A stretch of DNA of 64,000 nt from Halobaculum sp. CBA1158 (lineage in GTDB: Archaea > Halobacteriota > Halobacteria > Halobacteriales > Haloferacaceae), in assembly GCF_021431925.1 (NCBI RefSeq), contig NZ_CP090373.1, positions 1 to 64,000 of the forward strand, given 5' to 3'. The position numbers and the translations under genes are program-made. Below the pieces are notes generated by a model. It saw only the letters and a program-made list of their open reading frames with translations. It was not told the DNA's origin and did not search any database. Positions 1 through 64,000 of this stretch are shown here, in pieces (position 1 is the first letter of the stretch; every line of letters starts with the position of its first letter).

Positions 1-1737
1 ATGACACAACGAGAGCTCTCCGTGCTAATGGCCGCCCTGTTCGTGACGAGCCTAGTCACAGGTCTCGTCACTGCAAGCCCGCCACGGCCAGGCACGGAGG
101 GGAACGGGCTCACAGAGAATGAATCAGCGACGCTGTGGTCTCGCGACGCGGACAACTACATCAGCCAGGAGGAGTACCAGCAGCGCTATGGCGAGAGCCG
201 GACCGCGATGCACCAACTCGCAAACGGGACGGACATCACGTTCACGCGCCCGCCGGCGACAGCTGCAACGTGGACGCGAAACGATTTCGCTGATCTCGAA
301 CCCGGTGGGTCGGATACGTCCGTGCATCCGCGCCACGCGTCGCTCGAAGACGGGGTGTTCATTGAGGACGCCCACGCCACGGTGTTCGCAGTGCAGCCGT
401 CGACGCGAGGTCACTTGGAGTCGGGTGAAACGCCGCTCTATATCGCGCCGAACGGCACGATGCGGGGGTTCGTTGACTATCGTGTTCGTCTCCCGAACGG
501 AAGCTCTTCGGGGAACACGACGATCGAGTGGTCGCTCACGAGCAACGAGGTCGAGGAGGTTCGATTGCAGAAGGACGGCGAAACCATCGTCAAGCGCGAC
601 GGCTCGCACACGCCGGCCCTCGACTACCAGATCGAGGATGACTGGAGTGCAAACCTCACGCTTGAAGCCGAGATCAGCGTCCGGTTGAAGAAGACCACGC
701 GAATCGACCGAGGCGACGAGACCGATGTCGAGGTCACGTATCGTACCGAGTCGCTCAACGTCTCGGATTCGATCGCCGTCGAGATCTACGACCTCTCGGC
801 GTACCCCTACTACGCCGAGTATCCCAATGGTGACGCCGGTGTGGCTATCTTCCAGTCCAGACCGTGGCAGGGGTACACGCTCACGGAGAATGGAAGCGCA
901 CGAGTGCGTGGCGTCTGGCGGTTCTACACCGCTCGGAACACCAACTGGGATACACTCGTCAGGTCGAACCGGACCGACAGCGCCACCGTCGAGTCGGATG
1001 CGATTCCGGTCTATGTTCACGCGTACCCGTCGCGGATCGGCCCGCGTGCTGAACCAGTTCGCGATGGCCCAGAGATCATCGACACCTGGGGCACTGACCG
1101 ACCGTCTCCGGTCGGCACGCTCGGCGAGAACATCAACATCGACATCGTCAACCAGTCGTACACGACGACGTACGGTGTTGCGGTTCGCGCGGGGAACGTC
1201 GACCGCAATGCGCTCCAGGTAGCGGGGATCGTACGGGGCGTGAACGCCTCGATTGTGGCACCTGACGCTGGCTCTGAGCGGCAGCTCCGGCGCAGTAATC
1301 TGACGGTTGAGGTGCTCCAGCAGAACGAAAGCCAGGCCACACTCCGCATCGGACTCCGAGACAACGAGACCGGCGCCCCAATCGTGCTCAGCGATCCCGA
1401 CCGACGATATCCAATCGGTGGGACCACTCGCAACGGGTACATCACCATCGCGGAGCAACGCGTCGAGACCAACGCCTCCGGGGTGGCGATCGTGACGATC
1501 GACGAGCCGGGCATCTACACGGCTCGGTACCACCCAGGCTCGTGGCTCGGGCACGACCCCGCATATGTGAGTGCGACGGCAACTGCTCGCTGGCACCCGC
1601 TCGGCACCATCGACGGTTGGTTCGCCTTCATTTTCGAGGTCGGCTGGCAGCTCATCCCGTTCATTGTGATGTTCTACGCAGGCAAGCGGCTCCTCCGAAT
1701 GCTCGGTCCAGACGACATCTTCCAACGGAACCCATAG
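1..1737 (+). CDS. Secreted, C-terminally membrane-anchored surface protein of the conjugation-like cluster
   Basis: Predicted extracytoplasmic protein of unknown function. A hydrophobic signal-like segment covers about residues 7-25, followed by an acidic extracellular region of about 500 residues with many N-x-S/T sequons typical of haloarchaeal glycoproteins. A single membrane helix near residues 540-562 precedes a basic tail (GKRLLRML). It is the first gene of a run in which starts follow stops by 2-3 nt or overlap them, leading into VirB6-, VirB4- and VirD4-like genes, so a surface role in cell contact is inferred. The window begins exactly at its ATG. The signal peptide sits right after this ATG, which favours it as the true start, but an upstream start cannot be excluded. 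Confidence 0.75.
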   Translation: MTQRELSVLMAALFVTSLVTGLVTASPPRPGTEGNGLTENESATLWSRDADNYISQEEYQQRYGESRTAMHQLANGTDITFTRPPATAATWTRNDFADLEPGGSDTSVHPRHASLEDGVFIEDAHATVFAVQPSTRGHLESGETPLYIAPNGTMRGFVDYRVRLPNGSSSGNTTIEWSLTSNEVEEVRLQKDGETIVKRDGSHTPALDYQIEDDWSANLTLEAEISVRLKKTTRIDRGDETDVEVTYRTESLNVSDSIAVEIYDLSAYPYYAEYPNGDAGVAIFQSRPWQGYTLTENGSARVRGVWRFYTARNTNWDTLVRSNRTDSATVESDAIPVYVHAYPSRIGPRAEPVRDGPEIIDTWGTDRPSPVGTLGENINIDIVNQSYTTTYGVAVRAGNVDRNALQVAGIVRGVNASIVAPDAGSERQLRRSNLTVEVLQQNESQATLRIGLRDNETGAPIVLSDPDRRYPIGGTTRNGYITIAEQRVETNASGVAIVTIDEPGIYTARYHPGSWLGHDPAYVSATATARWHPLGTIDGWFAFIFEVGWQLIPFIVMFYAGKRLLRMLGPDDIFQRNP

Positions 1738-1740
1738 TCC

Positions 1741-2577
1741 ATGACTAGAAACCACCCACACATCAGTCGGCGAACCGCCCTCCGAACTGTCGCAGGTGCT
1801 GCTCTCATGAGCGTCGCTGGCTGTCTGAACGGCAATGGCGGTTCTGGGACGCCTGGTGACGGAACGACCTCTCCAGATGGCAACGGCCCACTCACGCGTG
1901 TCGCTGTCGAGGGGACGACACTCGTCGTCGAACTCTCCGAAGAGGCCGATGTCGACCAAGTCAACCTTATCCAGCCGAACGGCGAGCTATTCGGGAAGCG
2001 TGACGTAGCCGCAGGTGCTCAGCAGGTCTCATTCGAGATCGGCACCGCATATGCGCCCGGTGAGTATCGCGTACTCGCGTTGAAAGGCGAGGAGACAGTA
2101 GTTGAGACCACGACTGAACTCCGTCCAGAGATTCAGATACAGGATGTCGGACTCTATCGGAATAATCCAGATAAGCCGTGGGACGAAGTCTATGGTGAGA
2201 GCGAGACTGACCGGATCAAGAATGGCGAGGCATTCGTCACGGTAGAGAACACAGGAAGCGGTCCGGAAGCGATAACTGAACTAATCTTCTCCGGGGACGT
2301 TCCCAATCCAATTGAGAACCCCAGAGGTAGTGGAATGCACGAAACCGACCGGGTAGTAGTCTCCCCTGGTGAGACGGTCGACCTGTTCAGTAATTCGTTC
2401 CCGTTCGGTTCAGAGAGTGAAGACGGAATGGGGTGTTCCCCAGATGGTAACAGCGGGCAGTTCACGGTAATCGTTGAGACTCAGGTCAGTGGCAATCGGG
2501 TCACGAGTACCTACAATGTCCAGTATTCCGGGTCTGACGAGATGACAGACTGTGAGGTCACGATTACGGAGGCCTGA
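1741..2577 (+). CDS. Tat-exported lipoprotein
   Basis: 278-residue lipoprotein of unknown function. The N-terminus has a twin-arginine motif (SRRTALRT) followed by a hydrophobic stretch and a lipobox (SVAGC), so a lipid-anchored cell-surface protein is expected. The mature protein starts with a Gly/Ser/Thr-rich linker. The rest looks like beta-sandwich modules with two Cys (CSPDG and CEVT) near the end. It starts 3 nt after the preceding surface-protein gene and ends 2 nt before the VirB6-like gene, so it is very likely an external component of the same transfer apparatus. Confidence 0.8.
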   Translation: MTRNHPHISRRTALRTVAGAALMSVAGCLNGNGGSGTPGDGTTSPDGNGPLTRVAVEGTTLVVELSEEADVDQVNLIQPNGELFGKRDVAAGAQQVSFEIGTAYAPGEYRVLALKGEETVVETTTELRPEIQIQDVGLYRNNPDKPWDEVYGESETDRIKNGEAFVTVENTGSGPEAITELIFSGDVPNPIENPRGSGMHETDRVVVSPGETVDLFSNSFPFGSESEDGMGCSPDGNSGQFTVIVETQVSGNRVTSTYNVQYSGSDEMTDCEVTITEA

Positions 2578-2579
2578 CG

Positions 2580-3695
2580 ATGGTTGATCTTATTGACGTC
2601 GTTCTTGAGGGTATCAAAGGCGTCGTTGATTGGTTCATCGGGCTGTTCATGGACGGTCTCAGGTCGGGGTATGAGACTCTGACTGAGGGAATGTTCGGAA
2701 CCCCGACCCCAGAGACGAACGGAGCATTTGTCTTCGGTGAACCAACCAACGCACCCTGGCCAGCAATCCACGATGCTCTCATCGGCGGCGAAATCATGCT
2801 GATTGCCCTTTTGCTCCTTGTGATGAGTGTTCAGGGCCGTCACACGGTTCGGATCTTCAATATTGGAAGTACCTACGAAGCCCGAAAAACGAAGAAGACG
2901 GCCTGGGTCGGTGCTTTTCTAATCATTACGTGGTATTGGGTTGGAACTCTCGCACTCTACCTCGTCGACGGGTTCACCATTGCACTAATGCCGGAGCTTT
3001 CCTCCGTAGCCTCGGCAATGCTTCAGTTCTTGGGCGCAGCCATCACAAACCCCGGACTGGGGCTATTGTTCGCTGTGATTGGGGGAATCTCGATGTGGGC
3101 ACTGGAGGCGCTGTTCTACATCCGGATGATCCTGCTGTATGTCTACCTGTACGGAATGCCGATTGCATTTGCACTGGCCTACGGAAACATTCCGGTCGTA
3201 TCCGATATCGCGATGGGGTTCTGCAAACGGTTTGTCCCGTTGGCTGTCCTCCCGCTCCCGGCAGCGATGGTTCTCAAGGGGTACGATTTGATCTACGGCG
3301 GTGGGACGCTCACACCAGGAACAGCGTTCCTCAAATATCTCGTCGCTGCGTCCCTCCCGCTGGTCGCCCTCTACATCACGTGGAAGACGTTCAAATACGC
3401 GACCCCGTTGACGGCCAAAGTCGTCGGCGGTGCAACGAAAGGCGCAGCACTCGTTGGCGGTGTCGCCGCTGGAGCCTACGTCGGTGGCGCCGGCGTCGCG
3501 ACGACCGCCGCTCGGTGGGGGCCGAAAGCCGCCGCTGGCCACGCCGTCGCCCAAAAAGCGGCTGCCCGCGGTGGGCATGGAGGAGACGATGGCGGGACGC
3601 CATCGTACCGTCGAACAGAGAATGACCCTGGTGGAGCGACAGCGGAATCGGCGAGTGACGACCGTGGGATGGAGTTTGATCGAGGAATCCACTAA
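2580..3695 (+). CDS. VirB6/TrbL-like polytopic membrane protein
   Basis: 371 residues with about six to seven hydrophobic segments between residues 60 and 280, and a Gly/Ala-rich then charged cytoplasmic tail. This architecture and its place directly before PrgI/VirB3-like and VirB4-like genes match the inner-membrane pore component (VirB6/TrbL type) of type IV secretion and archaeal conjugation systems. No conserved catalytic motif is expected in this family, so the call rests on topology and context. It starts 2 nt after the lipoprotein stop. Confidence 0.6.
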   Translation: MVDLIDVVLEGIKGVVDWFIGLFMDGLRSGYETLTEGMFGTPTPETNGAFVFGEPTNAPWPAIHDALIGGEIMLIALLLLVMSVQGRHTVRIFNIGSTYEARKTKKTAWVGAFLIITWYWVGTLALYLVDGFTIALMPELSSVASAMLQFLGAAITNPGLGLLFAVIGGISMWALEALFYIRMILLYVYLYGMPIAFALAYGNIPVVSDIAMGFCKRFVPLAVLPLPAAMVLKGYDLIYGGGTLTPGTAFLKYLVAASLPLVALYITWKTFKYATPLTAKVVGGATKGAALVGGVAAGAYVGGAGVATTAARWGPKAAAGHAVAQKAAARGGHGGDDGGTPSYRRTENDPGGATAESASDDRGMEFDRGIH

Positions 3696-3697
3696 CA

Positions 3698-4819
3698 ATG
3701 TCAGCAGATCAAGACGCGGCCGCACGGCGCATCATGGATCAGTTCGGCGAGGAGAGTCGCATCCCGTATCTCAATATCGAGGAAGGAGACGTTGGCATGC
3801 TCATCGCCTTCCCCATTATTGGGCTGTTTATCGCGGGTCTCACCGGGATCGAATCACTGGCCCTGCCGTTCGTTGCTGGCGGGCTTGGCTTTGGCGTCGC
3901 CGTCATCTACGTCTCACCAACCCATCTGAACGCCTGGACGTGGACAAAAGACGTCTATCGGTACCTCAAACGGCCTCAGGTCACGTTCAGTGCGCCCGCC
4001 GACGCCGACACGAGTACCAACGAGTCAGAGCGCAACGAGGGCGGACTCGCGAACTACACGCCGTTCAAGCCGGACGAGCGGACACAGGACCTCACGAACA
4101 TCAAGCGGGCGTGGCCGGGCGCTGGTGCCATCCAGCGTGAAGACGGCGCGATGGAGGCGTTCATCGAGATCGATCCGGCCAACATGGACTTCGCGATGTC
4201 CGACGACTGGGCGCAGCTGCAAGACGCCGGCGAAGAGTTCGCCAACAAAGAGCTGGACTCGAAGCTCAAACTCCACGCCACAACCCGTTCCTTCCCGGTC
4301 GAGCAGATCACCGAGACTATCGAGGATCGGCTCACGGACGAAGACGTCACGGAGAACCCGATCTTCCGGGAACTCCTCGAAGAATATCGGGAAACACGGC
4401 CGAAGGAGATGCGTGACCGGGGCATTCAGCAGGTCCGGTACTACATCGGCGTTGAAGTCAGCCCGATAGAAGTGTACGACCGCTTCCGCGACGAGGGCAC
4501 CCCCGCCGAGAAGCTGACGCAGTTCCCCGTCATCGGGTTCCTGTTCAACCCGTTCGTCACCCGCCGCGAGGACCTCACCGACGTCGAACGTCGTGCGCAG
4601 ATGTTCGAGAAGCTCGACAGTCGGGTGAACGACGTGCGATCCGAGTTCATCCAGCAAGCGTCGGGGTGGTCCGCACGCCGCCTCAGCACGGTCGAGCTGT
4701 TCGTCCTGAATATGGACTTCTGGAACGGCCGCGAACACGACTATGACGAGGCAGAACGTGTCGTTCGCGACCAATCGATCATCGGCCACTCGCGCCGGGA
4801 GGACCCACACGATGCGTAA
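3698..4819 (+). CDS. PrgI/VirB3-like membrane protein with a VirB4-N-like soluble domain
   Basis: 373 residues. Two adjacent membrane helices at about residues 28-70 are followed by a long soluble acidic region. The two-helix N-terminus resembles the PrgI/VirB3 family, which docks the VirB4 ATPase to the membrane. The soluble part (about residues 120-340) reads like the N-terminal platform domain usually found inside VirB4/TraC proteins. The last 8 nt overlap the start of the VirB4 gene, so the two are translationally coupled. The domain assignment of the soluble part is my inference from size, context and general pattern. Confidence 0.55.
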   Translation: MSADQDAAARRIMDQFGEESRIPYLNIEEGDVGMLIAFPIIGLFIAGLTGIESLALPFVAGGLGFGVAVIYVSPTHLNAWTWTKDVYRYLKRPQVTFSAPADADTSTNESERNEGGLANYTPFKPDERTQDLTNIKRAWPGAGAIQREDGAMEAFIEIDPANMDFAMSDDWAQLQDAGEEFANKELDSKLKLHATTRSFPVEQITETIEDRLTDEDVTENPIFRELLEEYRETRPKEMRDRGIQQVRYYIGVEVSPIEVYDRFRDEGTPAEKLTQFPVIGFLFNPFVTRREDLTDVERRAQMFEKLDSRVNDVRSEFIQQASGWSARRLSTVELFVLNMDFWNGREHDYDEAERVVRDQSIIGHSRREDPHDA

Positions 4820-7019
4820 TGTGATCCTCCAGACTGGTGGTGGTGCGCTTGGCTCCGTCGCCGGGTGGCTCCAGAACCTGACACCAGCAGAGAGTGCAGT
4901 ACTTGCCCTTGCAGTGGGTCTCGGCCTTGGCGTCGGCAGTAAGTACCTCTGGGACCGCTTCACTGCAGATGATGAACCAGAGGTAAACTTCACCGATGTC
5001 CTCGATGAGGAGACACTCGAAGAAGGCGAGGCCGAACGCAAGCTCCTCGACGACATCTCTGAGTCGCACAAGACCGTCACCGCGCCCGGAGCTGTCGAGT
5101 GGGAGACGCGAGCGGCACGGGTCGGCGAACAGTGGACGACGACGCTGTATATCGCTAACTATGCCGACTATCCCAACGACGGATATCTGAGTGACCTCTT
5201 CGAGATGACCGATGTCCAGTTCGATCTGACGGCCCACATCACGCCGAAAAATCAGGAGCGGGCCCGGAACGAACTGCAGGACATCGCTGACGACCTCCAG
5301 GTCGATGCTGACCTCGAACAGAGTATCCGGAGTGCCTACCTGCAGGAGCGCGCCAACGAGGCCGCAGCGACGTACAAGGCCGTCGAGAACGGCGCGAACG
5401 TGTTCGACCAAGGGATGTTCATCACCGTCCGGGCCGACGAGAAAGACGAACTCAGAGATGCCGTCCAGACGGTCAAGAGTGCCCTCCGCGACGATCCGGC
5501 GAACCTCACGCCGAAGACCGCAATTTGTCGGCAAGATCTCGCCCTCCAATCCGCCGCGCCCATCGGCGACAACGAGTTCGGCCGGACGTCGATTGCGCTC
5601 GGCGGCGCCGTCGGCGCGTTGCTGTCTTCGCCGCACAACGCGACGATCCTCGAGGAGGGCGGCGTCGAGTTCGGGATTCACAAGGACAACCAGAGTCCTG
5701 TGGTCATCGACCCGTTCGCCCGGGACAACGGGTACGCGATGTTCACCGTCGGCGACACGGGGTCGGGGAAGTCGTTCAGCTCGAAGCAGAACTTCATCCG
5801 GTCGATCGAGCAGAGCAAGGACCGGATCGGCATCATCCTCGAACCGCTGAACAACTGGGCTGGTGTCTCAGAGGCGCTCGACGCCAAGCGGATCACAGTC
5901 GGCGGGACACTCGGGCTGAACCCCTTGGAGATTCGGGAGACACCCGAACACGTCCAGCGGGCGATGGGCGAGGACGCGAGCCCGTTCAACGAGAAGCTCG
6001 ACGACGCGATGAGCTTCCTCACGAACTTCTTCGCCCTTCGTGGTATTTCACTGGGCGACCGGCGGACGACGCTCGAACTCGCCCTCAAACGTGCCTACAA
6101 GCGTCAGGGCATCACCGACGACATCTCGACGCACGACAATCCGAGCCCGACCATCCGTGACATGATGGACGTATTCGAGGATATGGTCGACGACCCCGAG
6201 GAGTTCGTCGTCCGGTCCGACGAAGAGGCAGGGAAGATCAAGGAGGATGCGACGTGGTTGCTCGATCAGCTGCGCCCCTTCGAGGACGACGGACGCCACG
6301 CGAACCTCGGCCAGGAGTCAGACTTCGACATCCGGGACGAGAAGGTCATCTACCTCGACCTCGCCCAGCAGGAGGGCAGCGTCGACAGCAGCACGGCGCT
6401 GACGATGCAGCTGCTCATCTCGCTGGTCTACGAGCGAGCGAAAGTCTCGGAGAAGGAGGTCGTGTTCTACATCGACGAGGCGCGCTACATCATGCAGGAC
6501 GCCGCGAGCCTAGCGTTCCTCGAGACGGTGTTCCGCCACCACCGTCACCACGACCTCTCGATCCGGCTGGTCACGCAGACCGTCGACGAGTTCTTCGAGC
6601 ACGCCGAATCCGAGGCGATCTTGGACCAGTGTGCAGTCAAGCAGTTCCACCGCCTCGACGGGATGGACGAGGAGTGGGCCGACGAGTTCGGCCTGAACTA
6701 CGCGCAGATGCGGTTCGTTCAGGACGCCGTTCCTGGCAACGAGGACGCCGGCTTCTCCGAGGCCCTCGTGGGCGTCGACGGCGAGTGGCGTGGAATCCAG
6801 GTCAAAGCGATGCCCAAGGAGAAGCAGGTCATCGACTTCGAGCCAACCGAGCAACGGCGAGACTCACTCCCCGGGACTGGTGAGAATGCTGTGGACGCGG
6901 AGGTGCAGGCGTTCCAAGACGATATTGAAAGCCGAGCGACCGACAACGGACAACACACACCTGAGCGGACGCCAACAGAGACTGATGGCGGTGAAACGGG
7001 AGGTGACGACGATGCGTGA
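4812..7019 (+). CDS. virB4: VirB4/TraC-type conjugative transfer ATPase
   Basis: 735-residue ATPase that would power assembly or substrate transfer of a type IV secretion-like machine at the membrane. One membrane helix lies at about residues 18-36. A Walker A (GDTGSGKSF) is at about 314-322 and a Walker B (VFYIDEAR) at about 550-557, followed by the helix and QxT-type segment (RLVTQTVDEF) typical of VirB4. The ATG at 4812 is chosen because it overlaps the upstream stop; an in-frame extension from 4743 would lie inside the upstream gene. Its last 8 nt overlap the next ATPase gene. Confidence 0.9.
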   Translation: MRNVILQTGGGALGSVAGWLQNLTPAESAVLALAVGLGLGVGSKYLWDRFTADDEPEVNFTDVLDEETLEEGEAERKLLDDISESHKTVTAPGAVEWETRAARVGEQWTTTLYIANYADYPNDGYLSDLFEMTDVQFDLTAHITPKNQERARNELQDIADDLQVDADLEQSIRSAYLQERANEAAATYKAVENGANVFDQGMFITVRADEKDELRDAVQTVKSALRDDPANLTPKTAICRQDLALQSAAPIGDNEFGRTSIALGGAVGALLSSPHNATILEEGGVEFGIHKDNQSPVVIDPFARDNGYAMFTVGDTGSGKSFSSKQNFIRSIEQSKDRIGIILEPLNNWAGVSEALDAKRITVGGTLGLNPLEIRETPEHVQRAMGEDASPFNEKLDDAMSFLTNFFALRGISLGDRRTTLELALKRAYKRQGITDDISTHDNPSPTIRDMMDVFEDMVDDPEEFVVRSDEEAGKIKEDATWLLDQLRPFEDDGRHANLGQESDFDIRDEKVIYLDLAQQEGSVDSSTALTMQLLISLVYERAKVSEKEVVFYIDEARYIMQDAASLAFLETVFRHHRHHDLSIRLVTQTVDEFFEHAESEAILDQCAVKQFHRLDGMDEEWADEFGLNYAQMRFVQDAVPGNEDAGFSEALVGVDGEWRGIQVKAMPKEKQVIDFEPTEQRRDSLPGTGENAVDAEVQAFQDDIESRATDNGQHTPERTPTETDGGETGGDDDA

Positions 7020-10000
7020 GTACCTTCGCGTGACGCCAACCTCCGAACGGCTGAATCCGGAGCGTCTACCGCAGGCACTGGAAAGTCTTCACAAACTGAC
7101 CTCAACGGACTCGGCGGGGCTAGCTGACAAACTCAATCCGCTACATAGCGACACACCGCTACGCTTCGAATTCCTCGCGCTGAGCGAGGGGAAAGATGAC
7201 CCCGTCGAATTCTACTACGGTGCCGACGACCATCTGGATACCCTTGAGAAACGGCTCCGGTCGGTCTATCCAGAGACCTTCGACATCGAGCGTACCGAGG
7301 TCGACATCGCATCCCGACTCGTACAGCCTGTCGAATTCGACCGCGAGACATTCGTCGAGCACTATGAGGCGGGCGACCTCCAGTACGAATTCGACCCTGA
7401 CGAGCAATACGAACGTGGCACTGACGACAACAAACAATCGGGGCCAGGGGACGCCGAATCAGTCGCGGATGGAGGAACAGTCGGCGACCAGTCTGCCGAC
7501 CACTTCATCGAGATCGGCGATACTGCCCTCGAACTCGCCCCACCAGATGCGATTCCCGAGGATGAGCCACTCACGACGCTTGCCAAACCAACGGTAACAT
7601 CGGAGGGGACGATACTCGCCCGGCCAGCGACCGAATCAGTCTCCCCACTCGGCGTGCGGTGGCAAGGGTCGGCTACTCGGAAGCAGGACTGGATGACCTC
7701 ACTCTCGCCATTTACTGCCGACGACGAAGCGGAACTCCCAGCCGTCGATCAGCCAGGAGGTGCGCTCGCGTCGCTCGTCGACCATCTGATGGAGGCGACA
7801 GCACCAGTAGCGTTCCAAGTCGTCTTCCAGCGACGCGAGAGCTGGCAGTCCGATGCCGACCTTCGCAAGGAGGACGTCATCGATGGACGAGATACACTCG
7901 CACAGGAGATTATTGGCTCTCTCTTCGAACTCGACGATCAGTCGGAGAGCCGGGACAGAAACCAGCTGAGCGACGCGGTTGCAAAACGTGTCGCAGCAAT
8001 CGAGGCGAAAAATCCGAAGCGCTCGTTCACCGCGAACATTCGAGCAGTCGGGATTCCATCCGGTGGTGGCGGTCGCGATGATCTCGGTGAGCGAATGCAA
8101 TCACTGGTCCCGGTATTCGACCCGCTTGACGGGCCGTACTACCAGGTTGCGGCCGAACGATTACGTGACAGCGGCTTGCGGGCAGCCACAAAAGAACGGA
8201 ACGCACGAGCGGCGCTGCAGCGGCTCTTGGATCGTGAGATCACGGCCGGTCGTGGGACGACCCGACCGGAGTTCGTCCTGAGTGGTCGAGAACTCGCGCA
8301 CTTCGTACTCGTGCCCTCCTCGGAACAGCTTACTGTCGAGGGGGCCCGTGGGACGCGTGCGGAACAGCAGAGTCGGAATCCGTTGCCCCGTCCGCACCAG
8401 GACCTCATGAGTGAGTTCCGAGACGGGATGGCAATCGGGTATGCCCTCGACGACACTGGCGAGGCCGAAGACGTGCCGACACATATTCCACCCGGACTGT
8501 TGCCCACTCATTACGGCCGATTCGGAACAACCGGCTCTGGGAAGTCGAAAGCCCTCATCAACGACATGCTGTCGCTGTACGACAACACCGAAGGGCCGAC
8601 GATCCTCATCATCCCGAAAAACGACGATATGGCCCAGAATTACATGCGGGCTCACGCGCGTCGGTTCGGAATGACCGACCTCGAAGAGAACGTCATCCAC
8701 TTCCCGATCCCGGACGTCCTCCCCGGGTTCTCGTTTTTCGATCTCGAACCGTCGATGGAGAGCGGACGGCGCCGCGAAGACGCCGTCCAACGGAAGGCCG
8801 ACCACTACGAAGAGATTTTGAAGCTCGTGATGGGAACCGACCGCTACGAGCGGGCGACTGTGGCCCCGACTCTCATCAAGACGCTCATCAAGGCACTGTT
8901 CGACGAGGAATACGGGCGTGAAAACGGGCTGTACCGAGCGTCGACAGACTACTTCGCCCACCGACAGCTCGAACACGTCGTCGACCAGCTCTGGGAGGCC
9001 GGGCCACCGAACGAGAACATCGGCGACGCCCCACGGTCGAGCGACGAGGAAGTCACGCGGACGATTCGACGGCAGCTCCAGTTAGATCCAAACACCTTCG
9101 CGAACGTGATGGGTGGTGTCGGAAACCGCCTTGCGTACATTTCACAGGATACACACCTACGGCAGATCTTCAACAATACCGAGAACCAGTTCGACTTTCG
9201 GGATGTCCTCGACGAGGATACGGTCATCCTCTTCGACCTCGGAGACCTCCGCGACGACGCTGCCCGGATCATGACCGGTGTAATCCTGACCAATCTCGAT
9301 GCAGCTCTCAAGGACCGCAAACAGGCCCTCTCCCAGCACTCGGACGACTACGTCGTGAACTTGCTCGTCGACGAGGCAGCGTCGGTCGTGGTCTCCGACA
9401 TCATGAATGATCTCCTCGAGAAAGGCCGGGGATTCCGGCTCTCTGTTGGCCTGTCGATGCAGTTCCCCGAACAGATGGAGGCTGAAGGTGGGCGGAAGAT
9501 CTACCTGAATGCTCTGAACAACATCGGCAGTTCACTCATCGGGAAAATCAACGTCGACCGGGAACTGGCGCGAGCGATGGCCCACGAAGAGATGGACCCC
9601 GCGGATTTCGCCAATCGGATTCGTTCGTTGCCGCGCGGAGAGTGGATCGCCAGCTTGCCAAGCCCGACGTTCGGTGAAACGGGGCCGTATCCGTTCAGTC
9701 TCGAACCGCTCCCGATTCCACCGGGACACCCCGAGAGTGAATCCCCACTCACTGAGCGTGAAGAGGAGCAGTTCACTGAGACACTCTCCTCGATGCACGA
9801 GCACATCAGTGACGAACACGGCGTGCCGGCCGCAACAGACGCCTCAACAACGAGAACACCGACTGACGTACACGAGGTCCTCAATATCGGAAGTGACGAC
9901 CTGGACGTCGCGATTGCGAAGGTGGTTCGGAGTCTCCAGCTTCGAGAGGGCTGCCGCGAGGAGAACGGCTGGGTGGCCGTTGAAGCAGTTGACGACGAAC

Positions 10001-11394
10001 TCAGACGCCTCTTTGACGACGTCGACGCCGAGCCACCATCGTATGATGCACTCGCGGACATCCGAGAACGATCACGATACCTTGATACGACCGTCGATAT
10101 CGACGCCGACGAGCTCCGCATCCGGCTCACTGAAGCCGGAGAAGAGGTCGCGACACCCGATACAGGTAGCGTGCAGGCCGCCGGTGGGAGTGCCCACGAC
10201 GCAGCACTCCGCCAAATCGAGGAAGAACTCACTGCACTCGGTTTCACCGTCTCGATCCTCGCACAGGATGGCGGCGAGAAACCTGACGCGAGGGCGAGCC
10301 ACCCCGACGTTGCCGATCGATTCGCCATCGAAGTCGAAACGACGACACCCGAGAATCCCGCAAAGGTACTCACGAACCTCCGGAAAGCCCAAGAGGCAGG
10401 GAATATCCCGCTGTTTGTCGTTCGCCCCGGAACAGACGAAACTGAGTGGGCTGAGCGCGTTGACGGCATTCTCACACCACCCGTCCGTACCCTCCAGAAT
10501 GGTGAGACGCGATTCTACACGACTGACTCGAATCTCACGTTCAACGGTGGGGCAACCGAAGAAGGTGGAGTGACGGCTGTCCGACCAGCGACCGGGGACG
10601 AGAACGGGACCCAGAATATCTGGCAGCGTGATGGCGACGAGATCGTCCTTCGTGATGCCAGCGGGACGGAACACATCCGCCTCGAGTCGCTTGGAAAACT
10701 CTCGAAAGATCGTGTTCCAGCTATCTACAGCTACGACCACGCTGCCGACGAGTACGTCGTATACGAGCACGGTGAACAACACATCTACGAGACGAAATCG
10801 GCGTTCGAGGACGACTGGATTCGGATCAAAAAGCCGTTCGTTCCGGAAGACGAGTTCTCCACCCCAGAGTACAGCTGCGACAGCTACGTAATCGTGATTC
10901 TTGCCGATGAGAAGTCATCAGTCGTCTACACGGACGGGACAACGAAACCTCTCACAACCCTACTTGATCACTCAACCGCCCACAATGAATCAGAGGGGGA
11001 CTTCAAAAACGACGACGAAAATAGTGACCGGGCGGAGACTGACTATCGGGCCGAATCTGCTCCGGGAGAGGATATGCCGAGGGAAGATTCCTCAGAGCAA
11101 ATCTCCCAAACTAACGGGAGTGAACTCGATCACGACGCGGACGATTTCGAGTCATTCGTTGACGTGTACGTTACCGAAGAAGAGGACGCGGAACTCCCGA
11201 AGGATGATCTCTATAATGCGTATCGGATATGGGCAATCAGACACGACAAAGAAGTTCAATCGAAAGCGTGGTTCTCCCGTTCTCTCGGGGAGTTCGTAAC
11301 GTATGATACGAGTCGGATTCGTCAAAACGGAACCCGCGTGAACTGCTATACAGGTATTTCGCTCACGGCAGCAGGGCAACAGTTGATTGAATGA
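7012..11394 (+). CDS. Giant VirD4/TraD-HerA-like coupling ATPase with C-terminal nuclease-like domain
   Basis: 1,460 residues. A Walker A (GTTGSGKSK) near residue 505 and a Walker B-like strand (LLVDEAAS) near 785 define a VirD4/TraG-TraD or HerA-type motor, expected to bring DNA to the VirB4 machine. Roughly 500 residues precede the motor, much longer than in classical VirD4. After residue about 1060 comes a segment (DAALRQIEEEL...) with ...PDARAS... and ...FAIEVETTT.... Its D-x(n)-ExE pattern resembles the restriction-endonuclease-like fold and may bind DNA. The start at 7012 overlaps the virB4 stop by 8 nt. No relaxase is visible nearby. Confidence 0.8.
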   Translation: MREYLRVTPTSERLNPERLPQALESLHKLTSTDSAGLADKLNPLHSDTPLRFEFLALSEGKDDPVEFYYGADDHLDTLEKRLRSVYPETFDIERTEVDIASRLVQPVEFDRETFVEHYEAGDLQYEFDPDEQYERGTDDNKQSGPGDAESVADGGTVGDQSADHFIEIGDTALELAPPDAIPEDEPLTTLAKPTVTSEGTILARPATESVSPLGVRWQGSATRKQDWMTSLSPFTADDEAELPAVDQPGGALASLVDHLMEATAPVAFQVVFQRRESWQSDADLRKEDVIDGRDTLAQEIIGSLFELDDQSESRDRNQLSDAVAKRVAAIEAKNPKRSFTANIRAVGIPSGGGGRDDLGERMQSLVPVFDPLDGPYYQVAAERLRDSGLRAATKERNARAALQRLLDREITAGRGTTRPEFVLSGRELAHFVLVPSSEQLTVEGARGTRAEQQSRNPLPRPHQDLMSEFRDGMAIGYALDDTGEAEDVPTHIPPGLLPTHYGRFGTTGSGKSKALINDMLSLYDNTEGPTILIIPKNDDMAQNYMRAHARRFGMTDLEENVIHFPIPDVLPGFSFFDLEPSMESGRRREDAVQRKADHYEEILKLVMGTDRYERATVAPTLIKTLIKALFDEEYGRENGLYRASTDYFAHRQLEHVVDQLWEAGPPNENIGDAPRSSDEEVTRTIRRQLQLDPNTFANVMGGVGNRLAYISQDTHLRQIFNNTENQFDFRDVLDEDTVILFDLGDLRDDAARIMTGVILTNLDAALKDRKQALSQHSDDYVVNLLVDEAASVVVSDIMNDLLEKGRGFRLSVGLSMQFPEQMEAEGGRKIYLNALNNIGSSLIGKINVDRELARAMAHEEMDPADFANRIRSLPRGEWIASLPSPTFGETGPYPFSLEPLPIPPGHPESESPLTEREEEQFTETLSSMHEHISDEHGVPAATDASTTRTPTDVHEVLNIGSDDLDVAIAKVVRSLQLREGCREENGWVAVEAVDDELRRLFDDVDAEPPSYDALADIRERSRYLDTTVDIDADELRIRLTEAGEEVATPDTGSVQAAGGSAHDAALRQIEEELTALGFTVSILAQDGGEKPDARASHPDVADRFAIEVETTTPENPAKVLTNLRKAQEAGNIPLFVVRPGTDETEWAERVDGILTPPVRTLQNGETRFYTTDSNLTFNGGATEEGGVTAVRPATGDENGTQNIWQRDGDEIVLRDASGTEHIRLESLGKLSKDRVPAIYSYDHAADEYVVYEHGEQHIYETKSAFEDDWIRIKKPFVPEDEFSTPEYSCDSYVIVILADEKSSVVYTDGTTKPLTTLLDHSTAHNESEGDFKNDDENSDRAETDYRAESAPGEDMPREDSSEQISQTNGSELDHDADDFESFVDVYVTEEEDAELPKDDLYNAYRIWAIRHDKEVQSKAWFSRSLGEFVTYDTSRIRQNGTRVNCYTGISLTAAGQQLIE

Positions 11395-11404
11395 AGAGAA
11401 ATCT

Positions 11405-11839
11405 ATGAGGTACTTGAATTCGAGACGGGTCATCAAAAAATCGCCCGAAGGCGTTGCCGGTCAGGGAAAACGACCAGTAACAGCACGAGAGGGTAAGAAT
11501 CAAGAGTTAATGCTCGGTTATGGACCGAGAAAACCGCAAGACGGAACCGCCGGTCAGGGCATCTGGGAAGGGCAACAGTATCTAACATCAAGTGAACATA
11601 CGAAATCGCAGGACGGCACTGCTGGTCAGGGGAAATTAAGAAAGGGTACTCCCGCCCGCATCAGCGGTCAGGGGAAAAACCACCAGACGGCGAAGCTGGT
11701 CAGGGGTATCACCGAGCGAAAACCAACTAGGATAGAACGGGGGGTCCCCGTTGGGACCAAGGGATTGGATCGAGACGTAACGCAGAGAGCGTTCTGTGCT
11801 GGCTCAGAGCCAGTGAGAGCCATGCGAGGTCCTACGTGA
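11405..11839 (+). CDS. Possible small repeat protein (doubtful)
   Basis: An open frame of 144 codons fills the gap between the coupling ATPase and the primase-like gene and ends within the next start region (TGA at 11837-11839 overlaps an upstream GTG at 11836). Its protein would carry repeated Gly-Gln-Gly motifs (GVAGQGK, GTAGQGI, GTAGQGK, RISGQGK). The composition is basic and unlike the acidic proteins around it. A fifth copy of the DNA repeat is out of frame. The repeats may therefore be DNA or RNA signals rather than protein; I consider coding unlikely. Confidence 0.2.
   Translation: MRYLNSRRVIKKSPEGVAGQGKRPVTAREGKNQELMLGYGPRKPQDGTAGQGIWEGQQYLTSSEHTKSQDGTAGQGKLRKGTPARISGQGKNHQTAKLVRGITERKPTRIERGVPVGTKGLDRDVTQRAFCAGSEPVRAMRGPT
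11440..11710 (+). repeat. Five imperfect direct repeats centred on GGTCAGGG
   Basis: GGTCAGGG cores occur at 11459-11466, 11552-11559, 11624-11631, 11666-11673 and 11698-11705. Three to four of them share an upstream arm of the type CGCnnGACGGnnnnGCYG. Spacing shrinks along the array (93, 72, 42, 32 nt). The block lies between the coupling ATPase and the primase-like gene. Two palindromes follow before the next gene: GGTCCC-cgtt-GGGACC near 11744 and CTGGCTC-a-GAGCCAG at 11799-11813. Possible roles are an iteron-like protein-binding region, a transfer origin, or a structured RNA. Confidence 0.65.
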
Positions 11840-11841
11840 GG

Positions 11842-13086
11842 ATGAGTGACCCTATCGTCAACGAGCCGGAGGCGATTCCGGAGACGTTACGCGAACGCGA
11901 CCAGTGGGTGTGCTGGCGCGAGGAAGAGCGAGACGGCAAACCGACGAAGATTCCGGTGACGCCAGGGGCTGGGGGGTTCGCGTCAGCAACAGAGTCGGAG
12001 ACCTGGGCGAGTTTCGAGGCAGCACTCGACTACAGCGAGACAGAGCACGCCGATGGTATCGGGTTCGTGTTTACTGACGACGACTCCATCGTCGGCGTCG
12101 ATCTGGACGACTGCCGCGATCCCGAGACAGACGACGTCGACGACGCAGCACTGGACATCATTGAGCGACTCGACTCCTACACCGAGGTGTCACCGTCCGG
12201 TACCGGCTATCACGTCCTGATCACTGGCGCACTCCCCGAGGGGCGGAACCGGCGCGGGAGCGTCGAATTGTACGACACGGCACGCTTTTTCACCGTCACT
12301 GGCGACCACGTCGAGTGGACACCAACGCGCGTTGCACGCCGGCAGGACGCGCTCACAGCGATTCATCGCGAGTACGTCCAGGACACAGAGCGTGACACAG
12401 CATCCGAGTCCGAGCAGCGTGATGGCGCTGACGACGAATCACCGACGACCGGTGCAGCCGACGTCGACCTCGAAGACGAGGACCTTCTCGAGAAAGCGCG
12501 AAACGCATCGAACGGCGAGAAGTTCGAGCGGCTCTGGAACGGGAATACGGTCGGCTACGACAGTCAGTCCGAGGCCGACATGGCGCTGTGCTGTTTGCTG
12601 GCGTTCTGGACCGGTGGTGACCGGACCCAAATGGAGCAGCTGTTCCGCCAGTCGGGATTGATGCGGGAGAAGTGGGACGAGGTCCACTACGCTGACGGGT
12701 CGACGTACGGCGAGAAGACCATCGAACGAGCGATTGCGACCACGTCGGAGTTCTACGACACGGACGCCGCAGATCCCCACGGCACACCTGACGGTGTCAC
12801 AACTGGCGGTACGCCTGACGAGGCAGACCGGAGTCGTGCGTATCTGTCGGAGAAAAACCGCTTGTTGAGCGAGCGCGTCGACGAACTCGAGGCAACACTC
12901 GAACAGAAGACTGAGCGGATCGAGACCCTCGAAGCAGAAATCGAACGACTCACCGACGAACTCGCAGCCCGTGATCAGGAGACTGCGCAATCCCACGAGG
13001 AAGATTCCGGTACCGCGAGCGAGACCGGTGATGACTCAGAGCCAGCCTCTTTGTTGAGTCGATTCTTCAGTGGTCGGTCCGAGTAG
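11842..13086 (+). CDS. NrS-1-type primase-polymerase-like protein
   Basis: 414 residues. The N-terminal part contains the primase-polymerase type acidic strand VGVDLDDC (about residues 84-91) and a following SGTGYHV motif (about 119-125), as in the phage NrS-1 polymerase/PrimPol family. A helical middle domain (about 215-300, with LLAFWTGGD and EKTIERAI) matches the helical bundle domain linked to these enzymes. A coiled coil (about 335-385) precedes an acidic tail. No helicase domain is fused. It probably makes primers or copies DNA for plasmid replication or transfer. ATG 11842 is preferred over GTG 11836. Confidence 0.75.
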   Translation: MSDPIVNEPEAIPETLRERDQWVCWREEERDGKPTKIPVTPGAGGFASATESETWASFEAALDYSETEHADGIGFVFTDDDSIVGVDLDDCRDPETDDVDDAALDIIERLDSYTEVSPSGTGYHVLITGALPEGRNRRGSVELYDTARFFTVTGDHVEWTPTRVARRQDALTAIHREYVQDTERDTASESEQRDGADDESPTTGAADVDLEDEDLLEKARNASNGEKFERLWNGNTVGYDSQSEADMALCCLLAFWTGGDRTQMEQLFRQSGLMREKWDEVHYADGSTYGEKTIERAIATTSEFYDTDAADPHGTPDGVTTGGTPDEADRSRAYLSEKNRLLSERVDELEATLEQKTERIETLEAEIERLTDELAARDQETAQSHEEDSGTASETGDDSEPASLLSRFFSGRSE

Positions 13087-13152
13087 TGGCGCCGCTTCAC
13101 CGCCATCCGAAAAGCCCTCCCTCGAGCGTTCTGATTCCGTGAGCCGAGAAGG

Positions 13153-13193
13153 TTAACCAACAGACTCGGTGTGCCACGCTGTTTGTTGGTTAA
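13153..13193. promoter_or_regulatory. Dispersed inverted repeat, copy A (TTAACCAAC-N23-GTTGGTTAA)
   Basis: Arms at 13153-13161 and 13185-13193, separated by 23 bp. In this copy the symmetry extends to 12 bp on each side (GGTTAACCAACA / TGTTGGTTAACC). It lies between the primase-like gene and the winged-helix gene that starts 104 bp further on. Same family as the sites at 22315, 42802, 45405, 47009, 48039 and 51395. Confidence 0.85.
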
Positions 13194-13297
13194 CCACGCT
13201 CAATCTCGCCGCAAAACGAGGGCTAGCATAGGATACAGTAGTTCAGGAAACTATTCCTCGAAGTAAGAACTATATCCTTCGATCTACAAGCCCACGT

Positions 13298-13831
13298 ATG
13301 TCCGAGACAGACGCCGCCGATGGGCCGCCCCCCTTCGAGGAGCCGTTCAGCAGCGACGACGTCGAACAGCGCATCTACGGCACCATCCTACAGACCCGCG
13401 AGCCGACGACGGCGAGCGCGATCGCCGATAGCGCCGACTGTGACCCCAAGACCGCCCGGAAGTATCTGGGGTGGTTCGACGACCTCGGCATTGTCACCCG
13501 ACACGATGGCCATCCAGCCACGTACGAACGCAATGACGCGTATTTCGAGTGGCGACGCATCAACCAGCTCGCAGCCGACCACTCCGTCGAGGAACTCCAG
13601 GACCGCGTTCGTGAGCTGACGACGCGCATCACCGAGTACGAGGCGACGTACGACGCCGCGTCACCGGCCGGAGTCGATGCCGTCGCCGCTGCGGAGGACA
13701 GCGACGAACGGACCATCGACGACGTGTACAGCGACCTCGCCGACTGGGCGACCGCCCGCGAGGAGCGAGACCGCTACGAGCGCGCACGCCAGCAACGCAC
13801 GGGTGGCGAGCGCGAACAGGCATCCGGGTAG
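13298..13831 (+). CDS. Winged-helix DNA-binding protein (pair 1, possible antitoxin/regulator)
   Basis: 177 residues. Residues about 17-80 form a winged-helix pattern with a recognition-helix-like stretch (PKTARKYLGWFDDLG). They are followed by a helical segment with heptad character and an Arg/Glu-rich tail. It resembles haloarchaeal winged-helix proteins (DUF7342-like). A second related protein is encoded at 20726-21277; both are followed by a related small TumE-like gene 8-17 nt downstream. The conserved pairing suggests a regulator or antitoxin with its partner. Inverted-repeat copy A lies upstream, so this protein is also a candidate ligand of that site. Confidence 0.7.
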   Translation: MSETDAADGPPPFEEPFSSDDVEQRIYGTILQTREPTTASAIADSADCDPKTARKYLGWFDDLGIVTRHDGHPATYERNDAYFEWRRINQLAADHSVEELQDRVRELTTRITEYEATYDAASPAGVDAVAAAEDSDERTIDDVYSDLADWATAREERDRYERARQQRTGGEREQASG

Positions 13832-13839
13832 CCCGCTCG

Positions 13840-14274
13840 ATGGTGCCACCGACAGATGATGGCGGGAGCCCTGCCCCCATCGATCGCCCCATCCTCGAGT
13901 TCCTTCAGACACGGCTCCAAGCCACCGGACAGGTCTCCGAAGCGGTCATCACGGATGCAAGCGGCCACCTCGAGCTTCAGGTCGTCTTTGCCTCATCGTA
14001 CTACCCAGCACCCGTCGACGACGCAACCCTGACTGTCCGATGGTACACGAACGACGACTTCACCATCCACTATCGAGAGGTCCATTCGGAGCACACCTGG
14101 GAATGCCGATGGGATCGGCATCCGAACCCCCACAATACGCGCGACCACTTCCATCCCCCACCCACCGCCCCGACGCCCGGTGACGATGACTCCTGGCCGA
14201 CCGATCATCGTGATGTCCTGCGACTCGTCCTCGACGAGGTCGAAGACCGGATTGCAGTACTGTGGAACGAATAG
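13840..14274 (+). CDS. TumE-like small protein (pair 1, possible toxin)
   Basis: 144 residues, starting 8 nt after the winged-helix gene. The middle contains a wide-spaced beta-rich pattern (LTVRWYTNDDFTIHY, then WECRWDRHPNPH and HFHPPP) and an amphipathic C-terminal helix. A His/Pro segment after a WDxHPN-type motif is reminiscent of the TumE toxin family. The related gene at 20220-20708 has the same order of elements (LEIRFWYP, YRINW, FHQDADHPDLGPCHIQLN). Function as a toxin is an inference from family resemblance and gene pairing. Confidence 0.55.
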   Translation: MVPPTDDGGSPAPIDRPILEFLQTRLQATGQVSEAVITDASGHLELQVVFASSYYPAPVDDATLTVRWYTNDDFTIHYREVHSEHTWECRWDRHPNPHNTRDHFHPPPTAPTPGDDDSWPTDHRDVLRLVLDEVEDRIAVLWNE

Positions 14275-14291
14275 GTGACTGCCCCCGCAGT

Positions 14292-14330
14292 GGCGTTTAT
14301 CGCGCCGACCAAGGGTGACGGCGCTCAGCG
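14292..14330 (+). promoter_or_regulatory. Leader element copy 1
   Basis: GTTTATCG is followed by a 5' arm GCGCC and a 3' arm GGCGC, 72 nt before the zinc-ribbon gene at 14403. It belongs to the leader family seen at 15025, 30811, 38401, 39374, 39844, 40614, 40891, 41330, 42859, 43928, 44377 and 47051. This is one of the weaker copies. Confidence 0.5.
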
Positions 14331-14402
14331 CGATGGGCACCACCAGGAGAGCCGTCGTGGTGTCCAGCCTGGTGTCAGCTGAGTGCAGTCACAGGTGAAT
14401 CC

Positions 14403-14891
14403 ATGTCTACGTTTAGTAACTCCGAGACAGCGAGTGCATCGCCGTCAGAAAACCACACGAGGCCACCCCGAGAGACCGAGGACACAGAGCCACAGACATC
14501 CTGGCCAGACGATACGAGCAGCGAGGATGGAACACCAACGCTCAGGATGGACCAATGTCCGGAGTGTGGGAACCGTCGCTTCGTCTCAAAACTCCTCGTG
14601 TACGAGATCACAGGCTACGACGAGGGCGGCGAGCAAGAATTCCGCCGCCAGCACGTCCGTGCAGAGTTCGAATACACCTGTAGCGAGTGCCAGACGACAC
14701 TCCGGACGCTTCCCGCAGAGCGCCGCGATTACTACGACGAAGTCGCGGTCCTCGAAACAGAACGGCGGGCAGCCCTCCGTGATCAACTCCGCCAGCTGGG
14801 GAGGCGGGTTTGGCAGCGCCTTGCAGCACGGACGACGTGGCTGGCACTCGGACTCGTGACACTCGTGACCGGGCTCATGATCGCCCTCTAA
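14403..14891 (+). CDS. Zinc-ribbon protein with C-terminal membrane helix
   Basis: 162 residues of unknown function. A polar Ser/Thr/Glu-rich start is followed by a zinc ribbon made of CPECGNRR (near residue 45) and CSECQTT (near 97). A basic helix and a final hydrophobic segment of about 20 residues (near 142-162) ending at the stop suggest a tail-anchored protein with the ribbon in the cytoplasm. It is a single gene between two leader elements. I do not recognise the family. Confidence 0.7.
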   Translation: MSTFSNSETASASPSENHTRPPRETEDTEPQTSWPDDTSSEDGTPTLRMDQCPECGNRRFVSKLLVYEITGYDEGGEQEFRRQHVRAEFEYTCSECQTTLRTLPAERRDYYDEVAVLETERRAALRDQLRQLGRRVWQRLAARTTWLALGLVTLVTGLMIAL

Positions 14892-15024
14892 CAGACCGAC
14901 AGGGACCGACAGCAAGGGGTGGCTCACAGTAGGTGTTAGAGTAGCGTCATGCTCTCTTCCAACCAGGAACGAGGCTAGCTGAAGGCAGATCGCTGACGTA
15001 GGATATCGTGCCCGCACCGCAGGT

Positions 15025-15060
15025 GTGTCTATCGGCGCCAAGAGGCGTGAGGCGCGCTCG
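15025..15060 (+). promoter_or_regulatory. Leader element copy 2
   Basis: CTATCG is followed by a 5' arm GGCGCC and two possible 3' arms (GAGGCG and GAGGCGC) separated by TGA-type bases, 25 nt before the gene at 15086. Either 3' arm can pair with the 5' arm, as in the stronger members of this family. Confidence 0.6.
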
Positions 15061-15085
15061 AAGCGCGTGCAGAAGGTGAGTTCCT

Positions 15086-15376
15086 ATGTCTGGTCAAGAT
15101 ATCATCGACGACACGACAGGCGACTACGACCGGCTCGAAACCGAACTCGTTGCACAGGATCGGGATGCGTCCCGAGTCGCGACGGCGGACATCGATGAGG
15201 CGACTGCCCGCCGTCTCGTTGGCGACCTTGTCGAGGACGATGTGGTGACGCCGATCCCTGACCAACGCATTCTCGTCCACGAGCCCAGTAGCAAGCCCTT
15301 CGAGTCGATCACCCAGCTCGCCGTGTTCCATCGTGGCTGGCAGGCCGCCACCGACGCCGACGCGGAGGACGACTGA
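15086..15376 (+). CDS. Small acidic hypothetical protein
   Basis: 96 residues, not recognised. Predicted mostly helical, with a short beta-like segment (VVTPIPDQRILVHEP) in the middle. Its stop overlaps the start of the next zinc-binding protein gene (ATGA at 15373-15379), so the two are co-translated. A leader element lies just upstream. Confidence 0.65.
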   Translation: MSGQDIIDDTTGDYDRLETELVAQDRDASRVATADIDEATARRLVGDLVEDDVVTPIPDQRILVHEPSSKPFESITQLAVFHRGWQAATDADAEDD

Positions 15377-15702
15377 TGCAACAGACGCTTTCTGGGTGTG
15401 CGTTCTGCGATTCACCGCCGGGTGCAGAGATGGGCGAGGCGCATACGTGGGGGAAAGACGAACGGGTGACGCACCCAATCTGTGTCGACTGTGCCACCCA
15501 GACGCGGTCGGATCCCGACGAGCGCGACCACCACGCCTGCGACGGCTGTGGGCTCGTCGTCGACGCCCTCGCGGCACTAACCCGGTTCCGCGTCGAACTC
15601 GGCCATCTCGAGGGGCCGCTCCAACTGTGTGCTCGCTGTAGCCCTGGTGGGCTCGCGACGTACTGGACGCGTGACCTCACGGAGCACCTCGTGGCCGAGT
15701 GA
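15376..15702 (+). CDS. Small zinc-binding protein with three CxxC-type knuckles
   Basis: 108 residues of unknown function. Cysteine pairs appear as CAFC (residues 8-11), CVDC (near 37), CDGCG (near 55) and CARC (near 88), enough for two zinc sites. The rest is acidic. Translationally coupled to the preceding gene by stop/start overlap. Such treble-clef-like mini proteins are common on haloarchaeal plasmids; the partner is unknown. Confidence 0.7.
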   Translation: MQQTLSGCAFCDSPPGAEMGEAHTWGKDERVTHPICVDCATQTRSDPDERDHHACDGCGLVVDALAALTRFRVELGHLEGPLQLCARCSPGGLATYWTRDLTEHLVAE

Positions 15703-15720
15703 CGCTTGGCCGAGTGAGGC

Positions 15721-15771
15721 TCACATCGTACACACGAAAACGGCTAAGTGCGTTGGCTCACAATGTACACA
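15721..15771 (+). promoter_or_regulatory. Paired operator-like repeats before the RHH/PIN toxin-antitoxin pair
   Basis: Two near-identical 14-mers, TCACATCGTACACA at 15721-15734 and TCACAATGTACACA at 15758-15771, start 37 bp apart. The second ends 2 nt before the antitoxin ATG. Each contains a TGTACA/CGTACA core. RHH antitoxins usually bind such paired sites to repress their own operon, so autoregulation is inferred. Confidence 0.55.
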
Positions 15772-15773
15772 TC

Positions 15774-16076
15774 ATGAGCACCGATAAGAAGCGCGTGCAG
15801 TTTCGGGCCCCCGATCGGCTCATCGACCGGGCCGACGCACTGGCCGCAGTCCTCGGGGAAGACCGAACAGATATCCTCGTGACCGCGCTTCGGGAGTACC
15901 TCCAAGACGCCGCTCACGACGACGCACTCACCCAGGAGATCGCTGCCGCCTATTACGACGATGAGATCACCTTCGAGCAACTCAAAGCGCTCGTCGGCGC
16001 CGAGGAGGCGGCAAACCTCCGAGTGTTGAAACAGCAGTTGGACGAGGACTTCATCGACGAGGTCGCCGACGCTTAG
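15774..16076 (+). CDS. Ribbon-helix-helix antitoxin-like protein
   Basis: 100 residues. The N-terminus (KKRVQFRAPDRLIDRADALA) followed by DRTDILVTALREYL fits a ribbon-helix-helix DNA-binding domain; the C-terminal helices would neutralise the PIN toxin encoded immediately downstream. The ATG at 15774 is chosen because an upstream in-frame start would cover the operator-like repeats. The toxin gene starts right after the stop with no gap. Role as a VapB-type antitoxin is inferred from domain and pairing. Confidence 0.8.
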   Translation: MSTDKKRVQFRAPDRLIDRADALAAVLGEDRTDILVTALREYLQDAAHDDALTQEIAAAYYDDEITFEQLKALVGAEEAANLRVLKQQLDEDFIDEVADA

Positions 16077-16589
16077 ATGTCGCGGCTTATCGCAGACGCC
16101 TCCGCCCTCGTGAGTCTCGGGATCGTTACTGACGACGACCCCGATCCACTCGCACTCTGTCTCTCCCGGTACGAGGTCGTCGTCCCAACAGCGGTCATCG
16201 ATGAACTCCGAGAAATTGCCTCGTACGATGACGTCCATGGACACGCCGCGTCCGCCGTCCTCGACCAAACGGAGTCATTCACGACACAGTCGGTCGAACT
16301 CGATGCCGAGTTTCCGCTCGATGACGGTGAGAACGCGGCGGTCACGCTCGCGAACGATCTCGATGCTGCGCTCTTCCTCTGTGACGAGTTCAACCAACTT
16401 GGCTTGATCCACGCCTCCCTCGCTGATACCAGGCTCGTCACAACACCGACGCTACTCTCGGTTCTCGTTCGAACTGAACACCTATCAGCTGCCGATGCGC
16501 GGCTGCTCCTCGATGCGATCAGTGACGCCCGTAGCTGGGGCACGAACAGTTACGTGCAGCGAGCTCGCTCGTTGCTCGAGGGGACCTAA
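16077..16589 (+). CDS. PIN-domain toxin (VapC-like)
   Basis: 170 residues. PIN-domain acidic residues are in place: D7 (ADASAL), E43 (DELRE), D83/E85 (DDGENAAV) and D103/E104 (LCDE), suggesting an Mg-dependent ribonuclease active site. It is longer than minimal VapC (about 130 residues) and its GENAAV pattern resembles the DUF3368 subgroup. It follows the RHH gene with no gap, the standard antitoxin-toxin order. Confidence 0.8.
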   Translation: MSRLIADASALVSLGIVTDDDPDPLALCLSRYEVVVPTAVIDELREIASYDDVHGHAASAVLDQTESFTTQSVELDAEFPLDDGENAAVTLANDLDAALFLCDEFNQLGLIHASLADTRLVTTPTLLSVLVRTEHLSAADARLLLDAISDARSWGTNSYVQRARSLLEGT

Positions 16590-16620
16590 CACCGTGGAGG
16601 ATCCTTCGAAGTGATTAGGA

Positions 16621-16950
16621 ATGTCCGATAACGACGCTCTCTACGACGTTTGTGAACGAACGAAGAATCCCGAGCACGCATCAGTTGATGACGTGGTCGA
16701 ACTCGTACTCGAGCGCGCACAGCATCCCCGGACGGAGCACCGAGATGCACATCTCGACGAGATGATGGCTACTGTCGTCGACAGGTACGGGACCGGCCCC
16801 GTCCGAACTGTTATCCAACGTATCCTCGTCGACCACCACCCCTTTCGGACTGCCACGCATGACCTCGAGATGCGTAACGTCGACGGTGTTCGTATCGGGA
16901 CAGCAGCCGGCCAGTTCCTTACAGAATTGAACGCGCAGCACGACGATTGA
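16621..16950 (+). CDS. Small acidic hypothetical protein
   Basis: 109 residues, not recognised. Mostly helical, with regular charged segments and no Cys pairs, signal or membrane segments. It starts 31 nt after the PIN toxin stop and may be read with that operon. The following 660 bp carry no gene. Confidence 0.5.
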   Translation: MSDNDALYDVCERTKNPEHASVDDVVELVLERAQHPRTEHRDAHLDEMMATVVDRYGTGPVRTVIQRILVDHHPFRTATHDLEMRNVDGVRIGTAAGQFLTELNAQHDD

Positions 16951-17612
16951 AATACAGTTTCTGAAAGCCCTCGGCCGCTCGGCATCCCGCGACCACCGCT
17001 GCGCTCCTCGTCCCTGCGGTGCTTGCGGGGTCGGGGGACGACCGAGGCGGCCTCGCCCTTTCTGAGTCCACCAGGACGGTAGCTGGATCGCCGAGTGTCG
17101 CGGCCGGCTAGACTGGTGTGTCCGTTATGGCCCGCCCCGCTCGCCGCGTTCCGCCCTCCGCGTCGCTCGCGACCGACCATTCCGGGCGTGCGGGCGCTCT
17201 CCGCACCGCCCGCGCCCGTTCCGGGCTAAAGTGAATATGGCCTCGGCGCCAGCATTAAGCGCGTTTTCGGTTGCGCCCCTCGCGGGCTTTCGCGTTCCAG
17301 CGCTTTGGGCCGTTCCGCGCGGCGAGCCACACCACGGCTCGCCGTGCTCACGACCGTCGCCCTGGACACGGACCCGCAGTCCGGGCCGGACACGAGAAAC
17401 GGCTTAAAGCTGGCCGCTCGCTCCGGGCGGGTCGGCGCGCGGTGCTGGATGATTGTCTTCCTCGGGCGCGCTCTCGCTCGCGCCCAAGGGCGCTCGCGAA
17501 GGCGCGAGCGAGAGCGCGCAGACGAGTCTGTCGGTCGGTGTCGTCGAGGAAATCCGCGATGTTGAGGCATCGCGGTGTCGGGCGCGTGAGCGCCTTCAGG
17601 AGCTGAACTCCA
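16951..17612. other. Gene-free, very GC-rich region before the RPA-like gene
   Basis: About 660 bp without a convincing gene on either strand; the open frames here have biased Arg-rich composition expected from random GC-rich DNA. It contains several short palindromes, a TTAA-containing stretch near 17255 and 17405, and the perfect 19-bp inverted repeat at 17466-17519. It could hold cis-acting replication or transfer signals. Confidence 0.5.
17466..17519. repeat. Perfect 19-bp inverted repeat (hairpin)
   Basis: Left arm 17466-17484 (GCGCGCTCTCGCTCGCGCC) and right arm 17501-17519 are exact reverse complements, with a 16-nt loop that repeats part of the arm (GGCGCTCGCG). It lies 93 bp before the RPA-like gene. 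Too far from the upstream gene (16950) to be its terminator, and lacking a T-run. Confidence 0.85.
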
Positions 17613-18509
17613 ATGTCGAGTAAGAACGTCTTCGGTAATGAGGTTTCGGTCGATGAACAGGCTTTCAAGAAACACGATGAAGTCGAGGTCGATGAGGACG
17701 GATTCGAGGTCGTCGACGAGACCCCGGAGTTCCGGGCGACAGTCGACATGGAAGTGCAGGCGAAAGTCGATTCCAACCATCCGGACGCGCGAGTCGAGGA
17801 AGGCCCGGATCACCTGTTCGGGAAGACCCTCGAACAGGAAGAGCGCATCAAGGCACGAGAGGCCGAGTTGGAACACATCAGTGCCCAGGCAGAACTCAGT
17901 CAGCAGGAGGGGCGTGCGAAGCGGACGCGAGACATCGCAGCGAAGCGAAGCGCTGAGCGGCGTGTGAAGTTCCAGAAGCGGGCAGCGAGCGTGAATCCGA
18001 TGGCTGACCCGGAGCGAGACGATCCTCGTGCAGAGCTCACGCAGGAGCAGTTGGCGGCGGTGAACAAGCAGTCGATGCGACTGGCGGAGAAGCTTGATGG
18101 CTGGTCGCGAGCAGCGATTGGCCGGCGGTTGGGTGAAGCCGTCGTCGGTGGGAAAGACCTAACGAGTGCAGTCGTCGGCGTGTTCGAGGAGTTGCAGACG
18201 GCGCCGGGACGGGTGGTTCCCATCGGGATGCTCGAGAACGTCAATCGCAAAGAGGTGAGCATCGAAGGTACTGTGACGGTGCTTTGGGAGAGCGACTCGC
18301 CAGCCATTCAACAAGTCGGACTCATCGAGGACGACAGTGGGAAAACGAAGCTAACGTCGTGGGTCGCGAGTGACCAACCCTGGATCGAAGAGGGCGAGCG
18401 CGTTCGCATTCACGGCGCGGCGAAGAACTGGTACAACGGGCGCGTTTCCGTGGCCTTGACGGGATGGAGCACCGTGCATTTCCCCGAGCGCGGTCGGTGG
18501 TGGGAATAG
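17613..18509 (+). CDS. RPA-like single-stranded DNA-binding protein (one OB fold)
   Basis: 298 residues. The first ~130 residues are charged and helical. A helical middle (about 145-195) precedes a C-terminal OB fold (about 210-298) with the signature order found in haloarchaeal RPA proteins (EGTVTVLWE, QVGLIEDDSGK, TSWVAS, RVRIHGAAKNWYNGR, FPERGRWWE). It probably coats single-stranded DNA during replication or transfer of this element. The acidic start (DEVEVDEDGFEVVDE) may bind partners. It follows the GC-rich hairpin region, and a T-rich terminator follows. Confidence 0.8.
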   Translation: MSSKNVFGNEVSVDEQAFKKHDEVEVDEDGFEVVDETPEFRATVDMEVQAKVDSNHPDARVEEGPDHLFGKTLEQEERIKAREAELEHISAQAELSQQEGRAKRTRDIAAKRSAERRVKFQKRAASVNPMADPERDDPRAELTQEQLAAVNKQSMRLAEKLDGWSRAAIGRRLGEAVVGGKDLTSAVVGVFEELQTAPGRVVPIGMLENVNRKEVSIEGTVTVLWESDSPAIQQVGLIEDDSGKTKLTSWVASDQPWIEEGERVRIHGAAKNWYNGRVSVALTGWSTVHFPERGRWWE

Positions 18510-18522
18510 CCAGTCGTCGCAA

Positions 18523-18535
18523 CTCTCTTTTTTTG
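18523..18535 (+). terminator. T-rich terminator after the RPA-like gene
   Basis: CTC followed by seven T residues (18528-18534), 14-25 nt past the stop at 18509. Poly-T tracts without a stem are typical archaeal terminators. Confidence 0.6.
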
Positions 18536-18643
18536 CTACGTGCCGGACCGACCCAAGCCCCACCTCCCCACCCTCCGCTCCGTGCTCGCTTCGCTGCGCG
18601 CGCAGCCACAACCTCGACGACCACCGGTTAACAGATACGCATG

Positions 18644-19075
18644 TCACTGAGAGTCGGTCACCTCTCGAATTTTAAGGAGGGCCTCATCTATAGAGAAATC
18701 TCCGGGCAGATTCGCCTGTTCCCGATGCCAATCACTGGGCATTTCCTCTGGGGGATTGAAATTCACACGTTGCGTCTTTCCCATTTCGTGAGCAGGTACG
18801 TATATTGCCGTACCCTCTTCGTGGATGGCACCAGCGAATATATCAACGGTACCATCGGGGCACCGCTCTGGAGAGATTTCCAACTCGTAACGGTATTTGT
18901 CATAGTCGCTCGCCGTCTTTACCTGAACTCGTAACAGCCCCCACTCAACGTCGGTTATCAGGTCGTACTTCTGCTCATGACCATGGGGATAAGCTACGCC
19001 ATACCCGTTTCGAAGAATGTCTGTGGCGACTAAGGCTTCTGACGCATCACCCCGCCAACCTCGTTCCAAATCCAT
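18644..19075 (-). CDS. PD-(D/E)XK nuclease of the group I intron-associated endonuclease type
   Basis: 143 residues, alone on the minus strand. E13, D38 (KYDLITD) and the QVK triad (residues 51-53, RVQVKTA) fit the PD-(D/E)XK pattern with Gln replacing the usual Glu, as in the group I intron-associated endonuclease family. Gene length matches that family. No intron or split gene is seen nearby, so it may act as a small restriction or repair nuclease. Its base composition is lower in GC than the neighbours, which suggests recent arrival. Confidence 0.7.
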   Translation of the reverse strand: MDLERGWRGDASEALVATDILRNGYGVAYPHGHEQKYDLITDVEWGLLRVQVKTASDYDKYRYELEISPERCPDGTVDIFAGAIHEEGTAIYVPAHEMGKTQRVNFNPPEEMPSDWHREQANLPGDFSIDEALLKIREVTDSQ

Positions 19076-19296
19076 ACTAACCTACTGGCAGTGCTACTAC
19101 AGAAAAGTACGTCTGATTAGTCCCCACTTCGAGGACTGTCCAACTCTATTGAGATGAAAGACACTGTAGTAACTCAAGTACTGTCGTCTGGGCCACAATT
19201 CGGCTGAATCCATATTCGTACTCGATAGAGTCTGTTGTCCCCTCAATGGGTGAGGGGCTCGCTGTACTGGCGAGTTCCGTGAACACGGTGAGAACG

Positions 19297-20223
19297 ATGG
19301 CAACCAGAGACATCTACGAAACTGGCTTTGACGAAGACGTCCGAACGGAATCGAGTGCGAACCAGTGTCCCGAGTGCGACGGCCGGGTCACCACCAACGC
19401 AGTCGAAACCATCTGCGAGGACTGTGGCCTGGTCATCGACGAGCAGCGAATCGACCACGGGCCAGAGTGGCGAGGGTTCGACGAAGACGAACGGGAGCGC
19501 ACGGGCGCTCCGTTGACGGCGGCCCGCCACGATCGCGGCCTGTCGACGGAAATCGGTCGCGGCACCGACGCGAAGGGGAACGAGATTTCCGGGCAGAAGC
19601 GGCGTCGACTCGCGCGGATGCGTCGCGAACAGACTCGGGGTCGCTGGCGGTCGAAAGCGGAACGAAATCTCGCACACGGGCTGGGCGAGGTGCGTCGGTT
19701 GGCGAGTGCGCTCGAACTCTCCGATTCGGTCCGTGACCAGGCGTGCCAGCTCTTCCGGAGCGCCCAGAACGAGGATCTGCTTCGTGGCAGATCCATCGAG
19801 GCCATCGCCGCGGCCAGCGTCTACGGGGCCTGCCGGTGCAACGGCCTCTCGCGGTTAGTGGACGACGTCAGCGAGATGGCCCGCGTCGCGGAGTCACGAG
19901 TCACGAACGGGTACAAGACGCTGAACGAAGAGCTGGGCCTCCCTGCCGAGCCCGTCTCCCCCAGCATGTTCGTGCCGCGCCTCGCTTCGGACCTCGAGTG
20001 TCCGGACGAAATCCGACAGCGGGCCCGAACTCTGGCGGAGCAGGCCGAGGAGCGCGGCGTCACGACGGGTGTCCATCCGGCTGGGTTCGCAGCGGCTTGT
20101 CTCTACAAAGCGGGGCAGGAACAGGGGCACTGGGTGACTCAAAGCGACGTCGCGGAGACAGGAAACGTCACGCCAACGACCATCCGGACGCATCACGAGA
20201 CGCTCGGTGAACTCGGTGTCTAG
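19297..20223 (+). CDS. tfb: Transcription initiation factor TFB
   Basis: 308 residues. N-terminal zinc ribbon with C24, C27, C40 and C43, then the conserved B-finger region (GPEWRGFD) and linker, then two cyclin-like repeats (about 110-205 and 210-305). It bridges TBP and RNA polymerase at promoters. Plasmid-borne extra TFBs are usual in haloarchaea and may switch groups of promoters, possibly including those on this element. Start at ATG 19297 gives the normal length; an upstream in-frame start adds 17 unusual residues. Confidence 0.95.
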   Translation: MATRDIYETGFDEDVRTESSANQCPECDGRVTTNAVETICEDCGLVIDEQRIDHGPEWRGFDEDERERTGAPLTAARHDRGLSTEIGRGTDAKGNEISGQKRRRLARMRREQTRGRWRSKAERNLAHGLGEVRRLASALELSDSVRDQACQLFRSAQNEDLLRGRSIEAIAAASVYGACRCNGLSRLVDDVSEMARVAESRVTNGYKTLNEELGLPAEPVSPSMFVPRLASDLECPDEIRQRARTLAEQAEERGVTTGVHPAGFAAACLYKAGQEQGHWVTQSDVAETGNVTPTTIRTHHETLGELGV

Positions 20224-20708
20224 ACCGGCCAAGTAGGGAACGAGGGCGTCCCGTTCTCCCAGTGAATCGCCTCTACCGCCGCAGGGAACTGCTGTAGTCG
20301 GTCTTCGAGGACGGCGAGTGGATGCGCATCGAGAAACGACGCGCTATGCCGGTCGACGGGCGTGTCTTCGTGATTGAGTTGGATGTGACAGGGCCCAAGG
20401 TCCGGATGATCGGCGTCCTGGTGGAAGCCCAGCATCAGATTCCGGTCCGGTTCGACCCAGTTGATGCGGTAGTATTCATCGTCGACGCCGGCTGGGTACC
20501 AGAAGCGAATCTCCAGTCGTGCGGTCGCCGCGTCGTAGGAATCACTCAGGAACGTCGTCGGATCGACATCCGCGATGACGTACCGGGGTCGGCGTCGAGA
20601 TGGGCGATAGCGGACATCCTCACACCCTGGCTGGTTCGTCAATCGGTCGTGAACGTCGCGAAGGAGGGTCCGCTGTGTATAGCGGTCGCGACCGGCAAGA
20701 AAGATCAT
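20220..20708 (-). CDS. TumE-like small protein (pair 2, possible toxin)
   Basis: 162 residues. Like the gene at 13840 it has a beta-rich centre (ARLEIRFWYPAG, YRINW) and a conserved FHQDADHPDLGPCHIQLN stretch rich in His/Asp, ending in a helix (LAVLEDRLQQF). It is downstream of the second winged-helix gene with a 17-nt gap. The last bases overlap the convergent tfb stop. Toxin function is inferred from resemblance to the TumE pattern and the conserved pairing. Confidence 0.55.
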   Translation of the reverse strand: MIFLAGRDRYTQRTLLRDVHDRLTNQPGCEDVRYRPSRRRPRYVIADVDPTTFLSDSYDAATARLEIRFWYPAGVDDEYYRINWVEPDRNLMLGFHQDADHPDLGPCHIQLNHEDTPVDRHSASFLDAHPLAVLEDRLQQFPAAVEAIHWENGTPSFPTWPV

Positions 20709-20725
20709 TCTGTGAGAGAGGAGGA

Positions 20726-21277
20726 TTAGCTCGTGGCGCGGTCGGCCACGTCGGTCATCTGTTCGCGGGCGGCTTCGACGTCAGAGTAGAGTTCCAGTGC
20801 GTGCTTGATGAGGCGGCGATCCTCCTCGTTCTCACGCCAGAACGCGATGACGTCGCGGCGCTCACGAAGCTCGGCACTTGCGAGGTCACCGTCGGCGAGC
20901 GACTGTTCAAGCTCCTCCCACGTCTCGACGTCGTAGGTCGCCTGCCACTCCTCGATCTCCTCGGTGATCGCGGACAATTCGTTGCGCAGCTCCTCGCGGG
21001 TGTTCTCCTCGATGAGCGTGCGGATCTCCTCGAAGAGCAGGCTCGTGTAGTCCGGCTGGTAGCGCGTTGTCTCGCCGGCCTCAACGCGGCGCAGCTGACC
21101 TTGGTCGACGAGATCCTGGAGTTCCTCGTTGGTCGTACTCCAGGCAGCGTCGGCCTGCTCACTGATCCAGTTGACCGACCGCGGTTCGCGGAGCGTCTCG
21201 GCGACCGCTCGAATGCGGTCGCGGGCACTCATCGACTCAGTCCACGACTGGACCCCATCTCGCGAAGATTCGGACAT
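20726..21277 (-). CDS. Winged-helix DNA-binding protein (pair 2, possible antitoxin/regulator)
   Basis: 183 residues. Residues about 18-80 hold a winged-helix domain (VNWISEQADAAWSTTNEELQ, then a wing-like GETTRYQPD). The rest is a long charged helical segment, as in the protein at 13298. ATG 21277 (MSESSRDG) is preferred; an upstream in-frame extension would run through AT-rich promoter-like DNA around 21310-21350. With its partner downstream it repeats the cassette at 13298-14274 in the opposite orientation. Confidence 0.7.
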   Translation of the reverse strand: MSESSRDGVQSWTESMSARDRIRAVAETLREPRSVNWISEQADAAWSTTNEELQDLVDQGQLRRVEAGETTRYQPDYTSLLFEEIRTLIEENTREELRNELSAITEEIEEWQATYDVETWEELEQSLADGDLASAELRERRDVIAFWRENEEDRRLIKHALELYSDVEAAREQMTDVADRATS

Positions 21278-21401
21278 GTGTGGCACCTCTTGCGACAGTG
21301 TTGGCGCTGTACTCTCATATATGTTTGTACTCTCTCGCATAATCAAGAGTATCTCGTGAGCATAGGCGTCCGGACATTGAAATGCGATACCGACAGAAGC
21401 T

Positions 21402-22295
21402 ATGAGCCAACCGATGCACAACCGATATACTGACTTTGAGGAATTGCGGCCGACTGGCGAGGCGTCCCACATTCCGGACACGAGGCTGGACGACGGCTAT
21501 GAGAGTGCCCCCCGGCGGCAACGCGTCGCGACGAGCTCTGGTGGCTACCCCGATGCGCCGACGGTAACCGACGGCGAGTGCAAGTCGTGTGGGGCGTCAG
21601 TCCCAGACGGCCAGACGAAATGCCGGTTCTGTCTCACCAACCATCTCGGGAGTGACGCCACCAGCACGAACGAGGCAGCGTCGACGACGTGCCTCGGCAT
21701 CGGCCACCTGGTCGTCGAGTCGACCACGTTCTACGGCGCCGTCGCGAAGGGCGGCGCCGCGGCGAACCTCCTCACAGCCAACGACGCGGAGCCAGTCGTC
21801 GACGACTACACGCTCATCTACGATCTCGACGATCCACCGGCGCGCCAGCTGGCCGAGCAATGGCCCTCACTCCCCGACGCGGTACAGGTGTCGTCAGCGG
21901 AGGGAGAGCGGCTTCTCAGTGCCGCCCGTAACCGGACTGGGTGGCACGGGCAGGAAGTGTCGGAACGTCAGGAACAGGCCCCGACGCGGCTCTACGACCA
22001 GCGTGGGGACGGCATCCGCGACGCGTCGCGTCTCGACGCAGTCCTCGACGACGCCGACGATGCGGTGTGGCTGGTTCCAGCGATGGCGCTGACCGAATCT
22101 ACTGGCGAAGCAGCGGCTGATCGCCAGGCGTCGTCGGTACCGACGACGCAGGAACTCGAGTGTCAAACCTGTGGACGGGCGACCGACCATCAGTTCAAGA
22201 CCCACGAGTCGATCCCGGATGCGGCGTGGACGGGGCAACCGATCTGGGAGTGCCGGGTGTGTGGCTCGGCTCGCTACGGCCCCAATCTCGAGTAA
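21402..22295 (+). CDS. Zinc-binding hypothetical protein of haloarchaeal plasmids
   Basis: 297 residues, function not recognised. A zinc ribbon (CKSCG and CRFC) sits at about residues 60-76, and a second Cys set (CQTCGR and CRVCGSARYG) closes the protein. Between them is an alpha/beta segment with many Val/Leu and an acidic surface. It has its own promoter region, divergent from the winged-helix gene at 20726-21277. Inverted-repeat copy B follows 19 nt after its stop. Confidence 0.65.
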   Translation: MSQPMHNRYTDFEELRPTGEASHIPDTRLDDGYESAPRRQRVATSSGGYPDAPTVTDGECKSCGASVPDGQTKCRFCLTNHLGSDATSTNEAASTTCLGIGHLVVESTTFYGAVAKGGAAANLLTANDAEPVVDDYTLIYDLDDPPARQLAEQWPSLPDAVQVSSAEGERLLSAARNRTGWHGQEVSERQEQAPTRLYDQRGDGIRDASRLDAVLDDADDAVWLVPAMALTESTGEAAADRQASSVPTTQELECQTCGRATDHQFKTHESIPDAAWTGQPIWECRVCGSARYGPNLE

Positions 22296-22314
22296 CCCCA
22301 GTGCTGAGCGTCGA

Positions 22315-22356
22315 TTAACCAACACCCTGCGAGAACCGTCGAGGTCCGTTGGTTAA
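22315..22356. promoter_or_regulatory. Dispersed inverted repeat, copy B (N24 spacer)
   Basis: TTAACCAAC at 22315-22323 and GTTGGTTAA at 22348-22356 with a 24-bp spacer. It lies between the zinc-binding protein gene and a small ORF that begins about 75 bp downstream. Confidence 0.85.
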
Positions 22357-22432
22357 GGCCGCAGCTCCTGCAAGCCCGACGCCAGTCTCGATGGCGAGTC
22401 TTTCCGCGCCGGCGAGCGGTGAGGCGCTTCCG

Positions 22433-22621
22433 ATGGAGCAAGAGTTCAAACAAGGGTACCGGATGCATCGTATACTCAGCAATCTCAACCGACTCGACAT
22501 CGACCGATTGGACGACGCGGATCGAGAGCGAGTCGAGACCGCGAGAGACCTCCTGGAAGAGGTGAGCCTTCTCACGCAGCCGGGCGACGGAGCCGGGGCG
22601 GACGCCCACGCAGACTCCTAA
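22433..22621 (+). CDS. Small acidic hypothetical protein
   Basis: 62 residues from ATG 22433, with a possible ribosome-binding site (GTGAGG) about 9 nt upstream; a longer form would start at 22391. Predicted as two helices (RMHRILSNLNRLDIDRL and ADRERVETARDLLEEVSL) followed by a short polar tail. Not recognised. Inverted-repeat copy B lies upstream. Confidence 0.5.
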   Translation: MEQEFKQGYRMHRILSNLNRLDIDRLDDADRERVETARDLLEEVSLLTQPGDGAGADAHADS

Positions 22622-23047
22622 CTGGCGTCGCCGTCCACGTCGCACCTTCAGCCTCAGTAAGTCTTCCCCACCAGGAGGTGAGGGCGCTACTGTGAGAGCT
22701 TCGCATAGCGATATTACAGTGTACGATGGTCAGTGCGACTCCTGACCTTGGAGACCCGTCTCAGACGCAGTACAAGTGTGAGTGATCAGTCCTATCCCGA
22801 CGCTTTCTTGCATGCAGTGAGGCATCGGTTCCTGATTTCCTCTTGGTACGAAGGTTCTCACACTGCTGGTAAGGGATTTTTTGGAGTAAGTCTGTCAGCG
22901 ATTGGCAGTTTGTGCTAAGGCTATTTTGCGAAGATATCACAATACTATTGATACGCAAATCGGTATTATGGCGTCCTAAGTTATGTATCGGACTCTCGGT
23001 AGTGTGTCCGAAGGAGTTTTGTTTTATTGTCCCAAGATAATACACGA
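22622..23047. other. Intergenic region, lower GC, no convincing gene
   Basis: About 425 bp with lower GC than either side. Open frames here have no plausible protein composition. An AT-rich promoter-like segment (CACAATACTATTGATACG near 22940) precedes the DUF302 gene. It marks the junction between the plasmid-type small genes and the sulfur module. Confidence 0.5.
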
Positions 23048-23488
23048 ATGGTACTACCTATCGATCCGGGCCAGATTGGCCAAGACGACATCGGTGAAAA
23101 ACGAACCACTCTTGAGATGGGCCATCGGGAAGCGATCGAACACGTCCGCGACGTGTTTACCGACGCCGGGTTCGGCGTTCCCGTGGAGTTCTCGCCCTCC
23201 GAGATGCTCAACGAGAAGGTTGACGCGGGCCGGGACCCCTACTACGTGCTCGGCGCGTGTAATCCCGAGGTCGCGGACCGCGCCCTCGATGCAACCGACA
23301 ACAAACTCGGGGCGCTTATGGCCTGCAACGTCGTCATCTGGGAAGAGGAACCCGACAAACAGGTCGTGTATCATGTCTCCATCATGCGCATCGCTCGCCT
23401 CGTCGGAATGGCCCCTGACAACGAGGAGATGGCAGACATCGTCGCTGATACCGGCGAATTCGTCGAGGAGGCATTCGCAAACCTCTAA
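23048..23488 (+). CDS. DUF302 family protein
   Basis: 146 residues with the DUF302 pattern: an N-terminal HREAIEHVRDVFTDAGFGV helix, a central YYVLGACNPEVADRAL segment with Cys, and LLACNVVIWEE-like strand (here LMACNVVIWEE). The family is small, soluble and often found with sulfur or metal-linked genes; its reaction is not established. ATG 23048 is preferred over TTG 23027. The stop overlaps the start of the methyltransferase gene by 1 nt, so they form an operon. Confidence 0.8.
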   Translation: MVLPIDPGQIGQDDIGEKRTTLEMGHREAIEHVRDVFTDAGFGVPVEFSPSEMLNEKVDAGRDPYYVLGACNPEVADRALDATDNKLGALMACNVVIWEEEPDKQVVYHVSIMRIARLVGMAPDNEEMADIVADTGEFVEEAFANL

Positions 23489-24048
23489 TGGGATATCATA
23501 CGTTCGACGCCGGCCGCGCCGACAAGCTCGAAGATGCACAACAACGGTACCGGTTTCTCTCCGCGGAGGAGTTGCTCTGGGCGCTGTCACTGGACGGGGG
23601 CGAAACAGTAGCGGACTTCGGCAGCGGAACCGGATTCTACACCGACGATGTCGCACCTGCTGTCGACCACGTGTACGCCGTCGACATCCAGGAAGCGATG
23701 CACGACTACTATCGCGAGAAAGGCGTCCCCGACAACGTCGAACTCGTGACGAGCGGCGTCGACGACCTTCCGCTCGATACTGACAGTCTCGACGCAGCCT
23801 TCTCAACGATGACCTACCACGAGTTCGCTGGGGAGGAGGCGTTAGACGAGATTACTCGGGTGCTGGCGGACGACGGTCGGTTGGTCATTGCCGACTGGGC
23901 AGCAACGGGGAGTGGAGACCACGGGCCTCCGCTTGATGAACGATTCAGTGGTGCGGAAACGGCGAAGCACCTTCGAGACGCCGGATTTTACATCGAGTAC
24001 ACTGCCGTCCGGCCGGAGACTTTCGTGCTTATTGGCGAGCTCAAATAG
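23488..24048 (+). CDS. Class I SAM-dependent methyltransferase
   Basis: 186 residues. Motif I (ADFGSGTGFYTDD) at about residues 43-55, an acidic end of strand 2 (YAVDIQEAM) and a post-motif (FSTMTYHEF) give a Rossmann methyltransferase of the UbiE/small-molecule type. The substrate is unknown. It is coupled to the DUF302 gene and ends convergently 4 nt from the methyltransferase on the other strand. Association with DUF302 and sulfur genes suggests a thiol or metalloid substrate, which is inference only. Confidence 0.8.
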   Translation: MGYHTFDAGRADKLEDAQQRYRFLSAEELLWALSLDGGETVADFGSGTGFYTDDVAPAVDHVYAVDIQEAMHDYYREKGVPDNVELVTSGVDDLPLDTDSLDAAFSTMTYHEFAGEEALDEITRVLADDGRLVIADWAATGSGDHGPPLDERFSGAETAKHLRDAGFYIEYTAVRPETFVLIGELK

Positions 24049-24052
24049 GGGA

Positions 24053-24694
24053 TTACGCCCGTTTCCGAAGAGTTCCTCGTACGAACGGGCGAATCGGTGT
24101 CACGCCGAGATGGAGACGGTCGATCTCGACGATATCGAAGGTCGAATCAGCTGCGAATCGCGACGCAGTCTGCCGCGTCAGGTGACAGCCCCCAGCTAGC
24201 CGTTTCCAGAGTGGTGCGAGCACTGTCTGCACGCGCCCACGCCAGCCATCATCGGCGACGTGCTCGAAGAATCGGAATTCACCACCTGGTCTGAGAACCC
24301 GTGACACTTCACTCAACGCTGTCTCGATATCCGGAATCGTACAGAACACCATCGAGGCAAGGACGGTATCGAACTGATTGTCTGCGTACGGCAGTGATTC
24401 GGCACCCGCCTCGCGAATATCTATATCGAGGTGACGGGCGTTCGCCTTCGAGACCGCCTGTTGACGCATATACGGATCCGGTTCGATCGCGTGTAATGAC
24501 GTCTCGTCCGACGTCGGCAAGTAGTCGAACATCGCACCAGTTCCGGCACCGAGATCGAGCACAGTCCCGCTGAGATCACGAACGAGATATTCGCGATGTG
24601 GCCGGAGAATCGTCCGTTCGGCGAACGCCGTTGCCGGATCGTATATCGCCGCAAAGAGGGGATGCTCCGGAGCTCCGTCCTGCATACTAGTCAC
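24053..24694 (-). CDS. Class I SAM-dependent methyltransferase (UbiE/thiol-type)
   Basis: 213 residues. Motif I (VLDLGAGTGAMFDYL) near residues 45-59, acidic strand 2 (AIEPDPYMR), post-motif (DTVLASMVFCTIPD) and the loop VLRPGGEFRFFEHV are classic for methyltransferase type 11, in the subgroup resembling thiol methyltransferases. ATG 24694 or 24685 could be the start. Divergence from the methyltransferase at 23488 is high, so they are not recent duplicates. Confidence 0.8.
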   Translation of the reverse strand: MTSMQDGAPEHPLFAAIYDPATAFAERTILRPHREYLVRDLSGTVLDLGAGTGAMFDYLPTSDETSLHAIEPDPYMRQQAVSKANARHLDIDIREAGAESLPYADNQFDTVLASMVFCTIPDIETALSEVSRVLRPGGEFRFFEHVADDGWRGRVQTVLAPLWKRLAGGCHLTRQTASRFAADSTFDIVEIDRLHLGVTPIRPFVRGTLRKRA

Positions 24695-24748
24695 TCGTCC
24701 CGACTGGAGGTCGAGTCGCGGAGCAGGGGGACACCCTGCGTGGCGGTG

Positions 24749-25153
24749 TCACTGTTCGATCGCCACCGCGGTTTCGCCCTGCTGGTCGTACTTTTCGCGG
24801 AATTCGCCGATCAGCTGACCCATCTTCGCGTACCAGTCGTTGAGCAGTCGCTGCATCTCATCGGCGATTTGGTCGGGGTCAGTGGGCCGGTAGACGTGGC
24901 AATAACCGCCCTGGTCGTAGTTGATCTGCTCTTTCTGGACGAACCCGGCCTGCATCAGCCGCTGGACGGAGCGATATGCCGTCGACCGTTCCCGGTCGAT
25001 CTGCTCCGCGATGTCGTCGACTGTGAGCGGCTCGGTCGTCTCAACGAGGAGACCGAACACCTCTTTGTCGAGTTCCTTCGTGCCGTGAAAACACTCCAAC
25101 AGCCCCTCACAGGTCATATCCTGTCGGAGCATTTCACTCATCGAATCGGCCAT
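24749..25153 (-). CDS. TrmB-like winged-helix transcription regulator, copy 1
   Basis: 134 residues. A winged helix (about 25-90: LTVDDIAEQIDRERSTAYRS) is followed by a helical C-terminus (DEMQRLLNDWYAKMGQLIGE) that probably dimerises. It is a close paralogue of the protein at 26915-27331, sharing the MxDSMSEMLR start and the same C-terminal helix. That shared start fixes ATG 25153. A TTGTA-N7-TACAA inverted repeat 38-54 bp upstream is a likely operator. Position among membrane and sulfur genes suggests a sensor for thiol, sulfide or metal stress. Confidence 0.8.
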   Translation of the reverse strand: MADSMSEMLRQDMTCEGLLECFHGTKELDKEVFGLLVETTEPLTVDDIAEQIDRERSTAYRSVQRLMQAGFVQKEQINYDQGGYCHVYRPTDPDQIADEMQRLLNDWYAKMGQLIGEFREKYDQQGETAVAIEQ

Positions 25154-25190
25154 ACGTACCGACAGATAGGAGAATGAGTCATAAAAACGT

Positions 25191-25207
25191 TTGTATAGTT
25201 GGTACAA
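25191..25207. promoter_or_regulatory. Inverted repeat TTGTA-N7-TACAA upstream of HTH copy 1
   Basis: TTGTA at 25191-25195 and TACAA at 25203-25207. It overlaps the TATA-like promoter region (TATACAAA on the minus strand) of the regulator gene starting at 25153, the expected place for autorepression. Confidence 0.45.
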
Positions 25208-25327
25208 GACTGTGAATCACGACGTGTGCGGCTGCAAACACAACGCGAACCGCCGTCCGGTCACTATCTCAGCCCCTGTCCGTCGACCGCGAGGTCTGCC
25301 CCTCCAAATTCGGATCGGGATGCGAGA

Positions 25328-25801
25328 TTAGTTCACTAGATCCTCTCTCGCGGTCGCTGTCGACTCCGACGAGACCATATCCCGCCGGACAGTCATGATG
25401 ACGCCGCTTGCGAGCATCAGGACGGCTATCGCAATCATCCCCCCGTCGACACCCATTGCTTCAGCTGCCATCCCCCCGTCCATACTGGAGCCCATTCCGG
25501 AGTCCATGCCGCCACTCATAGGGCCGGTCATCGTCATGAGCCCCTGATTGAGCAGCATCAGTATCGCGTAGCCGATCATAAGCGGCCCACTTGCTGTTCC
25601 GAGGCGGTCAACTGCTGGCGTCAGAAGAATGATTCCGTGGAGAACGACGATCACGCCGAGACCCAGCATAATCCACGCACTGCTGGTCATCGCTGATCCG
25701 GTCGTCGACTGATACACTGAATAGCCCCCGGAAACGAGCGCGATGAGGCTTCCGTAGAGCCGCATCGTCGATATCGACGCGGACGAGTGCTCGTTGTTCA
25801 T
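25328..25801 (-). CDS. Polytopic membrane protein with Met/Gly-rich loop
   Basis: 157 residues with about four membrane helices. Between helices three and four lies a loop dense in Met, Gly, Ser and Asp (residues about 93-118, e.g. GPMSGGMDSGMGSSMDGG). Such Met-rich loops often bind soft metals such as Cu(I) or Ag(I). ATG 25801 (MNNEHSS) excludes a basic, out-of-character N-terminal extension. A metal-sensing or handling role is inferred from the loop and from its place near sulfur and metal-transport genes. Confidence 0.65.
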   Translation of the reverse strand: MNNEHSSASISTMRLYGSLIALVSGGYSVYQSTTGSAMTSSAWIMLGLGVIVVLHGIILLTPAVDRLGTASGPLMIGYAILMLLNQGLMTMTGPMSGGMDSGMGSSMDGGMAAEAMGVDGGMIAIAVLMLASGVIMTVRRDMVSSESTATAREDLVN

Positions 25802-25806
25802 TTGTG

Positions 25807-26061
25807 CTACTTGTCGTGCGTGTTGATCCCGGCGACCTGGTTTGCCGGGCACTTCTGTGTCGTTCCGGTAACGACGAAGATCGCCCCCGCAACAAGGACG
25901 AGTGCTGTGACTGCCAGCCCGATAGTGCCTGCCAGGCCGATATCAAGATAGCCCGCGGCCGCAGCGACGCCAACTGCAACGAGAATCGGTCCAAGGACGA
26001 GCCTGACTTTTCTGTCGAGGCCACCAACGTTCTTTTCCATTACAGGTGTCTCTGGGGCCAT
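25807..26061 (-). CDS. DUF2892-type small membrane protein
   Basis: 84 residues, two membrane helices (about 24-45 and 48-66) with the YgaP/DUF2892 membrane-domain pattern (EKNVGGLDRKVRLVLG, then ...KCPAN). In bacteria such domains are fused or linked to rhodaneses and sulfur handling. Possible starts at 26061 or 26040. It lies 5 nt before the Met-rich membrane protein gene, in the same direction, so the two form an operon. Confidence 0.75.
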   Translation of the reverse strand: MAPETPVMEKNVGGLDRKVRLVLGPILVAVGVAAAAGYLDIGLAGTIGLAVTALVLVAGAIFVVTGTTQKCPANQVAGINTHDK

Positions 26062-26219
26062 AGTATCTTAAAGCCTTGCCAAGAGTATACAATATTCGCG
26101 ATGTGGATCAAAAATACGGGCGCTTGGATAGTCGTGTTCGATCACCTGTAAATAGTAGCCCCTACCGAGTCAGACACCACGCTACGTCAGAATGTCTCCG
26201 CGTAGAGGCTGAGAAGGTG

Positions 26220-26918
26220 TTATTCGTGGGGGCTTCTGAGAGCCTCTTCCCGAAGTTCGTCATGTGCTCGCCACGTCCGGGGCCGCACAGCGATGAACAC
26301 CGCCCCAGCGAACACCAGGGCGACCACTCCGGTAACGATAGCCCCGGGAAGCATCCCCACCGCTGCACTCGCCGGCCACTCAGCGGGGCCGAAGGCCGTC
26401 ACCCGCAGCACCCACGCACCGTTGAGAATGGCAAGTAACGGCAGATACACGCGCCGCAGCCGGTGAGCGATCGCCTCCTCGGCGGAAATCTTCAACGCAG
26501 GCTGGTGGTAGTCCGCGGCGAGCCGGCGGCGCCAGTCATCGGCCGGCTCTCGGGTCGGGTCGAGCCCGACGGCGAAGACGTTTCGCTGGAGCGTCCGCAC
26601 CCGCGAGCGCCACATGTCGTAGGCACGGTACCGGCGCGCCTCGATGACGAGGAAGAGCCCGACGGCGAGGTTGCCGATGAGCAGGACGTAGTGGGGATTC
26701 GAGGGGGTCGTGAACGCCCATGTTAGGATGGCCGCGAGCAGCAACACCGCCCAGTTCGTTGTTCGGTCCAGCCGTTCGCGCCACAACTTCATCCGGTGGA
26801 CCTCGCCCCGGTAGAGGTGCGCCATCGCACCCGACGGCCCCATCTCCTCGTCGAGGAGGCCGCGACCGACGGCCGCATCACCAGCCAGCTCGTCCGGGTC
26901 GGTTGGTGGTTGGCTCAT
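26220..26918 (-). CDS. DUF2270 family membrane protein
   Basis: 232 residues. The conserved DUF2270 N-terminal order (MAHLYRGEVHRMKLWRERLD, then paired helices at about 54-92 and RRYRAYDMWRSRVR) and a C-terminal helix pair (about 170-215) are seen. Function unknown; the family is common in haloarchaea. Its start overlaps the stop of the upstream regulator gene by 4 nt (ATGA), so the pair is co-expressed. Confidence 0.8.
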   Translation of the reverse strand: MSQPPTDPDELAGDAAVGRGLLDEEMGPSGAMAHLYRGEVHRMKLWRERLDRTTNWAVLLLAAILTWAFTTPSNPHYVLLIGNLAVGLFLVIEARRYRAYDMWRSRVRTLQRNVFAVGLDPTREPADDWRRRLAADYHQPALKISAEEAIAHRLRRVYLPLLAILNGAWVLRVTAFGPAEWPASAAVGMLPGAIVTGVVALVFAGAVFIAVRPRTWRAHDELREEALRSPHE

Positions 26919-27331
26919 TTGGGGTCCGGTGGCGGCGTTCGTTCATTATGGGTCTCGAATTCGTCGTACTTCTCGCGGAACTCGGCGATGAGTTGGCCCA
27001 TCATCGCGTACCAGTCGTTGAGCAGTCGCTGCATCTCGTCGGCGACCTCGTGCGGGTCGGCCGGCGAGAACACGTGGTAGTAGCTGCCCGACTCGAAACT
27101 CCGCTTGTCCGCTTCGACGATCCCCGCCTCCTGCAGCCGCTGGAGGGACCGATACGCGGTCGTCCGCTCGCGGTCAATTGCGTCGGCGAGCTCGTCCACC
27201 GTTAGGGGTTCGTCGGCCTTGACGAGGAGTCGGAACACCCGGCGGTCAAGGTCGTTCAGGCCGTGAAAGCAGTCCAGCAGTGACTCACACTCGAGGTCTC
27301 GCCGGAGCATCTCGGACATCGAGTCGACCAC
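26915..27331 (-). CDS. TrmB-like winged-helix transcription regulator, copy 2
   Basis: 138 residues. Same build as the protein at 24749: winged helix (about 25-90, LTVDELADAIDRERTTAYRS) and a nearly identical C-terminal helix (DEMQRLLNDWYAMMGQLIAEFREKYD shared in most positions). The acidic tail ends in a Pro run. It is the first gene of the DUF2270 operon and lies downstream of the sulfur-transport genes on the same strand. Two such paralogues 2 kb apart suggest sensing of related signals. Confidence 0.8.
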   Translation of the reverse strand: MVDSMSEMLRRDLECESLLDCFHGLNDLDRRVFRLLVKADEPLTVDELADAIDRERTTAYRSLQRLQEAGIVEADKRSFESGSYYHVFSPADPHEVADEMQRLLNDWYAMMGQLIAEFREKYDEFETHNERTPPPDPK

Positions 27332-27389
27332 TACCTGTCACCTCCGGGGACGGTGGCAACGACGGTTGTGAGACCGGGCCGTGTTACAA

Positions 27390-27863
27390 TCATGTCCCGA
27401 CCTCCGTCGTGGTGCTGGTGCCCGTCAGCGCAGTCCGGAGCCAGCCTTGCAGATACGCGCCAGTAAACATCCCACCGATCGCCCACAGGATCGGCAGATT
27501 ACCGACGCCGAGACTCGCATAGGCGGCTCCCGGACAGATACCGGAGAGTCCCCAGCCGACGCCGAACACCGCGCCGCCGGCGAGGACGTTCCTGTCGAAC
27601 GCCTTCAGGCGTCGCCCGTACTGACGCCCGGTCAGCGGTGCCCGACGGCCGGACCGCACGGCGAGGGTGATCGTCACGGCAGTCACAGTCGCAGCCCCAC
27701 CCATAACGAGCAGCAAGCCGAGGTCCTCGAACTGGAGGAAGTCGAGGACGACCTCCGGTCGGGCCATCCGTCCGACTGCGAGGCCGACGCCAAATACGAG
27801 CCCACCGACGAAGACGACCGGCAGGAACAGCGGGTGCTGGTCGTGCTCCGGCGTGGGACTCAC
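27390..27863 (-). CDS. YeeE/YedE-family transporter subunit, C-terminal half
   Basis: 157 residues, about four membrane helices, with the conserved SGICPGAAYASLG motif (Cys near residue 113) of the YeeE/YedE (TsuA-like) thiosulfate or sulfur-compound transporters. The family is often one 350-residue protein; here it is split into this half and the one at 27860-28324. GTG at 27863 is chosen because it overlaps the upstream stop (GTGA) and excludes a non-hydrophobic extension. It would import a sulfur compound for the TusA/DsrE/rhodanese proteins encoded alongside. Confidence 0.8.
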   Translation of the reverse strand: MSPTPEHDQHPLFLPVVFVGGLVFGVGLAVGRMARPEVVLDFLQFEDLGLLLVMGGAATVTAVTITLAVRSGRRAPLTGRQYGRRLKAFDRNVLAGGAVFGVGWGLSGICPGAAYASLGVGNLPILWAIGGMFTGAYLQGWLRTALTGTSTTTEVGT

Positions 27864-28324
27864 GGCACCACCCCCAGGGCTGCGACGAGTTGCGCGGTGC
27901 CGACGGCGATCGCTAGGAAGGTGATGACGCCGATGATGGAGGTTCGAGAACCGGAGCCAACGCCACAGACGCCGTGGCCCGAGGTACAGCCTTTCCCGAT
28001 CCGGGTGCCGACGCCGACCAGGAGGCCACCAAAGGCGAGCCGCCACGGCTGGACGTCAGTCGTCCACGGCCCGTCACCGAGCGTGAAGGCGTAGGCAGCG
28101 GCGCCGATGACGATGCCAACCGAGAAGACGACGCGCCAGTCGCGAGACGTCCGATAGCGACTGAATCGCGGCTGATCGGATACGTACGAGAGCGTGGACT
28201 CGAGGAACGTGCTTGCGCCCGCCGGGATGGCCGTCGCGAGATAGATGACGGCGGTGCCGAGGCCGATGAAGACGCCGCCAAGCAGGTACGGGAGCCAGCC
28301 GTTCGGGAACAATGCGTCGAGCAT
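27860..28324 (-). CDS. YeeE/YedE-family transporter subunit, N-terminal half
   Basis: 154 residues, about four membrane helices, with the motif GKGCTSGHGVCG near residues 110-121 that carries the pathway Cys in thiosulfate transporters. Together with the following gene it makes a full-length YeeE/YedE. Its start overlaps the rhodanese-MBL gene stop (28324) and its stop overlaps the next start by 4 nt, so the three are one operon. Confidence 0.85.
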   Translation of the reverse strand: MLDALFPNGWLPYLLGGVFIGLGTAVIYLATAIPAGASTFLESTLSYVSDQPRFSRYRTSRDWRVVFSVGIVIGAAAYAFTLGDGPWTTDVQPWRLAFGGLLVGVGTRIGKGCTSGHGVCGVGSGSRTSIIGVITFLAIAVGTAQLVAALGVVP

Positions 28325-29496
28325 CAGTCCCCCGCCGCGCAGTTGTTCGGCCCCAGTTCCATCGTGAACGCCTCATCGTCGTCCGCACGTGCCTGGCCGA
28401 GGTTCGTCGCGATGATCTCCTCGTAGTTGGCCGGGCGCGGCGGCATATCATCGAGGACGCGCTCGACGAATGCATCCTGGTCGAGACCGAGTAAGTCGAG
28501 CTGTTCACCCAGGTTGCCGAGCGACGCGAGGTACGTACCGTCCGAGCGTGGCTCAGTGGTCTCGCCGAAGTGCGCCGGCCCGACGAGCGTTTCGTCCGGC
28601 AGCGTCAACAGCCGTTCGTGGAGCGTCTCGTAGAGCTGCTCGGCAGCCGCCTGCGCGCCTGCATCTCCTTCCTCGAGGTCGGGGCGGGCGACGCTGTCGA
28701 TGAACAACGTGTCCCCAGTCAGCGCGAGTTCCTCGTCGATTCGGTACGTGGTCATCCCCGAGGTGTGCCCCGGCGTCGCCAACACGGCCAGCGTCGCCTC
28801 ACCGACAGCGAGCGTATCGCCGTCGCGAACGGTTCGCACGTCAGCGGTGTAAGTCACGCCCCGGTCTGCGGCCGCAGCTGGGAGCACGGCTGTCGCGCCG
28901 GTCGCAGCGGCCAGCTCACGCAGGCCGCTGATGTGGTCGGCGTGGATGTGGGTGTCGAGGACGTACTCGACGTCAGCCCCGAGGTCGGCGGCGTCGGCCT
29001 CGTATCGCTCGACGAAGGCGCGCAACGGGTCGATGACCGCCGCAGCTCCGTCGTTGACGACCATATAGGCCAGACAGCCGGACGACGGACGGCGGTACTG
29101 ACGGACCAGCGTGCCGGTCGACAGTTCGACATCGGTGTGGTCGTACAGCCGGGCCCACCCGCGCATCCCGTCGGCGAGGTGGGTGGTGTTGTACCCCGCG
29201 TCTGCGAGCAGGCCAGCGACGAACTCGCTGGACTTCCCTTTCGCACACGTCACCACAACTGGCTCATCAGCCGGGATGTCGGTGACCAGCTCGTCGTCGA
29301 TGCCGTCGAGGAACTCGAAGTACGGCACGTTGATCGTCGTGACGGTGTCGCCGGTGATGTGCCACTCTTCGAAATCGCTCTGTGCGCGTGTATCGAGGAG
29401 GGTGACCCGGTCGCCACCGTCGATGCGCCGTTTGAGTGATTTGGGACTCGTCGGCTCGATGTCCGCCTCAGTTTCCGGGAACTCCGTGGAACTCAT
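28324..29496 (-). CDS. Rhodanese / metallo-beta-lactamase fusion (persulfide dioxygenase-like)
   Basis: 390 residues. An N-terminal rhodanese domain (about 20-125) has its active-site Cys at C84 (VTCAKGKSS). A metallo-beta-lactamase domain follows (about 130-390) with the metal motif H183-x-H185-x-D187-H188 (THIHADH) and later ligands (TPGHTSG, LTGDTLF, GPAHF). It resembles persulfide dioxygenases fused to rhodanese, which oxidise persulfides to sulfite and move the sulfane sulfur. The order (rhodanese first) is a known variant. A GGGAGGT ribosome site precedes the ATG. Upstream is the palindrome GTTTGCAAAC at 29538-29547. Confidence 0.9.
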   Translation of the reverse strand: MSSTEFPETEADIEPTSPKSLKRRIDGGDRVTLLDTRAQSDFEEWHITGDTVTTINVPYFEFLDGIDDELVTDIPADEPVVVTCAKGKSSEFVAGLLADAGYNTTHLADGMRGWARLYDHTDVELSTGTLVRQYRRPSSGCLAYMVVNDGAAAVIDPLRAFVERYEADAADLGADVEYVLDTHIHADHISGLRELAAATGATAVLPAAAADRGVTYTADVRTVRDGDTLAVGEATLAVLATPGHTSGMTTYRIDEELALTGDTLFIDSVARPDLEEGDAGAQAAAEQLYETLHERLLTLPDETLVGPAHFGETTEPRSDGTYLASLGNLGEQLDLLGLDQDAFVERVLDDMPPRPANYEEIIATNLGQARADDDEAFTMELGPNNCAAGD

Positions 29497-29537
29497 ACCT
29501 CCCTCTTACTGACCAGCGTCTAAAAGGATTGCGTTTG

Positions 29538-29547
29538 GTTTGCAAAC
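29538..29547. promoter_or_regulatory. Palindrome GTTTGCAAAC in the rhodanese-MBL promoter
   Basis: Perfect 10-bp palindrome about 42 bp upstream of the minus-strand start at 29496, just upstream of an AT-rich TATA-like element (CCTTTTAGA on the minus strand). Plausible operator for a local regulator such as the paired TrmB-like proteins. Confidence 0.35.
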
Positions 29548-29635
29548 TATCTAAAGCTTCGAAACCCTGTTTTTCTTTGGCATCAATAACGAGCACAGAA
29601 TTATGACTTCTTCGTGGCCGTATTAGTGGATAAAA

Positions 29636-29649
29636 TACGATTATTCGTA
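29636..29649. promoter_or_regulatory. Inverted repeat TACGA-N4-TCGTA upstream of tusA
   Basis: TACGA at 29636-29640, TTAT, TCGTA at 29645-29649, about 70 bp before the tusA ATG, in AT-rich DNA. Possible operator. It does not match the sequence of the TTGTA/TACAA repeat exactly, but both are short symmetric sites in promoters of the same module. Confidence 0.4.
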
Positions 29650-29718
29650 ATTGAGAGATTGTGGCCGACTCGAAATACTCTTGTGCTTTCGGTTCAAGAT
29701 TGTAGACAGAGCGCAATA

Positions 29719-29970
29719 ATGGATTCCGACACACCGACCGAAACGCTGGACGTCACCGGTGAATCGTGTCCGATGCCCGTTGTGAAGACAAAGCAAGCTG
29801 TTGACGATCTCGACAGTGGAGCGCTGCTCGAAGTCCGTGCGACGGACGCGGGGAGCGTCAGCGACATCGACGGCTGGGCAGCCGGAACGCCCGGCGTCGA
29901 GCTGATCGGCCAGTCTGAGGAGACCCAGGCCGACAAGACGGTCTATGTGCATCGGGTGCGCGTCGAATGA
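29719..29970 (+). CDS. tusA: TusA-family sulfur carrier
   Basis: 83 residues, with the hallmark C17-P18-M19-P20 (GESCPMPVVKTKQA) that carries sulfur as a persulfide in the cytoplasm. Length fits the family. ATG 29719 is chosen from the conserved N-terminus (TLDVTGESCPMP). The stop overlaps the DsrE-like gene start by 4 nt. It is divergent from the rhodanese/YeeE operon and would pass sulfur between those proteins. Confidence 0.9.
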   Translation: MDSDTPTETLDVTGESCPMPVVKTKQAVDDLDSGALLEVRATDAGSVSDIDGWAAGTPGVELIGQSEETQADKTVYVHRVRVE

Positions 29971-30560
29971 GTACTGACACCGAGACCGAGGTGACTGACG
30001 AGCACCCTGACGGTTCAGCGACCCGTATTGAAGAGCTGGAAGCCCGTATTGAAACGTTGGAGGCCGAGATGGATGCAACTGCCGGGACCGAGATGGGCGA
30101 CGAGAAGTCGATGGTCATCGTGGCGACGAAGGGGACCCTCGACATGGCCTATCCGCCGCTGATCCTCGCCTCGACCGCGGCAGCATTCGGCTGGGATGTC
30201 ACCGTCTTCCATACCTTCTGGGGGCTGGACATCCTCCACGAAGAGCAGTCGGCGGACCTCAAGCTGTCCGCGGTCGGGAATCCGAATATGTCGGTGCCGA
30301 ACGCCGTGGCGGCGTTACCCGGGATGGACCGGTTGGCGACGACGATGATGGAGCGACGGATCGCCGACAACGACGTGGCGACCATCGACGAGTTGCTCGA
30401 AACGTCGCTGGAGATGGGGGTCGACCTCCAAGCCTGTCAGATGACGATGGACCTGATGGACTACGACGACAACGCGTTCCACGAGGGCGTCACGGTCGGC
30501 GTCGGTGCCGCGACCGCGCTCTCGGAGATGGCCGACGCCGATGTCCAACTGCTCGTATAG
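29967..30560 (+). CDS. DsrE-family sulfur-relay / peroxiredoxin-like protein
   Basis: 197 residues. A short coiled-coil (about 20-40) precedes a DsrE/DrsE2-like fold (MVIVATKGTLDMAYPPLILA, FHTFWGLDI, then a conserved LQACQMTMDLMD with the likely active Cys, and GVGAATALSEM). It would work with TusA in sulfane-sulfur transfer. Translationally coupled to tusA. Larger than bacterial DsrE (about 120-130) because of the N-terminal coil and inserted loop, as in the DsrE2 subgroup. Confidence 0.85.
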   Translation: MSTDTETEVTDEHPDGSATRIEELEARIETLEAEMDATAGTEMGDEKSMVIVATKGTLDMAYPPLILASTAAAFGWDVTVFHTFWGLDILHEEQSADLKLSAVGNPNMSVPNAVAALPGMDRLATTMMERRIADNDVATIDELLETSLEMGVDLQACQMTMDLMDYDDNAFHEGVTVGVGAATALSEMADADVQLLV

Positions 30561-30809
30561 GAACGAACGAGAAGCGAGCCAACAGTTACTCGACACTGCA
30601 AGATCTGCCGCCCGAACGACGAGGGCGGCTTCGTGACCCACGAGTTCTTGCGAGAGCTCGCCGACCACCTCGAAGCCAACGAAGAGTTCGATATCCAGAC
30701 GGCGGGGTTCACCAAATGCCGTTTCCCAGTCCTGGCCAAGCGGTACGTCGTTCGAGATGGCGAAGTCCTCCACGCGGACCTCAGTTCCCCCGACCCGATC
30801 GACGAGTAG
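30561..30809 (+). pseudogene. Start-less CxxC protein fragment behind the DsrE gene
   Basis: Immediately after the DsrE stop, the same frame stays open for 82 codons to TAG 30807-30809. It reads like a genuine protein (HCKICRPNDEGGFVTHEFLR, then LADHLEANEEFDIQ and KCRFPVLAKRYVVRDGEVLH). There is no ATG in the first part; the only in-frame alternative is GTG 30633, which would cut off the CKIC motif. It may be a decayed small zinc/thiol protein, a start lost by mutation, or one translated through an unusual start. Confidence 0.45.
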
Positions 30810-30810
30810 C

Positions 30811-30845
30811 GTTGTTCGTCCCCCGAAAGGGGTGCGGGGCGATCC
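30811..30845 (+). promoter_or_regulatory. Leader element copy 3
   Basis: GTTGTTCG followed by CCCCC, a GAAA loop, GGGG, TGC and GGGG: the C-run can pair with either G-run. 33 nt before the gene at 30879, same strand. Confidence 0.7.
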
Positions 30846-30878
30846 AGTCGTGGGGCGCCCTGCGAGGTGATTGTTCAA

Positions 30879-31541
30879 ATGGGTCACCGCGCACTCGTTG
30901 CGTACGAACGGACAGACGGACAGTACACGCTCCACTACAGCCATTGGGGCGCAGCGAACCTGAAGCTCAAGCACCGAATCTCGGCTGAATCGCCGTTCGG
31001 TGGCGACGACACCGACTCCAAGTGGGCGAAACAGCTGCTGGCTGAACTAGCCGATGGCCTTGAGGCAGATGCCGTCGACGGCTACCTGGCCGGCGAGGAT
31101 CGACCGTCGACGGTCGTCGAGCCGAAGCCCCGCGCCACCGGGCTCACCCTCGACGAGATCGTCGCGGATCATCTCGACTATCTCCACCACGAGGCGTTCT
31201 TCGGGGTGTCGACGACGTTCGAGGTGACCGCGTATCGGACGCTGTGGTTTGGGCTCCAGTACGACTCGGAGACAGTCGAACAGGGAGAGACAGTCGGGAA
31301 CGGCGCGCTCGCGACGGTGCGCTGGTACGACGGCGAGCCGGTCGGCGACGGCCACCTGCAGGGACAGTTCGCGGCCCTCAAAGACGTCGTCGGCGATATG
31401 CTCGACAAGGGCGTCTTCACGCCGTCGACGGCGAGGCAGTACCTGAAACGGAAGCTGGCCGAGCGAGTCGGAGACCGACAGGAGCTGCTCATTCCGACCG
31501 GGGAATCACCCTTCGAGAAGGCGAGTCTCAGCAAGCCGTAA
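30879..31541 (+). CDS. Haloarchaeal DUF6735-like protein
   Basis: 220 residues of unknown function. The start MGHRALVAYERTDGQYTLHY is a pattern I associate with the DUF6735 family of haloarchaea, followed by an acidic alpha/beta region and a basic C-terminal helix (ARQYLKRKLAERVGDRQELL). ATG 30879 is chosen from that conserved beginning; 12 nt upstream ATT is a weaker choice. A leader element lies upstream. Confidence 0.65.
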   Translation: MGHRALVAYERTDGQYTLHYSHWGAANLKLKHRISAESPFGGDDTDSKWAKQLLAELADGLEADAVDGYLAGEDRPSTVVEPKPRATGLTLDEIVADHLDYLHHEAFFGVSTTFEVTAYRTLWFGLQYDSETVEQGETVGNGALATVRWYDGEPVGDGHLQGQFAALKDVVGDMLDKGVFTPSTARQYLKRKLAERVGDRQELLIPTGESPFEKASLSKP

Positions 31542-31578
31542 CACCAATCCCTTAGTGGATATCGGGGGACGCCTAAGT

Positions 31579-31863
31579 ATGGCAAATCAGTCTGAAGATG
31601 ACGTTCGTGTTTGGCTTGTCGAACGGACGTACTCCGATGACGAGCAGAACCTGATCATCCTCACCTACGCAACACCCGATGGAGAACAGTACTATCGGAA
31701 GGAACGCGCACTCACGTCCTTCACCGACGTCCGAGACACGACAGCAGCAGTCGATGCTGAACCCGGCAATCTTGGCATAGTCGATGACCCCGACCTCCAG
31801 GAACAATACGCGGCCGAAGCGCAGCGAATGCAGGAGGTCCACGACCCGGACGACGTGATCTGA
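31579..31863 (+). CDS. Small acidic hypothetical protein
   Basis: 94 residues from ATG 31579, not recognised. A beta-hairpin-like core (DVRVWLVERTYSDDEQNLII, then YATPDGEQYYRKERAL) precedes a helical tail. No Cys or membrane segment. Single gene between the DUF6735-like and HTH-10 genes. Confidence 0.6.
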   Translation: MANQSEDDVRVWLVERTYSDDEQNLIILTYATPDGEQYYRKERALTSFTDVRDTTAAVDAEPGNLGIVDDPDLQEQYAAEAQRMQEVHDPDDVI

Positions 31864-31924
31864 TACCCGCCAGTAGACATCACCCCGGGCCATGGGTTAT
31901 GTCGTAGCAGGCCTTAGTCGGGGT

Positions 31925-32674
31925 ATGCGCGAACTCGTCTTCGCTCTCGAATACGAGCCCGGCTGCAACAGGGTGGCGGACGCCCTCGCCGACCACCCTG
32001 ACGCCCGTGTCCGGTCGCTCTCGCTGCACGCCACTGCCGAGCGTCTCTGGCGGGTTGACCACGCTACCGGCAGCCCGGATGCCCTTGACGCCATCGAGGA
32101 CGCGTTTCGCACCAGCGACTACTACGCCGACTGTTTGGCTACCGAGGACTGCAATGCCACCCAGACCACCCGCGTTCTCGACCGCATGGACGACACGCTC
32201 GTCCTCTACTCCGACTGGGAGCGAACCCCTTCCTGCGCGTCCGTCCCCCACATCGCCCGCGACCACCTCGGCGACGGCGTGCTGTTTGAGACTCGTCACG
32301 AGGGCCACCACTACACGTGGCGACTCATCCACTCCGGAGAGGGCGACGTGTCCGCGTTCTTCGACGCCCTCAAAATCGCCGTCGGGGACTGCGCCCAGAT
32401 GGAGATGCTCCGAACCGCGGACACAACGGCGTCGGGGGAAGGAGTCGACGAGACGCAAAGTGACATGTCTCCGAAGCAAGAGGCCGCGCTTCAGGCAGCC
32501 GTCGAACACGGATACTACGAGTCCCCACGTGAGGTCGACGTCGGCGAACTGGCCGAGCATCTCAACGTGCCGCGGTCGACGCTCACCTACCGGCTCCGCC
32601 GGGCGGAGGAACACTTGGCGAAGCAGCACGTCGCCGGGGAACGATTGCCCGAAGAGCCCCCAGCAACACGCTGA
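31925..32674 (+). CDS. HTH-10 (bacterio-opsin activator type) transcription regulator
   Basis: 249 residues. The N-terminal domain is sensor-like (about 1-150, with Cys in YADCLATEDC and TPSCASV) and the C-terminus is a canonical HTH-10 (about 190-240: LQAAVEHGYYESPREV, then LAEHLNVPRSTLTYRLRRAE). It sits 59 nt before the P1B ATPase gene and is expected to control it in response to metal. Start at ATG 31925, giving the family's usual beginning MRELVF. Confidence 0.85.
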   Translation: MRELVFALEYEPGCNRVADALADHPDARVRSLSLHATAERLWRVDHATGSPDALDAIEDAFRTSDYYADCLATEDCNATQTTRVLDRMDDTLVLYSDWERTPSCASVPHIARDHLGDGVLFETRHEGHHYTWRLIHSGEGDVSAFFDALKIAVGDCAQMEMLRTADTTASGEGVDETQSDMSPKQEAALQAAVEHGYYESPREVDVGELAEHLNVPRSTLTYRLRRAEEHLAKQHVAGERLPEEPPATR

Positions 32675-32682
32675 CCCTTGAT

Positions 32683-32696
32683 TTGGAATACTCCAA
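32683..32696. promoter_or_regulatory. Inverted repeat TTGGA-N4-TCCAA before the metal ATPase
   Basis: TTGGA (32683-32687) and TCCAA (32692-32696) flank ATAC, about 38 bp upstream of the ATPase ATG at 32734. The reverse-complement core GTATTCCA reappears before the aconitase gene near 35301-35310. Possible shared operator of the HTH-10 regulator. Confidence 0.45.
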
Positions 32697-32733
32697 CAAA
32701 GGCTTATCGATCTGACGCACCTACCGTGAGGTG

Positions 32734-35139
32734 ATGACAGAGAATCCGGACACAGCGGGGGAGACGAGCGGCGGCGGGCAGCGGCGGGAGCTGACCGCTC
32801 GCCTCGTCGTCCCCGAGATGGACTGTCCCTCTTGCGCCCAAAAGGTGGACAAGAGCCTCCAGCGTGTCGACGGCATTACTGACGCCACGCTCCAGCCGAC
32901 CACCGGCACAGCCAACGTCACGTACGACCCTGATCGGACTAGCGAAGCCGACGTCGTCAAGGCGATTGAAGGCGCCGGCTACGAGGTCGTCGGGGGCTCG
33001 GACGCCGAGGGCGATGATGAGGACAACCAGGCGGCCGATGGCGTCGACATCGCACCACCATCGGAGGTCTGGACGAGTCCTCGCGCGAAGAAGACGTGGC
33101 TCGGCGCGGCGTTCCTCACCGTCGGGCTCCTCTTCGAGTTCTTCCTCGCAGGACAGAACATCGCCATCGCAAGTGTCCTCGAGTACCCGCTCCACATCGC
33201 GGATGTCCTGTTCCTCGGCGCCGTCGCGGCCAGTGGCATCCCGGTCGTCCGTAGCGGGTACTACTCCGCGAAGAACCGGAGTCTGGACATCGACCTGCTA
33301 ATGGGGACGGCCATCATCGCCGCGACCGGTATCGGCTACTTCGTCGAGGCGGCGACGCTGGCCGTCCTATTCAGCATCGCCGAGCTGCTCGAGGACTATG
33401 CGATGGACAGGGCACGGGACTCCCTGCGCGAGCTGATGGAACTCTCGCCCGACGAGGCGACCGTCCTTCGCGATGGTGAGGAAGTCACGGTGCCCGCCGA
33501 GGAGGTGGAGGTGGGCGAGACCGTGGTTGTTCGCCCCGGTGACAAGATTCCGCTCGACGGGACGGTCATCGACGGCGAGAGTGCAGTCGACCAGTCGCCG
33601 ATCACGGGCGAGAGCGTCCCCGTCGACAAGGCTGCCGGCGACGAAGTGTACGCGGGCAGCATCAACGAGGAAGGATACCTCGAGTTCGAGGCCACTTCGG
33701 CCGCCTCGGAGTCGACGCTCTCGCAGATCATCGAGATGGTGCAGGGCGCACAGGCGAAGAAGACCGAGTCCGAGCAGTTCGTCGACCAGTTCGCCGGCTA
33801 CTACACACCCCTCGTCGTCGTGCTGGCAATCCTGACCGCCGCTATCCCGCCGCTGGTTATCGCTGATCCGGTGTCGGTGGACCTAGCCGGTTACGGGTTC
33901 ACCTTCGCGGGCGACTGGCAGGCGTGGTTCATTCGGGGGCTTACTCTGCTGGTGATCGCCTGCCCGTGTGCGTTTGTCATCTCGACCCCAGTCTCCGTGG
34001 TGTCGGGGATCACCAGTGCCGCGAAGAACGGTGTCCTCATCAAAGGCGGCAACCACCTCGAAGCGATGGGCGAGGTGGACGCCATCGCCCTCGACAAGAC
34101 TGGTACCCTCACCAAGGGCGAACTCGCGGTCACGGACGTCGTAGCGCTTGGCGGTACGAACGACGAGACGGTACTCCAGCACGCGGCTGCACTCGAGCAG
34201 CGAAGCGAACACCCAATCGCCGAGGCGATACTCGAACGCGCCGAAAAGGATGCCGGCGATGACGTGCCGAGTATCGAGAAATTCGAGAGCATCACCGGAA
34301 AGGGGATCAGCGCAGACATCGACGGCGAGACGTACTATGCAGGCAAGCCCGCCCTCTTCGAGGAGTTGGGTTTCGACCTGTCGCACGCCCACCTCCGTGC
34401 CGACGGCGGCGCAGTCGCCGAAGTGGCCCACGAGCAGTGCGAACGCGAGGACTGTGCCGACCTCGAGGACGGCGCGATCTCGCGGTTCGAGAATGAGGGG
34501 AAGACGGTCGTCCTCGTCGGCACGGATACCGAATTGATCGGCATTATCGCCATTGCCGACGAGGTGCGGCCGGCCGCCGAACGGGCGGTCGCACGGCTGC
34601 ACGAACTCGGCGTCGCGCACGTCGTGATGCTGACCGGCGACAACGAGGGGACGGCCCGTGCGATCGCCGAACAGGTCGGCGTCGACGAGTATCGCGCAGA
34701 ACTATTGCCCGACGAGAAGGTCGATGCCGTGGAGGCGTTACAGGCGGAGTACGGCGACGTGGCGATGGTCGGCGACGGCATCAACGACGCGCCCGCGCTG
34801 GCGACCGCTGAGGTCGGCATCGCGATGGGCGCGGCCGGAACGGACACCGCAATCGAGACCGCCGACATCGCGCTGATGGGCGACGACATCAGCAAGCTGC
34901 CGTATCTCTACGGGCTGTCGCACACGGCGAACGGCGTGATCCGCCAGAACATCTGGTCGAGCCTCGGCGTGAAGGCCCTGCTTGCACTCGGCGTCCCGCT
35001 GGGACTGGTGAGCGTCGCGGTCGCGGTCATCGTCGGCGACATGGGGATGAGCCTCGGCGTCACCGGGAACGCGATGCGGTTGTCACGAATCGCGCCTGAA
35101 CGCATGGACAGTAAGACTGGCCAAGAAACGGGTGCCTGA
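32734..35139 (+). CDS. Zn/Cd/Pb-type P1B heavy-metal transporting ATPase
   Basis: 801 residues. One N-terminal metal-binding HMA domain with C31xxC34 (EMDCPSCAQKV). Six to eight membrane helices contain the CPC motif (residues about 410-412). The phosphorylation site DKTGT is at D454, HPIAEAI (HP locus) follows, and GDGINDAPAL lies near 680. The last membrane pair contains DMG (D769), the mark of the Zn/Cd/Pb (ZntA/CadA) group rather than Cu(I) CopA. A Cys/His loop (HEQCEREDCAD) lies in the nucleotide-binding domain. It pumps divalent soft metals out. ATG 32734 preferred over GTG 32731. Confidence 0.95.
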   Translation: MTENPDTAGETSGGGQRRELTARLVVPEMDCPSCAQKVDKSLQRVDGITDATLQPTTGTANVTYDPDRTSEADVVKAIEGAGYEVVGGSDAEGDDEDNQAADGVDIAPPSEVWTSPRAKKTWLGAAFLTVGLLFEFFLAGQNIAIASVLEYPLHIADVLFLGAVAASGIPVVRSGYYSAKNRSLDIDLLMGTAIIAATGIGYFVEAATLAVLFSIAELLEDYAMDRARDSLRELMELSPDEATVLRDGEEVTVPAEEVEVGETVVVRPGDKIPLDGTVIDGESAVDQSPITGESVPVDKAAGDEVYAGSINEEGYLEFEATSAASESTLSQIIEMVQGAQAKKTESEQFVDQFAGYYTPLVVVLAILTAAIPPLVIADPVSVDLAGYGFTFAGDWQAWFIRGLTLLVIACPCAFVISTPVSVVSGITSAAKNGVLIKGGNHLEAMGEVDAIALDKTGTLTKGELAVTDVVALGGTNDETVLQHAAALEQRSEHPIAEAILERAEKDAGDDVPSIEKFESITGKGISADIDGETYYAGKPALFEELGFDLSHAHLRADGGAVAEVAHEQCEREDCADLEDGAISRFENEGKTVVLVGTDTELIGIIAIADEVRPAAERAVARLHELGVAHVVMLTGDNEGTARAIAEQVGVDEYRAELLPDEKVDAVEALQAEYGDVAMVGDGINDAPALATAEVGIAMGAAGTDTAIETADIALMGDDISKLPYLYGLSHTANGVIRQNIWSSLGVKALLALGVPLGLVSVAVAVIVGDMGMSLGVTGNAMRLSRIAPERMDSKTGQETGA

Positions 35140-35313
35140 ACCCATGAACACTAGCGAGGAAGGCAGTGCCACCTTATGCAGAACTGTACCACTCGTCGAA
35201 CGCGAGAGCAACGAGCTCTCTGAACCCCTTCGGGCAGGTCCAACTGCTCGAATCCCGTCTCCCGAGAACGGGGACAAGAATAACCGTTACTCCGTTTGAA
35301 GTATTCCACAATA

Positions 35314-38130
35314 ATGAACCCCTTCAATGCGATCCGCGAGTTCGAAGCCGATGGAACGACCTACAAGATGGCCGACCTCACCGTCCTCGAAGAGGAAGGC
35401 CTCTGTGAACTTGATAAACTCCCGGTTAGCATCCGTGTCATGCTCGAATCCGTCCTCCGAAACGCCGATGGGGAGGACATTACCGAGGACGACATCCGTG
35501 ACCTCGCTGGCTGGCAACCGGACGTTTCCGACGCCGACATTCCGTTCCAGCCGTCCCGGGTCATCCTCCAGGACCTCACAGGCGTCCCTGCCGTCGTAGA
35601 CCTCGCGGCGCTCCGGTCGGCCGTCGACCGCAAGGACCGCGACCCAACTCTCGTCGAACCCGAGGTGCCCATCGACCTCGTGATCGACCACAGCGTCCAA
35701 GTGGACTACTTCGGTAGCGAGGACGCCTACGAGAAGAACGTCGAACTGGAGTACGAGCGCAACAGCGAACGGTACCGGGCACTGAAGTGGGCGCAAAACG
35801 CCTTCGACGACTTCAGCGTCGTCCCACCTGGAACGGGAATTGTTCACCAGGTGAACCTAGAGTATCTCGGGCAGGTCGTCCACGAACGCGAGCAGAACGG
35901 CGAGAACTGGCTGCTTCCGGACACGCTCGTCGGCACGGACAGTCACACGCCGATGATCGGCGGCATCGGCGTCGTCGGCTGGGGCGTCGGTGGCATCGAG
36001 GCCGAAGCCGCGATGCTCGGCCAGCCCATCACGATGAACCTCCCCGAAGTCGTCGGCGTCAAACTTACGGGTGAACTCCCCGAGGGTGCGACAGCGACCG
36101 ACCTCGTACTGCACGTCACCGAACTGCTCCGGGACGTCGGCGTCGTCGACCGATTCGTCGAGTTCTACGGCCCCGCCGTGGAGACGCTGACCGTCCCTGA
36201 CCGGGCGACCATCGCCAATATGGCCCCCGAGCAGGGCTCGACCATCAGCATGTTCCCCGTCGACGAGGCCACCCTCGACTACCTCGAACTGACGGGCCGC
36301 GACGAGAAACACATCGAACTCGTCCGGAACTACCTGGACGCCCAGGGGTTGTTCGGCGAGCAGAATCCCGAATACACCGAGACAGTCGAACTGGACCTCT
36401 CGACAGTCACTCCAAGCCTCGCCGGCCCCAAGAAGCCCCAGTCCCGCGTCGAGATGGGTGACATGCGGGGCCACTTCCGGGAGTTACTCCACGGCGAGTT
36501 CGAAGAAGCCCTCGATGAAATCGATGAGGAGGCGCTGGCCCGGTGGCTCGGAGAGGGCGGCAACACCCAGGCCGAGTTGACCGGAGAACCAACCGACGCC
36601 GAACGAACTGACGGCGGCGTTCAACAAGCGGGCGACACTGAAAAACAGAATCTGGGACCCCTCACGAAGCGCGCTACAGTGAACCTCGACGGCAACGAAA
36701 TCGAGATCGGGCACGGGAGCGTCGTCGTTAGCGCCATCACCAGCTGTACGAACACGTCAAATCCGTCCGTGATGCTGGCAGCCGGGCTCCTGGCGAAGAA
36801 CGCCGTCGAGCGCGGCCTCGACGTCCCGGACTACGTCAAGACCAGCCTCGCACCCGGCAGCCGCGTCGTCACCCAGTACCTCGAAGCATCGGGACTCTTG
36901 CCGTACCTCGAAGACCTGGGTTACAACGTCGTGGGCTACGGCTGTACGACCTGCATCGGAAACGCAGGGCCACTCCCCGAACCGATTGAGACCGCGATCG
37001 ACGAACACGACCTCTGGACGACGAGCGTACTCTCCGGGAATCGGAACTTCGAGGCACGCATCCATCCAAAAGTGCGCGCGAACTACCTCGCCAGCCCACC
37101 GCTGGTGGTGGCATACGGGCTGGCCGGTCGGATGGACATCGATCTGGAGCACGACCCGCTGGGGTACGACGAGGACGGCAACCCGGTCTATCTGTCGGAC
37201 CTCTGGCCGGACAGCGACGAGATCCACGAAGCCGTCCACGACTTCGTCGACCCGTCGATGTTCGAGGAGAAGTACGCCTCCGTGTTCGAGGGCGACGAAC
37301 GATGGGAGGCACTAGATGCGCCGACTGGCGAGGTCTATGAGTGGGACGAGGACTCAACGTACATCCGGGAACCGCCGTTCTTCAAAGACTTCCCGTTGGA
37401 GAAACCCGGCGTCTCCAACGTAGAGGATGCACGGTGTCTGTTGACACTGGGTGATACGGTGACGACCGACCACATCAGCCCCGCAGGACCGTTCGGCTCG
37501 GACCTCCCCGCCGGGCAGTGGCTGATGGACCACGGTGTCGAGCCTCACGAGTTCAACACGTACGGTGCCCGCCGGGGCAACCACGAGGTGATGATGCGGG
37601 GGACGTTCGCCAACGTCCGCATCGAGAACCAGATGCTCGACGACGTCGAAGGCGGCTACACGATTCACCAGCCGACGGACGAGCAGACGACCGTGTTCGA
37701 GGCCAGCCAGCGCTACCACGAGGAGGGGACGCCCCTCGTCGTGATGGCGGGCGAAGAGTTCGGAACCGGCTCGAGTCGTGACTGGGCGGCGAAGGGGACC
37801 GACCTCCTCGGTGTGCGTGCGACCATCGCTGAGAGCTACGAGCGCATCTATCGGGACAACCTTGTTGGGATGGGCGTGCTGCCGTTGCAGTTCCAAGACG
37901 GCGATTCGTGGGAGGCGCTCGGACTTGACGGGTCGGAAGTCTTCACCATCTACGGGTTAGACGACGGGCTAGAACCGATGGCCGAGTTGACCGTGACTGC
38001 GGAGCGGCCAGACGGGTCATCTGTTGAATTCCCGGTGACGGCCCAGGTCGGGACGCCCGCCGGTGTGCGATATGTTGAACACGGCGGTATCCTGCACTAC
38101 GTGCTTCGGCAACTTCTGACCGACTCGTGA
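35314..38130 (+). CDS. acnA: Aconitate hydratase A (AcnA type)
   Basis: 938 residues, citrate-isocitrate isomerase of the TCA cycle, in the bacterial AcnA/IRP1 class. Iron-sulfur ligands C478 (SCTNT), C544 and C547 (GCTTCIGN) are present, as is the C-terminal swivel domain with FGTGSSRDWAAKG. A hydrophilic insert of about 35 residues near residue 415-445 (Glu/Thr/Asp rich) is a likely halophile-specific linker, which explains the length over the usual 890. ATG 35314 excludes six residues of an upstream start. Plasmid location is unusual for a central enzyme; it may be a second copy active in metal stress. Confidence 0.95.
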   Translation: MNPFNAIREFEADGTTYKMADLTVLEEEGLCELDKLPVSIRVMLESVLRNADGEDITEDDIRDLAGWQPDVSDADIPFQPSRVILQDLTGVPAVVDLAALRSAVDRKDRDPTLVEPEVPIDLVIDHSVQVDYFGSEDAYEKNVELEYERNSERYRALKWAQNAFDDFSVVPPGTGIVHQVNLEYLGQVVHEREQNGENWLLPDTLVGTDSHTPMIGGIGVVGWGVGGIEAEAAMLGQPITMNLPEVVGVKLTGELPEGATATDLVLHVTELLRDVGVVDRFVEFYGPAVETLTVPDRATIANMAPEQGSTISMFPVDEATLDYLELTGRDEKHIELVRNYLDAQGLFGEQNPEYTETVELDLSTVTPSLAGPKKPQSRVEMGDMRGHFRELLHGEFEEALDEIDEEALARWLGEGGNTQAELTGEPTDAERTDGGVQQAGDTEKQNLGPLTKRATVNLDGNEIEIGHGSVVVSAITSCTNTSNPSVMLAAGLLAKNAVERGLDVPDYVKTSLAPGSRVVTQYLEASGLLPYLEDLGYNVVGYGCTTCIGNAGPLPEPIETAIDEHDLWTTSVLSGNRNFEARIHPKVRANYLASPPLVVAYGLAGRMDIDLEHDPLGYDEDGNPVYLSDLWPDSDEIHEAVHDFVDPSMFEEKYASVFEGDERWEALDAPTGEVYEWDEDSTYIREPPFFKDFPLEKPGVSNVEDARCLLTLGDTVTTDHISPAGPFGSDLPAGQWLMDHGVEPHEFNTYGARRGNHEVMMRGTFANVRIENQMLDDVEGGYTIHQPTDEQTTVFEASQRYHEEGTPLVVMAGEEFGTGSSRDWAAKGTDLLGVRATIAESYERIYRDNLVGMGVLPLQFQDGDSWEALGLDGSEVFTIYGLDDGLEPMAELTVTAERPDGSSVEFPVTAQVGTPAGVRYVEHGGILHYVLRQLLTDS

Positions 38131-38490
38131 CGCGTTCCGGGTGAAATCGCGTAGGATCGACTGCTTTCAGGTATCTGGTTTTGTATTTGGAACTACTTAG
38201 AATCGAAAACAGCAGTACTGTGTTGAGGAGAAGTCCGATTTGGTTGCGATCCTCATTTCATTCCAAACACATTCAGCCGTAAAAGTTCCCTTCTGTTCTA
38301 ATCAATCACACACCCAATATAGCTCAAGCCACTCATACTACGTTCAGCCATTCACACAGCCTCAGATGCCAATCATCAGTTATGAGTTCTCATGAGAGCC
38401 GTGTTTGTTATTGCACCGGCGATGGGTGCCGGCGCAGCAGGAGCGAGCGAGCAATCACTCCCGATGCGTCGGCGCTTCGAGGTGTTCGAG
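38131..38490. other. Intergenic region with leader element
   Basis: After the aconitase stop, about 270 bp of lower-GC DNA carry no gene, then the leader element at 38401-38440. An in-frame reading from 38392 runs through the leader into the next gene; its composition (MRAVFVIAPAMGAGAAGAS) is explained by the leader, so it is not taken as coding. Confidence 0.5.
38401..38440 (+). promoter_or_regulatory. Leader element copy 4
   Basis: GTGTTTGTTATT followed by GCACC, a short loop and GGTGC then GCCGGCGC. Two pairings of the 5' arm are again possible. 50 nt before the gene at 38491. Confidence 0.55.
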
Positions 38491-38982
38491 ATGCACATGG
38501 TCATTTACAGCCTGGTAGAAGAATCGACCCACGACGACGCACTGGCCAGCGGAAAGTCGGTGTTCGACCGCCTGGTCGGCGCGGACCCACACGCCGGCGC
38601 AGTCTTCGACTACCACGTGACTTTTGATAAGGAAGACACGTCCGTTGCGGGGAAGGCGCGATGGGGTGAGTTGCCGACTGCAGCCCCCGTCGACTCCGAT
38701 GCCGGCCAAGACCTGCTTGAGCGTGGCTGGGAGGCGACGAAAGAGGAGTTCGAGCGCAATCTCGAACGGGTGAGGGAGGCACTTGACGAACTTTCCGATG
38801 AGGAGATCATGCGCGACGAAGATCTCGCTCGGCACGCCTTCCACCAGGTCGGCGCCTACGACGGGCCAACGATCTTCCTGTACAACGAATATGCGAACGG
38901 GATCCGTCACCGTGAGCAGCTGGATCGAGTGCTGGAGGAGAGCGAGGAACTCTGGATCGTGCCCGCCGACGTCCACTTCTAA
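38491..38982 (+). CDS. Acidic hypothetical protein
   Basis: 163 residues from ATG 38491 (MHMVIYSLVEES), with GAGGTG about 7 nt upstream as a possible ribosome site. Alpha/beta: a ferredoxin-like beta-strand start, long amphipathic helices (GQDLLERGWEATKEEFERNL) and a beta C-terminus (ELWIVPADVHF). Not recognised. The next gene begins 3 nt after its stop. Confidence 0.6.
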   Translation: MHMVIYSLVEESTHDDALASGKSVFDRLVGADPHAGAVFDYHVTFDKEDTSVAGKARWGELPTAAPVDSDAGQDLLERGWEATKEEFERNLERVREALDELSDEEIMRDEDLARHAFHQVGAYDGPTIFLYNEYANGIRHREQLDRVLEESEELWIVPADVHF

Positions 38983-38985
38983 CAG

Positions 38986-39351
38986 ATGTCCCGGATCACA
39001 AATTGGAAGCGCGAGAGTCGGTCGCCCACACTCGCATACCGGAACACCGAGACCGGAGCTCGGGCAGTCTTACACCGAGCACCGGACTCGTACCGCTACA
39101 AGTGGCGTGGCGTAATCCTCGTCGACGGCTACCCAGTGTGGTCGCGGGGGTACGAGACGAAAGACGCGAAATCGTTCCGTAACGAGCTCCGGGAACGGCC
39201 AGCGCCCGAACTGAGTTGTCCCGAGTGTCCGAACAGCGATGTGGCAATCGGCGGAAAAACGGCTGACGGCGCGAAGGTTCAGCGTTGGTTCGAGTGTCGG
39301 AGCTGTGGGTACGAAGCATCCTCGAGAATCGTGTACGGCGCCGAGCGCTGA
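38986..39351 (+). CDS. Small zinc-ribbon protein
   Basis: 121 residues, basic for this window. A beta-rich N-terminus (YRYKWRGVILVDGYPVWSRG) precedes a C-terminal zinc ribbon (CPECPNSD at about 79-86 and CRSCGYE near 103). Function unknown; perhaps nucleic-acid binding. In operon with the gene at 38491. Confidence 0.65.
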   Translation: MSRITNWKRESRSPTLAYRNTETGARAVLHRAPDSYRYKWRGVILVDGYPVWSRGYETKDAKSFRNELRERPAPELSCPECPNSDVAIGGKTADGAKVQRWFECRSCGYEASSRIVYGAER

Positions 39352-39373
39352 TTGATTGGAACGTATCTGCGAT

Positions 39374-39419
39374 GGTGTTTATTTTTGGGCCAGAATGGGT
39401 GGCCCGTCTCAATCGGGCC
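39374..39419 (+). promoter_or_regulatory. Leader element copy 5
   Basis: GTGTTTATTTTT followed by GGGCC, loop, and GGCCC, with a further GGGCC/GGGCCA stretch at the end (39414-39419). 10 nt before the gene at 39430. Confidence 0.5.
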
Positions 39420-39429
39420 AGATCCACAG

Positions 39430-39825
39430 ATGAGTCTGGAAGTCATCGACCGCCACAGCGAAGCACTGTTCGAGTGCCTCTGGTGTCCCGTCTGCGGACA
39501 CGAGGTATTCAGTCACATTCCCTTCGAAGGTGTGTTCTGCAAGAACTGCAACACACAGGTCGAACTCCAAGAATCCCGAGAGACACGTGGATACGAGGAG
39601 GCCGTCCTCGCCTGCTTCGACACCCACTCAACGTGGAACCTCCACGTCGACGAGAAGCTCCGTCGCGACCTACCCGATGGGTCGGCACGGGTGAAGATCC
39701 TCGGCGCACCGGGTGCCTACGAGGTCGACTGGTGGAGTCCAGCACCCGGCGATGACTGGCAGCCGGTCGAACAAGGCGAGTTCGACGATGTCGACGAACC
39801 AGCCGGTATCTCCCATCTCGCGTAG
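39430..39825 (+). CDS. Zinc-ribbon hypothetical protein (DUF7567-like)
   Basis: 131 residues. A zinc ribbon (CPVCGHEV near residue 21 and CKNCNTQVE near 40) is followed by a beta-rich domain (VKILGAPGAYEVDWWSPAPG) and an acidic C-terminus. It resembles a small protein family common beside plasmid genes in haloarchaea. ATG 39430 excludes a hydrophobic extension that would cover the leader. Confidence 0.6.
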   Translation: MSLEVIDRHSEALFECLWCPVCGHEVFSHIPFEGVFCKNCNTQVELQESRETRGYEEAVLACFDTHSTWNLHVDEKLRRDLPDGSARVKILGAPGAYEVDWWSPAPGDDWQPVEQGEFDDVDEPAGISHLA

Positions 39826-39843
39826 GGGAAAGCAGTTCCTGTG

Positions 39844-39879
39844 GCTGTTTTTCGCCCCCTGAGGGGTGCGGGGGTGCTC
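39844..39879 (+). promoter_or_regulatory. Leader element copy 6
   Basis: GCTGTTTTTCGCCCCC, TGA loop, GGGG, TGC, GGGGG. The best example of two alternative hairpins sharing one 5' arm. 25 nt before the gene at 39905. Confidence 0.8.
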
Positions 39880-39904
39880 AAACGAGTAGCTCCCAATAAG
39901 ACCG

Positions 39905-40306
39905 ATGAGTAGACCTAGCGACACACACTCGATTGAACAGACACACCCAGCGAGCGACTGCGGCATCGCCTACGTCGGGTATCGGCAGAGCGGACAGGCT
40001 ATCGTTGAGAAACGTCCCGGCCAAGAACGGCTCACACCAGAGCGGAGTCTCGCGCTGGTGAATCACAGTCCCTCGGGATTCGAATGGGGATATGGTGGTA
40101 GTGGTCCGGCGCAACTCGCGCTCGCACTCCTCCTCGACTACACGGGAGACGAGGCGTTCGCCCTCGACCACTACCAGGCGTTCAAAACCGAGGTCGTGAG
40201 CCAGCTGGACTGTGCTGGGTCTGCTGGAAGCTGGCGACTCACCGAGCCCGAGATCGACGCAGTCCTTCACGAAACAACAGGCGAGCCGGCCGCACCGTCC
40301 ATCTAA
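39905..40306 (+). CDS. DUF6166-like protein, short form
   Basis: 133 residues. Contains the family pattern SLALVNHSPSGFEWGYGGSG followed by PAQLALALLLDY, shared with the longer paralogue at 41378 (HSPAGFDWGYTGSG...PAQLACALLLDY). The conserved glycine/tryptophan core suggests a small sensor or ligand-binding domain, but no function is known. It follows leader copy 6. Confidence 0.7.
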   Translation: MSRPSDTHSIEQTHPASDCGIAYVGYRQSGQAIVEKRPGQERLTPERSLALVNHSPSGFEWGYGGSGPAQLALALLLDYTGDEAFALDHYQAFKTEVVSQLDCAGSAGSWRLTEPEIDAVLHETTGEPAAPSI

Positions 40307-40329
40307 ATACCAATCACCGAAAGAAATCC

Positions 40330-40605
40330 ATGTCAGAACATACCCAACCATCTCGTGCGGATGGCGAATCGGCTGAATCGAGCGAACAGACGACACGAAC
40401 GGATTACGTCGAACGCAGTGATGTCGGCGTCTCCCTCACCGTAAAGCTCAAGCGTGGAACCGGTACCAGGGATCAGGACGAGGTAATCGCGAAAGCGAAA
40501 GGCAAGACCCTCGAAGACGCTCGCGAGGACATGGAAACCCTCAGAGAATACATCCACGATCTCGCAGAGGACGCTCGCCAAATCCAACCCGAAGAAGACG
40601 GGTGA
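40330..40605 (+). CDS. Small acidic protein (DUF7389-like)
   Basis: 91 residues. A disordered polar N-terminus, a beta-strand pair (VGVSLTVKLKRGTGTRDQDE) and a C-terminal helix (EDAREDMETLREYIHDLAED). Similar to small haloarchaeal plasmid proteins; function unknown. Begins 23 nt after the preceding stop. Confidence 0.6.
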   Translation: MSEHTQPSRADGESAESSEQTTRTDYVERSDVGVSLTVKLKRGTGTRDQDEVIAKAKGKTLEDAREDMETLREYIHDLAEDARQIQPEEDG

Positions 40606-40613
40606 CGACGAGG

Positions 40614-40653
40614 GCTGTTTTTTGTCGCCTCAGCAGTGGCGGAGGCGATTATC
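40614..40653 (+). promoter_or_regulatory. Leader element copy 7
   Basis: GCTGTTTTTTG then TCGCCTC (40625-40631), a 10-nt loop and GAGGCGA (40642-40648), a perfect 7-bp stem; GGCG in the loop (40638-40641) is an alternative partner. The downstream GTG start lies only 1 nt after the element. Confidence 0.75.
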
Positions 40654-40654
40654 A

Positions 40655-40876
40655 GTGAGCAATCCAGACGATCAAACAACAGACGCAAGCGAGCTTTCGC
40701 CAGAACAACGGCTCGAGCCCGCGAATACGCGACTCATCAACGCTGGTATCGTGACGATCAACGATATGGAGACGCTGCGAGCCTGCGTCGCCTACGAGAA
40801 CGCGAATCAGCAACGGGTCCAAATCCTCCGCCGGCTTGAACAGCGGGCCAGCGAAATCCGCGCACAAGACGATTGA
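40655..40876 (+). CDS. Small helical protein
   Basis: 73 residues from GTG 40655 (VSNPDDQTTDASE), too close to the leader for any other start. Helical segment LRACVAYENANQQRVQILRR resembles small haloarchaeal DUF8129-like proteins. Function unknown. Confidence 0.6.
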   Translation: MSNPDDQTTDASELSPEQRLEPANTRLINAGIVTINDMETLRACVAYENANQQRVQILRRLEQRASEIRAQDD

Positions 40877-40890
40877 CCCAACGCCCGGAG

Positions 40891-40922
40891 GTGTCTGTCG
40901 GAGCCTCGGTGGGTGGAGGCTC
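40891..40922 (+). promoter_or_regulatory. Leader element copy 8
   Basis: GTGTCTGTCG, GAGCCTC (40901-40907), 8-nt loop, GAGGCTC (40916-40922): perfect 7-bp stem. Compared with copy 7 the stem sequence differs (TCGCCTC against GAGCCTC), yet pairing is retained. 7 nt before the gene at 40930. Confidence 0.75.
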
Positions 40923-40929
40923 AATCCAG

Positions 40930-41229
40930 ATGAGCGATCGACCAGAGATCGAGATTCAACGACAGACCGCATTCGGTGACGATGGCCAACTCGAAGTAAC
41001 CGAAACAAGCGTCGAGACCTCGCTTGAGGACTTCGGCGCTGACGTGGATCATCGTGACCGGGATTCGCGTCTTGATCAGCCCGAGGCGTGTGAGTTCGGC
41101 GTCGACGACCGACCCGAAGTTGAGCAAACATCCGAGGGAGATCAGTCAACACTCTTCGCTGATACGGACGAGGATCAGCAGACCCTCACTGGCGACGATG
41201 CAGCCGCTCGCTGTCTCTTCGAAGAATAG
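40930..41229 (+). CDS. Small highly acidic protein
   Basis: 99 residues, Asp/Glu/Gln/Thr-rich (MSDRPEIEIQRQTAF, ending LTGDDAAARCLFEE). Predicted flexible. No family recognised. The start at 40930 is supported by the leader immediately upstream, which would otherwise be translated. Confidence 0.55.
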   Translation: MSDRPEIEIQRQTAFGDDGQLEVTETSVETSLEDFGADVDHRDRDSRLDQPEACEFGVDDRPEVEQTSEGDQSTLFADTDEDQQTLTGDDAAARCLFEE

Positions 41230-41265
41230 ACTTGCCTCTATCGATTGGTTGTCTGATGAATTGTT

Positions 41266-41295
41266 ATAGTCTGAACTATAATAGTCTGAATTCTA
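41266..41295. repeat. 15-bp tandem repeat in an AT-rich promoter
   Basis: ATAGTCTGAA occurs at 41266-41275 and 41281-41290 (period 15) in AT-rich DNA before leader copy 9. Possible paired operator of the gene at 41378. Confidence 0.5.
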
Positions 41296-41329
41296 ACTTT
41301 GAAGCGAGGCTGAGGGGCTAATAGCCGGT

Positions 41330-41366
41330 GGTGGTTTTTCGACCCCCAGCAGGGGCGCGGGGAATC
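41330..41366 (+). promoter_or_regulatory. Leader element copy 9
   Basis: GGTGGTTTTTCGACCCCC, AGCA loop, GGGG, CGC, GGGG, then AATCC. 11 nt before the gene at 41378. Confidence 0.75.
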
Positions 41367-41377
41367 CGAACGCCCGC

Positions 41378-42073
41378 ATGCAACCGATGGAGATGAATTC
41401 GACTACCGACCCACGAGCAGTCGTACAGGATGTGAGTGAGCGATGGCAGGCGAGTGCAGACTGCGTTGAGTACGTCGGAATGCGTGTCGAGGGAACGCCA
41501 GTGGTCCTGAACCTCACCGCACACGAACGCCTCTCCCCAAATCGAAGTCTCGATCTCGTGCGGCATAGCCCGGCGGGATTCGACTGGGGGTATACGGGAA
41601 GCGGACCGGCACAGCTCGCCTGTGCGCTCCTCCTCGATTACACCGACAACGAAACCGTCGCCCAGCAACACTACATCCAGTTCCGCAACGACGTGGTCAG
41701 TCAGCTGGTGTGTGATGGCCCGGCCGACTGCTGGCACCTCACCGGGGAGGATATCGAGGCGGCACTCGCCGTATTCGAAGAGTACCGAGCACTCACGCCA
41801 GATGGTGGGACGCCGTCATCGTCACTGCCGGCGAATTGGAGTGCGGTGAGTCGGACAGATCGGACAGTCTTCCAACGTCGGGATATCGACCACTACGTCG
41901 TCCTCGCCGAAGGGAGCGAAGAGTGGTTGATCATACTTTGCGCGCAGGGCGACCGGGCGTATCCCGCCCCGCTTGACCATCGAACACTTCCGGTCGAGAA
42001 CGATCCTGCTTTAGCCGTTCAGGAACTCGTCGCTGAGAGTAACGACCTCGTCGAGCCAGAGGAGGAGATCTGA
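41378..42073 (+). CDS. DUF6166-like protein, long form
   Basis: 231 residues. N-terminal half is paralogous to the protein at 39905 (HSPAGFDWGYTGSG, PAQLACALLLDY and a conserved VVSQL). A further ~100 residues form a second acidic alpha/beta part (FQRRDIDHYVVLAEGSEEWL). Function unknown. Its stop overlaps the start of a 51-residue gene at 42073 (TGATG). Confidence 0.7.
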   Translation: MQPMEMNSTTDPRAVVQDVSERWQASADCVEYVGMRVEGTPVVLNLTAHERLSPNRSLDLVRHSPAGFDWGYTGSGPAQLACALLLDYTDNETVAQQHYIQFRNDVVSQLVCDGPADCWHLTGEDIEAALAVFEEYRALTPDGGTPSSSLPANWSAVSRTDRTVFQRRDIDHYVVLAEGSEEWLIILCAQGDRAYPAPLDHRTLPVENDPALAVQELVAESNDLVEPEEEI

Positions 42074-42228
42074 TGGAGAACATCCGACTCTCGCGGGCCA
42101 CGTATCAGCTCATCGAACGCACCGTCACGGCGCTGGAGTGCATCGGCCGAGAACTCGAGCGATACAACGACCGGCACGAGAGCACAGCTGGGAAAGACAC
42201 AGACGAGACGAATCCCGGCGAATCATGA
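42073..42228 (+). CDS. Short 51-residue protein
   Basis: MENIRLSRATYQLIERTVTA begins a 51-residue protein that is one amphipathic helix and an acidic tail. It overlaps the previous stop and its own stop overlaps the next start (ATGA at 42225-42228), so it is translated in a three-gene chain, which is the main argument that it is real. RHH-like small regulators have such a start, but no further evidence is seen. Confidence 0.55.
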   Translation: MENIRLSRATYQLIERTVTALECIGRELERYNDRHESTAGKDTDETNPGES

Positions 42229-42761
42229 CTGGCGAAGCGACGCTTGACGACTTCGAGACCGAGAATTCAGCTGGTAAGTCCCGCTCGCTCACGCTGGAAG
42301 AGCGACTCCTCACCCCGATCTCTCCGTCCATCGGTCTGCGAGTGATTCCCGGTCGCGGCACTCCGCTCTATCTCCAAAATCGGGGAAGAGAGCGGTATCT
42401 CTTCCGCGACGACCACGATCGGTGGTTCATCCTCCAACCGTCGGCGAAAGACTCTGAACAGGCGTTCGTCCGCTGGGTGTATCTCCCAGCAGACAGGCCC
42501 GAACGGCTGGTGCAGTCGGCGCTTCGTCGACGGACGGTGATCGGGTACGACTACGTCCGGCGGTCGGTTGCACCAGACCCAATCAGATCAACGGTGACGG
42601 CGATGTTCGTCACGGAACGCTGGCCCGAGACAGCCTACGAATGTGGATCGTGTGAGACGCTGTTCGATACGGCACGAGAGCACGCCCTCCATTGCTGGGA
42701 TGTTCATCCCTGGGTGCCGAATCCAGAGCAGGTACGCCGGCGGCGTCAGCCCGACGAGTGA
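42225..42761 (+). CDS. Zinc-binding hypothetical protein
   Basis: 178 residues. Beta-rich core (GTPLYLQNRGRERYLFRDDH, WFILQPS) and a C2H2-type zinc-finger pattern near the end (YECGSCETLFDTAREHALHC, then WDVHPW). Not recognised. Third gene of the coupled chain starting at 41378. Inverted-repeat copy C follows 40 bp after its stop. Confidence 0.6.
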   Translation: MTGEATLDDFETENSAGKSRSLTLEERLLTPISPSIGLRVIPGRGTPLYLQNRGRERYLFRDDHDRWFILQPSAKDSEQAFVRWVYLPADRPERLVQSALRRRTVIGYDYVRRSVAPDPIRSTVTAMFVTERWPETAYECGSCETLFDTAREHALHCWDVHPWVPNPEQVRRRRQPDE

Positions 42762-42801
42762 GTTGGAAAATCCTGGGCAGGTACCGAAGCCGTCCAGATA
42801 A

Positions 42802-42843
42802 TTAACCAACAAAGTGCGAGTTCTGGGATTTAATGTTGGTTAA
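42802..42843. promoter_or_regulatory. Dispersed inverted repeat, copy C (N24 spacer)
   Basis: TTAACCAAC 42802-42810 and GTTGGTTAA 42835-42843, followed 15 bp later by leader copy 10, then the gene at 42920. Confidence 0.85.
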
Positions 42844-42858
42844 TAGCGGACCGCGGCT

Positions 42859-42894
42859 CCGTTTATTGCCCCTCTGAGAGGGTGCAGGGCGGGC
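42859..42894 (+). promoter_or_regulatory. Leader element copy 10
   Basis: CCGTTTATTG then CCCTCT-g-AGAGGG, followed by TGCAGGGCGGGC: the 5' arm GCCC can also pair with the later GGGC. Directly after inverted repeat copy C and 25 nt before the gene at 42920. Confidence 0.7.
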
Positions 42895-42919
42895 GGATTC
42901 GCCCTCGCAGACCACATTC

Positions 42920-43921
42920 ATGTCGCTCGATATCAGCCCCAGCAGCAGCACTGAACGCGAGATTGCCGCTGCCAGACAAGCCGACAGCGTGGCGTTCCTT
43001 CATCGAGCGCCGTTCTCTCTGGATGCCCACAGGCTCGGCTACCTACCCGGGTTCCGAGAGGACTGCGGATATCAGCAGACTCAGTTCAAGCATTTGGACA
43101 TCCCCGTCGGGATGTTGGATAACGACTTTCGGAATCCCGATCTGGATCGATACGTCGCCCAGTTTTTCGAACACGAACCCAAGGTCGGCGTGATTGGGGA
43201 CGTGTACGATCCCGACGACGTCGATAGATACGTGGCCGCCGCACGGGAGATACAGGCGAGCTATCCCGATGCAGACCTCGTCATCGTCCCCAAGTGCCGC
43301 AAGGTGATCGACATGATTCCCGACGCCCTCGTGCTCGGCTACTCACGAGGGTATGCCGACCGATTGGCCCACGAGTTCTCCGAGCCGACCAACTGGCGGG
43401 GCCGTCGTGTTCATATCCTCGGTGGAAGCCCGCCGAAACAGCTCGACGTCATCGAGCAACTGACCCGACCGACACTCACAGACGACCCACCGGCCGACAT
43501 TGTCGGTCTCGATTGGAACGGCCTACATCGCGGGGCACAGTTCGGGGAATTCTGGACGGCGGATGGTTGGGACGACAGCGGTCGCGACACCGACCACGTC
43601 ACGGTTCGCAAGACGGTCCGCCACAGTCTCGCCCGTCTCAAGGAATTCTGGCAGGCTCAAGGTGTTTGGCCCGAATCGACACCACAGGACGACTCCTTCG
43701 AGATCGAGTATGAGGGGCCATCGCCGGGGGATCTCGATGGTGCTGCGTGTACCGAATGCGAAGCGAACGTCTGGACGACTCAGCGCGGTCCATTCGTCGC
43801 CGAGTATGATACCGGCGTGCTCTGTGGCTACTGCAGCTACGAGTGCTACTTCTCACATCGCCATCGGAACAACCTGGAGGAGATCGCCAGCGAGCAGAGC
43901 GTGTACATTCCACCGGCGTGA
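42920..43921 (+). CDS. DUF6610-like protein with possible TGT/DpdA-type barrel
   Basis: 333 residues. Repeated beta-alpha units fit a TIM barrel, with motifs reminiscent of tRNA-guanine transglycosylase and phage DpdA proteins: MLDNDFRNPDLDRYV (near 66-80), VIGDVYDPDDV, VHILGGSPPKQL (near 167-178) and IVGLDWNGLHRGAQFGEFW (near 194-212). DpdA enzymes exchange guanine in DNA for a 7-deazaguanine. A C-terminal zinc-ribbon (CTECEANVW, CGYCSYECYF) could bind DNA. No deazaguanine synthesis genes are in the window, so the role is hypothetical. Confidence 0.5.
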   Translation: MSLDISPSSSTEREIAAARQADSVAFLHRAPFSLDAHRLGYLPGFREDCGYQQTQFKHLDIPVGMLDNDFRNPDLDRYVAQFFEHEPKVGVIGDVYDPDDVDRYVAAAREIQASYPDADLVIVPKCRKVIDMIPDALVLGYSRGYADRLAHEFSEPTNWRGRRVHILGGSPPKQLDVIEQLTRPTLTDDPPADIVGLDWNGLHRGAQFGEFWTADGWDDSGRDTDHVTVRKTVRHSLARLKEFWQAQGVWPESTPQDDSFEIEYEGPSPGDLDGAACTECEANVWTTQRGPFVAEYDTGVLCGYCSYECYFSHRHRNNLEEIASEQSVYIPPA

Positions 43922-43927
43922 CGCTAC

Positions 43928-43968
43928 GAGTGGTTTTTCGCGCCCCGGAGGGGGCGAGGGCTCGATCC
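43928..43968 (+). promoter_or_regulatory. Leader element copy 11
   Basis: GAGTGGTTTTTCGCGCCCC, gga, GGGGGC, then GAGGGCTCG; 5' GCCC may pair with either G-rich arm. 28 nt before the gene at 43997. Confidence 0.7.
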
Positions 43969-43996
43969 AAAAAGTCCTCCGAGAAGGTGATTTTCC

Positions 43997-44344
43997 GTGA
44001 GTCAACAACAGCGTCCGAACGATGTCTCGATTGACGACATTCCAGTCGACGTATCGAACACCCAATCAGGCGAGGTCGACCCCGCCGAGGTACCCGAGGA
44101 GATTCGGTCGATCACTCGTGGACTCGCAAGCGAGCAACCGCCGACGAATCCGCTCGTCGTCCTGAAGGCCGCCCGCTGGTGGTATATACATGGTAAGGGC
44201 GGGACCGATCCTGCGTTCCAGTGGGCCATCGAGTGGGCACGACACCTCGCGACGGACACGCCGAGCGATGTCGACCAGTTCGACGCGTTCCTTGAGTACC
44301 TCGTCACGGTCGGCTTCGCTGACGAGAAAGCAGCGCTCCGATAG
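43997..44344 (+). CDS. Small acidic hypothetical protein
   Basis: 115 residues from GTG 43997 (VSQQQRPNDVSIDD...). A disordered start is followed by two or three helices (LVVLKAARWWYIHGKGGTD, AIEWARHLATD, FDAFLEYLVTVG). Not recognised. The ArdC-like gene follows after leader copy 12. Confidence 0.55.
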   Translation: MSQQQRPNDVSIDDIPVDVSNTQSGEVDPAEVPEEIRSITRGLASEQPPTNPLVVLKAARWWYIHGKGGTDPAFQWAIEWARHLATDTPSDVDQFDAFLEYLVTVGFADEKAALR

Positions 44345-44376
44345 CAGCTCCGATCTAAACCCCCCGAAGTCGCGCC

Positions 44377-44414
44377 GATGTTTATCGTGCGCCCCCGAGG
44401 GGTGCGGCGCGTCC
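44377..44414 (+). promoter_or_regulatory. Leader element copy 12
   Basis: GATGTTTATCGTGCGCCCCC-ga-GGGG-TGC-GGCGCG: CCCC with GGGG or GCGCC with GGCGC. 33 nt before the ArdC-like gene. Confidence 0.7.
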
Positions 44415-44447
44415 TGACTTCTCGGAGACGTCGTCGTACTCGATGTG

Positions 44448-45386
44448 ATGCAATCCATGATGACAGCCAGTGAGTCGGGGGTCTCGTTCGAGGAGACCGA
44501 CACCCGACACGACAAGATGCACAGTACGATCGAAGACTGGATCGACGATCTCGTCGCAGACGTCGACGAGGCAAAAGCCAGCCAACAGTTCCAGGAGTGG
44601 CTCGATGTCCAGTCCCGATTCCACGACTATTCTCATCGTAACACCCTCCTGATCAAACTCCAGTGTCCCGAGGCGACCCGCGTGGCGGGCTACAATACGT
44701 GGAGATCGGAGTTCGACCGGCACGTCCAAGAGGGCGAACAGGCGATCTGGATCTGGGCACCCATTATTACGAAGCAGTGCCCCGAGTGCGAGAACTCACC
44801 GAGCTACCACGAGCAAAGTGACTGTGACTATGACGAGACATCGCCCGAGGAGTGGTCGAAAGGACTGGTTGGATTCAAACCAACGGCAGTCTTCGATGTG
44901 TCTCAAACCGAGGGCGAACCGCTACCCGAGCTGGAAACCGAGGCAGCTGGTGACGCCGACGACCTGGTGCCAGCGCTCCTCCATGCGGCAACTACTCTCG
45001 ATATCGACGTCCGTGTCGTCGACGCTGCCGAGTGGGAGCATGGCGACGCGAAAGGCGTCTGCAAACACCGGACTCTCCACGAATGCCAACCCGTCGTCGA
45101 AGCGAAAGCCCGCTCAAATCAGGCCGATCTCGCCGTGACGTTGATTCACGAGTACGCCCACGCACTGCTCCATTTCGATGTCGACGACGAACCCGAGCGT
45201 GCAAAACGCGAGGTCGAAGCCGAAGCCGTTGCGTACATCGTCGGGCGGTATTTCAACCTAGATACGAGCGGATCAGCGTTCTATCTTGCCGCGTGGCAGG
45301 ACGACGATGCGGAGAGCATTCAGGAGCGACTCGGCCGGATCAGTTCGACCGCGCAGGAGGTCATCGGGACAGTTGTAGACGGCTGA
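44448..45386 (+). CDS. ArdC-like anti-restriction protein with metalloprotease fold
   Basis: 312 residues. The N-terminal ssDNA-binding-type domain (SRFHDYSHRNTLLIKLQCPE and ATRVAGYNTW) is typical of ArdC, which protects incoming single-stranded plasmid DNA. A zinc-ribbon-like insert (CPECENSPSY, HEQSDCD at about 111-130) splits the domains. A C-terminal zincin has HEYAH at about 234-238 (LIHEYAHALLHF) and a Glu-rich third ligand region (EVEAEAVAYIVG). The extra Cys insert is unusual. Role in establishment after transfer fits the conjugation genes. ATG 44448 chosen; GTG 44445 possible. Confidence 0.8.
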   Translation: MQSMMTASESGVSFEETDTRHDKMHSTIEDWIDDLVADVDEAKASQQFQEWLDVQSRFHDYSHRNTLLIKLQCPEATRVAGYNTWRSEFDRHVQEGEQAIWIWAPIITKQCPECENSPSYHEQSDCDYDETSPEEWSKGLVGFKPTAVFDVSQTEGEPLPELETEAAGDADDLVPALLHAATTLDIDVRVVDAAEWEHGDAKGVCKHRTLHECQPVVEAKARSNQADLAVTLIHEYAHALLHFDVDDEPERAKREVEAEAVAYIVGRYFNLDTSGSAFYLAAWQDDDAESIQERLGRISSTAQEVIGTVVDG

Positions 45387-45404
45387 ACACCTCCTTCCCG
45401 GCTG

Positions 45405-45445
45405 TTAACCAACGCCGGAGGGTACTATCCCACTCTGTTGGTTAA
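45405..45445. promoter_or_regulatory. Dispersed inverted repeat, copy D (N23 spacer)
   Basis: TTAACCAAC 45405-45413 and GTTGGTTAA 45437-45445. It lies between two convergent genes (ArdC-like ending at 45386; NTase ending at 45511), so it is not at a promoter. Confidence 0.85.
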
Positions 45446-45510
45446 TTCGTTCGGCGTCCCGACCCCGTGTGTTTCGATCGGTCCCGAGACATACCCATCG
45501 ACAGTCGATG

Positions 45511-46206
45511 TTATCGTTCAGAATCGATTCGGCGCTGCTGGTCACGAAGGAACTCAACGACGGCATCGATATCCTGTTCGGGAACCGTTTGCTGTTCGAA
45601 GACCCCTTTGAATGCGTCCGCGAAATTCTCCGACGTGAGGCGGTTGAGGACAGTCTCGATGCGACCAGCGAGCTTCTCGGATTCTCCGCGATGCAGATGA
45701 GTCGCGATCCGGTCGAAATCCGCGCCAGCAGCCAGCACCACCAGATCCCGGGAGTCTGCCTTGCGGCCACTGTGAAGTTTCACGGCAAACAGCAACTCCC
45801 GTTCCGGAATCCTGGCTGTTACCGGGCGCCCGGTTCGCAGTTCCTGGGTGACGGAGTGCTGGGTCAGATAGCGATACGACCATTCAGCTTCCGTCTGGCG
45901 ACAGCCCAACGCGTCGACCATCGCGTCGAACCGGACCGGATTCCCGATGTCCTTCTCAAACCGGATGGTACGGCCCTCGTAGAGCTCGTTTCGCTCGACA
46001 TCGGCCGTTTTCTCGTAGCCGCGGTCGGTGAGAAGGTCCGTGTAGTCGTCGACCGCTTGGGCCGGAATGACGACGTCGACGTCCGTGGTGAAGCGTTGAT
46101 TGAACGCCGCGATCGCCCACCCACCGACGAGCACGTACGGCAGGTCAGCGTCAATGACGGCCTCCAGGGTGTCCAGCAATTCATCTTCGCGTTCACCGAG
46201 GCTCAT
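45511..46206 (-). CDS. AbiEii-like nucleotidyltransferase toxin
   Basis: 231 residues. The nucleotidyltransferase signature is G28-G29-W30 with T-D42-V-D44 (VLVGGWAI, TTDVDVVI), as in AbiEii/MenT toxins, which transfer nucleotides to tRNA or other targets. The acidic positions are intact. It overlaps its upstream partner gene by 4 nt (ATGA), the normal AbiE order of antitoxin then toxin. Toxin target and activity are not known. Confidence 0.75.
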   Translation of the reverse strand: MSLGEREDELLDTLEAVIDADLPYVLVGGWAIAAFNQRFTTDVDVVIPAQAVDDYTDLLTDRGYEKTADVERNELYEGRTIRFEKDIGNPVRFDAMVDALGCRQTEAEWSYRYLTQHSVTQELRTGRPVTARIPERELLFAVKLHSGRKADSRDLVVLAAGADFDRIATHLHRGESEKLAGRIETVLNRLTSENFADAFKGVFEQQTVPEQDIDAVVEFLRDQQRRIDSER

Positions 46207-46877
46207 GCATTGAGACGCGGATCCTCGTGGGACGCGTCGATATCGCGGTCGTACTCGTCGGCGATCATCTCCAACGCCGGTTCGTAGTTCACCCGGTACT
46301 CCAACATGTGCTCGATTGCCTCATCCAACGGAATGACGGGATTGCCGTCGACCCACTCGCGAGTGATCTCCCCACTCGTCGGGAACAACACGTACGAGAC
46401 GGTCGCGTCGTAGTCGCTCGCATCCGGCCGCTCTTCGATCCGGCTCGGAATCCCGAACTCATCGAAGAACGCCGTCCACCGTTCGATATCCCGGTCGGCG
46501 ACCTGGATGAAGATCGGGTAGTCGTCGTGGCCGCGGGCGATCTGATAGCCGCCGTGGGTCCAGACGTAGACGCTGTCGATTTTCGTGTACGCAAAGGGCA
46601 TCCCGGCGAAGTGCGGAATGACGTAGCCATCGCCGATCGAAGGGGGAACAGCGCGAGAGATGGCCGCGACGAGATCGTAGTAGCGATCCCTGACAGCGTA
46701 ATTCTCGATGTAGACGCCGTCCTCACGTCGGATGAAGCCTGCGTCATCCAACCGCTCGATCCAGTCGTAGACCCACGAGTAGGAGCCGTCGATCTTCTGG
46801 GCGATCCGACGGATCGAGTCGCCCGGCCGGGCCGCGACCATAATTTTCGCCGCGGTCTCGTCGACGTACTCCATCAT
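46203..46877 (-). CDS. AbiEi-like antitoxin with winged-helix N-terminus
   Basis: 224 residues. N-terminal winged-helix domain (about 1-65: SIRRIAQKIDGSYSWVYDWI) and a longer C-terminal domain (beta-rich with AGMPFAYTKIDSVYV), typical of AbiEi antitoxins that repress their own promoter. It starts the operon. An AT-rich stretch at 46890-46945 is a likely promoter. Type IV toxin-antitoxin or abortive-infection function is inferred. Confidence 0.7.
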   Translation of the reverse strand: MMEYVDETAAKIMVAARPGDSIRRIAQKIDGSYSWVYDWIERLDDAGFIRREDGVYIENYAVRDRYYDLVAAISRAVPPSIGDGYVIPHFAGMPFAYTKIDSVYVWTHGGYQIARGHDDYPIFIQVADRDIERWTAFFDEFGIPSRIEERPDASDYDATVSYVLFPTSGEITREWVDGNPVIPLDEAIEHMLEYRVNYEPALEMIADEYDRDIDASHEDPRLNA

Positions 46878-47008
46878 CGATAGTTATCGGTATCGCATCT
46901 AACTGTATTAGTCTTGTCCCCCGTATTCCCTTATAAAGTTATCTCTATACAGACATACCCTCTTGGCTCAGGTAGTCCGATCCGGCGCAGCATTCGAGCA
47001 GAAATGAA

Positions 47009-47050
47009 TTAACCAACAGAGGATACGACTGATCGCTATTTGTTGGTTAA
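47009..47050. promoter_or_regulatory. Dispersed inverted repeat, copy E (N24 spacer)
   Basis: TTAACCAAC 47009-47017 and GTTGGTTAA 47042-47050. Directly followed by leader copy 13 and the SWIM gene. Confidence 0.85.
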
Positions 47051-47087
47051 GTCTATCAGCGCCCGCCGAGGGGCGGAGGCGCAGTCC
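47051..47087 (+). promoter_or_regulatory. Leader element copy 13
   Basis: GTCTATCAGCGCCC then GCCGAG, GGGCG and GAGGCGC; CGCCC (47060-47064) pairs with GGGCG (47071-47075) or GCGCC (47059-47063) with GGCGC (47078-47082). 14 nt before the gene at 47102. Confidence 0.7.
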
Positions 47088-47101
47088 CGTCTCCACGAAC
47101 T

Positions 47102-47920
47102 ATGACCGACCGATATCTAACGACCGTTCTCGACGAGGCAGAGCGAGTCGCAGAGCACCACGAGCAGGTCGCCCAATCATCAGACCATCCGGAACACGAG
47201 TATCTCCGGTACGCCGTCCTTCGGCTGCTCGAAGACGAGGCTGACGACACATCGGTGGAGGTACCGCAGATTGACGGCGTGACTGTCGGCTACGGAGAGG
47301 ACGACGCGATGTGCAACAGCTGGGACGACGACGTCGAGTGGTGGGAGACGGTTCCGCCGCAGGAGGCATGTACTCGCTTCCGGGTATTCTACCCCGACGA
47401 ATACGACGCTGTTCCGCGAGTCATCGTCGACGTGATGGCAGCACTCGGGGCGTGGCGTGTCTGGATCGGGAGCGCTGCCGCCTGTGGCTCCTACGACCAT
47501 CGCGAGCGGCGGGAAGTCCACTATCTGTGGCCGGAGGGGCATCCGGTCGAGGCCCTGGTTGCGAATCGGCTCCAGGATCCCGAAGCTGCGGTTGCCCCAG
47601 ACGGCGGCCGCTCCGGCGACGTGCGCGATCGGATGGTCGTCACGGAGCACTCGCCCCAGCACGACGACCTCGAGCCGCGAACCAGCCGTGCCGTCGACGA
47701 ATCGATGGCCGTCTCGCTGCTCGAAAAGGGTGGCCTCTATGAGGTCCGATCGGCGTCCGGAAACTGGTATGAAGTCGACGTGATCAGCGAGTCGTGTACG
47801 TGTCCAGACTGGCGGAAGCGTACGCCCGATGGCGGCTGTAAACACCTCCGGCGAGTCGATCAGGAGATCAAGCAGGGGCGGGTCCCACGACCTGATGGGC
47901 GTCTCCCCTCGAACTCGTAG
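47102..47920 (+). CDS. SWIM zinc-finger protein
   Basis: 272 residues. Acidic N-terminus, central beta-rich segment, and a C-terminal SWIM zinc finger (CTCPDWRKR then CKHL: the C-x-C-x(n)-C-x-H order) near residues 236-252. SWIM domains often bind DNA or partners in plasmid and recombination proteins. Preceded by inverted repeat copy E and leader copy 13, followed by a hairpin. Confidence 0.8.
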   Translation: MTDRYLTTVLDEAERVAEHHEQVAQSSDHPEHEYLRYAVLRLLEDEADDTSVEVPQIDGVTVGYGEDDAMCNSWDDDVEWWETVPPQEACTRFRVFYPDEYDAVPRVIVDVMAALGAWRVWIGSAAACGSYDHRERREVHYLWPEGHPVEALVANRLQDPEAAVAPDGGRSGDVRDRMVVTEHSPQHDDLEPRTSRAVDESMAVSLLEKGGLYEVRSASGNWYEVDVISESCTCPDWRKRTPDGGCKHLRRVDQEIKQGRVPRPDGRLPSNS

Positions 47921-47965
47921 GATCGCCCAGCGTTCGAGATCTCCCGAGGCTACTGTAACATCAGA

Positions 47966-47990
47966 CGAAACTCCTTGATGGAGAGTTTCG
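47966..47990 (+). terminator. Hairpin after the SWIM gene
   Basis: CGAAACTC (47966-47973) and GAGTTTCG (47983-47990), 8-bp stem, 9-nt loop, 45 nt past the SWIM stop. No T-run follows, so terminator function is doubtful. Confidence 0.35.
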
Positions 47991-48038
47991 AGTAGTGAGA
48001 CGGCTGCTGGAGAACCGGTGAGAACAGTTGGCAGCAAC

Positions 48039-48079
48039 TTAACCAACAAAACTATGCAGTTTGCGCCTGTGTTGGTTAA
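48039..48079. promoter_or_regulatory. Dispersed inverted repeat, copy F (N23 spacer)
   Basis: TTAACCAAC 48039-48047 and GTTGGTTAA 48071-48079, 14 bp before the ATG of the gene at 48093. In this copy the right arm is so close to the start that it must be inside or next to the transcript start, a good position for repression. Confidence 0.85.
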
Positions 48080-48092
48080 CACAGATCGGCCC

Positions 48093-48416
48093 ATGTCCTA
48101 CGAGCCACCGACGCCCCCAGCGGACCTCCCCACCGACGTCATCGACACACTCAACGGCTATTCACCCGAGCTGCTCCGAGACGTTGCCCACTATGCCGAG
48201 GACCTCGCCGAGCATCGCGAGCGCGAGGCCCGCCTTGCCGAAGCGGAGGAGGAAGACGAGATCGACGAGCGACCCGATGACCTCCCCGATGATGTCCCGA
48301 CGAAGGCGACGATCACGATCAAGGAGATCAACGACAACCGCTACTACTACTGGCAGTGGCGAGAAGGAGATCGCGTCAAATCAAAGTACAAATCCCCAGT
48401 GAATCCGGACGAGTAG
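48093..48416 (+). CDS. Small acidic protein (DUF6788-like)
   Basis: 107 residues. Charged helical middle (LRDVAHYAEDLAEHREREA) and a C-terminal beta pair (ATITIKEINDNRYYYWQWRE, GDRVKSKYKSP) of the type seen in DUF6788-like proteins. Function unknown. ATG 48093 chosen because any earlier start would translate the inverted repeat. Confidence 0.65.
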   Translation: MSYEPPTPPADLPTDVIDTLNGYSPELLRDVAHYAEDLAEHREREARLAEAEEEDEIDERPDDLPDDVPTKATITIKEINDNRYYYWQWREGDRVKSKYKSPVNPDE

Positions 48417-48509
48417 ACGAACTAGTACCTCAGTCGGATGGCCAGCTGTTCGGGGAGACACCCCGTCTGCGAAGTGAAAGACGCAGGGTACGGGAGAAGT
48501 CCCGAGTTG

Positions 48510-49105
48510 ATGAGTGAGGATCCAGTCACTGTCGACGAACTCGCCGAGAAAGCCGACGAGTATCTGCACGAAGCCTCACTCACACCGGAAGAATACGAAG
48601 CCCTGAAACAGAGTGTTGCGGAGCTCACGCCGATCTTCTCAGCTAAGAATTCGCACTTTGTCCTCGGCAGCTACGGGAAACATGAAATCCGTCGTCTCCA
48701 GCTCGTAAAAGATCGTCTCAACCGACAGCCCGGTGCGTACGCGTTTCTGATGGTCGACATTCGAAGCGAGTTGACGAATACCTACCTCAAGTTCCGGCTG
48801 CTCGCCGATCACACAGACGTCATCGTGGGCGTCACCGAACACGCTCAGGGCTGCTTCCTCGTCGAGCAGGGCTACTTCACAGCCCTAGAGGAGTACTTCG
48901 CGAAGACGCACGTGTTCAAACGCGAGTACAACACGATAGATGCGGACGCGATCGACACGAACGTAGCCGTCGAGAGTCCTACAGTGGAATGCAGACCGCG
49001 ATCTTCGAGATGCTCAACGATGCTAGGCGTCTCTGCCGGTGGACGACTGAGAACGACCTCGTCGAGTGTACCGAGGCTCTCGTGAGTGATCAGGAATACC
49101 CGTAG
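48510..49105 (+). pseudogene. Frameshifted helical protein gene
   Basis: From ATG 48510 (MSEDPVTVDELAEKADE) the frame codes for a normal acidic protein up to about 48975 (YNTIDADAIDTNVAVE), then turns into an Arg/Ser-rich reading. The neighbouring frame continues as good protein (SYSGMQTAIFEMLNDARRLC ... VSDQEYP) to TAG 49103-49105. A single missing base near 48975-48985 would restore about 199 residues. Either a true frameshift mutation or a sequencing error. Family not recognised. Confidence 0.7.
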
Positions 49106-49351
49106 ACAGAGACTAATCGGTTACTCACACCCCCGACGTTTCTGTCGTTTCTCCACGAAATCCTGTTCACTGATGGCCCAGACAACAAATGAACTCGAAC
49201 AGGAAGACATCCCCCGTTTTCGAGTAGTAAGTGCGGGGGTGAATCCGTGCAAGATTGGGTCTTCGAACCACGAACCCTCACGGGATAAGTAGTCCACTGG
49301 AGAGCGATTGCAAATGCTCGTAAATGAAATGTCGTTTAGATTTTGTCAGAC

Positions 49352-49525
49352 ACTCCACTATTGCCAGTAAAATCGGAGGGTAAGACGCTATTAGATGAAA
49401 TTGGCAACGGTGGTCCTGGTAGTAACTAGTCGGATTGATTGGGGCAGGGAGTTACTGGCAACACCGGAGAGGGTACTGGATAAACTGGCACTGACGGTTG
49501 CGCGGTTACTGGCAAAAGTGGAGAG
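49352..49525. repeat. Origin-box-like repeats downstream of orc gene 1
   Basis: ACTCCACTATTGCCAGTAAA at 49352-49371 is an exact copy of the one at 50927-50946. In the opposite orientation, TTACTGGCAACACCGGAGAG (49452-49471) and TTACTGGCAAAAGTGGAGAG (49506-49525) are related. The last two lie in a 54-bp tandem repeat (GTTACTGGCAA...GGTTG at 49451 and 49505). Consensus TTACTGGCAATAGTGGAGTG. They flank orc gene 1 on its 3' side. Presumed initiator binding boxes. Confidence 0.7.
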
Positions 49526-49559
49526 GGTATTGGCAGTACTGGTGTTGGCGGTTGAGAAG

Positions 49560-50816
49560 TTACTCCAGAACCCGATGCCGCTTGGCAGTTTCACGAATAT
49601 CGTCGAGCTCTCCGAGTTCACTTTCGAGTGCGTCGAGGGCCGACGACAGGGAGACATCAAGCTCGTATTCGTTGTAGTTTCCGCGTCCACTCGACGAGTC
49701 GACCAACCGTAAAATCCCGTGGAGGCTCAAATCCGACAAGTGGTCGTGTACCCGCCTGCGTTTCAGTGGTTCACTACCGTGATTTCGAAGAACTGCTTGA
49801 TATCGCTCATAGATCAGTTTCGTTCGTTCAGGCGTTTCACCTTCTGCCGCTAGCTGGCAGACAGTCAGGAGCACATACTGCCCCTGCCGGGTCAACGAAT
49901 GCATCCCTTCGACAACCTGTTGTCGCTGGATCTGATGCTTGGCCTCCCGAACGTGGTCTTCGGTGATTTCCGCCTCTCCACCCGCCATCGCGTCGTTCTC
50001 GGCGATATCAGCTGCTTTCCGGAGTAACCGTAACGCCTGCCGAGCAGATCCCGAGTCCTGTGCAGAGAATGCGGCGCACAGTGGGATTACATCTGATTCG
50101 AGGACATCGTCGTAGAGCGCGATATCGGCTCGCTGCTTGAGAATATTCTGCAGTTCAGTCGCGTCGTACGGAGGGAACAAGATTTCCTCTTCGCAAAGAG
50201 TGTCCTTGACTTTCGGAGAGAGGTTTTCTCGGAACTTGAAGTCGTTCGAGATGCCGACCACACCGATTTTCACATCGAGATCCAATTGCGAGCGTGCTCG
50301 TGGAAGCTCGTACAGAATATCGTCATCCGAGCCGATGTTATCGATCTCGTCCAGAACCACGAGAATAGTCCCACCGATCGACTCAAGGTCGTTGTAGAGT
50401 TCGTTGAAGATGCGTTTTTGTTGATACCCGGTTTCGCTCATCGGTTCGCGCGAAGACGAGACTGTGGTGAGAGGGTGAGAAGGAGAGCGAATCTCGTTCA
50501 CGAGATTGACCGCTACCTGATAGGATGTGGTGCAGCCAGTACAGTTGAGTTCAATAACGTTGAGATCGACGTCGTCGTACTCTCCGGCGGATTCTTGCAG
50601 CTCCTCAAGAAGATCGTGCGTAGCAGCTGTCTTCCCGACGCCGGTAACGCCATACAGAAAGACGTTGTTCGGTTGCCAGCCCTGAATGACAGGACGGAGA
50701 GCGGCCGCATATTCGTCGAGTTCTTCGTCCCGCTCCTCGAGTGTCTCTGGCTGGTAATCATCCCGGAGGACGTCTTTATCCTGGATGATGAACGATTCTC
50801 GATTGAATCGGCCCAT
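49560..50816 (-). CDS. orc1: Orc1/Cdc6 replication initiator 1
   Basis: 418 residues, AAA+ initiator. Walker A (GVTGVGKT at about 56-63), Walker B (VVLDEIDNIG near 152-161), sensor motifs and a C-terminal winged helix (about 325-400). It recognises origin boxes and loads the replicative helicase. ATG 50816 is chosen; TTG 50828 would add four residues. A TATA-like TTTTATGAT about 26 nt upstream suggests a leaderless transcript. Flanked on both sides by the TTACTGGCAATAGTGGAG boxes, so it is likely the initiator of this origin. Confidence 0.95.
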   Translation of the reverse strand: MGRFNRESFIIQDKDVLRDDYQPETLEERDEELDEYAAALRPVIQGWQPNNVFLYGVTGVGKTAATHDLLEELQESAGEYDDVDLNVIELNCTGCTTSYQVAVNLVNEIRSPSHPLTTVSSSREPMSETGYQQKRIFNELYNDLESIGGTILVVLDEIDNIGSDDDILYELPRARSQLDLDVKIGVVGISNDFKFRENLSPKVKDTLCEEEILFPPYDATELQNILKQRADIALYDDVLESDVIPLCAAFSAQDSGSARQALRLLRKAADIAENDAMAGGEAEITEDHVREAKHQIQRQQVVEGMHSLTRQGQYVLLTVCQLAAEGETPERTKLIYERYQAVLRNHGSEPLKRRRVHDHLSDLSLHGILRLVDSSSGRGNYNEYELDVSLSSALDALESELGELDDIRETAKRHRVLE

Positions 50817-50926
50817 AGGCGGACTCAAGACGAAGAGCCATCATAAAACCAGGGGTTCCAGTATCACCACTAACCCACCACTCGGACCAGTTATGCCAGT
50901 ACCGCCCTCGCTTATAAAACACACAC

Positions 50927-51187
50927 ACTCCACTATTGCCAGTAAACCTTTGCAACAACTGGAGGGGGTCGTTGACCCCCTCTCTAATTAGCGGTACTTT
51001 TAATACATTGTATGTTAAACCGAATCCGTACTAGTGAAAACTCGACTAGCTATAGTAGGTTTAGATAACAGTAACTAGACTAGAGACGTGGCATCTTCTG
51101 CCCTCCTGTCCATTCTCCCCTCGTTACTGGCAATGGTGGAGTGAGAGAGGTACTTAAACGACGGTGTTATTGGCAATACTGGCAACT
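50927..51187. other. Putative replication origin (inverted boxes around an AT-rich core)
   Basis: ACTCCACTATTGCCAGTAAA at 50927-50946 faces the inverted TTACTGGCAATGGTGGAGTG at 51124-51143. Between them lies AT-rich DNA (about 50983-51090, e.g. TACTTTTAATACATTGTATG) suited for unwinding. A weaker box-like copy (TTATTGGCAATACTGGCAAC) follows at 51168-51187. The arrangement, adjacent to an orc1/cdc6 gene, is the usual archaeal origin layout. The box sequence differs from the common TTCCACTGGAAAC-type ORB, as plasmid initiators often use private boxes. Confidence 0.7.
50962..50982. repeat. Hairpin GAGGGGGTC-gtt-GACCCCCTC inside the origin
   Basis: Perfect 9-bp stem at 50962-50970 and 50974-50982, immediately next to the first origin box and the AT-rich core. 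G-strings next to origin boxes are common in archaeal ORBs. Confidence 0.65.
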
Positions 51188-51394
51188 CTGGTTACCCTTT
51201 CCCTGCTACCATCGTTGCCTACCCGATATTCCAGTCGAAATCTACCCTTCCCGACACCAATCGATCGATGACCGTGGACCTCTTTTCACATGTTTCGCTC
51301 GTTCCCACTTCCCGATGATGACCGTTTCTGAATCTACTCTCCGTGATCCCTACCGTTCATCGTGATTCGAATTTCGACCGATACAGATCATCGA

Positions 51395-51434
51395 TTAACC
51401 AACAAAGCGCATGTATTGACGGTATGTTGGTTAA
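51395..51434. promoter_or_regulatory. Dispersed inverted repeat, copy G (N22 spacer)
   Basis: TTAACCAAC 51395-51403 and GTTGGTTAA 51426-51434. It lies between the two orc genes, 125 bp after the end of orc gene 2 (minus strand). Confidence 0.85.
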
Positions 51435-51558
51435 CTATTCATGGCCTATGCTCGATTCGCGGTCGGCACTCAGTACTAGTACCGTGATTTCGGCGTTTCG
51501 CGATTCCGCAAGGGTTCGTTTGATTGCCGCTCGATCTCACCCAATCGGAGACAGGATA

Positions 51559-52587
51559 TTACTGCATTGGCGACGCAGTTTCCGAACCGACGGGTGAGTA
51601 CTCCCGGTCCCGGCTCGTGCCTTCCGCATCAAGGAGGTTGTACTGGACCATCTTGGAGAGATACGTCCGCACTGTCCGTTTCGTCCGAGGATCGTCGACC
51701 TTCTCGGTATAGCGCTCGTGAATCTCGCTCGGCCCGACCGGGCCGTGCTCGCGAACGATGTCGTAGACGACGCGCTGGTGCGGCGTGAGCGAGTCGAGGC
51801 TCTTCTGCTTGATCTGGGCTCGAGCATCCTCGGCGGCGTCCAGGAGAATGTCGTCGGTGATGCGCTCGTGGTTCTCGCGATCGGCCTTGCCGGCGGCCGT
51901 TCGAAGGATGCCGATTGCGAGGCGGGCGTCGCCGGCGGCCGCGTCGGCGATCCGGTAGAGCTGGTCGTCGGTGATGACGTCCTCATCGAGTCCCCACTTC
52001 GCCCGCGCACTCAGGATGTCGTACAGCTGCTCGTCGTGGTACTTGTCCATCCGGACGTGTTCGCTGGAGCGCAGCCGGCTCACGAGGCGGTCGTCGACGC
52101 GGCTGAACAGCTCCTCTTCCTTGTTCGCGATACAGATGATCGCGAACTGCGGGAGGCTGTGGAGGTCGTAAATGACGCTGGGGTCCTCCAGTTGGTCGAC
52201 CTCGTCGAGAATGACGACGGTCCGCGGGCCGTCATGCTGCTGGAGGCGGTCGACGAGTTCGTCATGCGGCGTCGACTGCCGGTGGATGTCGATGGTCGCG
52301 CCGAGGTCGTCGAGGATCTGGTAGAGCGTGCGGAACCGGGTGTAGTTGCGCCAGCAGTTGACGTAGGTAGTCTCGACGTCGAGGACCTCTTCGCGGAGCC
52401 GTTCCGTGACGAACTTCGAGATACAGGTCTTGCCAGCGCCGCTGGGTCCGGTGACGATGGCTGTGTCGGCGGGTTCACCGTTCGTGATGGGTTCGAGGAC
52501 GCTGGAGAGGTGGTTGACTTCGGCGTCGCGATGCTCGACTTCCCGAGGAACGAATCCGGCCCGGAGGACACGAGCATCGCGAATCAT
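51559..52587 (-). CDS. orc1: Orc1/Cdc6 replication initiator 2
   Basis: 342 residues. Walker A (GPSGAGKT at 47-54), Walker B (VVILDEVDQLED near 123-134), and a C-terminal winged helix (about 270-330, HQRVVYDIVREHGPVGPSEI). Shorter than initiator 1 and clearly different in sequence. Immediately upstream are three TTCCGGAAAC boxes, its presumed binding sites or autoregulatory elements. Confidence 0.95.
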   Translation of the reverse strand: MIRDARVLRAGFVPREVEHRDAEVNHLSSVLEPITNGEPADTAIVTGPSGAGKTCISKFVTERLREEVLDVETTYVNCWRNYTRFRTLYQILDDLGATIDIHRQSTPHDELVDRLQQHDGPRTVVILDEVDQLEDPSVIYDLHSLPQFAIICIANKEEELFSRVDDRLVSRLRSSEHVRMDKYHDEQLYDILSARAKWGLDEDVITDDQLYRIADAAAGDARLAIGILRTAAGKADRENHERITDDILLDAAEDARAQIKQKSLDSLTPHQRVVYDIVREHGPVGPSEIHERYTEKVDDPRTKRTVRTYLSKMVQYNLLDAEGTSRDREYSPVGSETASPMQ

Positions 52588-52638
52588 CTTTCTCTGAGAG
52601 ATTGATTTCGGTTCAGGTTACAAAAGCCTGACCGGGTT

Positions 52639-52744
52639 GTTTCCGGAAACTCCTATGATAGTACCATCGTGAGTACCCAAAAACCTACGCTATATCCCGA
52701 TTTGTGTTCGTGGAAAGTCGAGGCTTCCGGAAACTTCCGGAAAC
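52639..52744. promoter_or_regulatory. TTCCGGAAAC boxes upstream of orc gene 2
   Basis: TTCCGGAAAC at 52641-52650 (within the palindrome GTTTCCGGAAAC), 52725-52734 and 52735-52744 (two back-to-back). They resemble the GGAAAC end of haloarchaeal origin boxes. Located 50-160 bp upstream of the orc gene 2 start, so either an origin or an autoregulatory site. Confidence 0.65.
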
Positions 52745-52868
52745 TCATCCTCCACTACTGATTTGACACCAAGTGAGTGATTTCTCTTTGACCCCCGAAC
52801 GACGGGGTGCCGGAGAAATGGTCATTATGATCGAGTGACAAGCAAATCTAATACAGCCATCGACTTCG

Positions 52869-54017
52869 ATGCCATATCTTGGAGTTCTAAACGGAACACG
52901 GGTAATCCCACCGCAAGTAGCCGACGGCACGTCTGTTACTTGTCCTGCGTGCGACCAACCGATGGCCGTTGTACGGTCTCACGAACGAGGTTCTGCTTTC
53001 ATTTCTCGTCATTTTCGGCACCACGAACAGGAGGGTCGTTCTGAGATGGGCCAAACTACAGGTCAGGCAACCTTTGCTGATCTTATAGATGTCGGCGAGT
53101 GCCCTGGTGAATCGGACGAACATATGAAAATGAAGTCGATTGCGTATGCTCGATTGGAACACGATTTCCCTGATGCCACAGTTGAGCTTGAATCCGGTAT
53201 CGACGGCCGAATTGCGGATGTCCTGCTCACATTCGACACTCCCCGAGAGCCCTATGGAAGGGGTATCGCGATAGAGGCTCAGTATCGGAATCAGGGCAAA
53301 GATATCGAGGCAGTTACTGACCATTATCTACAGCGTGACTATAGCGTTGCGTGGCTCGATGAGGGCGATTTCTCAGAGTACGATGTTGATCTCTCCGGAA
53401 TACTGTCCGTCTGGCCCTATGCGCTTCCGTCGCGGTCTGATATGGAGGGGTACCCGGAAGTCATCAGGTGGCTCTGGCAAGAGAAATCGCCCACTGTTGC
53501 GTTGGAAATCCCTATACCAGGAGAGTATTGGGCTTCGTTCGATAAGTCGGATGAATGGGTGACTGTCGCTCAACAAGATCTCCGCCGGAAGAGACGCGCT
53601 TGGGCGACTGTTTCTCGCTCACCAACGGGTCAGCTTACTCTTCAGCTCGGAAAGAAGGACTGGGGCTGGGATGGCGATACCCACCGTGTCACCGTTCAAC
53701 TTGAAGATTCGGATACCCAGGAACTCCGATCATTCACTGATAACTTGGAACGGCTAGCGTTTGGACCAGATCGCCCGAGTGAGGAAGATCGGGAACGCCC
53801 TTGGCATGATTTGACGACTGCTTGGTTCGCTGGCTCTCCTCGTGTTACCTCTTGGCTTTCGGCTTCCCTCTCTCCCGATGACGACGTGGTCCTCTCGTTA
53901 GGAAAGAAACATCCCAAGGAGACTGACCGAGTTAGTGTTCAGATCGACGATACTGCGACTCAGGCTCTGGACGACCTAACCACACTTCTTGAGAGGGCCT
54001 TCGAACTGGAGGCCTGA
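52869..54017 (+). CDS. CoiA-like nuclease with N-terminal zinc finger
   Basis: 382 residues. An N-terminal C24xxC27 (CPACDQPM) with following His (HFRHH) forms a zinc finger. Then come a helix-rich segment (HMKMKSIAYARLEHDF) and a PD-(D/E)XK core: GIDGRIADVLLTFD (D near 120) and GIAIEAQYRNQ (ExQ near 139-141). This matches the competence CoiA-like nuclease group. The C-terminal 180 residues are Trp/acid-rich and not recognised. Role in DNA processing or defence is inferred from its place at the defence island edge. Confidence 0.65.
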   Translation: MPYLGVLNGTRVIPPQVADGTSVTCPACDQPMAVVRSHERGSAFISRHFRHHEQEGRSEMGQTTGQATFADLIDVGECPGESDEHMKMKSIAYARLEHDFPDATVELESGIDGRIADVLLTFDTPREPYGRGIAIEAQYRNQGKDIEAVTDHYLQRDYSVAWLDEGDFSEYDVDLSGILSVWPYALPSRSDMEGYPEVIRWLWQEKSPTVALEIPIPGEYWASFDKSDEWVTVAQQDLRRKRRAWATVSRSPTGQLTLQLGKKDWGWDGDTHRVTVQLEDSDTQELRSFTDNLERLAFGPDRPSEEDRERPWHDLTTAWFAGSPRVTSWLSASLSPDDDVVLSLGKKHPKETDRVSVQIDDTATQALDDLTTLLERAFELEA

Positions 54018-54023
54018 CTTCTA

Positions 54024-55790
54024 CTAGAACGGCTGGTGTTCGAGGATGTGCTCCATAATGAGCCGTTCGCGGGCGTCCACGAACTCTTCGAACGTCATCT
54101 CCTTTGCGCCCTCCGGGGTATGATGAGTCTGCTTGTAGTCGTCCGTTCTGGAGTTCATCCAGTCCTCGAAGTCATCGTCCGATTTCATCTTGTTCGTTTT
54201 GTCAATCAGTAACTGGAGGTTCCCCACCCGGTCAGCATCTGCTTCTTCGGGGAGAACCGATTTTGGGATGATGTGGTCGATATCGTAGTCTTTGCCCCGT
54301 GCCGGCTCATCGGGGTAGTGTGATAGCTGCAGAAGGAACTCGATGTCGCGCTTCCCGTACTGGAGCTCCTCGAAAAGCGTGGTCAACTTTTCTTCGGTGA
54401 AACGGAGGGAGGTTCCGTAACTGGATGCCACTTCATCACTGATCCGCTCAAGTGGGAACTCCGAGCTCTCTTCCTCTCGGATAACATCCCGGACGAGTTC
54501 TGCGATCTGGTTCGATGATTGGCTGGTGAATCCGTTGAGTCGGGCTGCACAGATATAGTAGAGAATGTCACGACGTCGCCCGCGACCTTTGATTGAGGTC
54601 GAATCGAGCGAGGGATTCTCGTTCTGGTAGAGGTAGTAGGCGATAGGTGTGTAGAGGGCGGGACTGAGGATGTAGGTCACCGTCGGATAGTAACTATTCA
54701 GAAGCTCAGCGAGTTGTTCCATCGTGTTCGAGAACGTATCGGTGAGCCAGATCTCCTTCAGATTCCGCAGCAAGTCGAGTGTGTAGTTGTCGAACCGATA
54801 CTGGATCTCGTTGCCGTTGATTGCGAGCAGTACCTTCTGGACGTGCTTCGTAGCAAAAGGAGCGTTCCCACCGTCGATGATCCCGTTCAGTTCGTCGACC
54901 ATCGAGTGCACCTCGTCCCGTGCGTTGATTTCCGGCGGCTCCTGTTGCCAGCTACTAGTCATCAACGACAGGAGGATTTCGGCACGATTCGGTGTCACCC
55001 CTCCCTGATTGATCCGTACGAAGACGTCGCGAACACGGGTGATGTCGTTCTCGTCTTCGGTAAAGAAGTGGAGCTTCTCGTCCTTGTGGACCGCTCGATA
55101 GAGGTCCTCGAAATTACGCTGAGCGTTGAGAATCAGACTATCTGAATTCTCTATCTCGGGGTGGTTCTCGACCAGCTCCTGGATCTCTCCCTCAATTTCC
55201 TGGCGTTCTGCATAGAAATCGTCGTTGTCAGAGATGGACATGATTCGGTTGACTGGATACCAGTATGCATTCGCGGTTGCGGACTGCTCAGAGCGGAAGG
55301 AGAAGTCGTATTTATTGCCGAGTTCCGAGTCCGCTGTCTGCGGGTCCGAGAGGAGGTTGAGATAGAGTCGCTTCTGAACCCACGAACTGGCCTTGTTCCG
55401 AGGGTGGTTGTGTTTCCGCTCGTAGAATGATCCGGTCAGACCGATATTGAGCGCGGTCAGTCGCTGCTGGCCGTCGAGGACTAGTTTCACCGGTGACGGG
55501 AGTGGGTCTTCAGAATTGTGCGGGGGGTTTCGATGGGTCGGTGTTGTGAGTGACTGGGGAAAATTTGGTTCGTCGACGTAGTGGGTGACGAAGCGATATT
55601 TGGGCTGAGCCTGTGCTTCCTCAGCCGAGAGGTTCCACTGAAGGAGCGCACCGATCGGATAGTCCCGTAACAGGGAATCAAACAGATCCACGATGTCACT
55701 CGTTTCCCAGACGAACTCCCGCTGAATCGCGGGTAAGAGATAAGAATAATTTATGTTTTCCACGACCTCAGCGATCCGCTTGGTTTCCAT
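54024..55790 (-). CDS. DUF262/DUF1524 GmrSD-like type IV restriction protein
   Basis: 588 residues. The N-terminal DUF262 (ParB/Srx-like) domain has QREFVW (23-28) and D106-G-Q-Q-R110 (LVLDGQQRLTAL), the nucleotide-using motif. The C-terminal DUF1524 carries an HNH-type nuclease core D-I-D-H-I-I near residue 503 (YDIDHIIPKSVL) and GNLQLL, with N/K residues after. GmrS and GmrD are fused here as in many single-chain type IV enzymes that cut modified DNA. Convergent with the CoiA-like gene, 6 nt apart. Confidence 0.85.
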   Translation of the reverse strand: METKRIAEVVENINYSYLLPAIQREFVWETSDIVDLFDSLLRDYPIGALLQWNLSAEEAQAQPKYRFVTHYVDEPNFPQSLTTPTHRNPPHNSEDPLPSPVKLVLDGQQRLTALNIGLTGSFYERKHNHPRNKASSWVQKRLYLNLLSDPQTADSELGNKYDFSFRSEQSATANAYWYPVNRIMSISDNDDFYAERQEIEGEIQELVENHPEIENSDSLILNAQRNFEDLYRAVHKDEKLHFFTEDENDITRVRDVFVRINQGGVTPNRAEILLSLMTSSWQQEPPEINARDEVHSMVDELNGIIDGGNAPFATKHVQKVLLAINGNEIQYRFDNYTLDLLRNLKEIWLTDTFSNTMEQLAELLNSYYPTVTYILSPALYTPIAYYLYQNENPSLDSTSIKGRGRRRDILYYICAARLNGFTSQSSNQIAELVRDVIREEESSEFPLERISDEVASSYGTSLRFTEEKLTTLFEELQYGKRDIEFLLQLSHYPDEPARGKDYDIDHIIPKSVLPEEADADRVGNLQLLIDKTNKMKSDDDFEDWMNSRTDDYKQTHHTPEGAKEMTFEEFVDARERLIMEHILEHQPF

Positions 55791-55880
55791 ATTCCGTCTT
55801 GTGGTATGCTGGTTTTATATATCTACATAGTGGTGGTCGCCTATCATTTATAACGAAACAGAGCAATTTCTGATACGGAA

Positions 55881-56936
55881 ATGAGCTTGAATATCCCACT
55901 TCCTGCGGGTCTCGGGGACTATGCTTGGCTCGAAACTCTTGTTCAACGTGAAGAAATTGATCAAACGATTCCTCTCTATATCGAAGCTGATGACGGGATT
56001 GAGGTCGTCGCTGTTTCCCTTCTCTGTGAAGATGATCTTCGGATGATCTACCGGGCACCTAATGGCTGGCAATTGCTCACAGAATATGAGTTGTCCGAGG
56101 ACCCGATTATTCACGTAGACGACCTCCTTGATGCTGTCGTTGCATTTGTGGGAACAGACGCGAGAGTTGTTCAAAAACTCGCTCAGGAACTCGGTGAGAA
56201 GTTAGAGGAGCATTGGAAGATGGGATTTGTTCCGTATAGTCAATCTGGGAAGGGGGACAAATTTGAGGAACTTAGACAGGACTGCAATTGCTCAGGGATT
56301 GACGACCCGTCAATTGAGCGTGTTCCGGGAATGTCCGAAATCGAGGAATCAGCAGAATTTCGCTGCCATAACTGTATGAGCTTATATGGTATCGAGTATC
56401 AGGGTCGTAGAATCGATCTTGATGAGGTGTTCAGTGCTGAGTGGCTCTTCACGAATTCGACTCCGGATGACATCGTGGAGATCGGTGCCGAAGATTCATT
56501 TCTCGTGTATTCTGATGGTCGACCAATAGACAAAACAGAACGAGTCATCGGCGCGATGACTAGCTATGGTGGTGACACGAGTTCTTCTTTTGCCCGATAT
56601 ATCCCTGAGAACCACCAGGGATTGCTCTATATTCGAGATGACGACGCGGCTGGGTACGTCACTTGGGAAGAGCTGGATGGAATACAGGTTCTTCGACAGC
56701 TGTATGTCCGGGATCATTACCGGCGCCGGGGGATTGCTGAGGAATTGATTCAGACTTGGTGCCAGGAGTACTGCGAGGATGGTGTCTACTACATCGACGA
56801 ACCGAACGACAAGAGCCGATCTCTGTTTTCAAAACTGGGTCATATTGACGGTGACGGTGAGTACGAAGCGATCGAACTATACCCGATTCGCGGAGTTGGA
56901 AATAGTCTCGACGGTAGCCAGACTCTCCCTCAATAG
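55881..56936 (+). CDS. GNAT acetyltransferase with unknown N-terminal domain
   Basis: 351 residues. The first ~110 residues form an unknown alpha/beta domain. A zinc-binding-like Cys region follows (DCNCSG near 133 and CHNC near 160). The C-terminal ~110 residues are a GNAT fold with the acetyl-CoA loop RRRGIAEELIQTW (about 281-293) and a final strand/helix typical of the family. Substrate unknown. The base composition is lower in GC than the first 50 kb, suggesting horizontal arrival with the rest of the island. Confidence 0.65.
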   Translation: MSLNIPLPAGLGDYAWLETLVQREEIDQTIPLYIEADDGIEVVAVSLLCEDDLRMIYRAPNGWQLLTEYELSEDPIIHVDDLLDAVVAFVGTDARVVQKLAQELGEKLEEHWKMGFVPYSQSGKGDKFEELRQDCNCSGIDDPSIERVPGMSEIEESAEFRCHNCMSLYGIEYQGRRIDLDEVFSAEWLFTNSTPDDIVEIGAEDSFLVYSDGRPIDKTERVIGAMTSYGGDTSSSFARYIPENHQGLLYIRDDDAAGYVTWEELDGIQVLRQLYVRDHYRRRGIAEELIQTWCQEYCEDGVYYIDEPNDKSRSLFSKLGHIDGDGEYEAIELYPIRGVGNSLDGSQTLPQ

Positions 56937-56957
56937 TTCATCCACGCTCTCATCAAC

Positions 56958-57395
56958 TCAATCAGCCAGATCTCGAATTCCCTCTACCACACTCTTTCCT
57001 TGCCAACCCACGATCTGATCTGCGTGGTCTTCAACGAAATTGGGCATCTGCTCGTTTCCGCGCGGTGTAACACCCAGAATAGGCTTGCTCTCGATTTCAG
57101 CTAAAATAGTTTCTTTCTTGATCCATTTGCTGTGTGCTACGTACATTCCCCCGAGTATTATTACGACCGTAGCTGGCTTGATCTGGTCTTCCCGGAGCGC
57201 CTGTTCCAGCTCCTCTTCGGTGTCAGCATCGATCTCATCCACCTTCGGTACTGAGTAGTTCCGGAAACTGAAATTCGGGTAGTCGCGAAGTAGTTCTACC
57301 ATCCGATTGTACTCGTCGCTGTACTCCCAAGAGTGCGAGATGAACAGTCGGTATTCGCTCCGACGGTTGCTTGAAGATCTGCTGTTGAAGCTCAT
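56958..57395 (-). CDS. ThsB-like TIR-domain protein, short form
   Basis: 145 residues, nearly all one TIR-like (ThsB, PF08937-type) domain: YRLFISHSWEY (about 15-25), FRNYSVPKVDE, a conserved VVIILGGMYVAHSKWIKKE segment with the putative catalytic Glu near 94-98, and a final Trp helix (VGWQGKSVV). ThsB proteins sense phage and make a cyclic ADP-ribose-type signal from NAD. Divergently transcribed from a larger ThsB-like gene 128 bp away. Confidence 0.8.
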   Translation of the reverse strand: MSFNSRSSSNRRSEYRLFISHSWEYSDEYNRMVELLRDYPNFSFRNYSVPKVDEIDADTEEELEQALREDQIKPATVVIILGGMYVAHSKWIKKETILAEIESKPILGVTPRGNEQMPNFVEDHADQIVGWQGKSVVEGIRDLAD

Positions 57396-57523
57396 AACTA
57401 TATGCGAATTGTTGACGGCTTACCCGTTTAGTACTATGGTCCTCTCTGATGCGGAATCCAAATCTGCCGATATTCCAGGGGGGAAGAACTTATACTATTT
57501 AAAAACGGATTGTTCATACGGTT

Positions 57524-58465
57524 ATGAGCCAAGACACCTCCTCCCCATTGAAAACCACCTGGGAGGCTGCGTTTGATGATATTCGTGGCAGTCCAAACCC
57601 CGAATCAGCTGTTCGATTCGTTCTGAAGTCAGCTGTTAACGATCTACCTACCGGATTCTATCGCGATGATGGAGACCGCCTACTGCCGACCTACAAAGGG
57701 AACGATCTCGGAAAGGAGTTCACCGTTCGAGAACTCGGCCCCGTTTATACAGTAACGCAATCTGGGGATAACAGTCTCCCTGAGTTCAGTTCCTCTCAAT
57801 CGTCGCTCTTCGAGCCGAATGACCAACAGTCGGGCCTTGTCCCGACCGACAATTCCCTGAGCCGCAGTTCTACCGACACTCAGAACCAGCAGGGTCTCTC
57901 GTCTGGACAAAAAATCGCTGGCGGTGCTTTGCTCCTATATGCTGCCTACAAAGGGCTGGAAGCCTTGGCCTCTGCAGGCTCGTCGACTCAAGAGTCCTCT
58001 TCCTCCTCAGGCGGAAATACTGGGCAATCACTCCCTCGCTTAGCACGCGCTGCAACTCGACTTGAGGACAAGCAGTACAACGTTTTTGTCTCCCACTCGT
58101 GGGAGTACGACGAACACTACGAGCGTATCGTTGATTTCCTTGATGAGGTTCCGTCGCTCAAGTGGCAGAATCATAGTGTCCCTTCAACTGACCCCCTGCC
58201 CGTGGATACCGACTCTGCCCTTCGCTCTGAACTCCGGAACCAGATGAAAACGGCGTCGGTTGTCGTCGTAAGTAGTGGAATGTACGGTGCTCACAGCACT
58301 TGGATCCCGGAGGAGCTGGAACTCGCCGATGAACTGGACAAGCCGGTGATCGCAATCATTCCAGAGGGGCAATCGAAGGTCCCCGAGAAAATCCAAGAAG
58401 TCGCAGATACTCAGGTAGGATGGCGAAAGGCCTCGCTAGTCGACGCACTCGCTGAATATGCCTGA
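57524..58465 (+). CDS. ThsB-like TIR-domain protein with N-terminal domain and membrane helix
   Basis: 313 residues. An unknown N-terminal domain (about 8-80, TWEAAFDDIRGSPNPESAVR) is followed by a Ser/Gln-rich linker, a hydrophobic helix (about 130-149, IAGGALLLYAAYKGLEALAS) and a second Ser-rich linker. The C-terminal TIR-like domain (about 185-313) has YNVFVSHSWEYDE, NHSVPST, SVVVVSSGMYGAHSTWIPEE and VGWRKASLVDAL. It is a clear paralogue of the short protein beside it. Its stop overlaps the membrane protein gene by 8 nt, indicating co-translation. No SIR2/SLOG or macro effector is adjacent. Confidence 0.8.
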   Translation: MSQDTSSPLKTTWEAAFDDIRGSPNPESAVRFVLKSAVNDLPTGFYRDDGDRLLPTYKGNDLGKEFTVRELGPVYTVTQSGDNSLPEFSSSQSSLFEPNDQQSGLVPTDNSLSRSSTDTQNQQGLSSGQKIAGGALLLYAAYKGLEALASAGSSTQESSSSSGGNTGQSLPRLARAATRLEDKQYNVFVSHSWEYDEHYERIVDFLDEVPSLKWQNHSVPSTDPLPVDTDSALRSELRNQMKTASVVVVSSGMYGAHSTWIPEELELADELDKPVIAIIPEGQSKVPEKIQEVADTQVGWRKASLVDALAEYA

Positions 58466-59228
58466 TTCAACCGACGAAGCGGCGGTTGATCTCTCAGAGG
58501 ATGGCGCCGATACTGACGATGGAGACACGCCCGAAACAGAACCTGAACACTCTGAAGAGGTCACTGGAGGGGACCCTGCTGAGCCATCTGAGGAGGAAGA
58601 TGTTACAACTGGACCGCTGGCTAATCTAAGTGAGGACGAGAAGAATCGACTGATGGAGCAGTACATACATTACGGGGAGGTTGCGATCGAGACAGCCAAT
58701 CAGCGAGTCCAGATGAACCGCTTTTTCGGTCTGATTTTAACCTCGATACTGGCCGGTCTCTTTGCTCTCGCCCGCGGCAACCTCACGACCACTAACGCTG
58801 CGATCGTTCTCTTCACATCAGGATTCGGCAGTCTGATTTGCTACTTCTGGTATCAGAGTCTTCAATCATACCGCCGGCTGAACAAAGCTCGATACGCCAT
58901 CCTGAATGAGATCGAGTCGGTCCTGCCTGTTCGTATGTATCTCGATGAATGGCGATATTTGAAGCGAGAGAAGCCTGACCCGGAAATCGTTGATCCCCGT
59001 CCAGCTGAAGATGCTGACCACCGCTCACATACGATTGTGGAACAGTGGTTTGTTCGCCTATTGGCTGCTGGATACATATCTGTCGGAGGGTATGCCGGAG
59101 GATTCATTTTTACTCCCCAAGTGAAGAGGTTCATCCCATCACTGCCGGATCCATCGGTAGTTGGTTTTGGTGTTGGTGGCGTCCTCTTGCTCGGCTTAGC
59201 TATCCTCTTTAGGATTCAAACCCGCTGA
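58458..59228 (+). CDS. Four-helix membrane protein coupled to the TIR gene (possible effector)
   Basis: 256 residues. A long acidic disordered start (residues 1-60) is followed by helix pairs at about 88-130 (FFGLILTSILAGLFALA, then IVLFTSGFGSLICYFWY) and at about 195-250. The arrangement with QSLQSYRRLNKARYAILNEI between the pairs recalls SLATT/RipA-like membrane proteins linked to bacterial signalling and defence. It overlaps the ThsB-like gene by 8 nt, so the TIR protein and a membrane effector are probably one unit. Effector function is inferred, not shown. Confidence 0.6.
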   Translation: MPDSTDEAAVDLSEDGADTDDGDTPETEPEHSEEVTGGDPAEPSEEEDVTTGPLANLSEDEKNRLMEQYIHYGEVAIETANQRVQMNRFFGLILTSILAGLFALARGNLTTTNAAIVLFTSGFGSLICYFWYQSLQSYRRLNKARYAILNEIESVLPVRMYLDEWRYLKREKPDPEIVDPRPAEDADHRSHTIVEQWFVRLLAAGYISVGGYAGGFIFTPQVKRFIPSLPDPSVVGFGVGGVLLLGLAILFRIQTR

Positions 59229-59235
59229 GAATACT

Positions 59236-59457
59236 ATGAGACGCTTCGAAACCGGTGATTCGGTCCGAATCGATATCCCGGACGAGACAGATCCAGATCA
59301 CGAGCGCCTCCATGGACGTCGAGGAACAGTCGTTGAGATCATCTCAGACGATGCGGGGGCTGTGACTGATGATCAACGAGAGGGCTATCTTTTTCGGGTT
59401 AAAATCGCTAATGGTGACACCGTTGACGTCCGCTGGCGGGATCTTCGGCCAGTTTGA
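59236..59457 (+). CDS. Small KOW/SH3-like protein
   Basis: 73 residues. The pattern (FETGDSVRIDIPDE, HGRRGTVVEIISDD, LFRVKIANGDTVDVRWRDLR) looks like a small SH3/KOW-type beta barrel as in ribosomal L21e or nucleic-acid binding modules. It starts 7 nt after the membrane protein stop in the same direction, so it may be the last gene of the TIR unit. Function unknown. Confidence 0.55.
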   Translation: MRRFETGDSVRIDIPDETDPDHERLHGRRGTVVEIISDDAGAVTDDQREGYLFRVKIANGDTVDVRWRDLRPV

Positions 59458-59536
59458 TTGGCTATTGTCTGGTGCTATTTCTGTAGGGAGGTCACTAAAC
59501 ACTAAGTTCGCGTACTGAATACATCTCGGCATTACG

Positions 59537-62500
59537 ATGCTCTCACTTCCTCCGCTTGTCGATAACGCCAACAGAACACTAGAAGACGCTTACAAGCGGA
59601 TCATTCCTCAGATCGAGGAAGGCCGTATCGCAACTGGCTACTTTTATCTCTCAGGATTTGACCTCTACCGGGAAGACCTTGAAAACCTGGCTGACCCCGA
59701 TGAGCTCGGCCACGCTCCGCTTCGGATTTTGATGGGCCGTCAGACGAATAGGGGAACTGCTGACGAAATCGGTGAGGGACAGAATCTCAAAGAGGAACTC
59801 AAAAGAGAGGTGAGAGAAAGCATCTCGGAGCTGAATAACGCTCAGATCGGCCGACTGGACCGGCTACGAGACTTTATCGCCGAAGGCGAGGTGAGCGTCC
59901 GTGTGCGAAATCCTGAAAATGGTTACTTCCACGCAAAGGGTGCATCATTTCGAGCGCCACTCGAAGATGACGAAGATTGGGGACACGACGGGGATGAAGA
60001 CACCCGCCCATGTGCTACAGTTGTCGGCTCCTCGAACTTCACCAAGAGCGGCCACCAGAACAACATCGAGCTGAACCTCACGAGTCAGGATCGACACAAG
60101 GCCGAAGCGTTCGAGGAGTGGTACGACAACCAGTGGGCCAACGCCGAGGAGTTCAGTGAGGAGATCATCCGAATCATCGAGAACAGCGAGGAGTACCAGG
60201 ACTGGAAGAAACAGCAGGAGGACGAGTCCGACCAGGAGACGTCATCCGAGGAGCTGGGCACGTATCTCCAACCGTTCGAACTCTACAAGCTGCTCGCCTA
60301 CGACGAACTGAGTGGGAACGTCAACATCCGTGACAGCCCACTGTACTACTTCCAGAAGCTCGGGTACGAGAGTGCAAAGGAGAAGCTCTCCCAGTTCAAC
60401 GGGTGCATAGTCTCCGACTCGGTCGGCCTGGGAAAATCATTTATTGGCGGTGAACTCCTCCACGACTACCGCCAACGTGGCGACCACTGTCTCCTCATTG
60501 TCCCGGCCAACCTGACTGATCAGTGGGAAGACCTACTCCAGAACGACACTGACGAAGACGGCAATCCGTACTTCGGGTTAGAGGTAGACGGCACGCACCT
60601 TGACGTGATGAGTATCAGCAAGTTCCAGAATCTCTCCTACGACGAGGTGCAGGACCTCAAAGACGAGTTCGACGTCCTGCTTATCGACGAGGCTCATCGG
60701 TTCCGGAATTACGGGAAGTGGCGACCGAATCCGGACCACGATGATGACTACAAGGGGACGCGACGACACGCGAATCTCAGGCAACTCCGCGGAAAGACGA
60801 TGATTATGCTGACCGCGACCCCGATCAATAACAGCGCTACCGACCTAAAGAACCTCATCAGCTTGTTCACCAGCCCGGAGGAACTTCGGAACAAGGCGTC
60901 ACTCGACTTTGATGCGTTCGACGAATATATCGAACTCTCGGAGACGCGAAAACGCATTGCATCCGGGAAAGAGGAGGTCGACGACGACGAACAGCAAGAA
61001 ATCACCGAGCAGCTACAGCGACACTCCTCTGAGATTTCGAATATCTTGAACGAAGTGATGGTTCTCCGGACGCGTAAGCACGTCAAAGATCAGATTCAGG
61101 ACAGCGAAGACTTCGAGATGAGCTTCAAGCCGCCGAAACTCAACAAGCAACAGTACTCCCTGCCGGCGGCCTACCAGCCAATATATCGGATGCTTCCCGA
61201 CGTGATGGACGCCCTCCACCTTCCCCACATCACAGTCAAAAACCCGAAAGCGGGGAGCACGCTGAAAGCTCTCTACAAGCTGAACCTCCTCAAACGGCTC
61301 GAGTCCTCAACGTACGCGTTCGTCCAGTCGATCGAGACGCTGCATCAGAGCGAACGCCAGCTTCTCGGTCTTCTTGGTGAACTCCCCGAAGACGAAGACA
61401 TCGATATGCTCCGAACTGTTCGGGAGGGGGATGACTCTGAACTCGGTGACTTTGTCGAAGGAGCCGACGCTGCTGAAGATCTCGAACAAACACTCGAAGA
61501 ATTCGGCTTCGATACCACCGCTATTCAATCGGAAGAAGGAGCTGATACCGAGGGAGATGAACTCGCAGACGCCACCATCGGCGAGGTGAAGACGTACATC
61601 AGGGAGGACCTCACCCTTCTATCGTATTTCCTCTCGCAGTTCATCGGTGATGTCGCCCGTGATGCGGGTGATGTGAGTGATTATGCGGTTTCCACGCGGC
61701 AATGGCTCGCTGACCACGACGCTGGTGTCCTCCCAGATATTCCTGAAGAAGAGATGAATCCGATTCTCTACCCGAATAGTGATCTGAGCGAAGTCGACCC
61801 CGCCACACGCGACTTTTACGAGGCCGTCTTTTCACTCCGCGAGTTCCGCGATCCGAAGATCGACCGACTTGCAGATGTCCTCACTAATCACGATCAGAAG
61901 GTGCTCATCTTCACGCAGTATCGGGCAACTGCAGACTATGTCTATCGAACCCTCTGTGACAACGAGGATTCACCACTCACAGAGGCGAACAGTGCCGTCG
62001 TCAAGGGCGGTGACGAGAATAAGCAGGACATCATTCAACGCTTTGCACCCGAAGCGTCAGGCTACCAGCAAACGCTCGCCGAGTCGGGGGACTCAGAGCT
62101 ACAGTACGTAGTGGCCACTGACACGCTGAGTGAAGGGGTTAATCTTCAGGACGTTCATGTGGTGGTCAATTACGACCTGCCGTGGAACCCGATGCGGATT
62201 GTCCAGCGTGTCGGGCGAGTCGACCGGATCGGGAGTACCGCCGAGAAACACGTCCACAACTTCTACCCGGACGGCGACATCGAGGCGGCGATTAAGCTCC
62301 TGAAACGCCTACAGGCAAAGATCAACGATATTGCGCTCATCGTCGGAAAGGAGAACAACATCCTCGATCCGAACGAAGACCAGATTCTTGAAAAGACAGG
62401 TGTAGACACGGAGAAGACTATCGGGGAATTACAGGTGGACGAGATTGAGGACTCTCTCCAGAAGTCCCGTGAAATTGACGACGTGAATGAACTTGACGAC

Positions 62501-63343
62501 ACGAGCAAGAATCCGCTCCTCCGCAATGCTGGGAGTAATGAACACGCTGCGTTCGAGCGGTACCTTCTGAAGCGAGAACTGAACGAGGATTATGACCTGA
62601 CTGCGGAAGACTTCGAGTACGCTGAGGACTTCTTTAATGACCCGCCCGAAGAACGAGAATTCCTCTACACGAATGTAACTGACCACGATGCCGGTCCTCG
62701 TCCGGGCGTGTTCGCCCTTGCCCACCTCTGGTTTGACGATGATGACCACGAGTCCCCGCTTGGTCGCGTCCGTCGTGCTTTCTACTACAAGCCCTTCGCC
62801 GACGAGGTCAATGAGCGGCCCGTGAGCACGCTCAATATTGACCCTTCAGTTGACGGCGAACCGATTACCGGGCATCCAGATACGGTGTTATCGAATCGTG
62901 GTGAAATTCAAGCAGTGCTTGACGAGCGTCTTGAGGTGATTCGAGAGGGCCAAGTTGAGGGTGCTTTCAAACAGGGAGAGGCCTTCTCGAAGGAACAAGA
63001 GACGATCCTCGATTTCATCAGTCACTACGTTCAGCCGAATCACGGCGATGAGCCGGCTCCTGTTGAAGAGTTCGAAACGATAGGAGAATGGGCTACCGAC
63101 ATTGAAGCGCGGCTGCAGGAGGTAAAGCTGGCGAACACGGATGAAGACCGAATTCTACGGGAAATCTTTCGCCAGAACGAGCAGTACGACTCTTTCCCAG
63201 AGTGGCCGACCGGGGAGTTCCTCAGTCAGCTTGAGAAGTTCTTGGAAGAGAACGTCGAAGCCTCTACTGAATACCAGACGAAACTAATGGGAGAGAGTGA
63301 TGTACAAGCGAAGCTCGTATGCTGGGGCGTTGTCGGACAGTGA
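59537..63343 (+). CDS. PLD-like / SNF2-type helicase (defence)
   Basis: 1,268 residues. A phospholipase-D-like nuclease domain is N-terminal (about 1-190, HAKG near 131 and GSSNFTKSG near 163, a single HxK/N motif set). A SNF2-type helicase follows: SVGLGKSFIGG (about 295-305), DEAH (LLIDEAHRFRN near 383), TATPINN (near 428) and C-terminal motif VQRVGRVDRIGS (near 887-898). Long acidic C-terminal helices follow. Such PLD-SNF2 proteins occur in restriction-like systems related to DISARM and other islands. The methyltransferase gene starts on the opposite strand 9 nt away, ends facing. Confidence 0.8.
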   Translation: MLSLPPLVDNANRTLEDAYKRIIPQIEEGRIATGYFYLSGFDLYREDLENLADPDELGHAPLRILMGRQTNRGTADEIGEGQNLKEELKREVRESISELNNAQIGRLDRLRDFIAEGEVSVRVRNPENGYFHAKGASFRAPLEDDEDWGHDGDEDTRPCATVVGSSNFTKSGHQNNIELNLTSQDRHKAEAFEEWYDNQWANAEEFSEEIIRIIENSEEYQDWKKQQEDESDQETSSEELGTYLQPFELYKLLAYDELSGNVNIRDSPLYYFQKLGYESAKEKLSQFNGCIVSDSVGLGKSFIGGELLHDYRQRGDHCLLIVPANLTDQWEDLLQNDTDEDGNPYFGLEVDGTHLDVMSISKFQNLSYDEVQDLKDEFDVLLIDEAHRFRNYGKWRPNPDHDDDYKGTRRHANLRQLRGKTMIMLTATPINNSATDLKNLISLFTSPEELRNKASLDFDAFDEYIELSETRKRIASGKEEVDDDEQQEITEQLQRHSSEISNILNEVMVLRTRKHVKDQIQDSEDFEMSFKPPKLNKQQYSLPAAYQPIYRMLPDVMDALHLPHITVKNPKAGSTLKALYKLNLLKRLESSTYAFVQSIETLHQSERQLLGLLGELPEDEDIDMLRTVREGDDSELGDFVEGADAAEDLEQTLEEFGFDTTAIQSEEGADTEGDELADATIGEVKTYIREDLTLLSYFLSQFIGDVARDAGDVSDYAVSTRQWLADHDAGVLPDIPEEEMNPILYPNSDLSEVDPATRDFYEAVFSLREFRDPKIDRLADVLTNHDQKVLIFTQYRATADYVYRTLCDNEDSPLTEANSAVVKGGDENKQDIIQRFAPEASGYQQTLAESGDSELQYVVATDTLSEGVNLQDVHVVVNYDLPWNPMRIVQRVGRVDRIGSTAEKHVHNFYPDGDIEAAIKLLKRLQAKINDIALIVGKENNILDPNEDQILEKTGVDTEKTIGELQVDEIEDSLQKSREIDDVNELDDTSKNPLLRNAGSNEHAAFERYLLKRELNEDYDLTAEDFEYAEDFFNDPPEEREFLYTNVTDHDAGPRPGVFALAHLWFDDDDHESPLGRVRRAFYYKPFADEVNERPVSTLNIDPSVDGEPITGHPDTVLSNRGEIQAVLDERLEVIREGQVEGAFKQGEAFSKEQETILDFISHYVQPNHGDEPAPVEEFETIGEWATDIEARLQEVKLANTDEDRILREIFRQNEQYDSFPEWPTGEFLSQLEKFLEENVEASTEYQTKLMGESDVQAKLVCWGVVGQ

Positions 63344-63351
63344 TTCGGGAG

Positions 63352-64000
63352 CTACGGTAGGGGCCCCTTCTGATCCAGTAAATCATATTTCTCCAAGACC
63401 AGATCGAAGTACATCTCGTCCATCAGCTTCGGACTCTCAACGCGATGGAAGTCGTCGAGGACAAACTTCACGTCACGACGTTCCAGGCCATACGCGTGGA
63501 ATGCGGCCGCGTCGATTTCAGCCTGTAATTCTCTGCGTTCCTGGTTTTCTACCGCTGCCTCGATTCCGCCGAGTCGCTCACGCATTTCTTTGAATTCTTT
63601 CCCGTAACAGTTCAATCGGGCAGCTCGTTCAGCGATATAATGGAACCAATCATCTCCGTCGGTGAGCCGTGGTAGCTGGGATTCCAGCAGCTCGCGCTTG
63701 ACGATGTGCGTCTCGACTTTAGTTCGCATCAGGAAATCGAACGCAATGCTGTTCAGGAGTCCCGTTGCCACGAAGAGTTCTTGATCCGTAAATCGCCGGA
63801 CGTAGGGTGACCGAAGTGGGGACTCTGTGAGGTGTTCCTCTTCCGGTTCAATAGCGAACGGCTTGAACGTGTTAATGGTGTGGAGACAGATGACGTCCTT
63901 CGGAAGTACCGTAGCTATTATCGTCCGCTCGTCCCGGGATCGAGAAACGTCTCGAATACCGATTCGGTATTCAGTGCAATCGAGCAGGACATCTTCTTCC
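63352..64000 (-). CDS. Adenine methyltransferase / type IIG-like protein, C-terminal part (cut by window edge)
   Basis: The minus-strand frame is open from the window edge to its stop at 63352, at least 216 codons. The sequence RIGIRDVSRSRDERTIIATVLP then HTINTFKPF and LNSIAFDFLMRTKVETHIVK is typical of the region after the catalytic domain in Eco57I/type IIG and BREX PglX-like enzymes that methylate adenine, including the target-recognition part. Catalytic motifs (NPPY etc.) would lie beyond the window, so function is uncertain. Together with the PLD-SNF2 helicase it suggests a restriction-like system. Confidence 0.65.
   Translation of the reverse strand, partial: EEDVLLDCTEYRIGIRDVSRSRDERTIIATVLPKDVICLHTINTFKPFAIEPEEEHLTESPLRSPYVRRFTDQELFVATGLLNSIAFDFLMRTKVETHIVKRELLESQLPRLTDGDDWFHYIAERAARLNCYGKEFKEMRERLGGIEAAVENQERRELQAEIDAAAFHAYGLERRDVKFVLDDFHRVESPKLMDEMYFDLVLEKYDLLDQKGPLP

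Follow-up and report, generated by a model that had tools for sequence, protein, structure and literature searches.

A plasmid-borne gene block with a probable role in sulfane-sulfur handling in Halobaculum sp. CBA1158 with putative CX5C winged-helix regulators and a shared palindrome

The cst operon of Staphylococcus brings together genes for dioxygenase-rhodanese, TauE and TusA and a persulfide regulator, similar to the set proposed here, but its regulator is of the bacterial CsoR type and differs from the two regulators described below, REGa and REGb. BigR is an ArsR-type repressor. In the excerpts of PMC5823870, the bigR operon of Xylella/Agrobacterium resembles the block analysed here in having a two-cysteine winged-helix regulator and a sulfurtransferase-dioxygenase fusion. 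It holds a TauE exporter in one unit with both (PMC5823870); in many relatives of the block, TauE is encoded beside the regulator. Among archaea, OxsR (HVO_2970) and HVO_1360 of Haloferax volcanii are described as TrmB-type proteins of arCOG02242 (PMC9426492, excerpts). The excerpted literature as a whole describes gene control specific to persulfide in bacteria, and names SurR, MsvR and OxsR as archaeal thiol/sulfur regulators.

A set of comparable genes was found in Halobaculum sp. CBA1158 (class Halobacteria), in a stretch of 64,000 nucleotides (positions 1 to 64,000 of contig NZ_CP090373.1), here called the window. Its features are as follows.

22639..30600, no strand: block inserted in a conserved haloarchaeal plasmid backbone (blastn against L248)
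22922..22946, no strand: operator-like palindrome upstream of DUF302, best in 64 kb (score 20.8)
23015..23039, no strand: second palindrome before DUF302 (score 16.9)
23048..23488, +: DUF302 protein (PF03625, E 3.5e-13)
23488..24048, +: MT1, class I methyltransferase (PF08241)
24053..24694, -: MT2, class I methyltransferase (PF08241; synteny)
24749..25153, -: REGa, CX5C winged-helix regulator (PF01978; C15/C21)
25187..25211, no strand: low-scoring palindrome (5.7) preceding REGa
25328..25801, -: Met/Gly-rich membrane protein of an unnamed family (homologues)
25807..26061, -: YgaP-like TM protein, start 26061 or 26040 (PF11127)
26072..26096, no strand: palindrome ahead of the YgaP-like gene (score 14.6)
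26220..26918, -: DUF2270 membrane protein at the left boundary of the DUF2270-DsrE2 cassette (PF10028)
26915..27331, -: REGb, CX5C winged-helix regulator (Pfam, alignment, model, fold match)
27390..27863, -: YeeE half, DUF6691, N-half of Sulf_transp below cut-off (Pfam, scanned as 27390-28046)
27860..28324, -: YeeE half, C-half of Sulf_transp (PF04143 172-306)
28324..29496, -: rhodanese-MBL fusion, persulfide-dioxygenase-like (rhodanese residues 17-116, MBL 140-309)
29525..29549, no strand: palindrome before rhodanese-MBL, inner TTGC-N9-GCAA (score 7.8)
29655..29720, no strand: three palindromes before TusA (29655, 29677, 29696; scores 12.3, 11.9, 14.0)
29719..29970, +: TusA (PF01206)
29967..30560, +: DsrE2 (PF13686)
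30601..30809, +: remnant of a backbone gene, 5' part missing at the insertion (L248 comparison)

All families named in the initial annotation were recovered by Pfam, and its reading of the block as a sulfur relay and oxidation module is supported. The MBL part of the rhodanese-MBL fusion is related to ETHE1 and BpPRF, and the metal-ligand motifs HxHxDH, H and D of ETHE1/PRF-type dioxygenases are present in 51, 51 and 50 of 51 sequences, respectively. The NF040641 (Blh) model reached 55.8 bits on the MBL part only, which is below its curated whole-protein score of 625. The two YeeE genes form a half-size pair of the PmpA/PmpB type: both are short, with profile coverage of 172-306 and, below cut-off, 2-119, and each half features one conserved Cys motif (56/56 and 54/54). 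MT2 lies downstream of REGa, likewise in L043, L095 and L096, and the DUF2270-DsrE2 cassette ends at 26219-26221 in L123, L014 and L013. The Met/Gly-rich stretch of the 25328 ORF noted earlier is genuine and recurs in homologues; neither Pfam nor NCBIfam gave a match for this ORF. For DUF302, the block provides a first candidate context.

The module had also been called mobile, and this is true insofar as it was inserted into a plasmid backbone, the empty site being found in L248 (blastn). Both flanks of the block are present in this Halobacterium plasmid with about 249 bp between them (20725-22638 corresponds to 824-2740 of L248, 30601-33809 to 2990-6195). The gene remnant at the right border is whole in L248 at 2818-3198, where the match to the window begins only at 2990. 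Among the Pfam-scanned ORFs of 22639-30600, no transposase or integrase was detected. A module of this kind is thus found inserted into a plasmid backbone that haloarchaeal genera have in common.

The backbone also bears on a proposed link between sulfur and soft metals. A soft-metal (Cu, Zn) resistance island, with the sulfur genes serving metal detoxification, would accommodate the Met/Gly-rich membrane protein, the heavy-metal P-type ATPase at 32731-35139 and a CX5CxH motif that could bind metal. However, the ATPase belongs to the backbone and is present in L248 without the block. The Met-rich family occurs in 34/194 haloarchaeal genomes and is seldom placed near CX5C regulators among the regulator matches listed (at least 3 of 38 listed places). 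The recurrent neighbours of the regulator family are sulfur and thiol genes, as obtained by neighbour clustering, which also gave shadow frames of high-GC DNA that were disregarded. Metal genes were neither inside the unit nor, among the matches listed, recurrently linked to it, so that the proposed link found no support and such an island is extremely improbable.

REGa and REGb are 60% identical across their whole length and have TrmB as best Pfam match. The ArsR HTH_5 model matched them with E values of 9e-3 and 7e-4, below cut-off, which does not place them in the ArsR/CsoR fold family; the NCBIfam models Sta1 and Lrs14 also matched below their cut-offs. A single winged-helix domain is flanked by helices on either side (5-13 and 93-130 in the predicted model), and the best fold match of the model was 3r0a, followed by 6cmv. 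The family groups with OxsR, which is known to regulate by means of a thiol, among arCOG02242-like single-domain TrmB proteins (OxsR, MM_1094, AbfR2). C21 aligns with the cysteine of a 123-aa protein of the same genome (row L004) and with C24 of OxsR. REGa and REGb are nevertheless not OxsR orthologues, as they have two cysteines and the OxsR-type rows fall on a separate side of the tree.

The initial annotation had pointed to a C-terminal sensor helix nearly shared by the two regulators. The near-identity was confirmed, yet this helix is near-invariant throughout the family and therefore indicates no special tie between REGa and REGb, which are not local twins; family-wide conservation likewise makes it uninformative as a sensor. 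A recent tandem duplication is not favoured, because the relatives in the tree (calculated without four regulator rows) lie in two different cassettes. REGa groups with L043 (support 96); REGb is nearest by path to L013, L014 and L123, all carrying its cassette, and its own placement is poorly resolved. Judged by sequence comparison, 22639-30600 joins at least two cassettes with an own regulator in each.

The N-terminal CX5C pair was found in 114/114 strong homologue rows, a redundant set in which the chromosomal copy and some species appear twice; five distant rows in the same alignment represent four genes. It is present in 31/31 regulators of an even draw and in 20/20 regulators outside the class, sampled from 35 listed places, and in 0/16 OxsR-type paralogues. 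This conservation suggests two functional cysteines as in BigR/SqrR/CstR-type repressors, and the pair is likelier to be the sensor than the C-terminal helix.

A palindrome, TATTG-N11-CAATA, was learnt from rhodanese-dioxygenase/TusA intergenics and was present in 22 of the 35 searched (41 minus one empty and five near-copies). The words TCGAG-N3, GAGGA-N8 and CGAGG-N10 were also far above shuffles, which we attribute to stretches that included conserved coding ends; the shuffle controls retain common ancestry. Since other words beat the shuffles, this result alone proves little. Outside the training lay the TauE, thioredoxin and DUF302 promoters, the window and four dioxygenase promoters (G004, G006, G020, G025). 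Independently of training, the palindrome was found in promoters of the TauE sulfite exporter (33/50), thioredoxin (38/48) and DUF302 (4/8, the window's own included), compared to 0/26 for PiT, 0/14 for TrxR and 142/2260 for the random control.

When the window was scanned with a matrix trained on other loci, four of five sites scoring at least 13 preceded block genes, namely DUF302 (two), the YgaP-like gene and TusA; 0.4 such sites are expected per 64 kb. The site at 22922-22946 differs from TATTG-N11-CAATA by one mismatch. A motif match at 56506 lies inside an open frame and was taken as chance. The palindrome shared by the block promoters points to the co-regulation assumed earlier, DUF302 included. 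Two of the operator positions previously named, 25191 (score 5.7, before REGa) and 29538 (score 7.8, before rhodanese-MBL), fall in TTG-N11-CAA-type sites; the weakness of both counts against the proposed regulon. The third, 29636, lies outside any such site, with 29655-29679 as the nearest one. It was rejected, because the TACGA-N4-TCGTA at 29636 recurs in L013 but not in L123.

A module gene or TauE was located within 6.5 kb of 16/31 regulators compared to 0/16 OxsR loci (p 2.4e-4), the 31 being the even draw and the best 80 loci the nearest among the matches listed. Sites scoring at least 18 numbered 52 in the 31 regulator loci, including all 16 with module genes, and 0 in the 16 OxsR loci. 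A TauE gene was detected neither on contig C3 nor next to the chromosomal module. The remaining 15/31 regulators lack a nearby module gene, and sites of at least 18 are absent from 11 of these 15 loci, indicating that the regulator family does more than control the sulfur module. Outside the class, 18 of the 20 sampled regulators were also examined for neighbours: no module gene stood beside them and thioredoxin was recurrent (9/18), so that general thiol redox fits as well.

The main rival reading builds on these values. REGa and REGb would be general thiol-oxidant sensors like OxsR, responding to hypochlorite, peroxide or disulfide stress; their targets would comprise thiol-repair genes, for instance thioredoxin, with the sulfur genes as one target beside these. 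The shared structural group, the thiol at the aligned position of OxsR, the thioredoxin neighbours and promoters and the half of the regulators away from sulfur genes are all in line with it. The regulators are strongly linked to dioxygenase, TusA/DsrE2, YeeE and TauE, however, a linkage absent for OxsR orthologues, and the second cysteine is specific to the CX5C family, which renders general thiol sensing rather unlikely.

Close-type dioxygenases were present in 20/25 genomes with the regulator and 0/17 without, at a cut-off of 420 bits chosen after the scores had been seen; in the 17 genomes the best regulator E value exceeded 1e-20, and five of them are less than 90% complete. Exact sites numbered 50 (control 7) in genomes with the regulator and 8 (control 4) in the 17 without, although some of the loci used to train the motif came from genomes later included in this count. 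In the own genome a single exact palindrome occurs, and it lies in the chromosomal dioxygenase/TusA intergenic. Binding of the palindrome by another regulator, with the CX5C proteins as mere neighbours, would agree with the few sites at regulator genes (REGa 9/95, REGb 1/7), and we infer rather than observe that REGa and REGb bind it. The drop of both sites and close-type dioxygenase (post hoc cut-off) in regulator-less genomes argues against another binder, which we regard as quite improbable.

Taken together, the block is somewhat more probably than otherwise a plasmid-borne haloarchaeal sulfane-sulfur regulon switched by CX5C winged-helix regulators at TATTG-N11-CAATA-type palindromes. Its most likely role is that of a persulfide-detoxification regulon, analogous to bigR and cst with a regulator from another family. 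The split YeeE pair would import sulfane sulfur (persulfide, polysulfide, thiosulfate), DsrE2 and TusA would carry it as protein persulfide, and the rhodanese-MBL fusion would take it over and oxidise it to sulfite. In many relatives, this sulfite could exit via TauE encoded beside the regulator. REGa and REGb would bind the palindromes at the sulfur-gene, DUF302-MT1 and YgaP-like/Met-rich promoters and may be switched, with sulfane sulfur as presumed signal, by persulfidation of C15/C21 or by a disulfide or polysulfide link between them. Given a regulator family, two residues for mutation, a DNA site and a list of targets, archaeal reactive-sulfur sensing can be tested directly.

Compared to the described systems, as far as the excerpted sources report them, OxsR resembles REGa and REGb in its single winged-helix domain, and its functional cysteine aligns with C21 (PMC9426492). 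It differs in having one cysteine, in the lack of sulfur genes near 16/16 of its loci and in its CG-rich operator motif (PMC9426492), which is unlike TATTG-N11-CAATA. HVO_1360 is said to carry C15 and C21 as REGa and REGb do; the excerpts only propose that it partners OxsR and make no connection to sulfur (PMC9426492). Provided that it belongs to the family, it offers a test route in Haloferax volcanii. The BigR cysteines are C42 and C108 instead of C15/C21, and the sulfurtransferase part of Blh is DUF442, whereas the block has a rhodanese (PMC5823870). ScCsoR-pdo of Streptomyces is comparable in that a repressor released by sulfane sulfur controls a dioxygenase, but ScCsoR is of the CsoR type (PMC7533328). 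SoxT1A/SoxT1B and PmpA/PmpB likewise couple YeeE-type sulfur transport to a sulfane-sulfur regulator, and PmpA/PmpB-type half-size pairs have one conserved cysteine each (PMC11582611), as the YeeE halves do; these systems are bacterial with the ArsR-type SoxR, while the block is archaeal. With chances close to even, a two-cysteine euryarchaeal family (HVO_1360 type) with thioredoxin as its older partner may have become a dedicated haloarchaeal switch for persulfide, acting through an operator of its own on dioxygenase, TusA/DsrE2, the sulfite exporter, thioredoxin and DUF302-methyltransferase as its regulon, spread between genera in plasmid cassettes and independent of the bacterial ArsR- and CsoR-type repressors.

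The window covers the first part of contig C3 (135,778 b); the genome, 3.32 Mb in four contigs, is haloarchaeal judging from its relatives. The initial annotation had listed DUF302, two methyltransferases, a split YeeE/YedE, rhodanese-MBL, TusA and DsrE for the block of sulfur-handling genes, and a Pfam scan of the block bore out this gene list. The features considered here are:

22639-30600, block of sulfur-handling genes
24749-25153, minus strand, REGa, winged-helix regulator with a CX5C motif
25328-25801, Met/Gly-rich membrane protein
26915-27331, minus strand, REGb, second CX5C winged-helix regulator

The Met/Gly-rich protein is without a Pfam or NCBIfam match, and its family is present in 34/194 haloarchaeal genomes. 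A second, partial match to it lies on the chromosome of the same genome (G000:C1:647659-647985).

Both by sequence and by fold, the closest solved structure to the regulator is 3r0a (MM_1094), with AbfR2 as a close second; the fold comparison used a predicted regulator model (pLDDT 85.9). These matches place the family with OxsR, which regulates through a thiol: according to PMC9426492, its C24 forms an inter-subunit disulfide. While OxsR has the single C24, the CX5C family has C15 and C21. This pair was found in 114/114 strong rows of a redundant set versus 0/5 distant wHTH rows, and in 31/31 evenly sampled regulators (28 by the stricter CX5CxH pattern, the other three by reading the sequences) versus 0/16 loci of the OxsR type. 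Outside the haloarchaeal class, it was read by eye in 20/20 sampled sequences. C15 and C21 of HVO_1360 are mentioned in the OxsR paper (PMC9426492), and HVO_1360 is taken to be a probable member of the CX5C family. A separate 123-aa protein of strain CBA1158, with its sole cysteine at position 24, is taken as the OxsR orthologue. Members of the regulator family (E ≤ 1e-20) occur in 374/391 haloarchaeal genomes.

REGa and REGb were initially noted to share almost the same C-terminal sensor helix; the likeness holds, but this helix is nearly invariant across the whole family. In the tree, REGa forms a pair with the regulator of locus L043 (support 96), and the methyltransferase gene MT2 comes next after a REGa-type regulator in L043, L095 and L096. 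The rows nearest to REGb are L013, L014 and L123, all with the same DUF2270-to-DsrE2 cassette, although the REGb fork is not well supported. On this reading, the block combines two cassettes, and each brought a regulator with it. A third family member is encoded on the chromosome, where the sulfur module is present once more.

At the 80 nearest loci among the matches listed, recurrent neighbours within 6.5 kb (family names taken from annotated records) were a TauE-type exporter (48), thioredoxin (35), the YeeE halves (35 and 34), rhodanese-MBL (34), a PiT transporter (27) and DsrE2 (20). A module gene or TauE was present within 6.5 kb of 16/31 evenly sampled regulators versus 0/16 OxsR-type loci (p 2.4e-4), and absent at this distance from the other 15/31. 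Outside the class, a thioredoxin gene was found within about 1.1 kb of the CX5C regulator at 9/18 loci:

L277, L284, L286, L287, L288, L289, L290, L291, L292, loci with adjacent thioredoxin

The same 18 loci yielded no matches (E ≤ 1e-3) to rhodanese-MBL, YeeE, TusA, DsrE2 or TauE, and thioredoxin therefore looks like the older partner of the regulator.

The top palindrome in 35 non-redundant TusA/rhodanese-MBL intergenic regions was the candidate operator TATTG-N11-CAATA (22/35, shuffle mean 0.0), although other palindromic words, read as coding ends within the stretches, also exceeded the shuffles. Promoters elsewhere were then scored with a matrix derived from 14 sites outside the window. 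Non-redundant promoters reached the cut-off score of at least 13 for thioredoxin in 38/48 cases, TauE 33/50, DsrE2 23/30, DUF302 4/8 and MT1 4/13. The counts for other promoters were YeeE halves (4/35 and 2/39), REGa (9/95), REGb (1/7), DUF2270 (1/14), PiT (0/26), TrxR (0/14), USP (0/6) and MT2 (0/2); YgaP reached 1/3, the one being the window's own. Random stretches gave 142/2260, and the training promoters 35/38 (rhodanese-MBL) and 32/38 (TusA). Sites scoring at least 18 numbered 52 across the 31 evenly sampled loci and 0 across the 16 OxsR-type loci; they were present in 16/16 of the former with module genes and 4/15 without.

The window has five sites of at least 13 (0.4 expected): two before DUF302, one each before the YgaP-like gene and TusA, and one at 56506 inside an open frame. 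Lower scores were obtained for the sites before rhodanese-MBL (7.8) and REGa (5.7). With at most two mismatches, 15 matches occur in 64 kb versus 5.46 expected (0/100 shuffles had as many), eight of them in the block. The intergenic form TTGC-N9-GCAA of the weaker site before rhodanese-MBL recurs in loci L013, L123, L015 and L008. Across the whole genome, the palindrome occurs exactly only once, between rhodanese-MBL and TusA on the chromosome; one mismatch adds 14 places, two of which are in the block, versus 9 for the reversed control.

Across 26 genomes, 53 exact palindromes were counted, and the reversed control gave 8. Of the 53, 14 are no more than 6.5 kb from a regulator (0.29 expected) and 12 immediately precede a close-type rhodanese-MBL gene (0.009 expected), counts that are partly circular, as the motif was learnt partly in loci of the same genomes. 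Close-type rhodanese-MBL (at least 420 bits, a cut-off chosen after the scores were known) was found in 20/25 genomes with the regulator versus 0/17 without (p 1.1e-7), or 0/12 without when restricted to genomes at least 90% complete (p 3.3e-6). More distant paralogues occur in 12/17 regulator-free genomes. These 17 genomes contain 8 palindromes versus 4 in the control, and none of the 8 is close to any of the rhodanese-MBL genes listed.

Many haloarchaeal plasmids carry the right flank (30560-31600, DUF6735 and neighbours): 88 records match, and in 34 the match spans at least 80%. Window positions 20725-22638 (87%) and 30601-33809 (92%) align to Halobacterium plasmid pBOL4-2_105.9 (L248); because this plasmid joins both flanks with only about 249 bp between, 22639-30600 is extra DNA. 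A small backbone gene at the right junction, whole in this plasmid, lacks its 5' part in the window. Its remnant (30561-30809), read by hand, is open in frame directly past the DsrE2 stop codon. Haloglomus contig L013 has the same right junction (93% identity over 26221-31321) and, on both sides of the DUF2270-to-DsrE2 cassette, a stretch of roughly 100 bp from the truncated gene in direct orientation:

608-707 and 5191-5290 of L013, direct copies, 93% over 100 bp

These copies look as if cassette insertion had left them. On Haloarcula plasmid L123, the cassette is present at 83% (26219-30559, DUF2270 stop to DsrE2 stop) in different surroundings. No transposase was found among the Pfam-scanned genes of the block. 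The order DUF6735, HVO_2928-type HTH gene and heavy-metal P-type ATPase (30867-35139) is conserved in pBOL4-2_105.9, the DUF6735 part also on many other plasmids. A Halobacterium noricense plasmid (L125, 4941-7020) has genes for thioredoxin and a CX5C regulator together with a divergent DUF302-methyltransferase pair; several palindromes lie close by, and an ISH3 transposase gene is upstream.

The rhodanese Cys loop is kept in 50/51 sequences, the MBL ligand motifs in 51/51, 51/51 and 50/51, and the cysteine motifs of TusA (CPxP, 47/47), DsrE2 (42/42) and the YeeE halves (56/56 and 54/54) throughout. The YeeE pair would import sulfur, which DsrE2, TusA and rhodanese would transfer for oxidation to sulfite, with the CX5C regulators putatively acting on these genes through the palindrome. 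The regulators may respond either to sulfane sulfur or to general thiol oxidation. Among the papers listed in searches of mainly open-access literature, none was seen to tie HVO_1360-type regulators to sulfur genes or to report TATTG-N11-CAATA as an operator. The bigR operon, as described in PMC5823870, follows the same logic as the proposed module. Because the regulators are not assigned to ArsR/CsoR by the Pfam scan and the rhodanese-MBL fusion falls below the Blh cut-off in the NCBIfam scan, the module is an analogue of the bigR operon rather than a member. A similar arrangement is given in PMC11582611, in which the YeeE-like SoxT1B serves the repressor SoxR.
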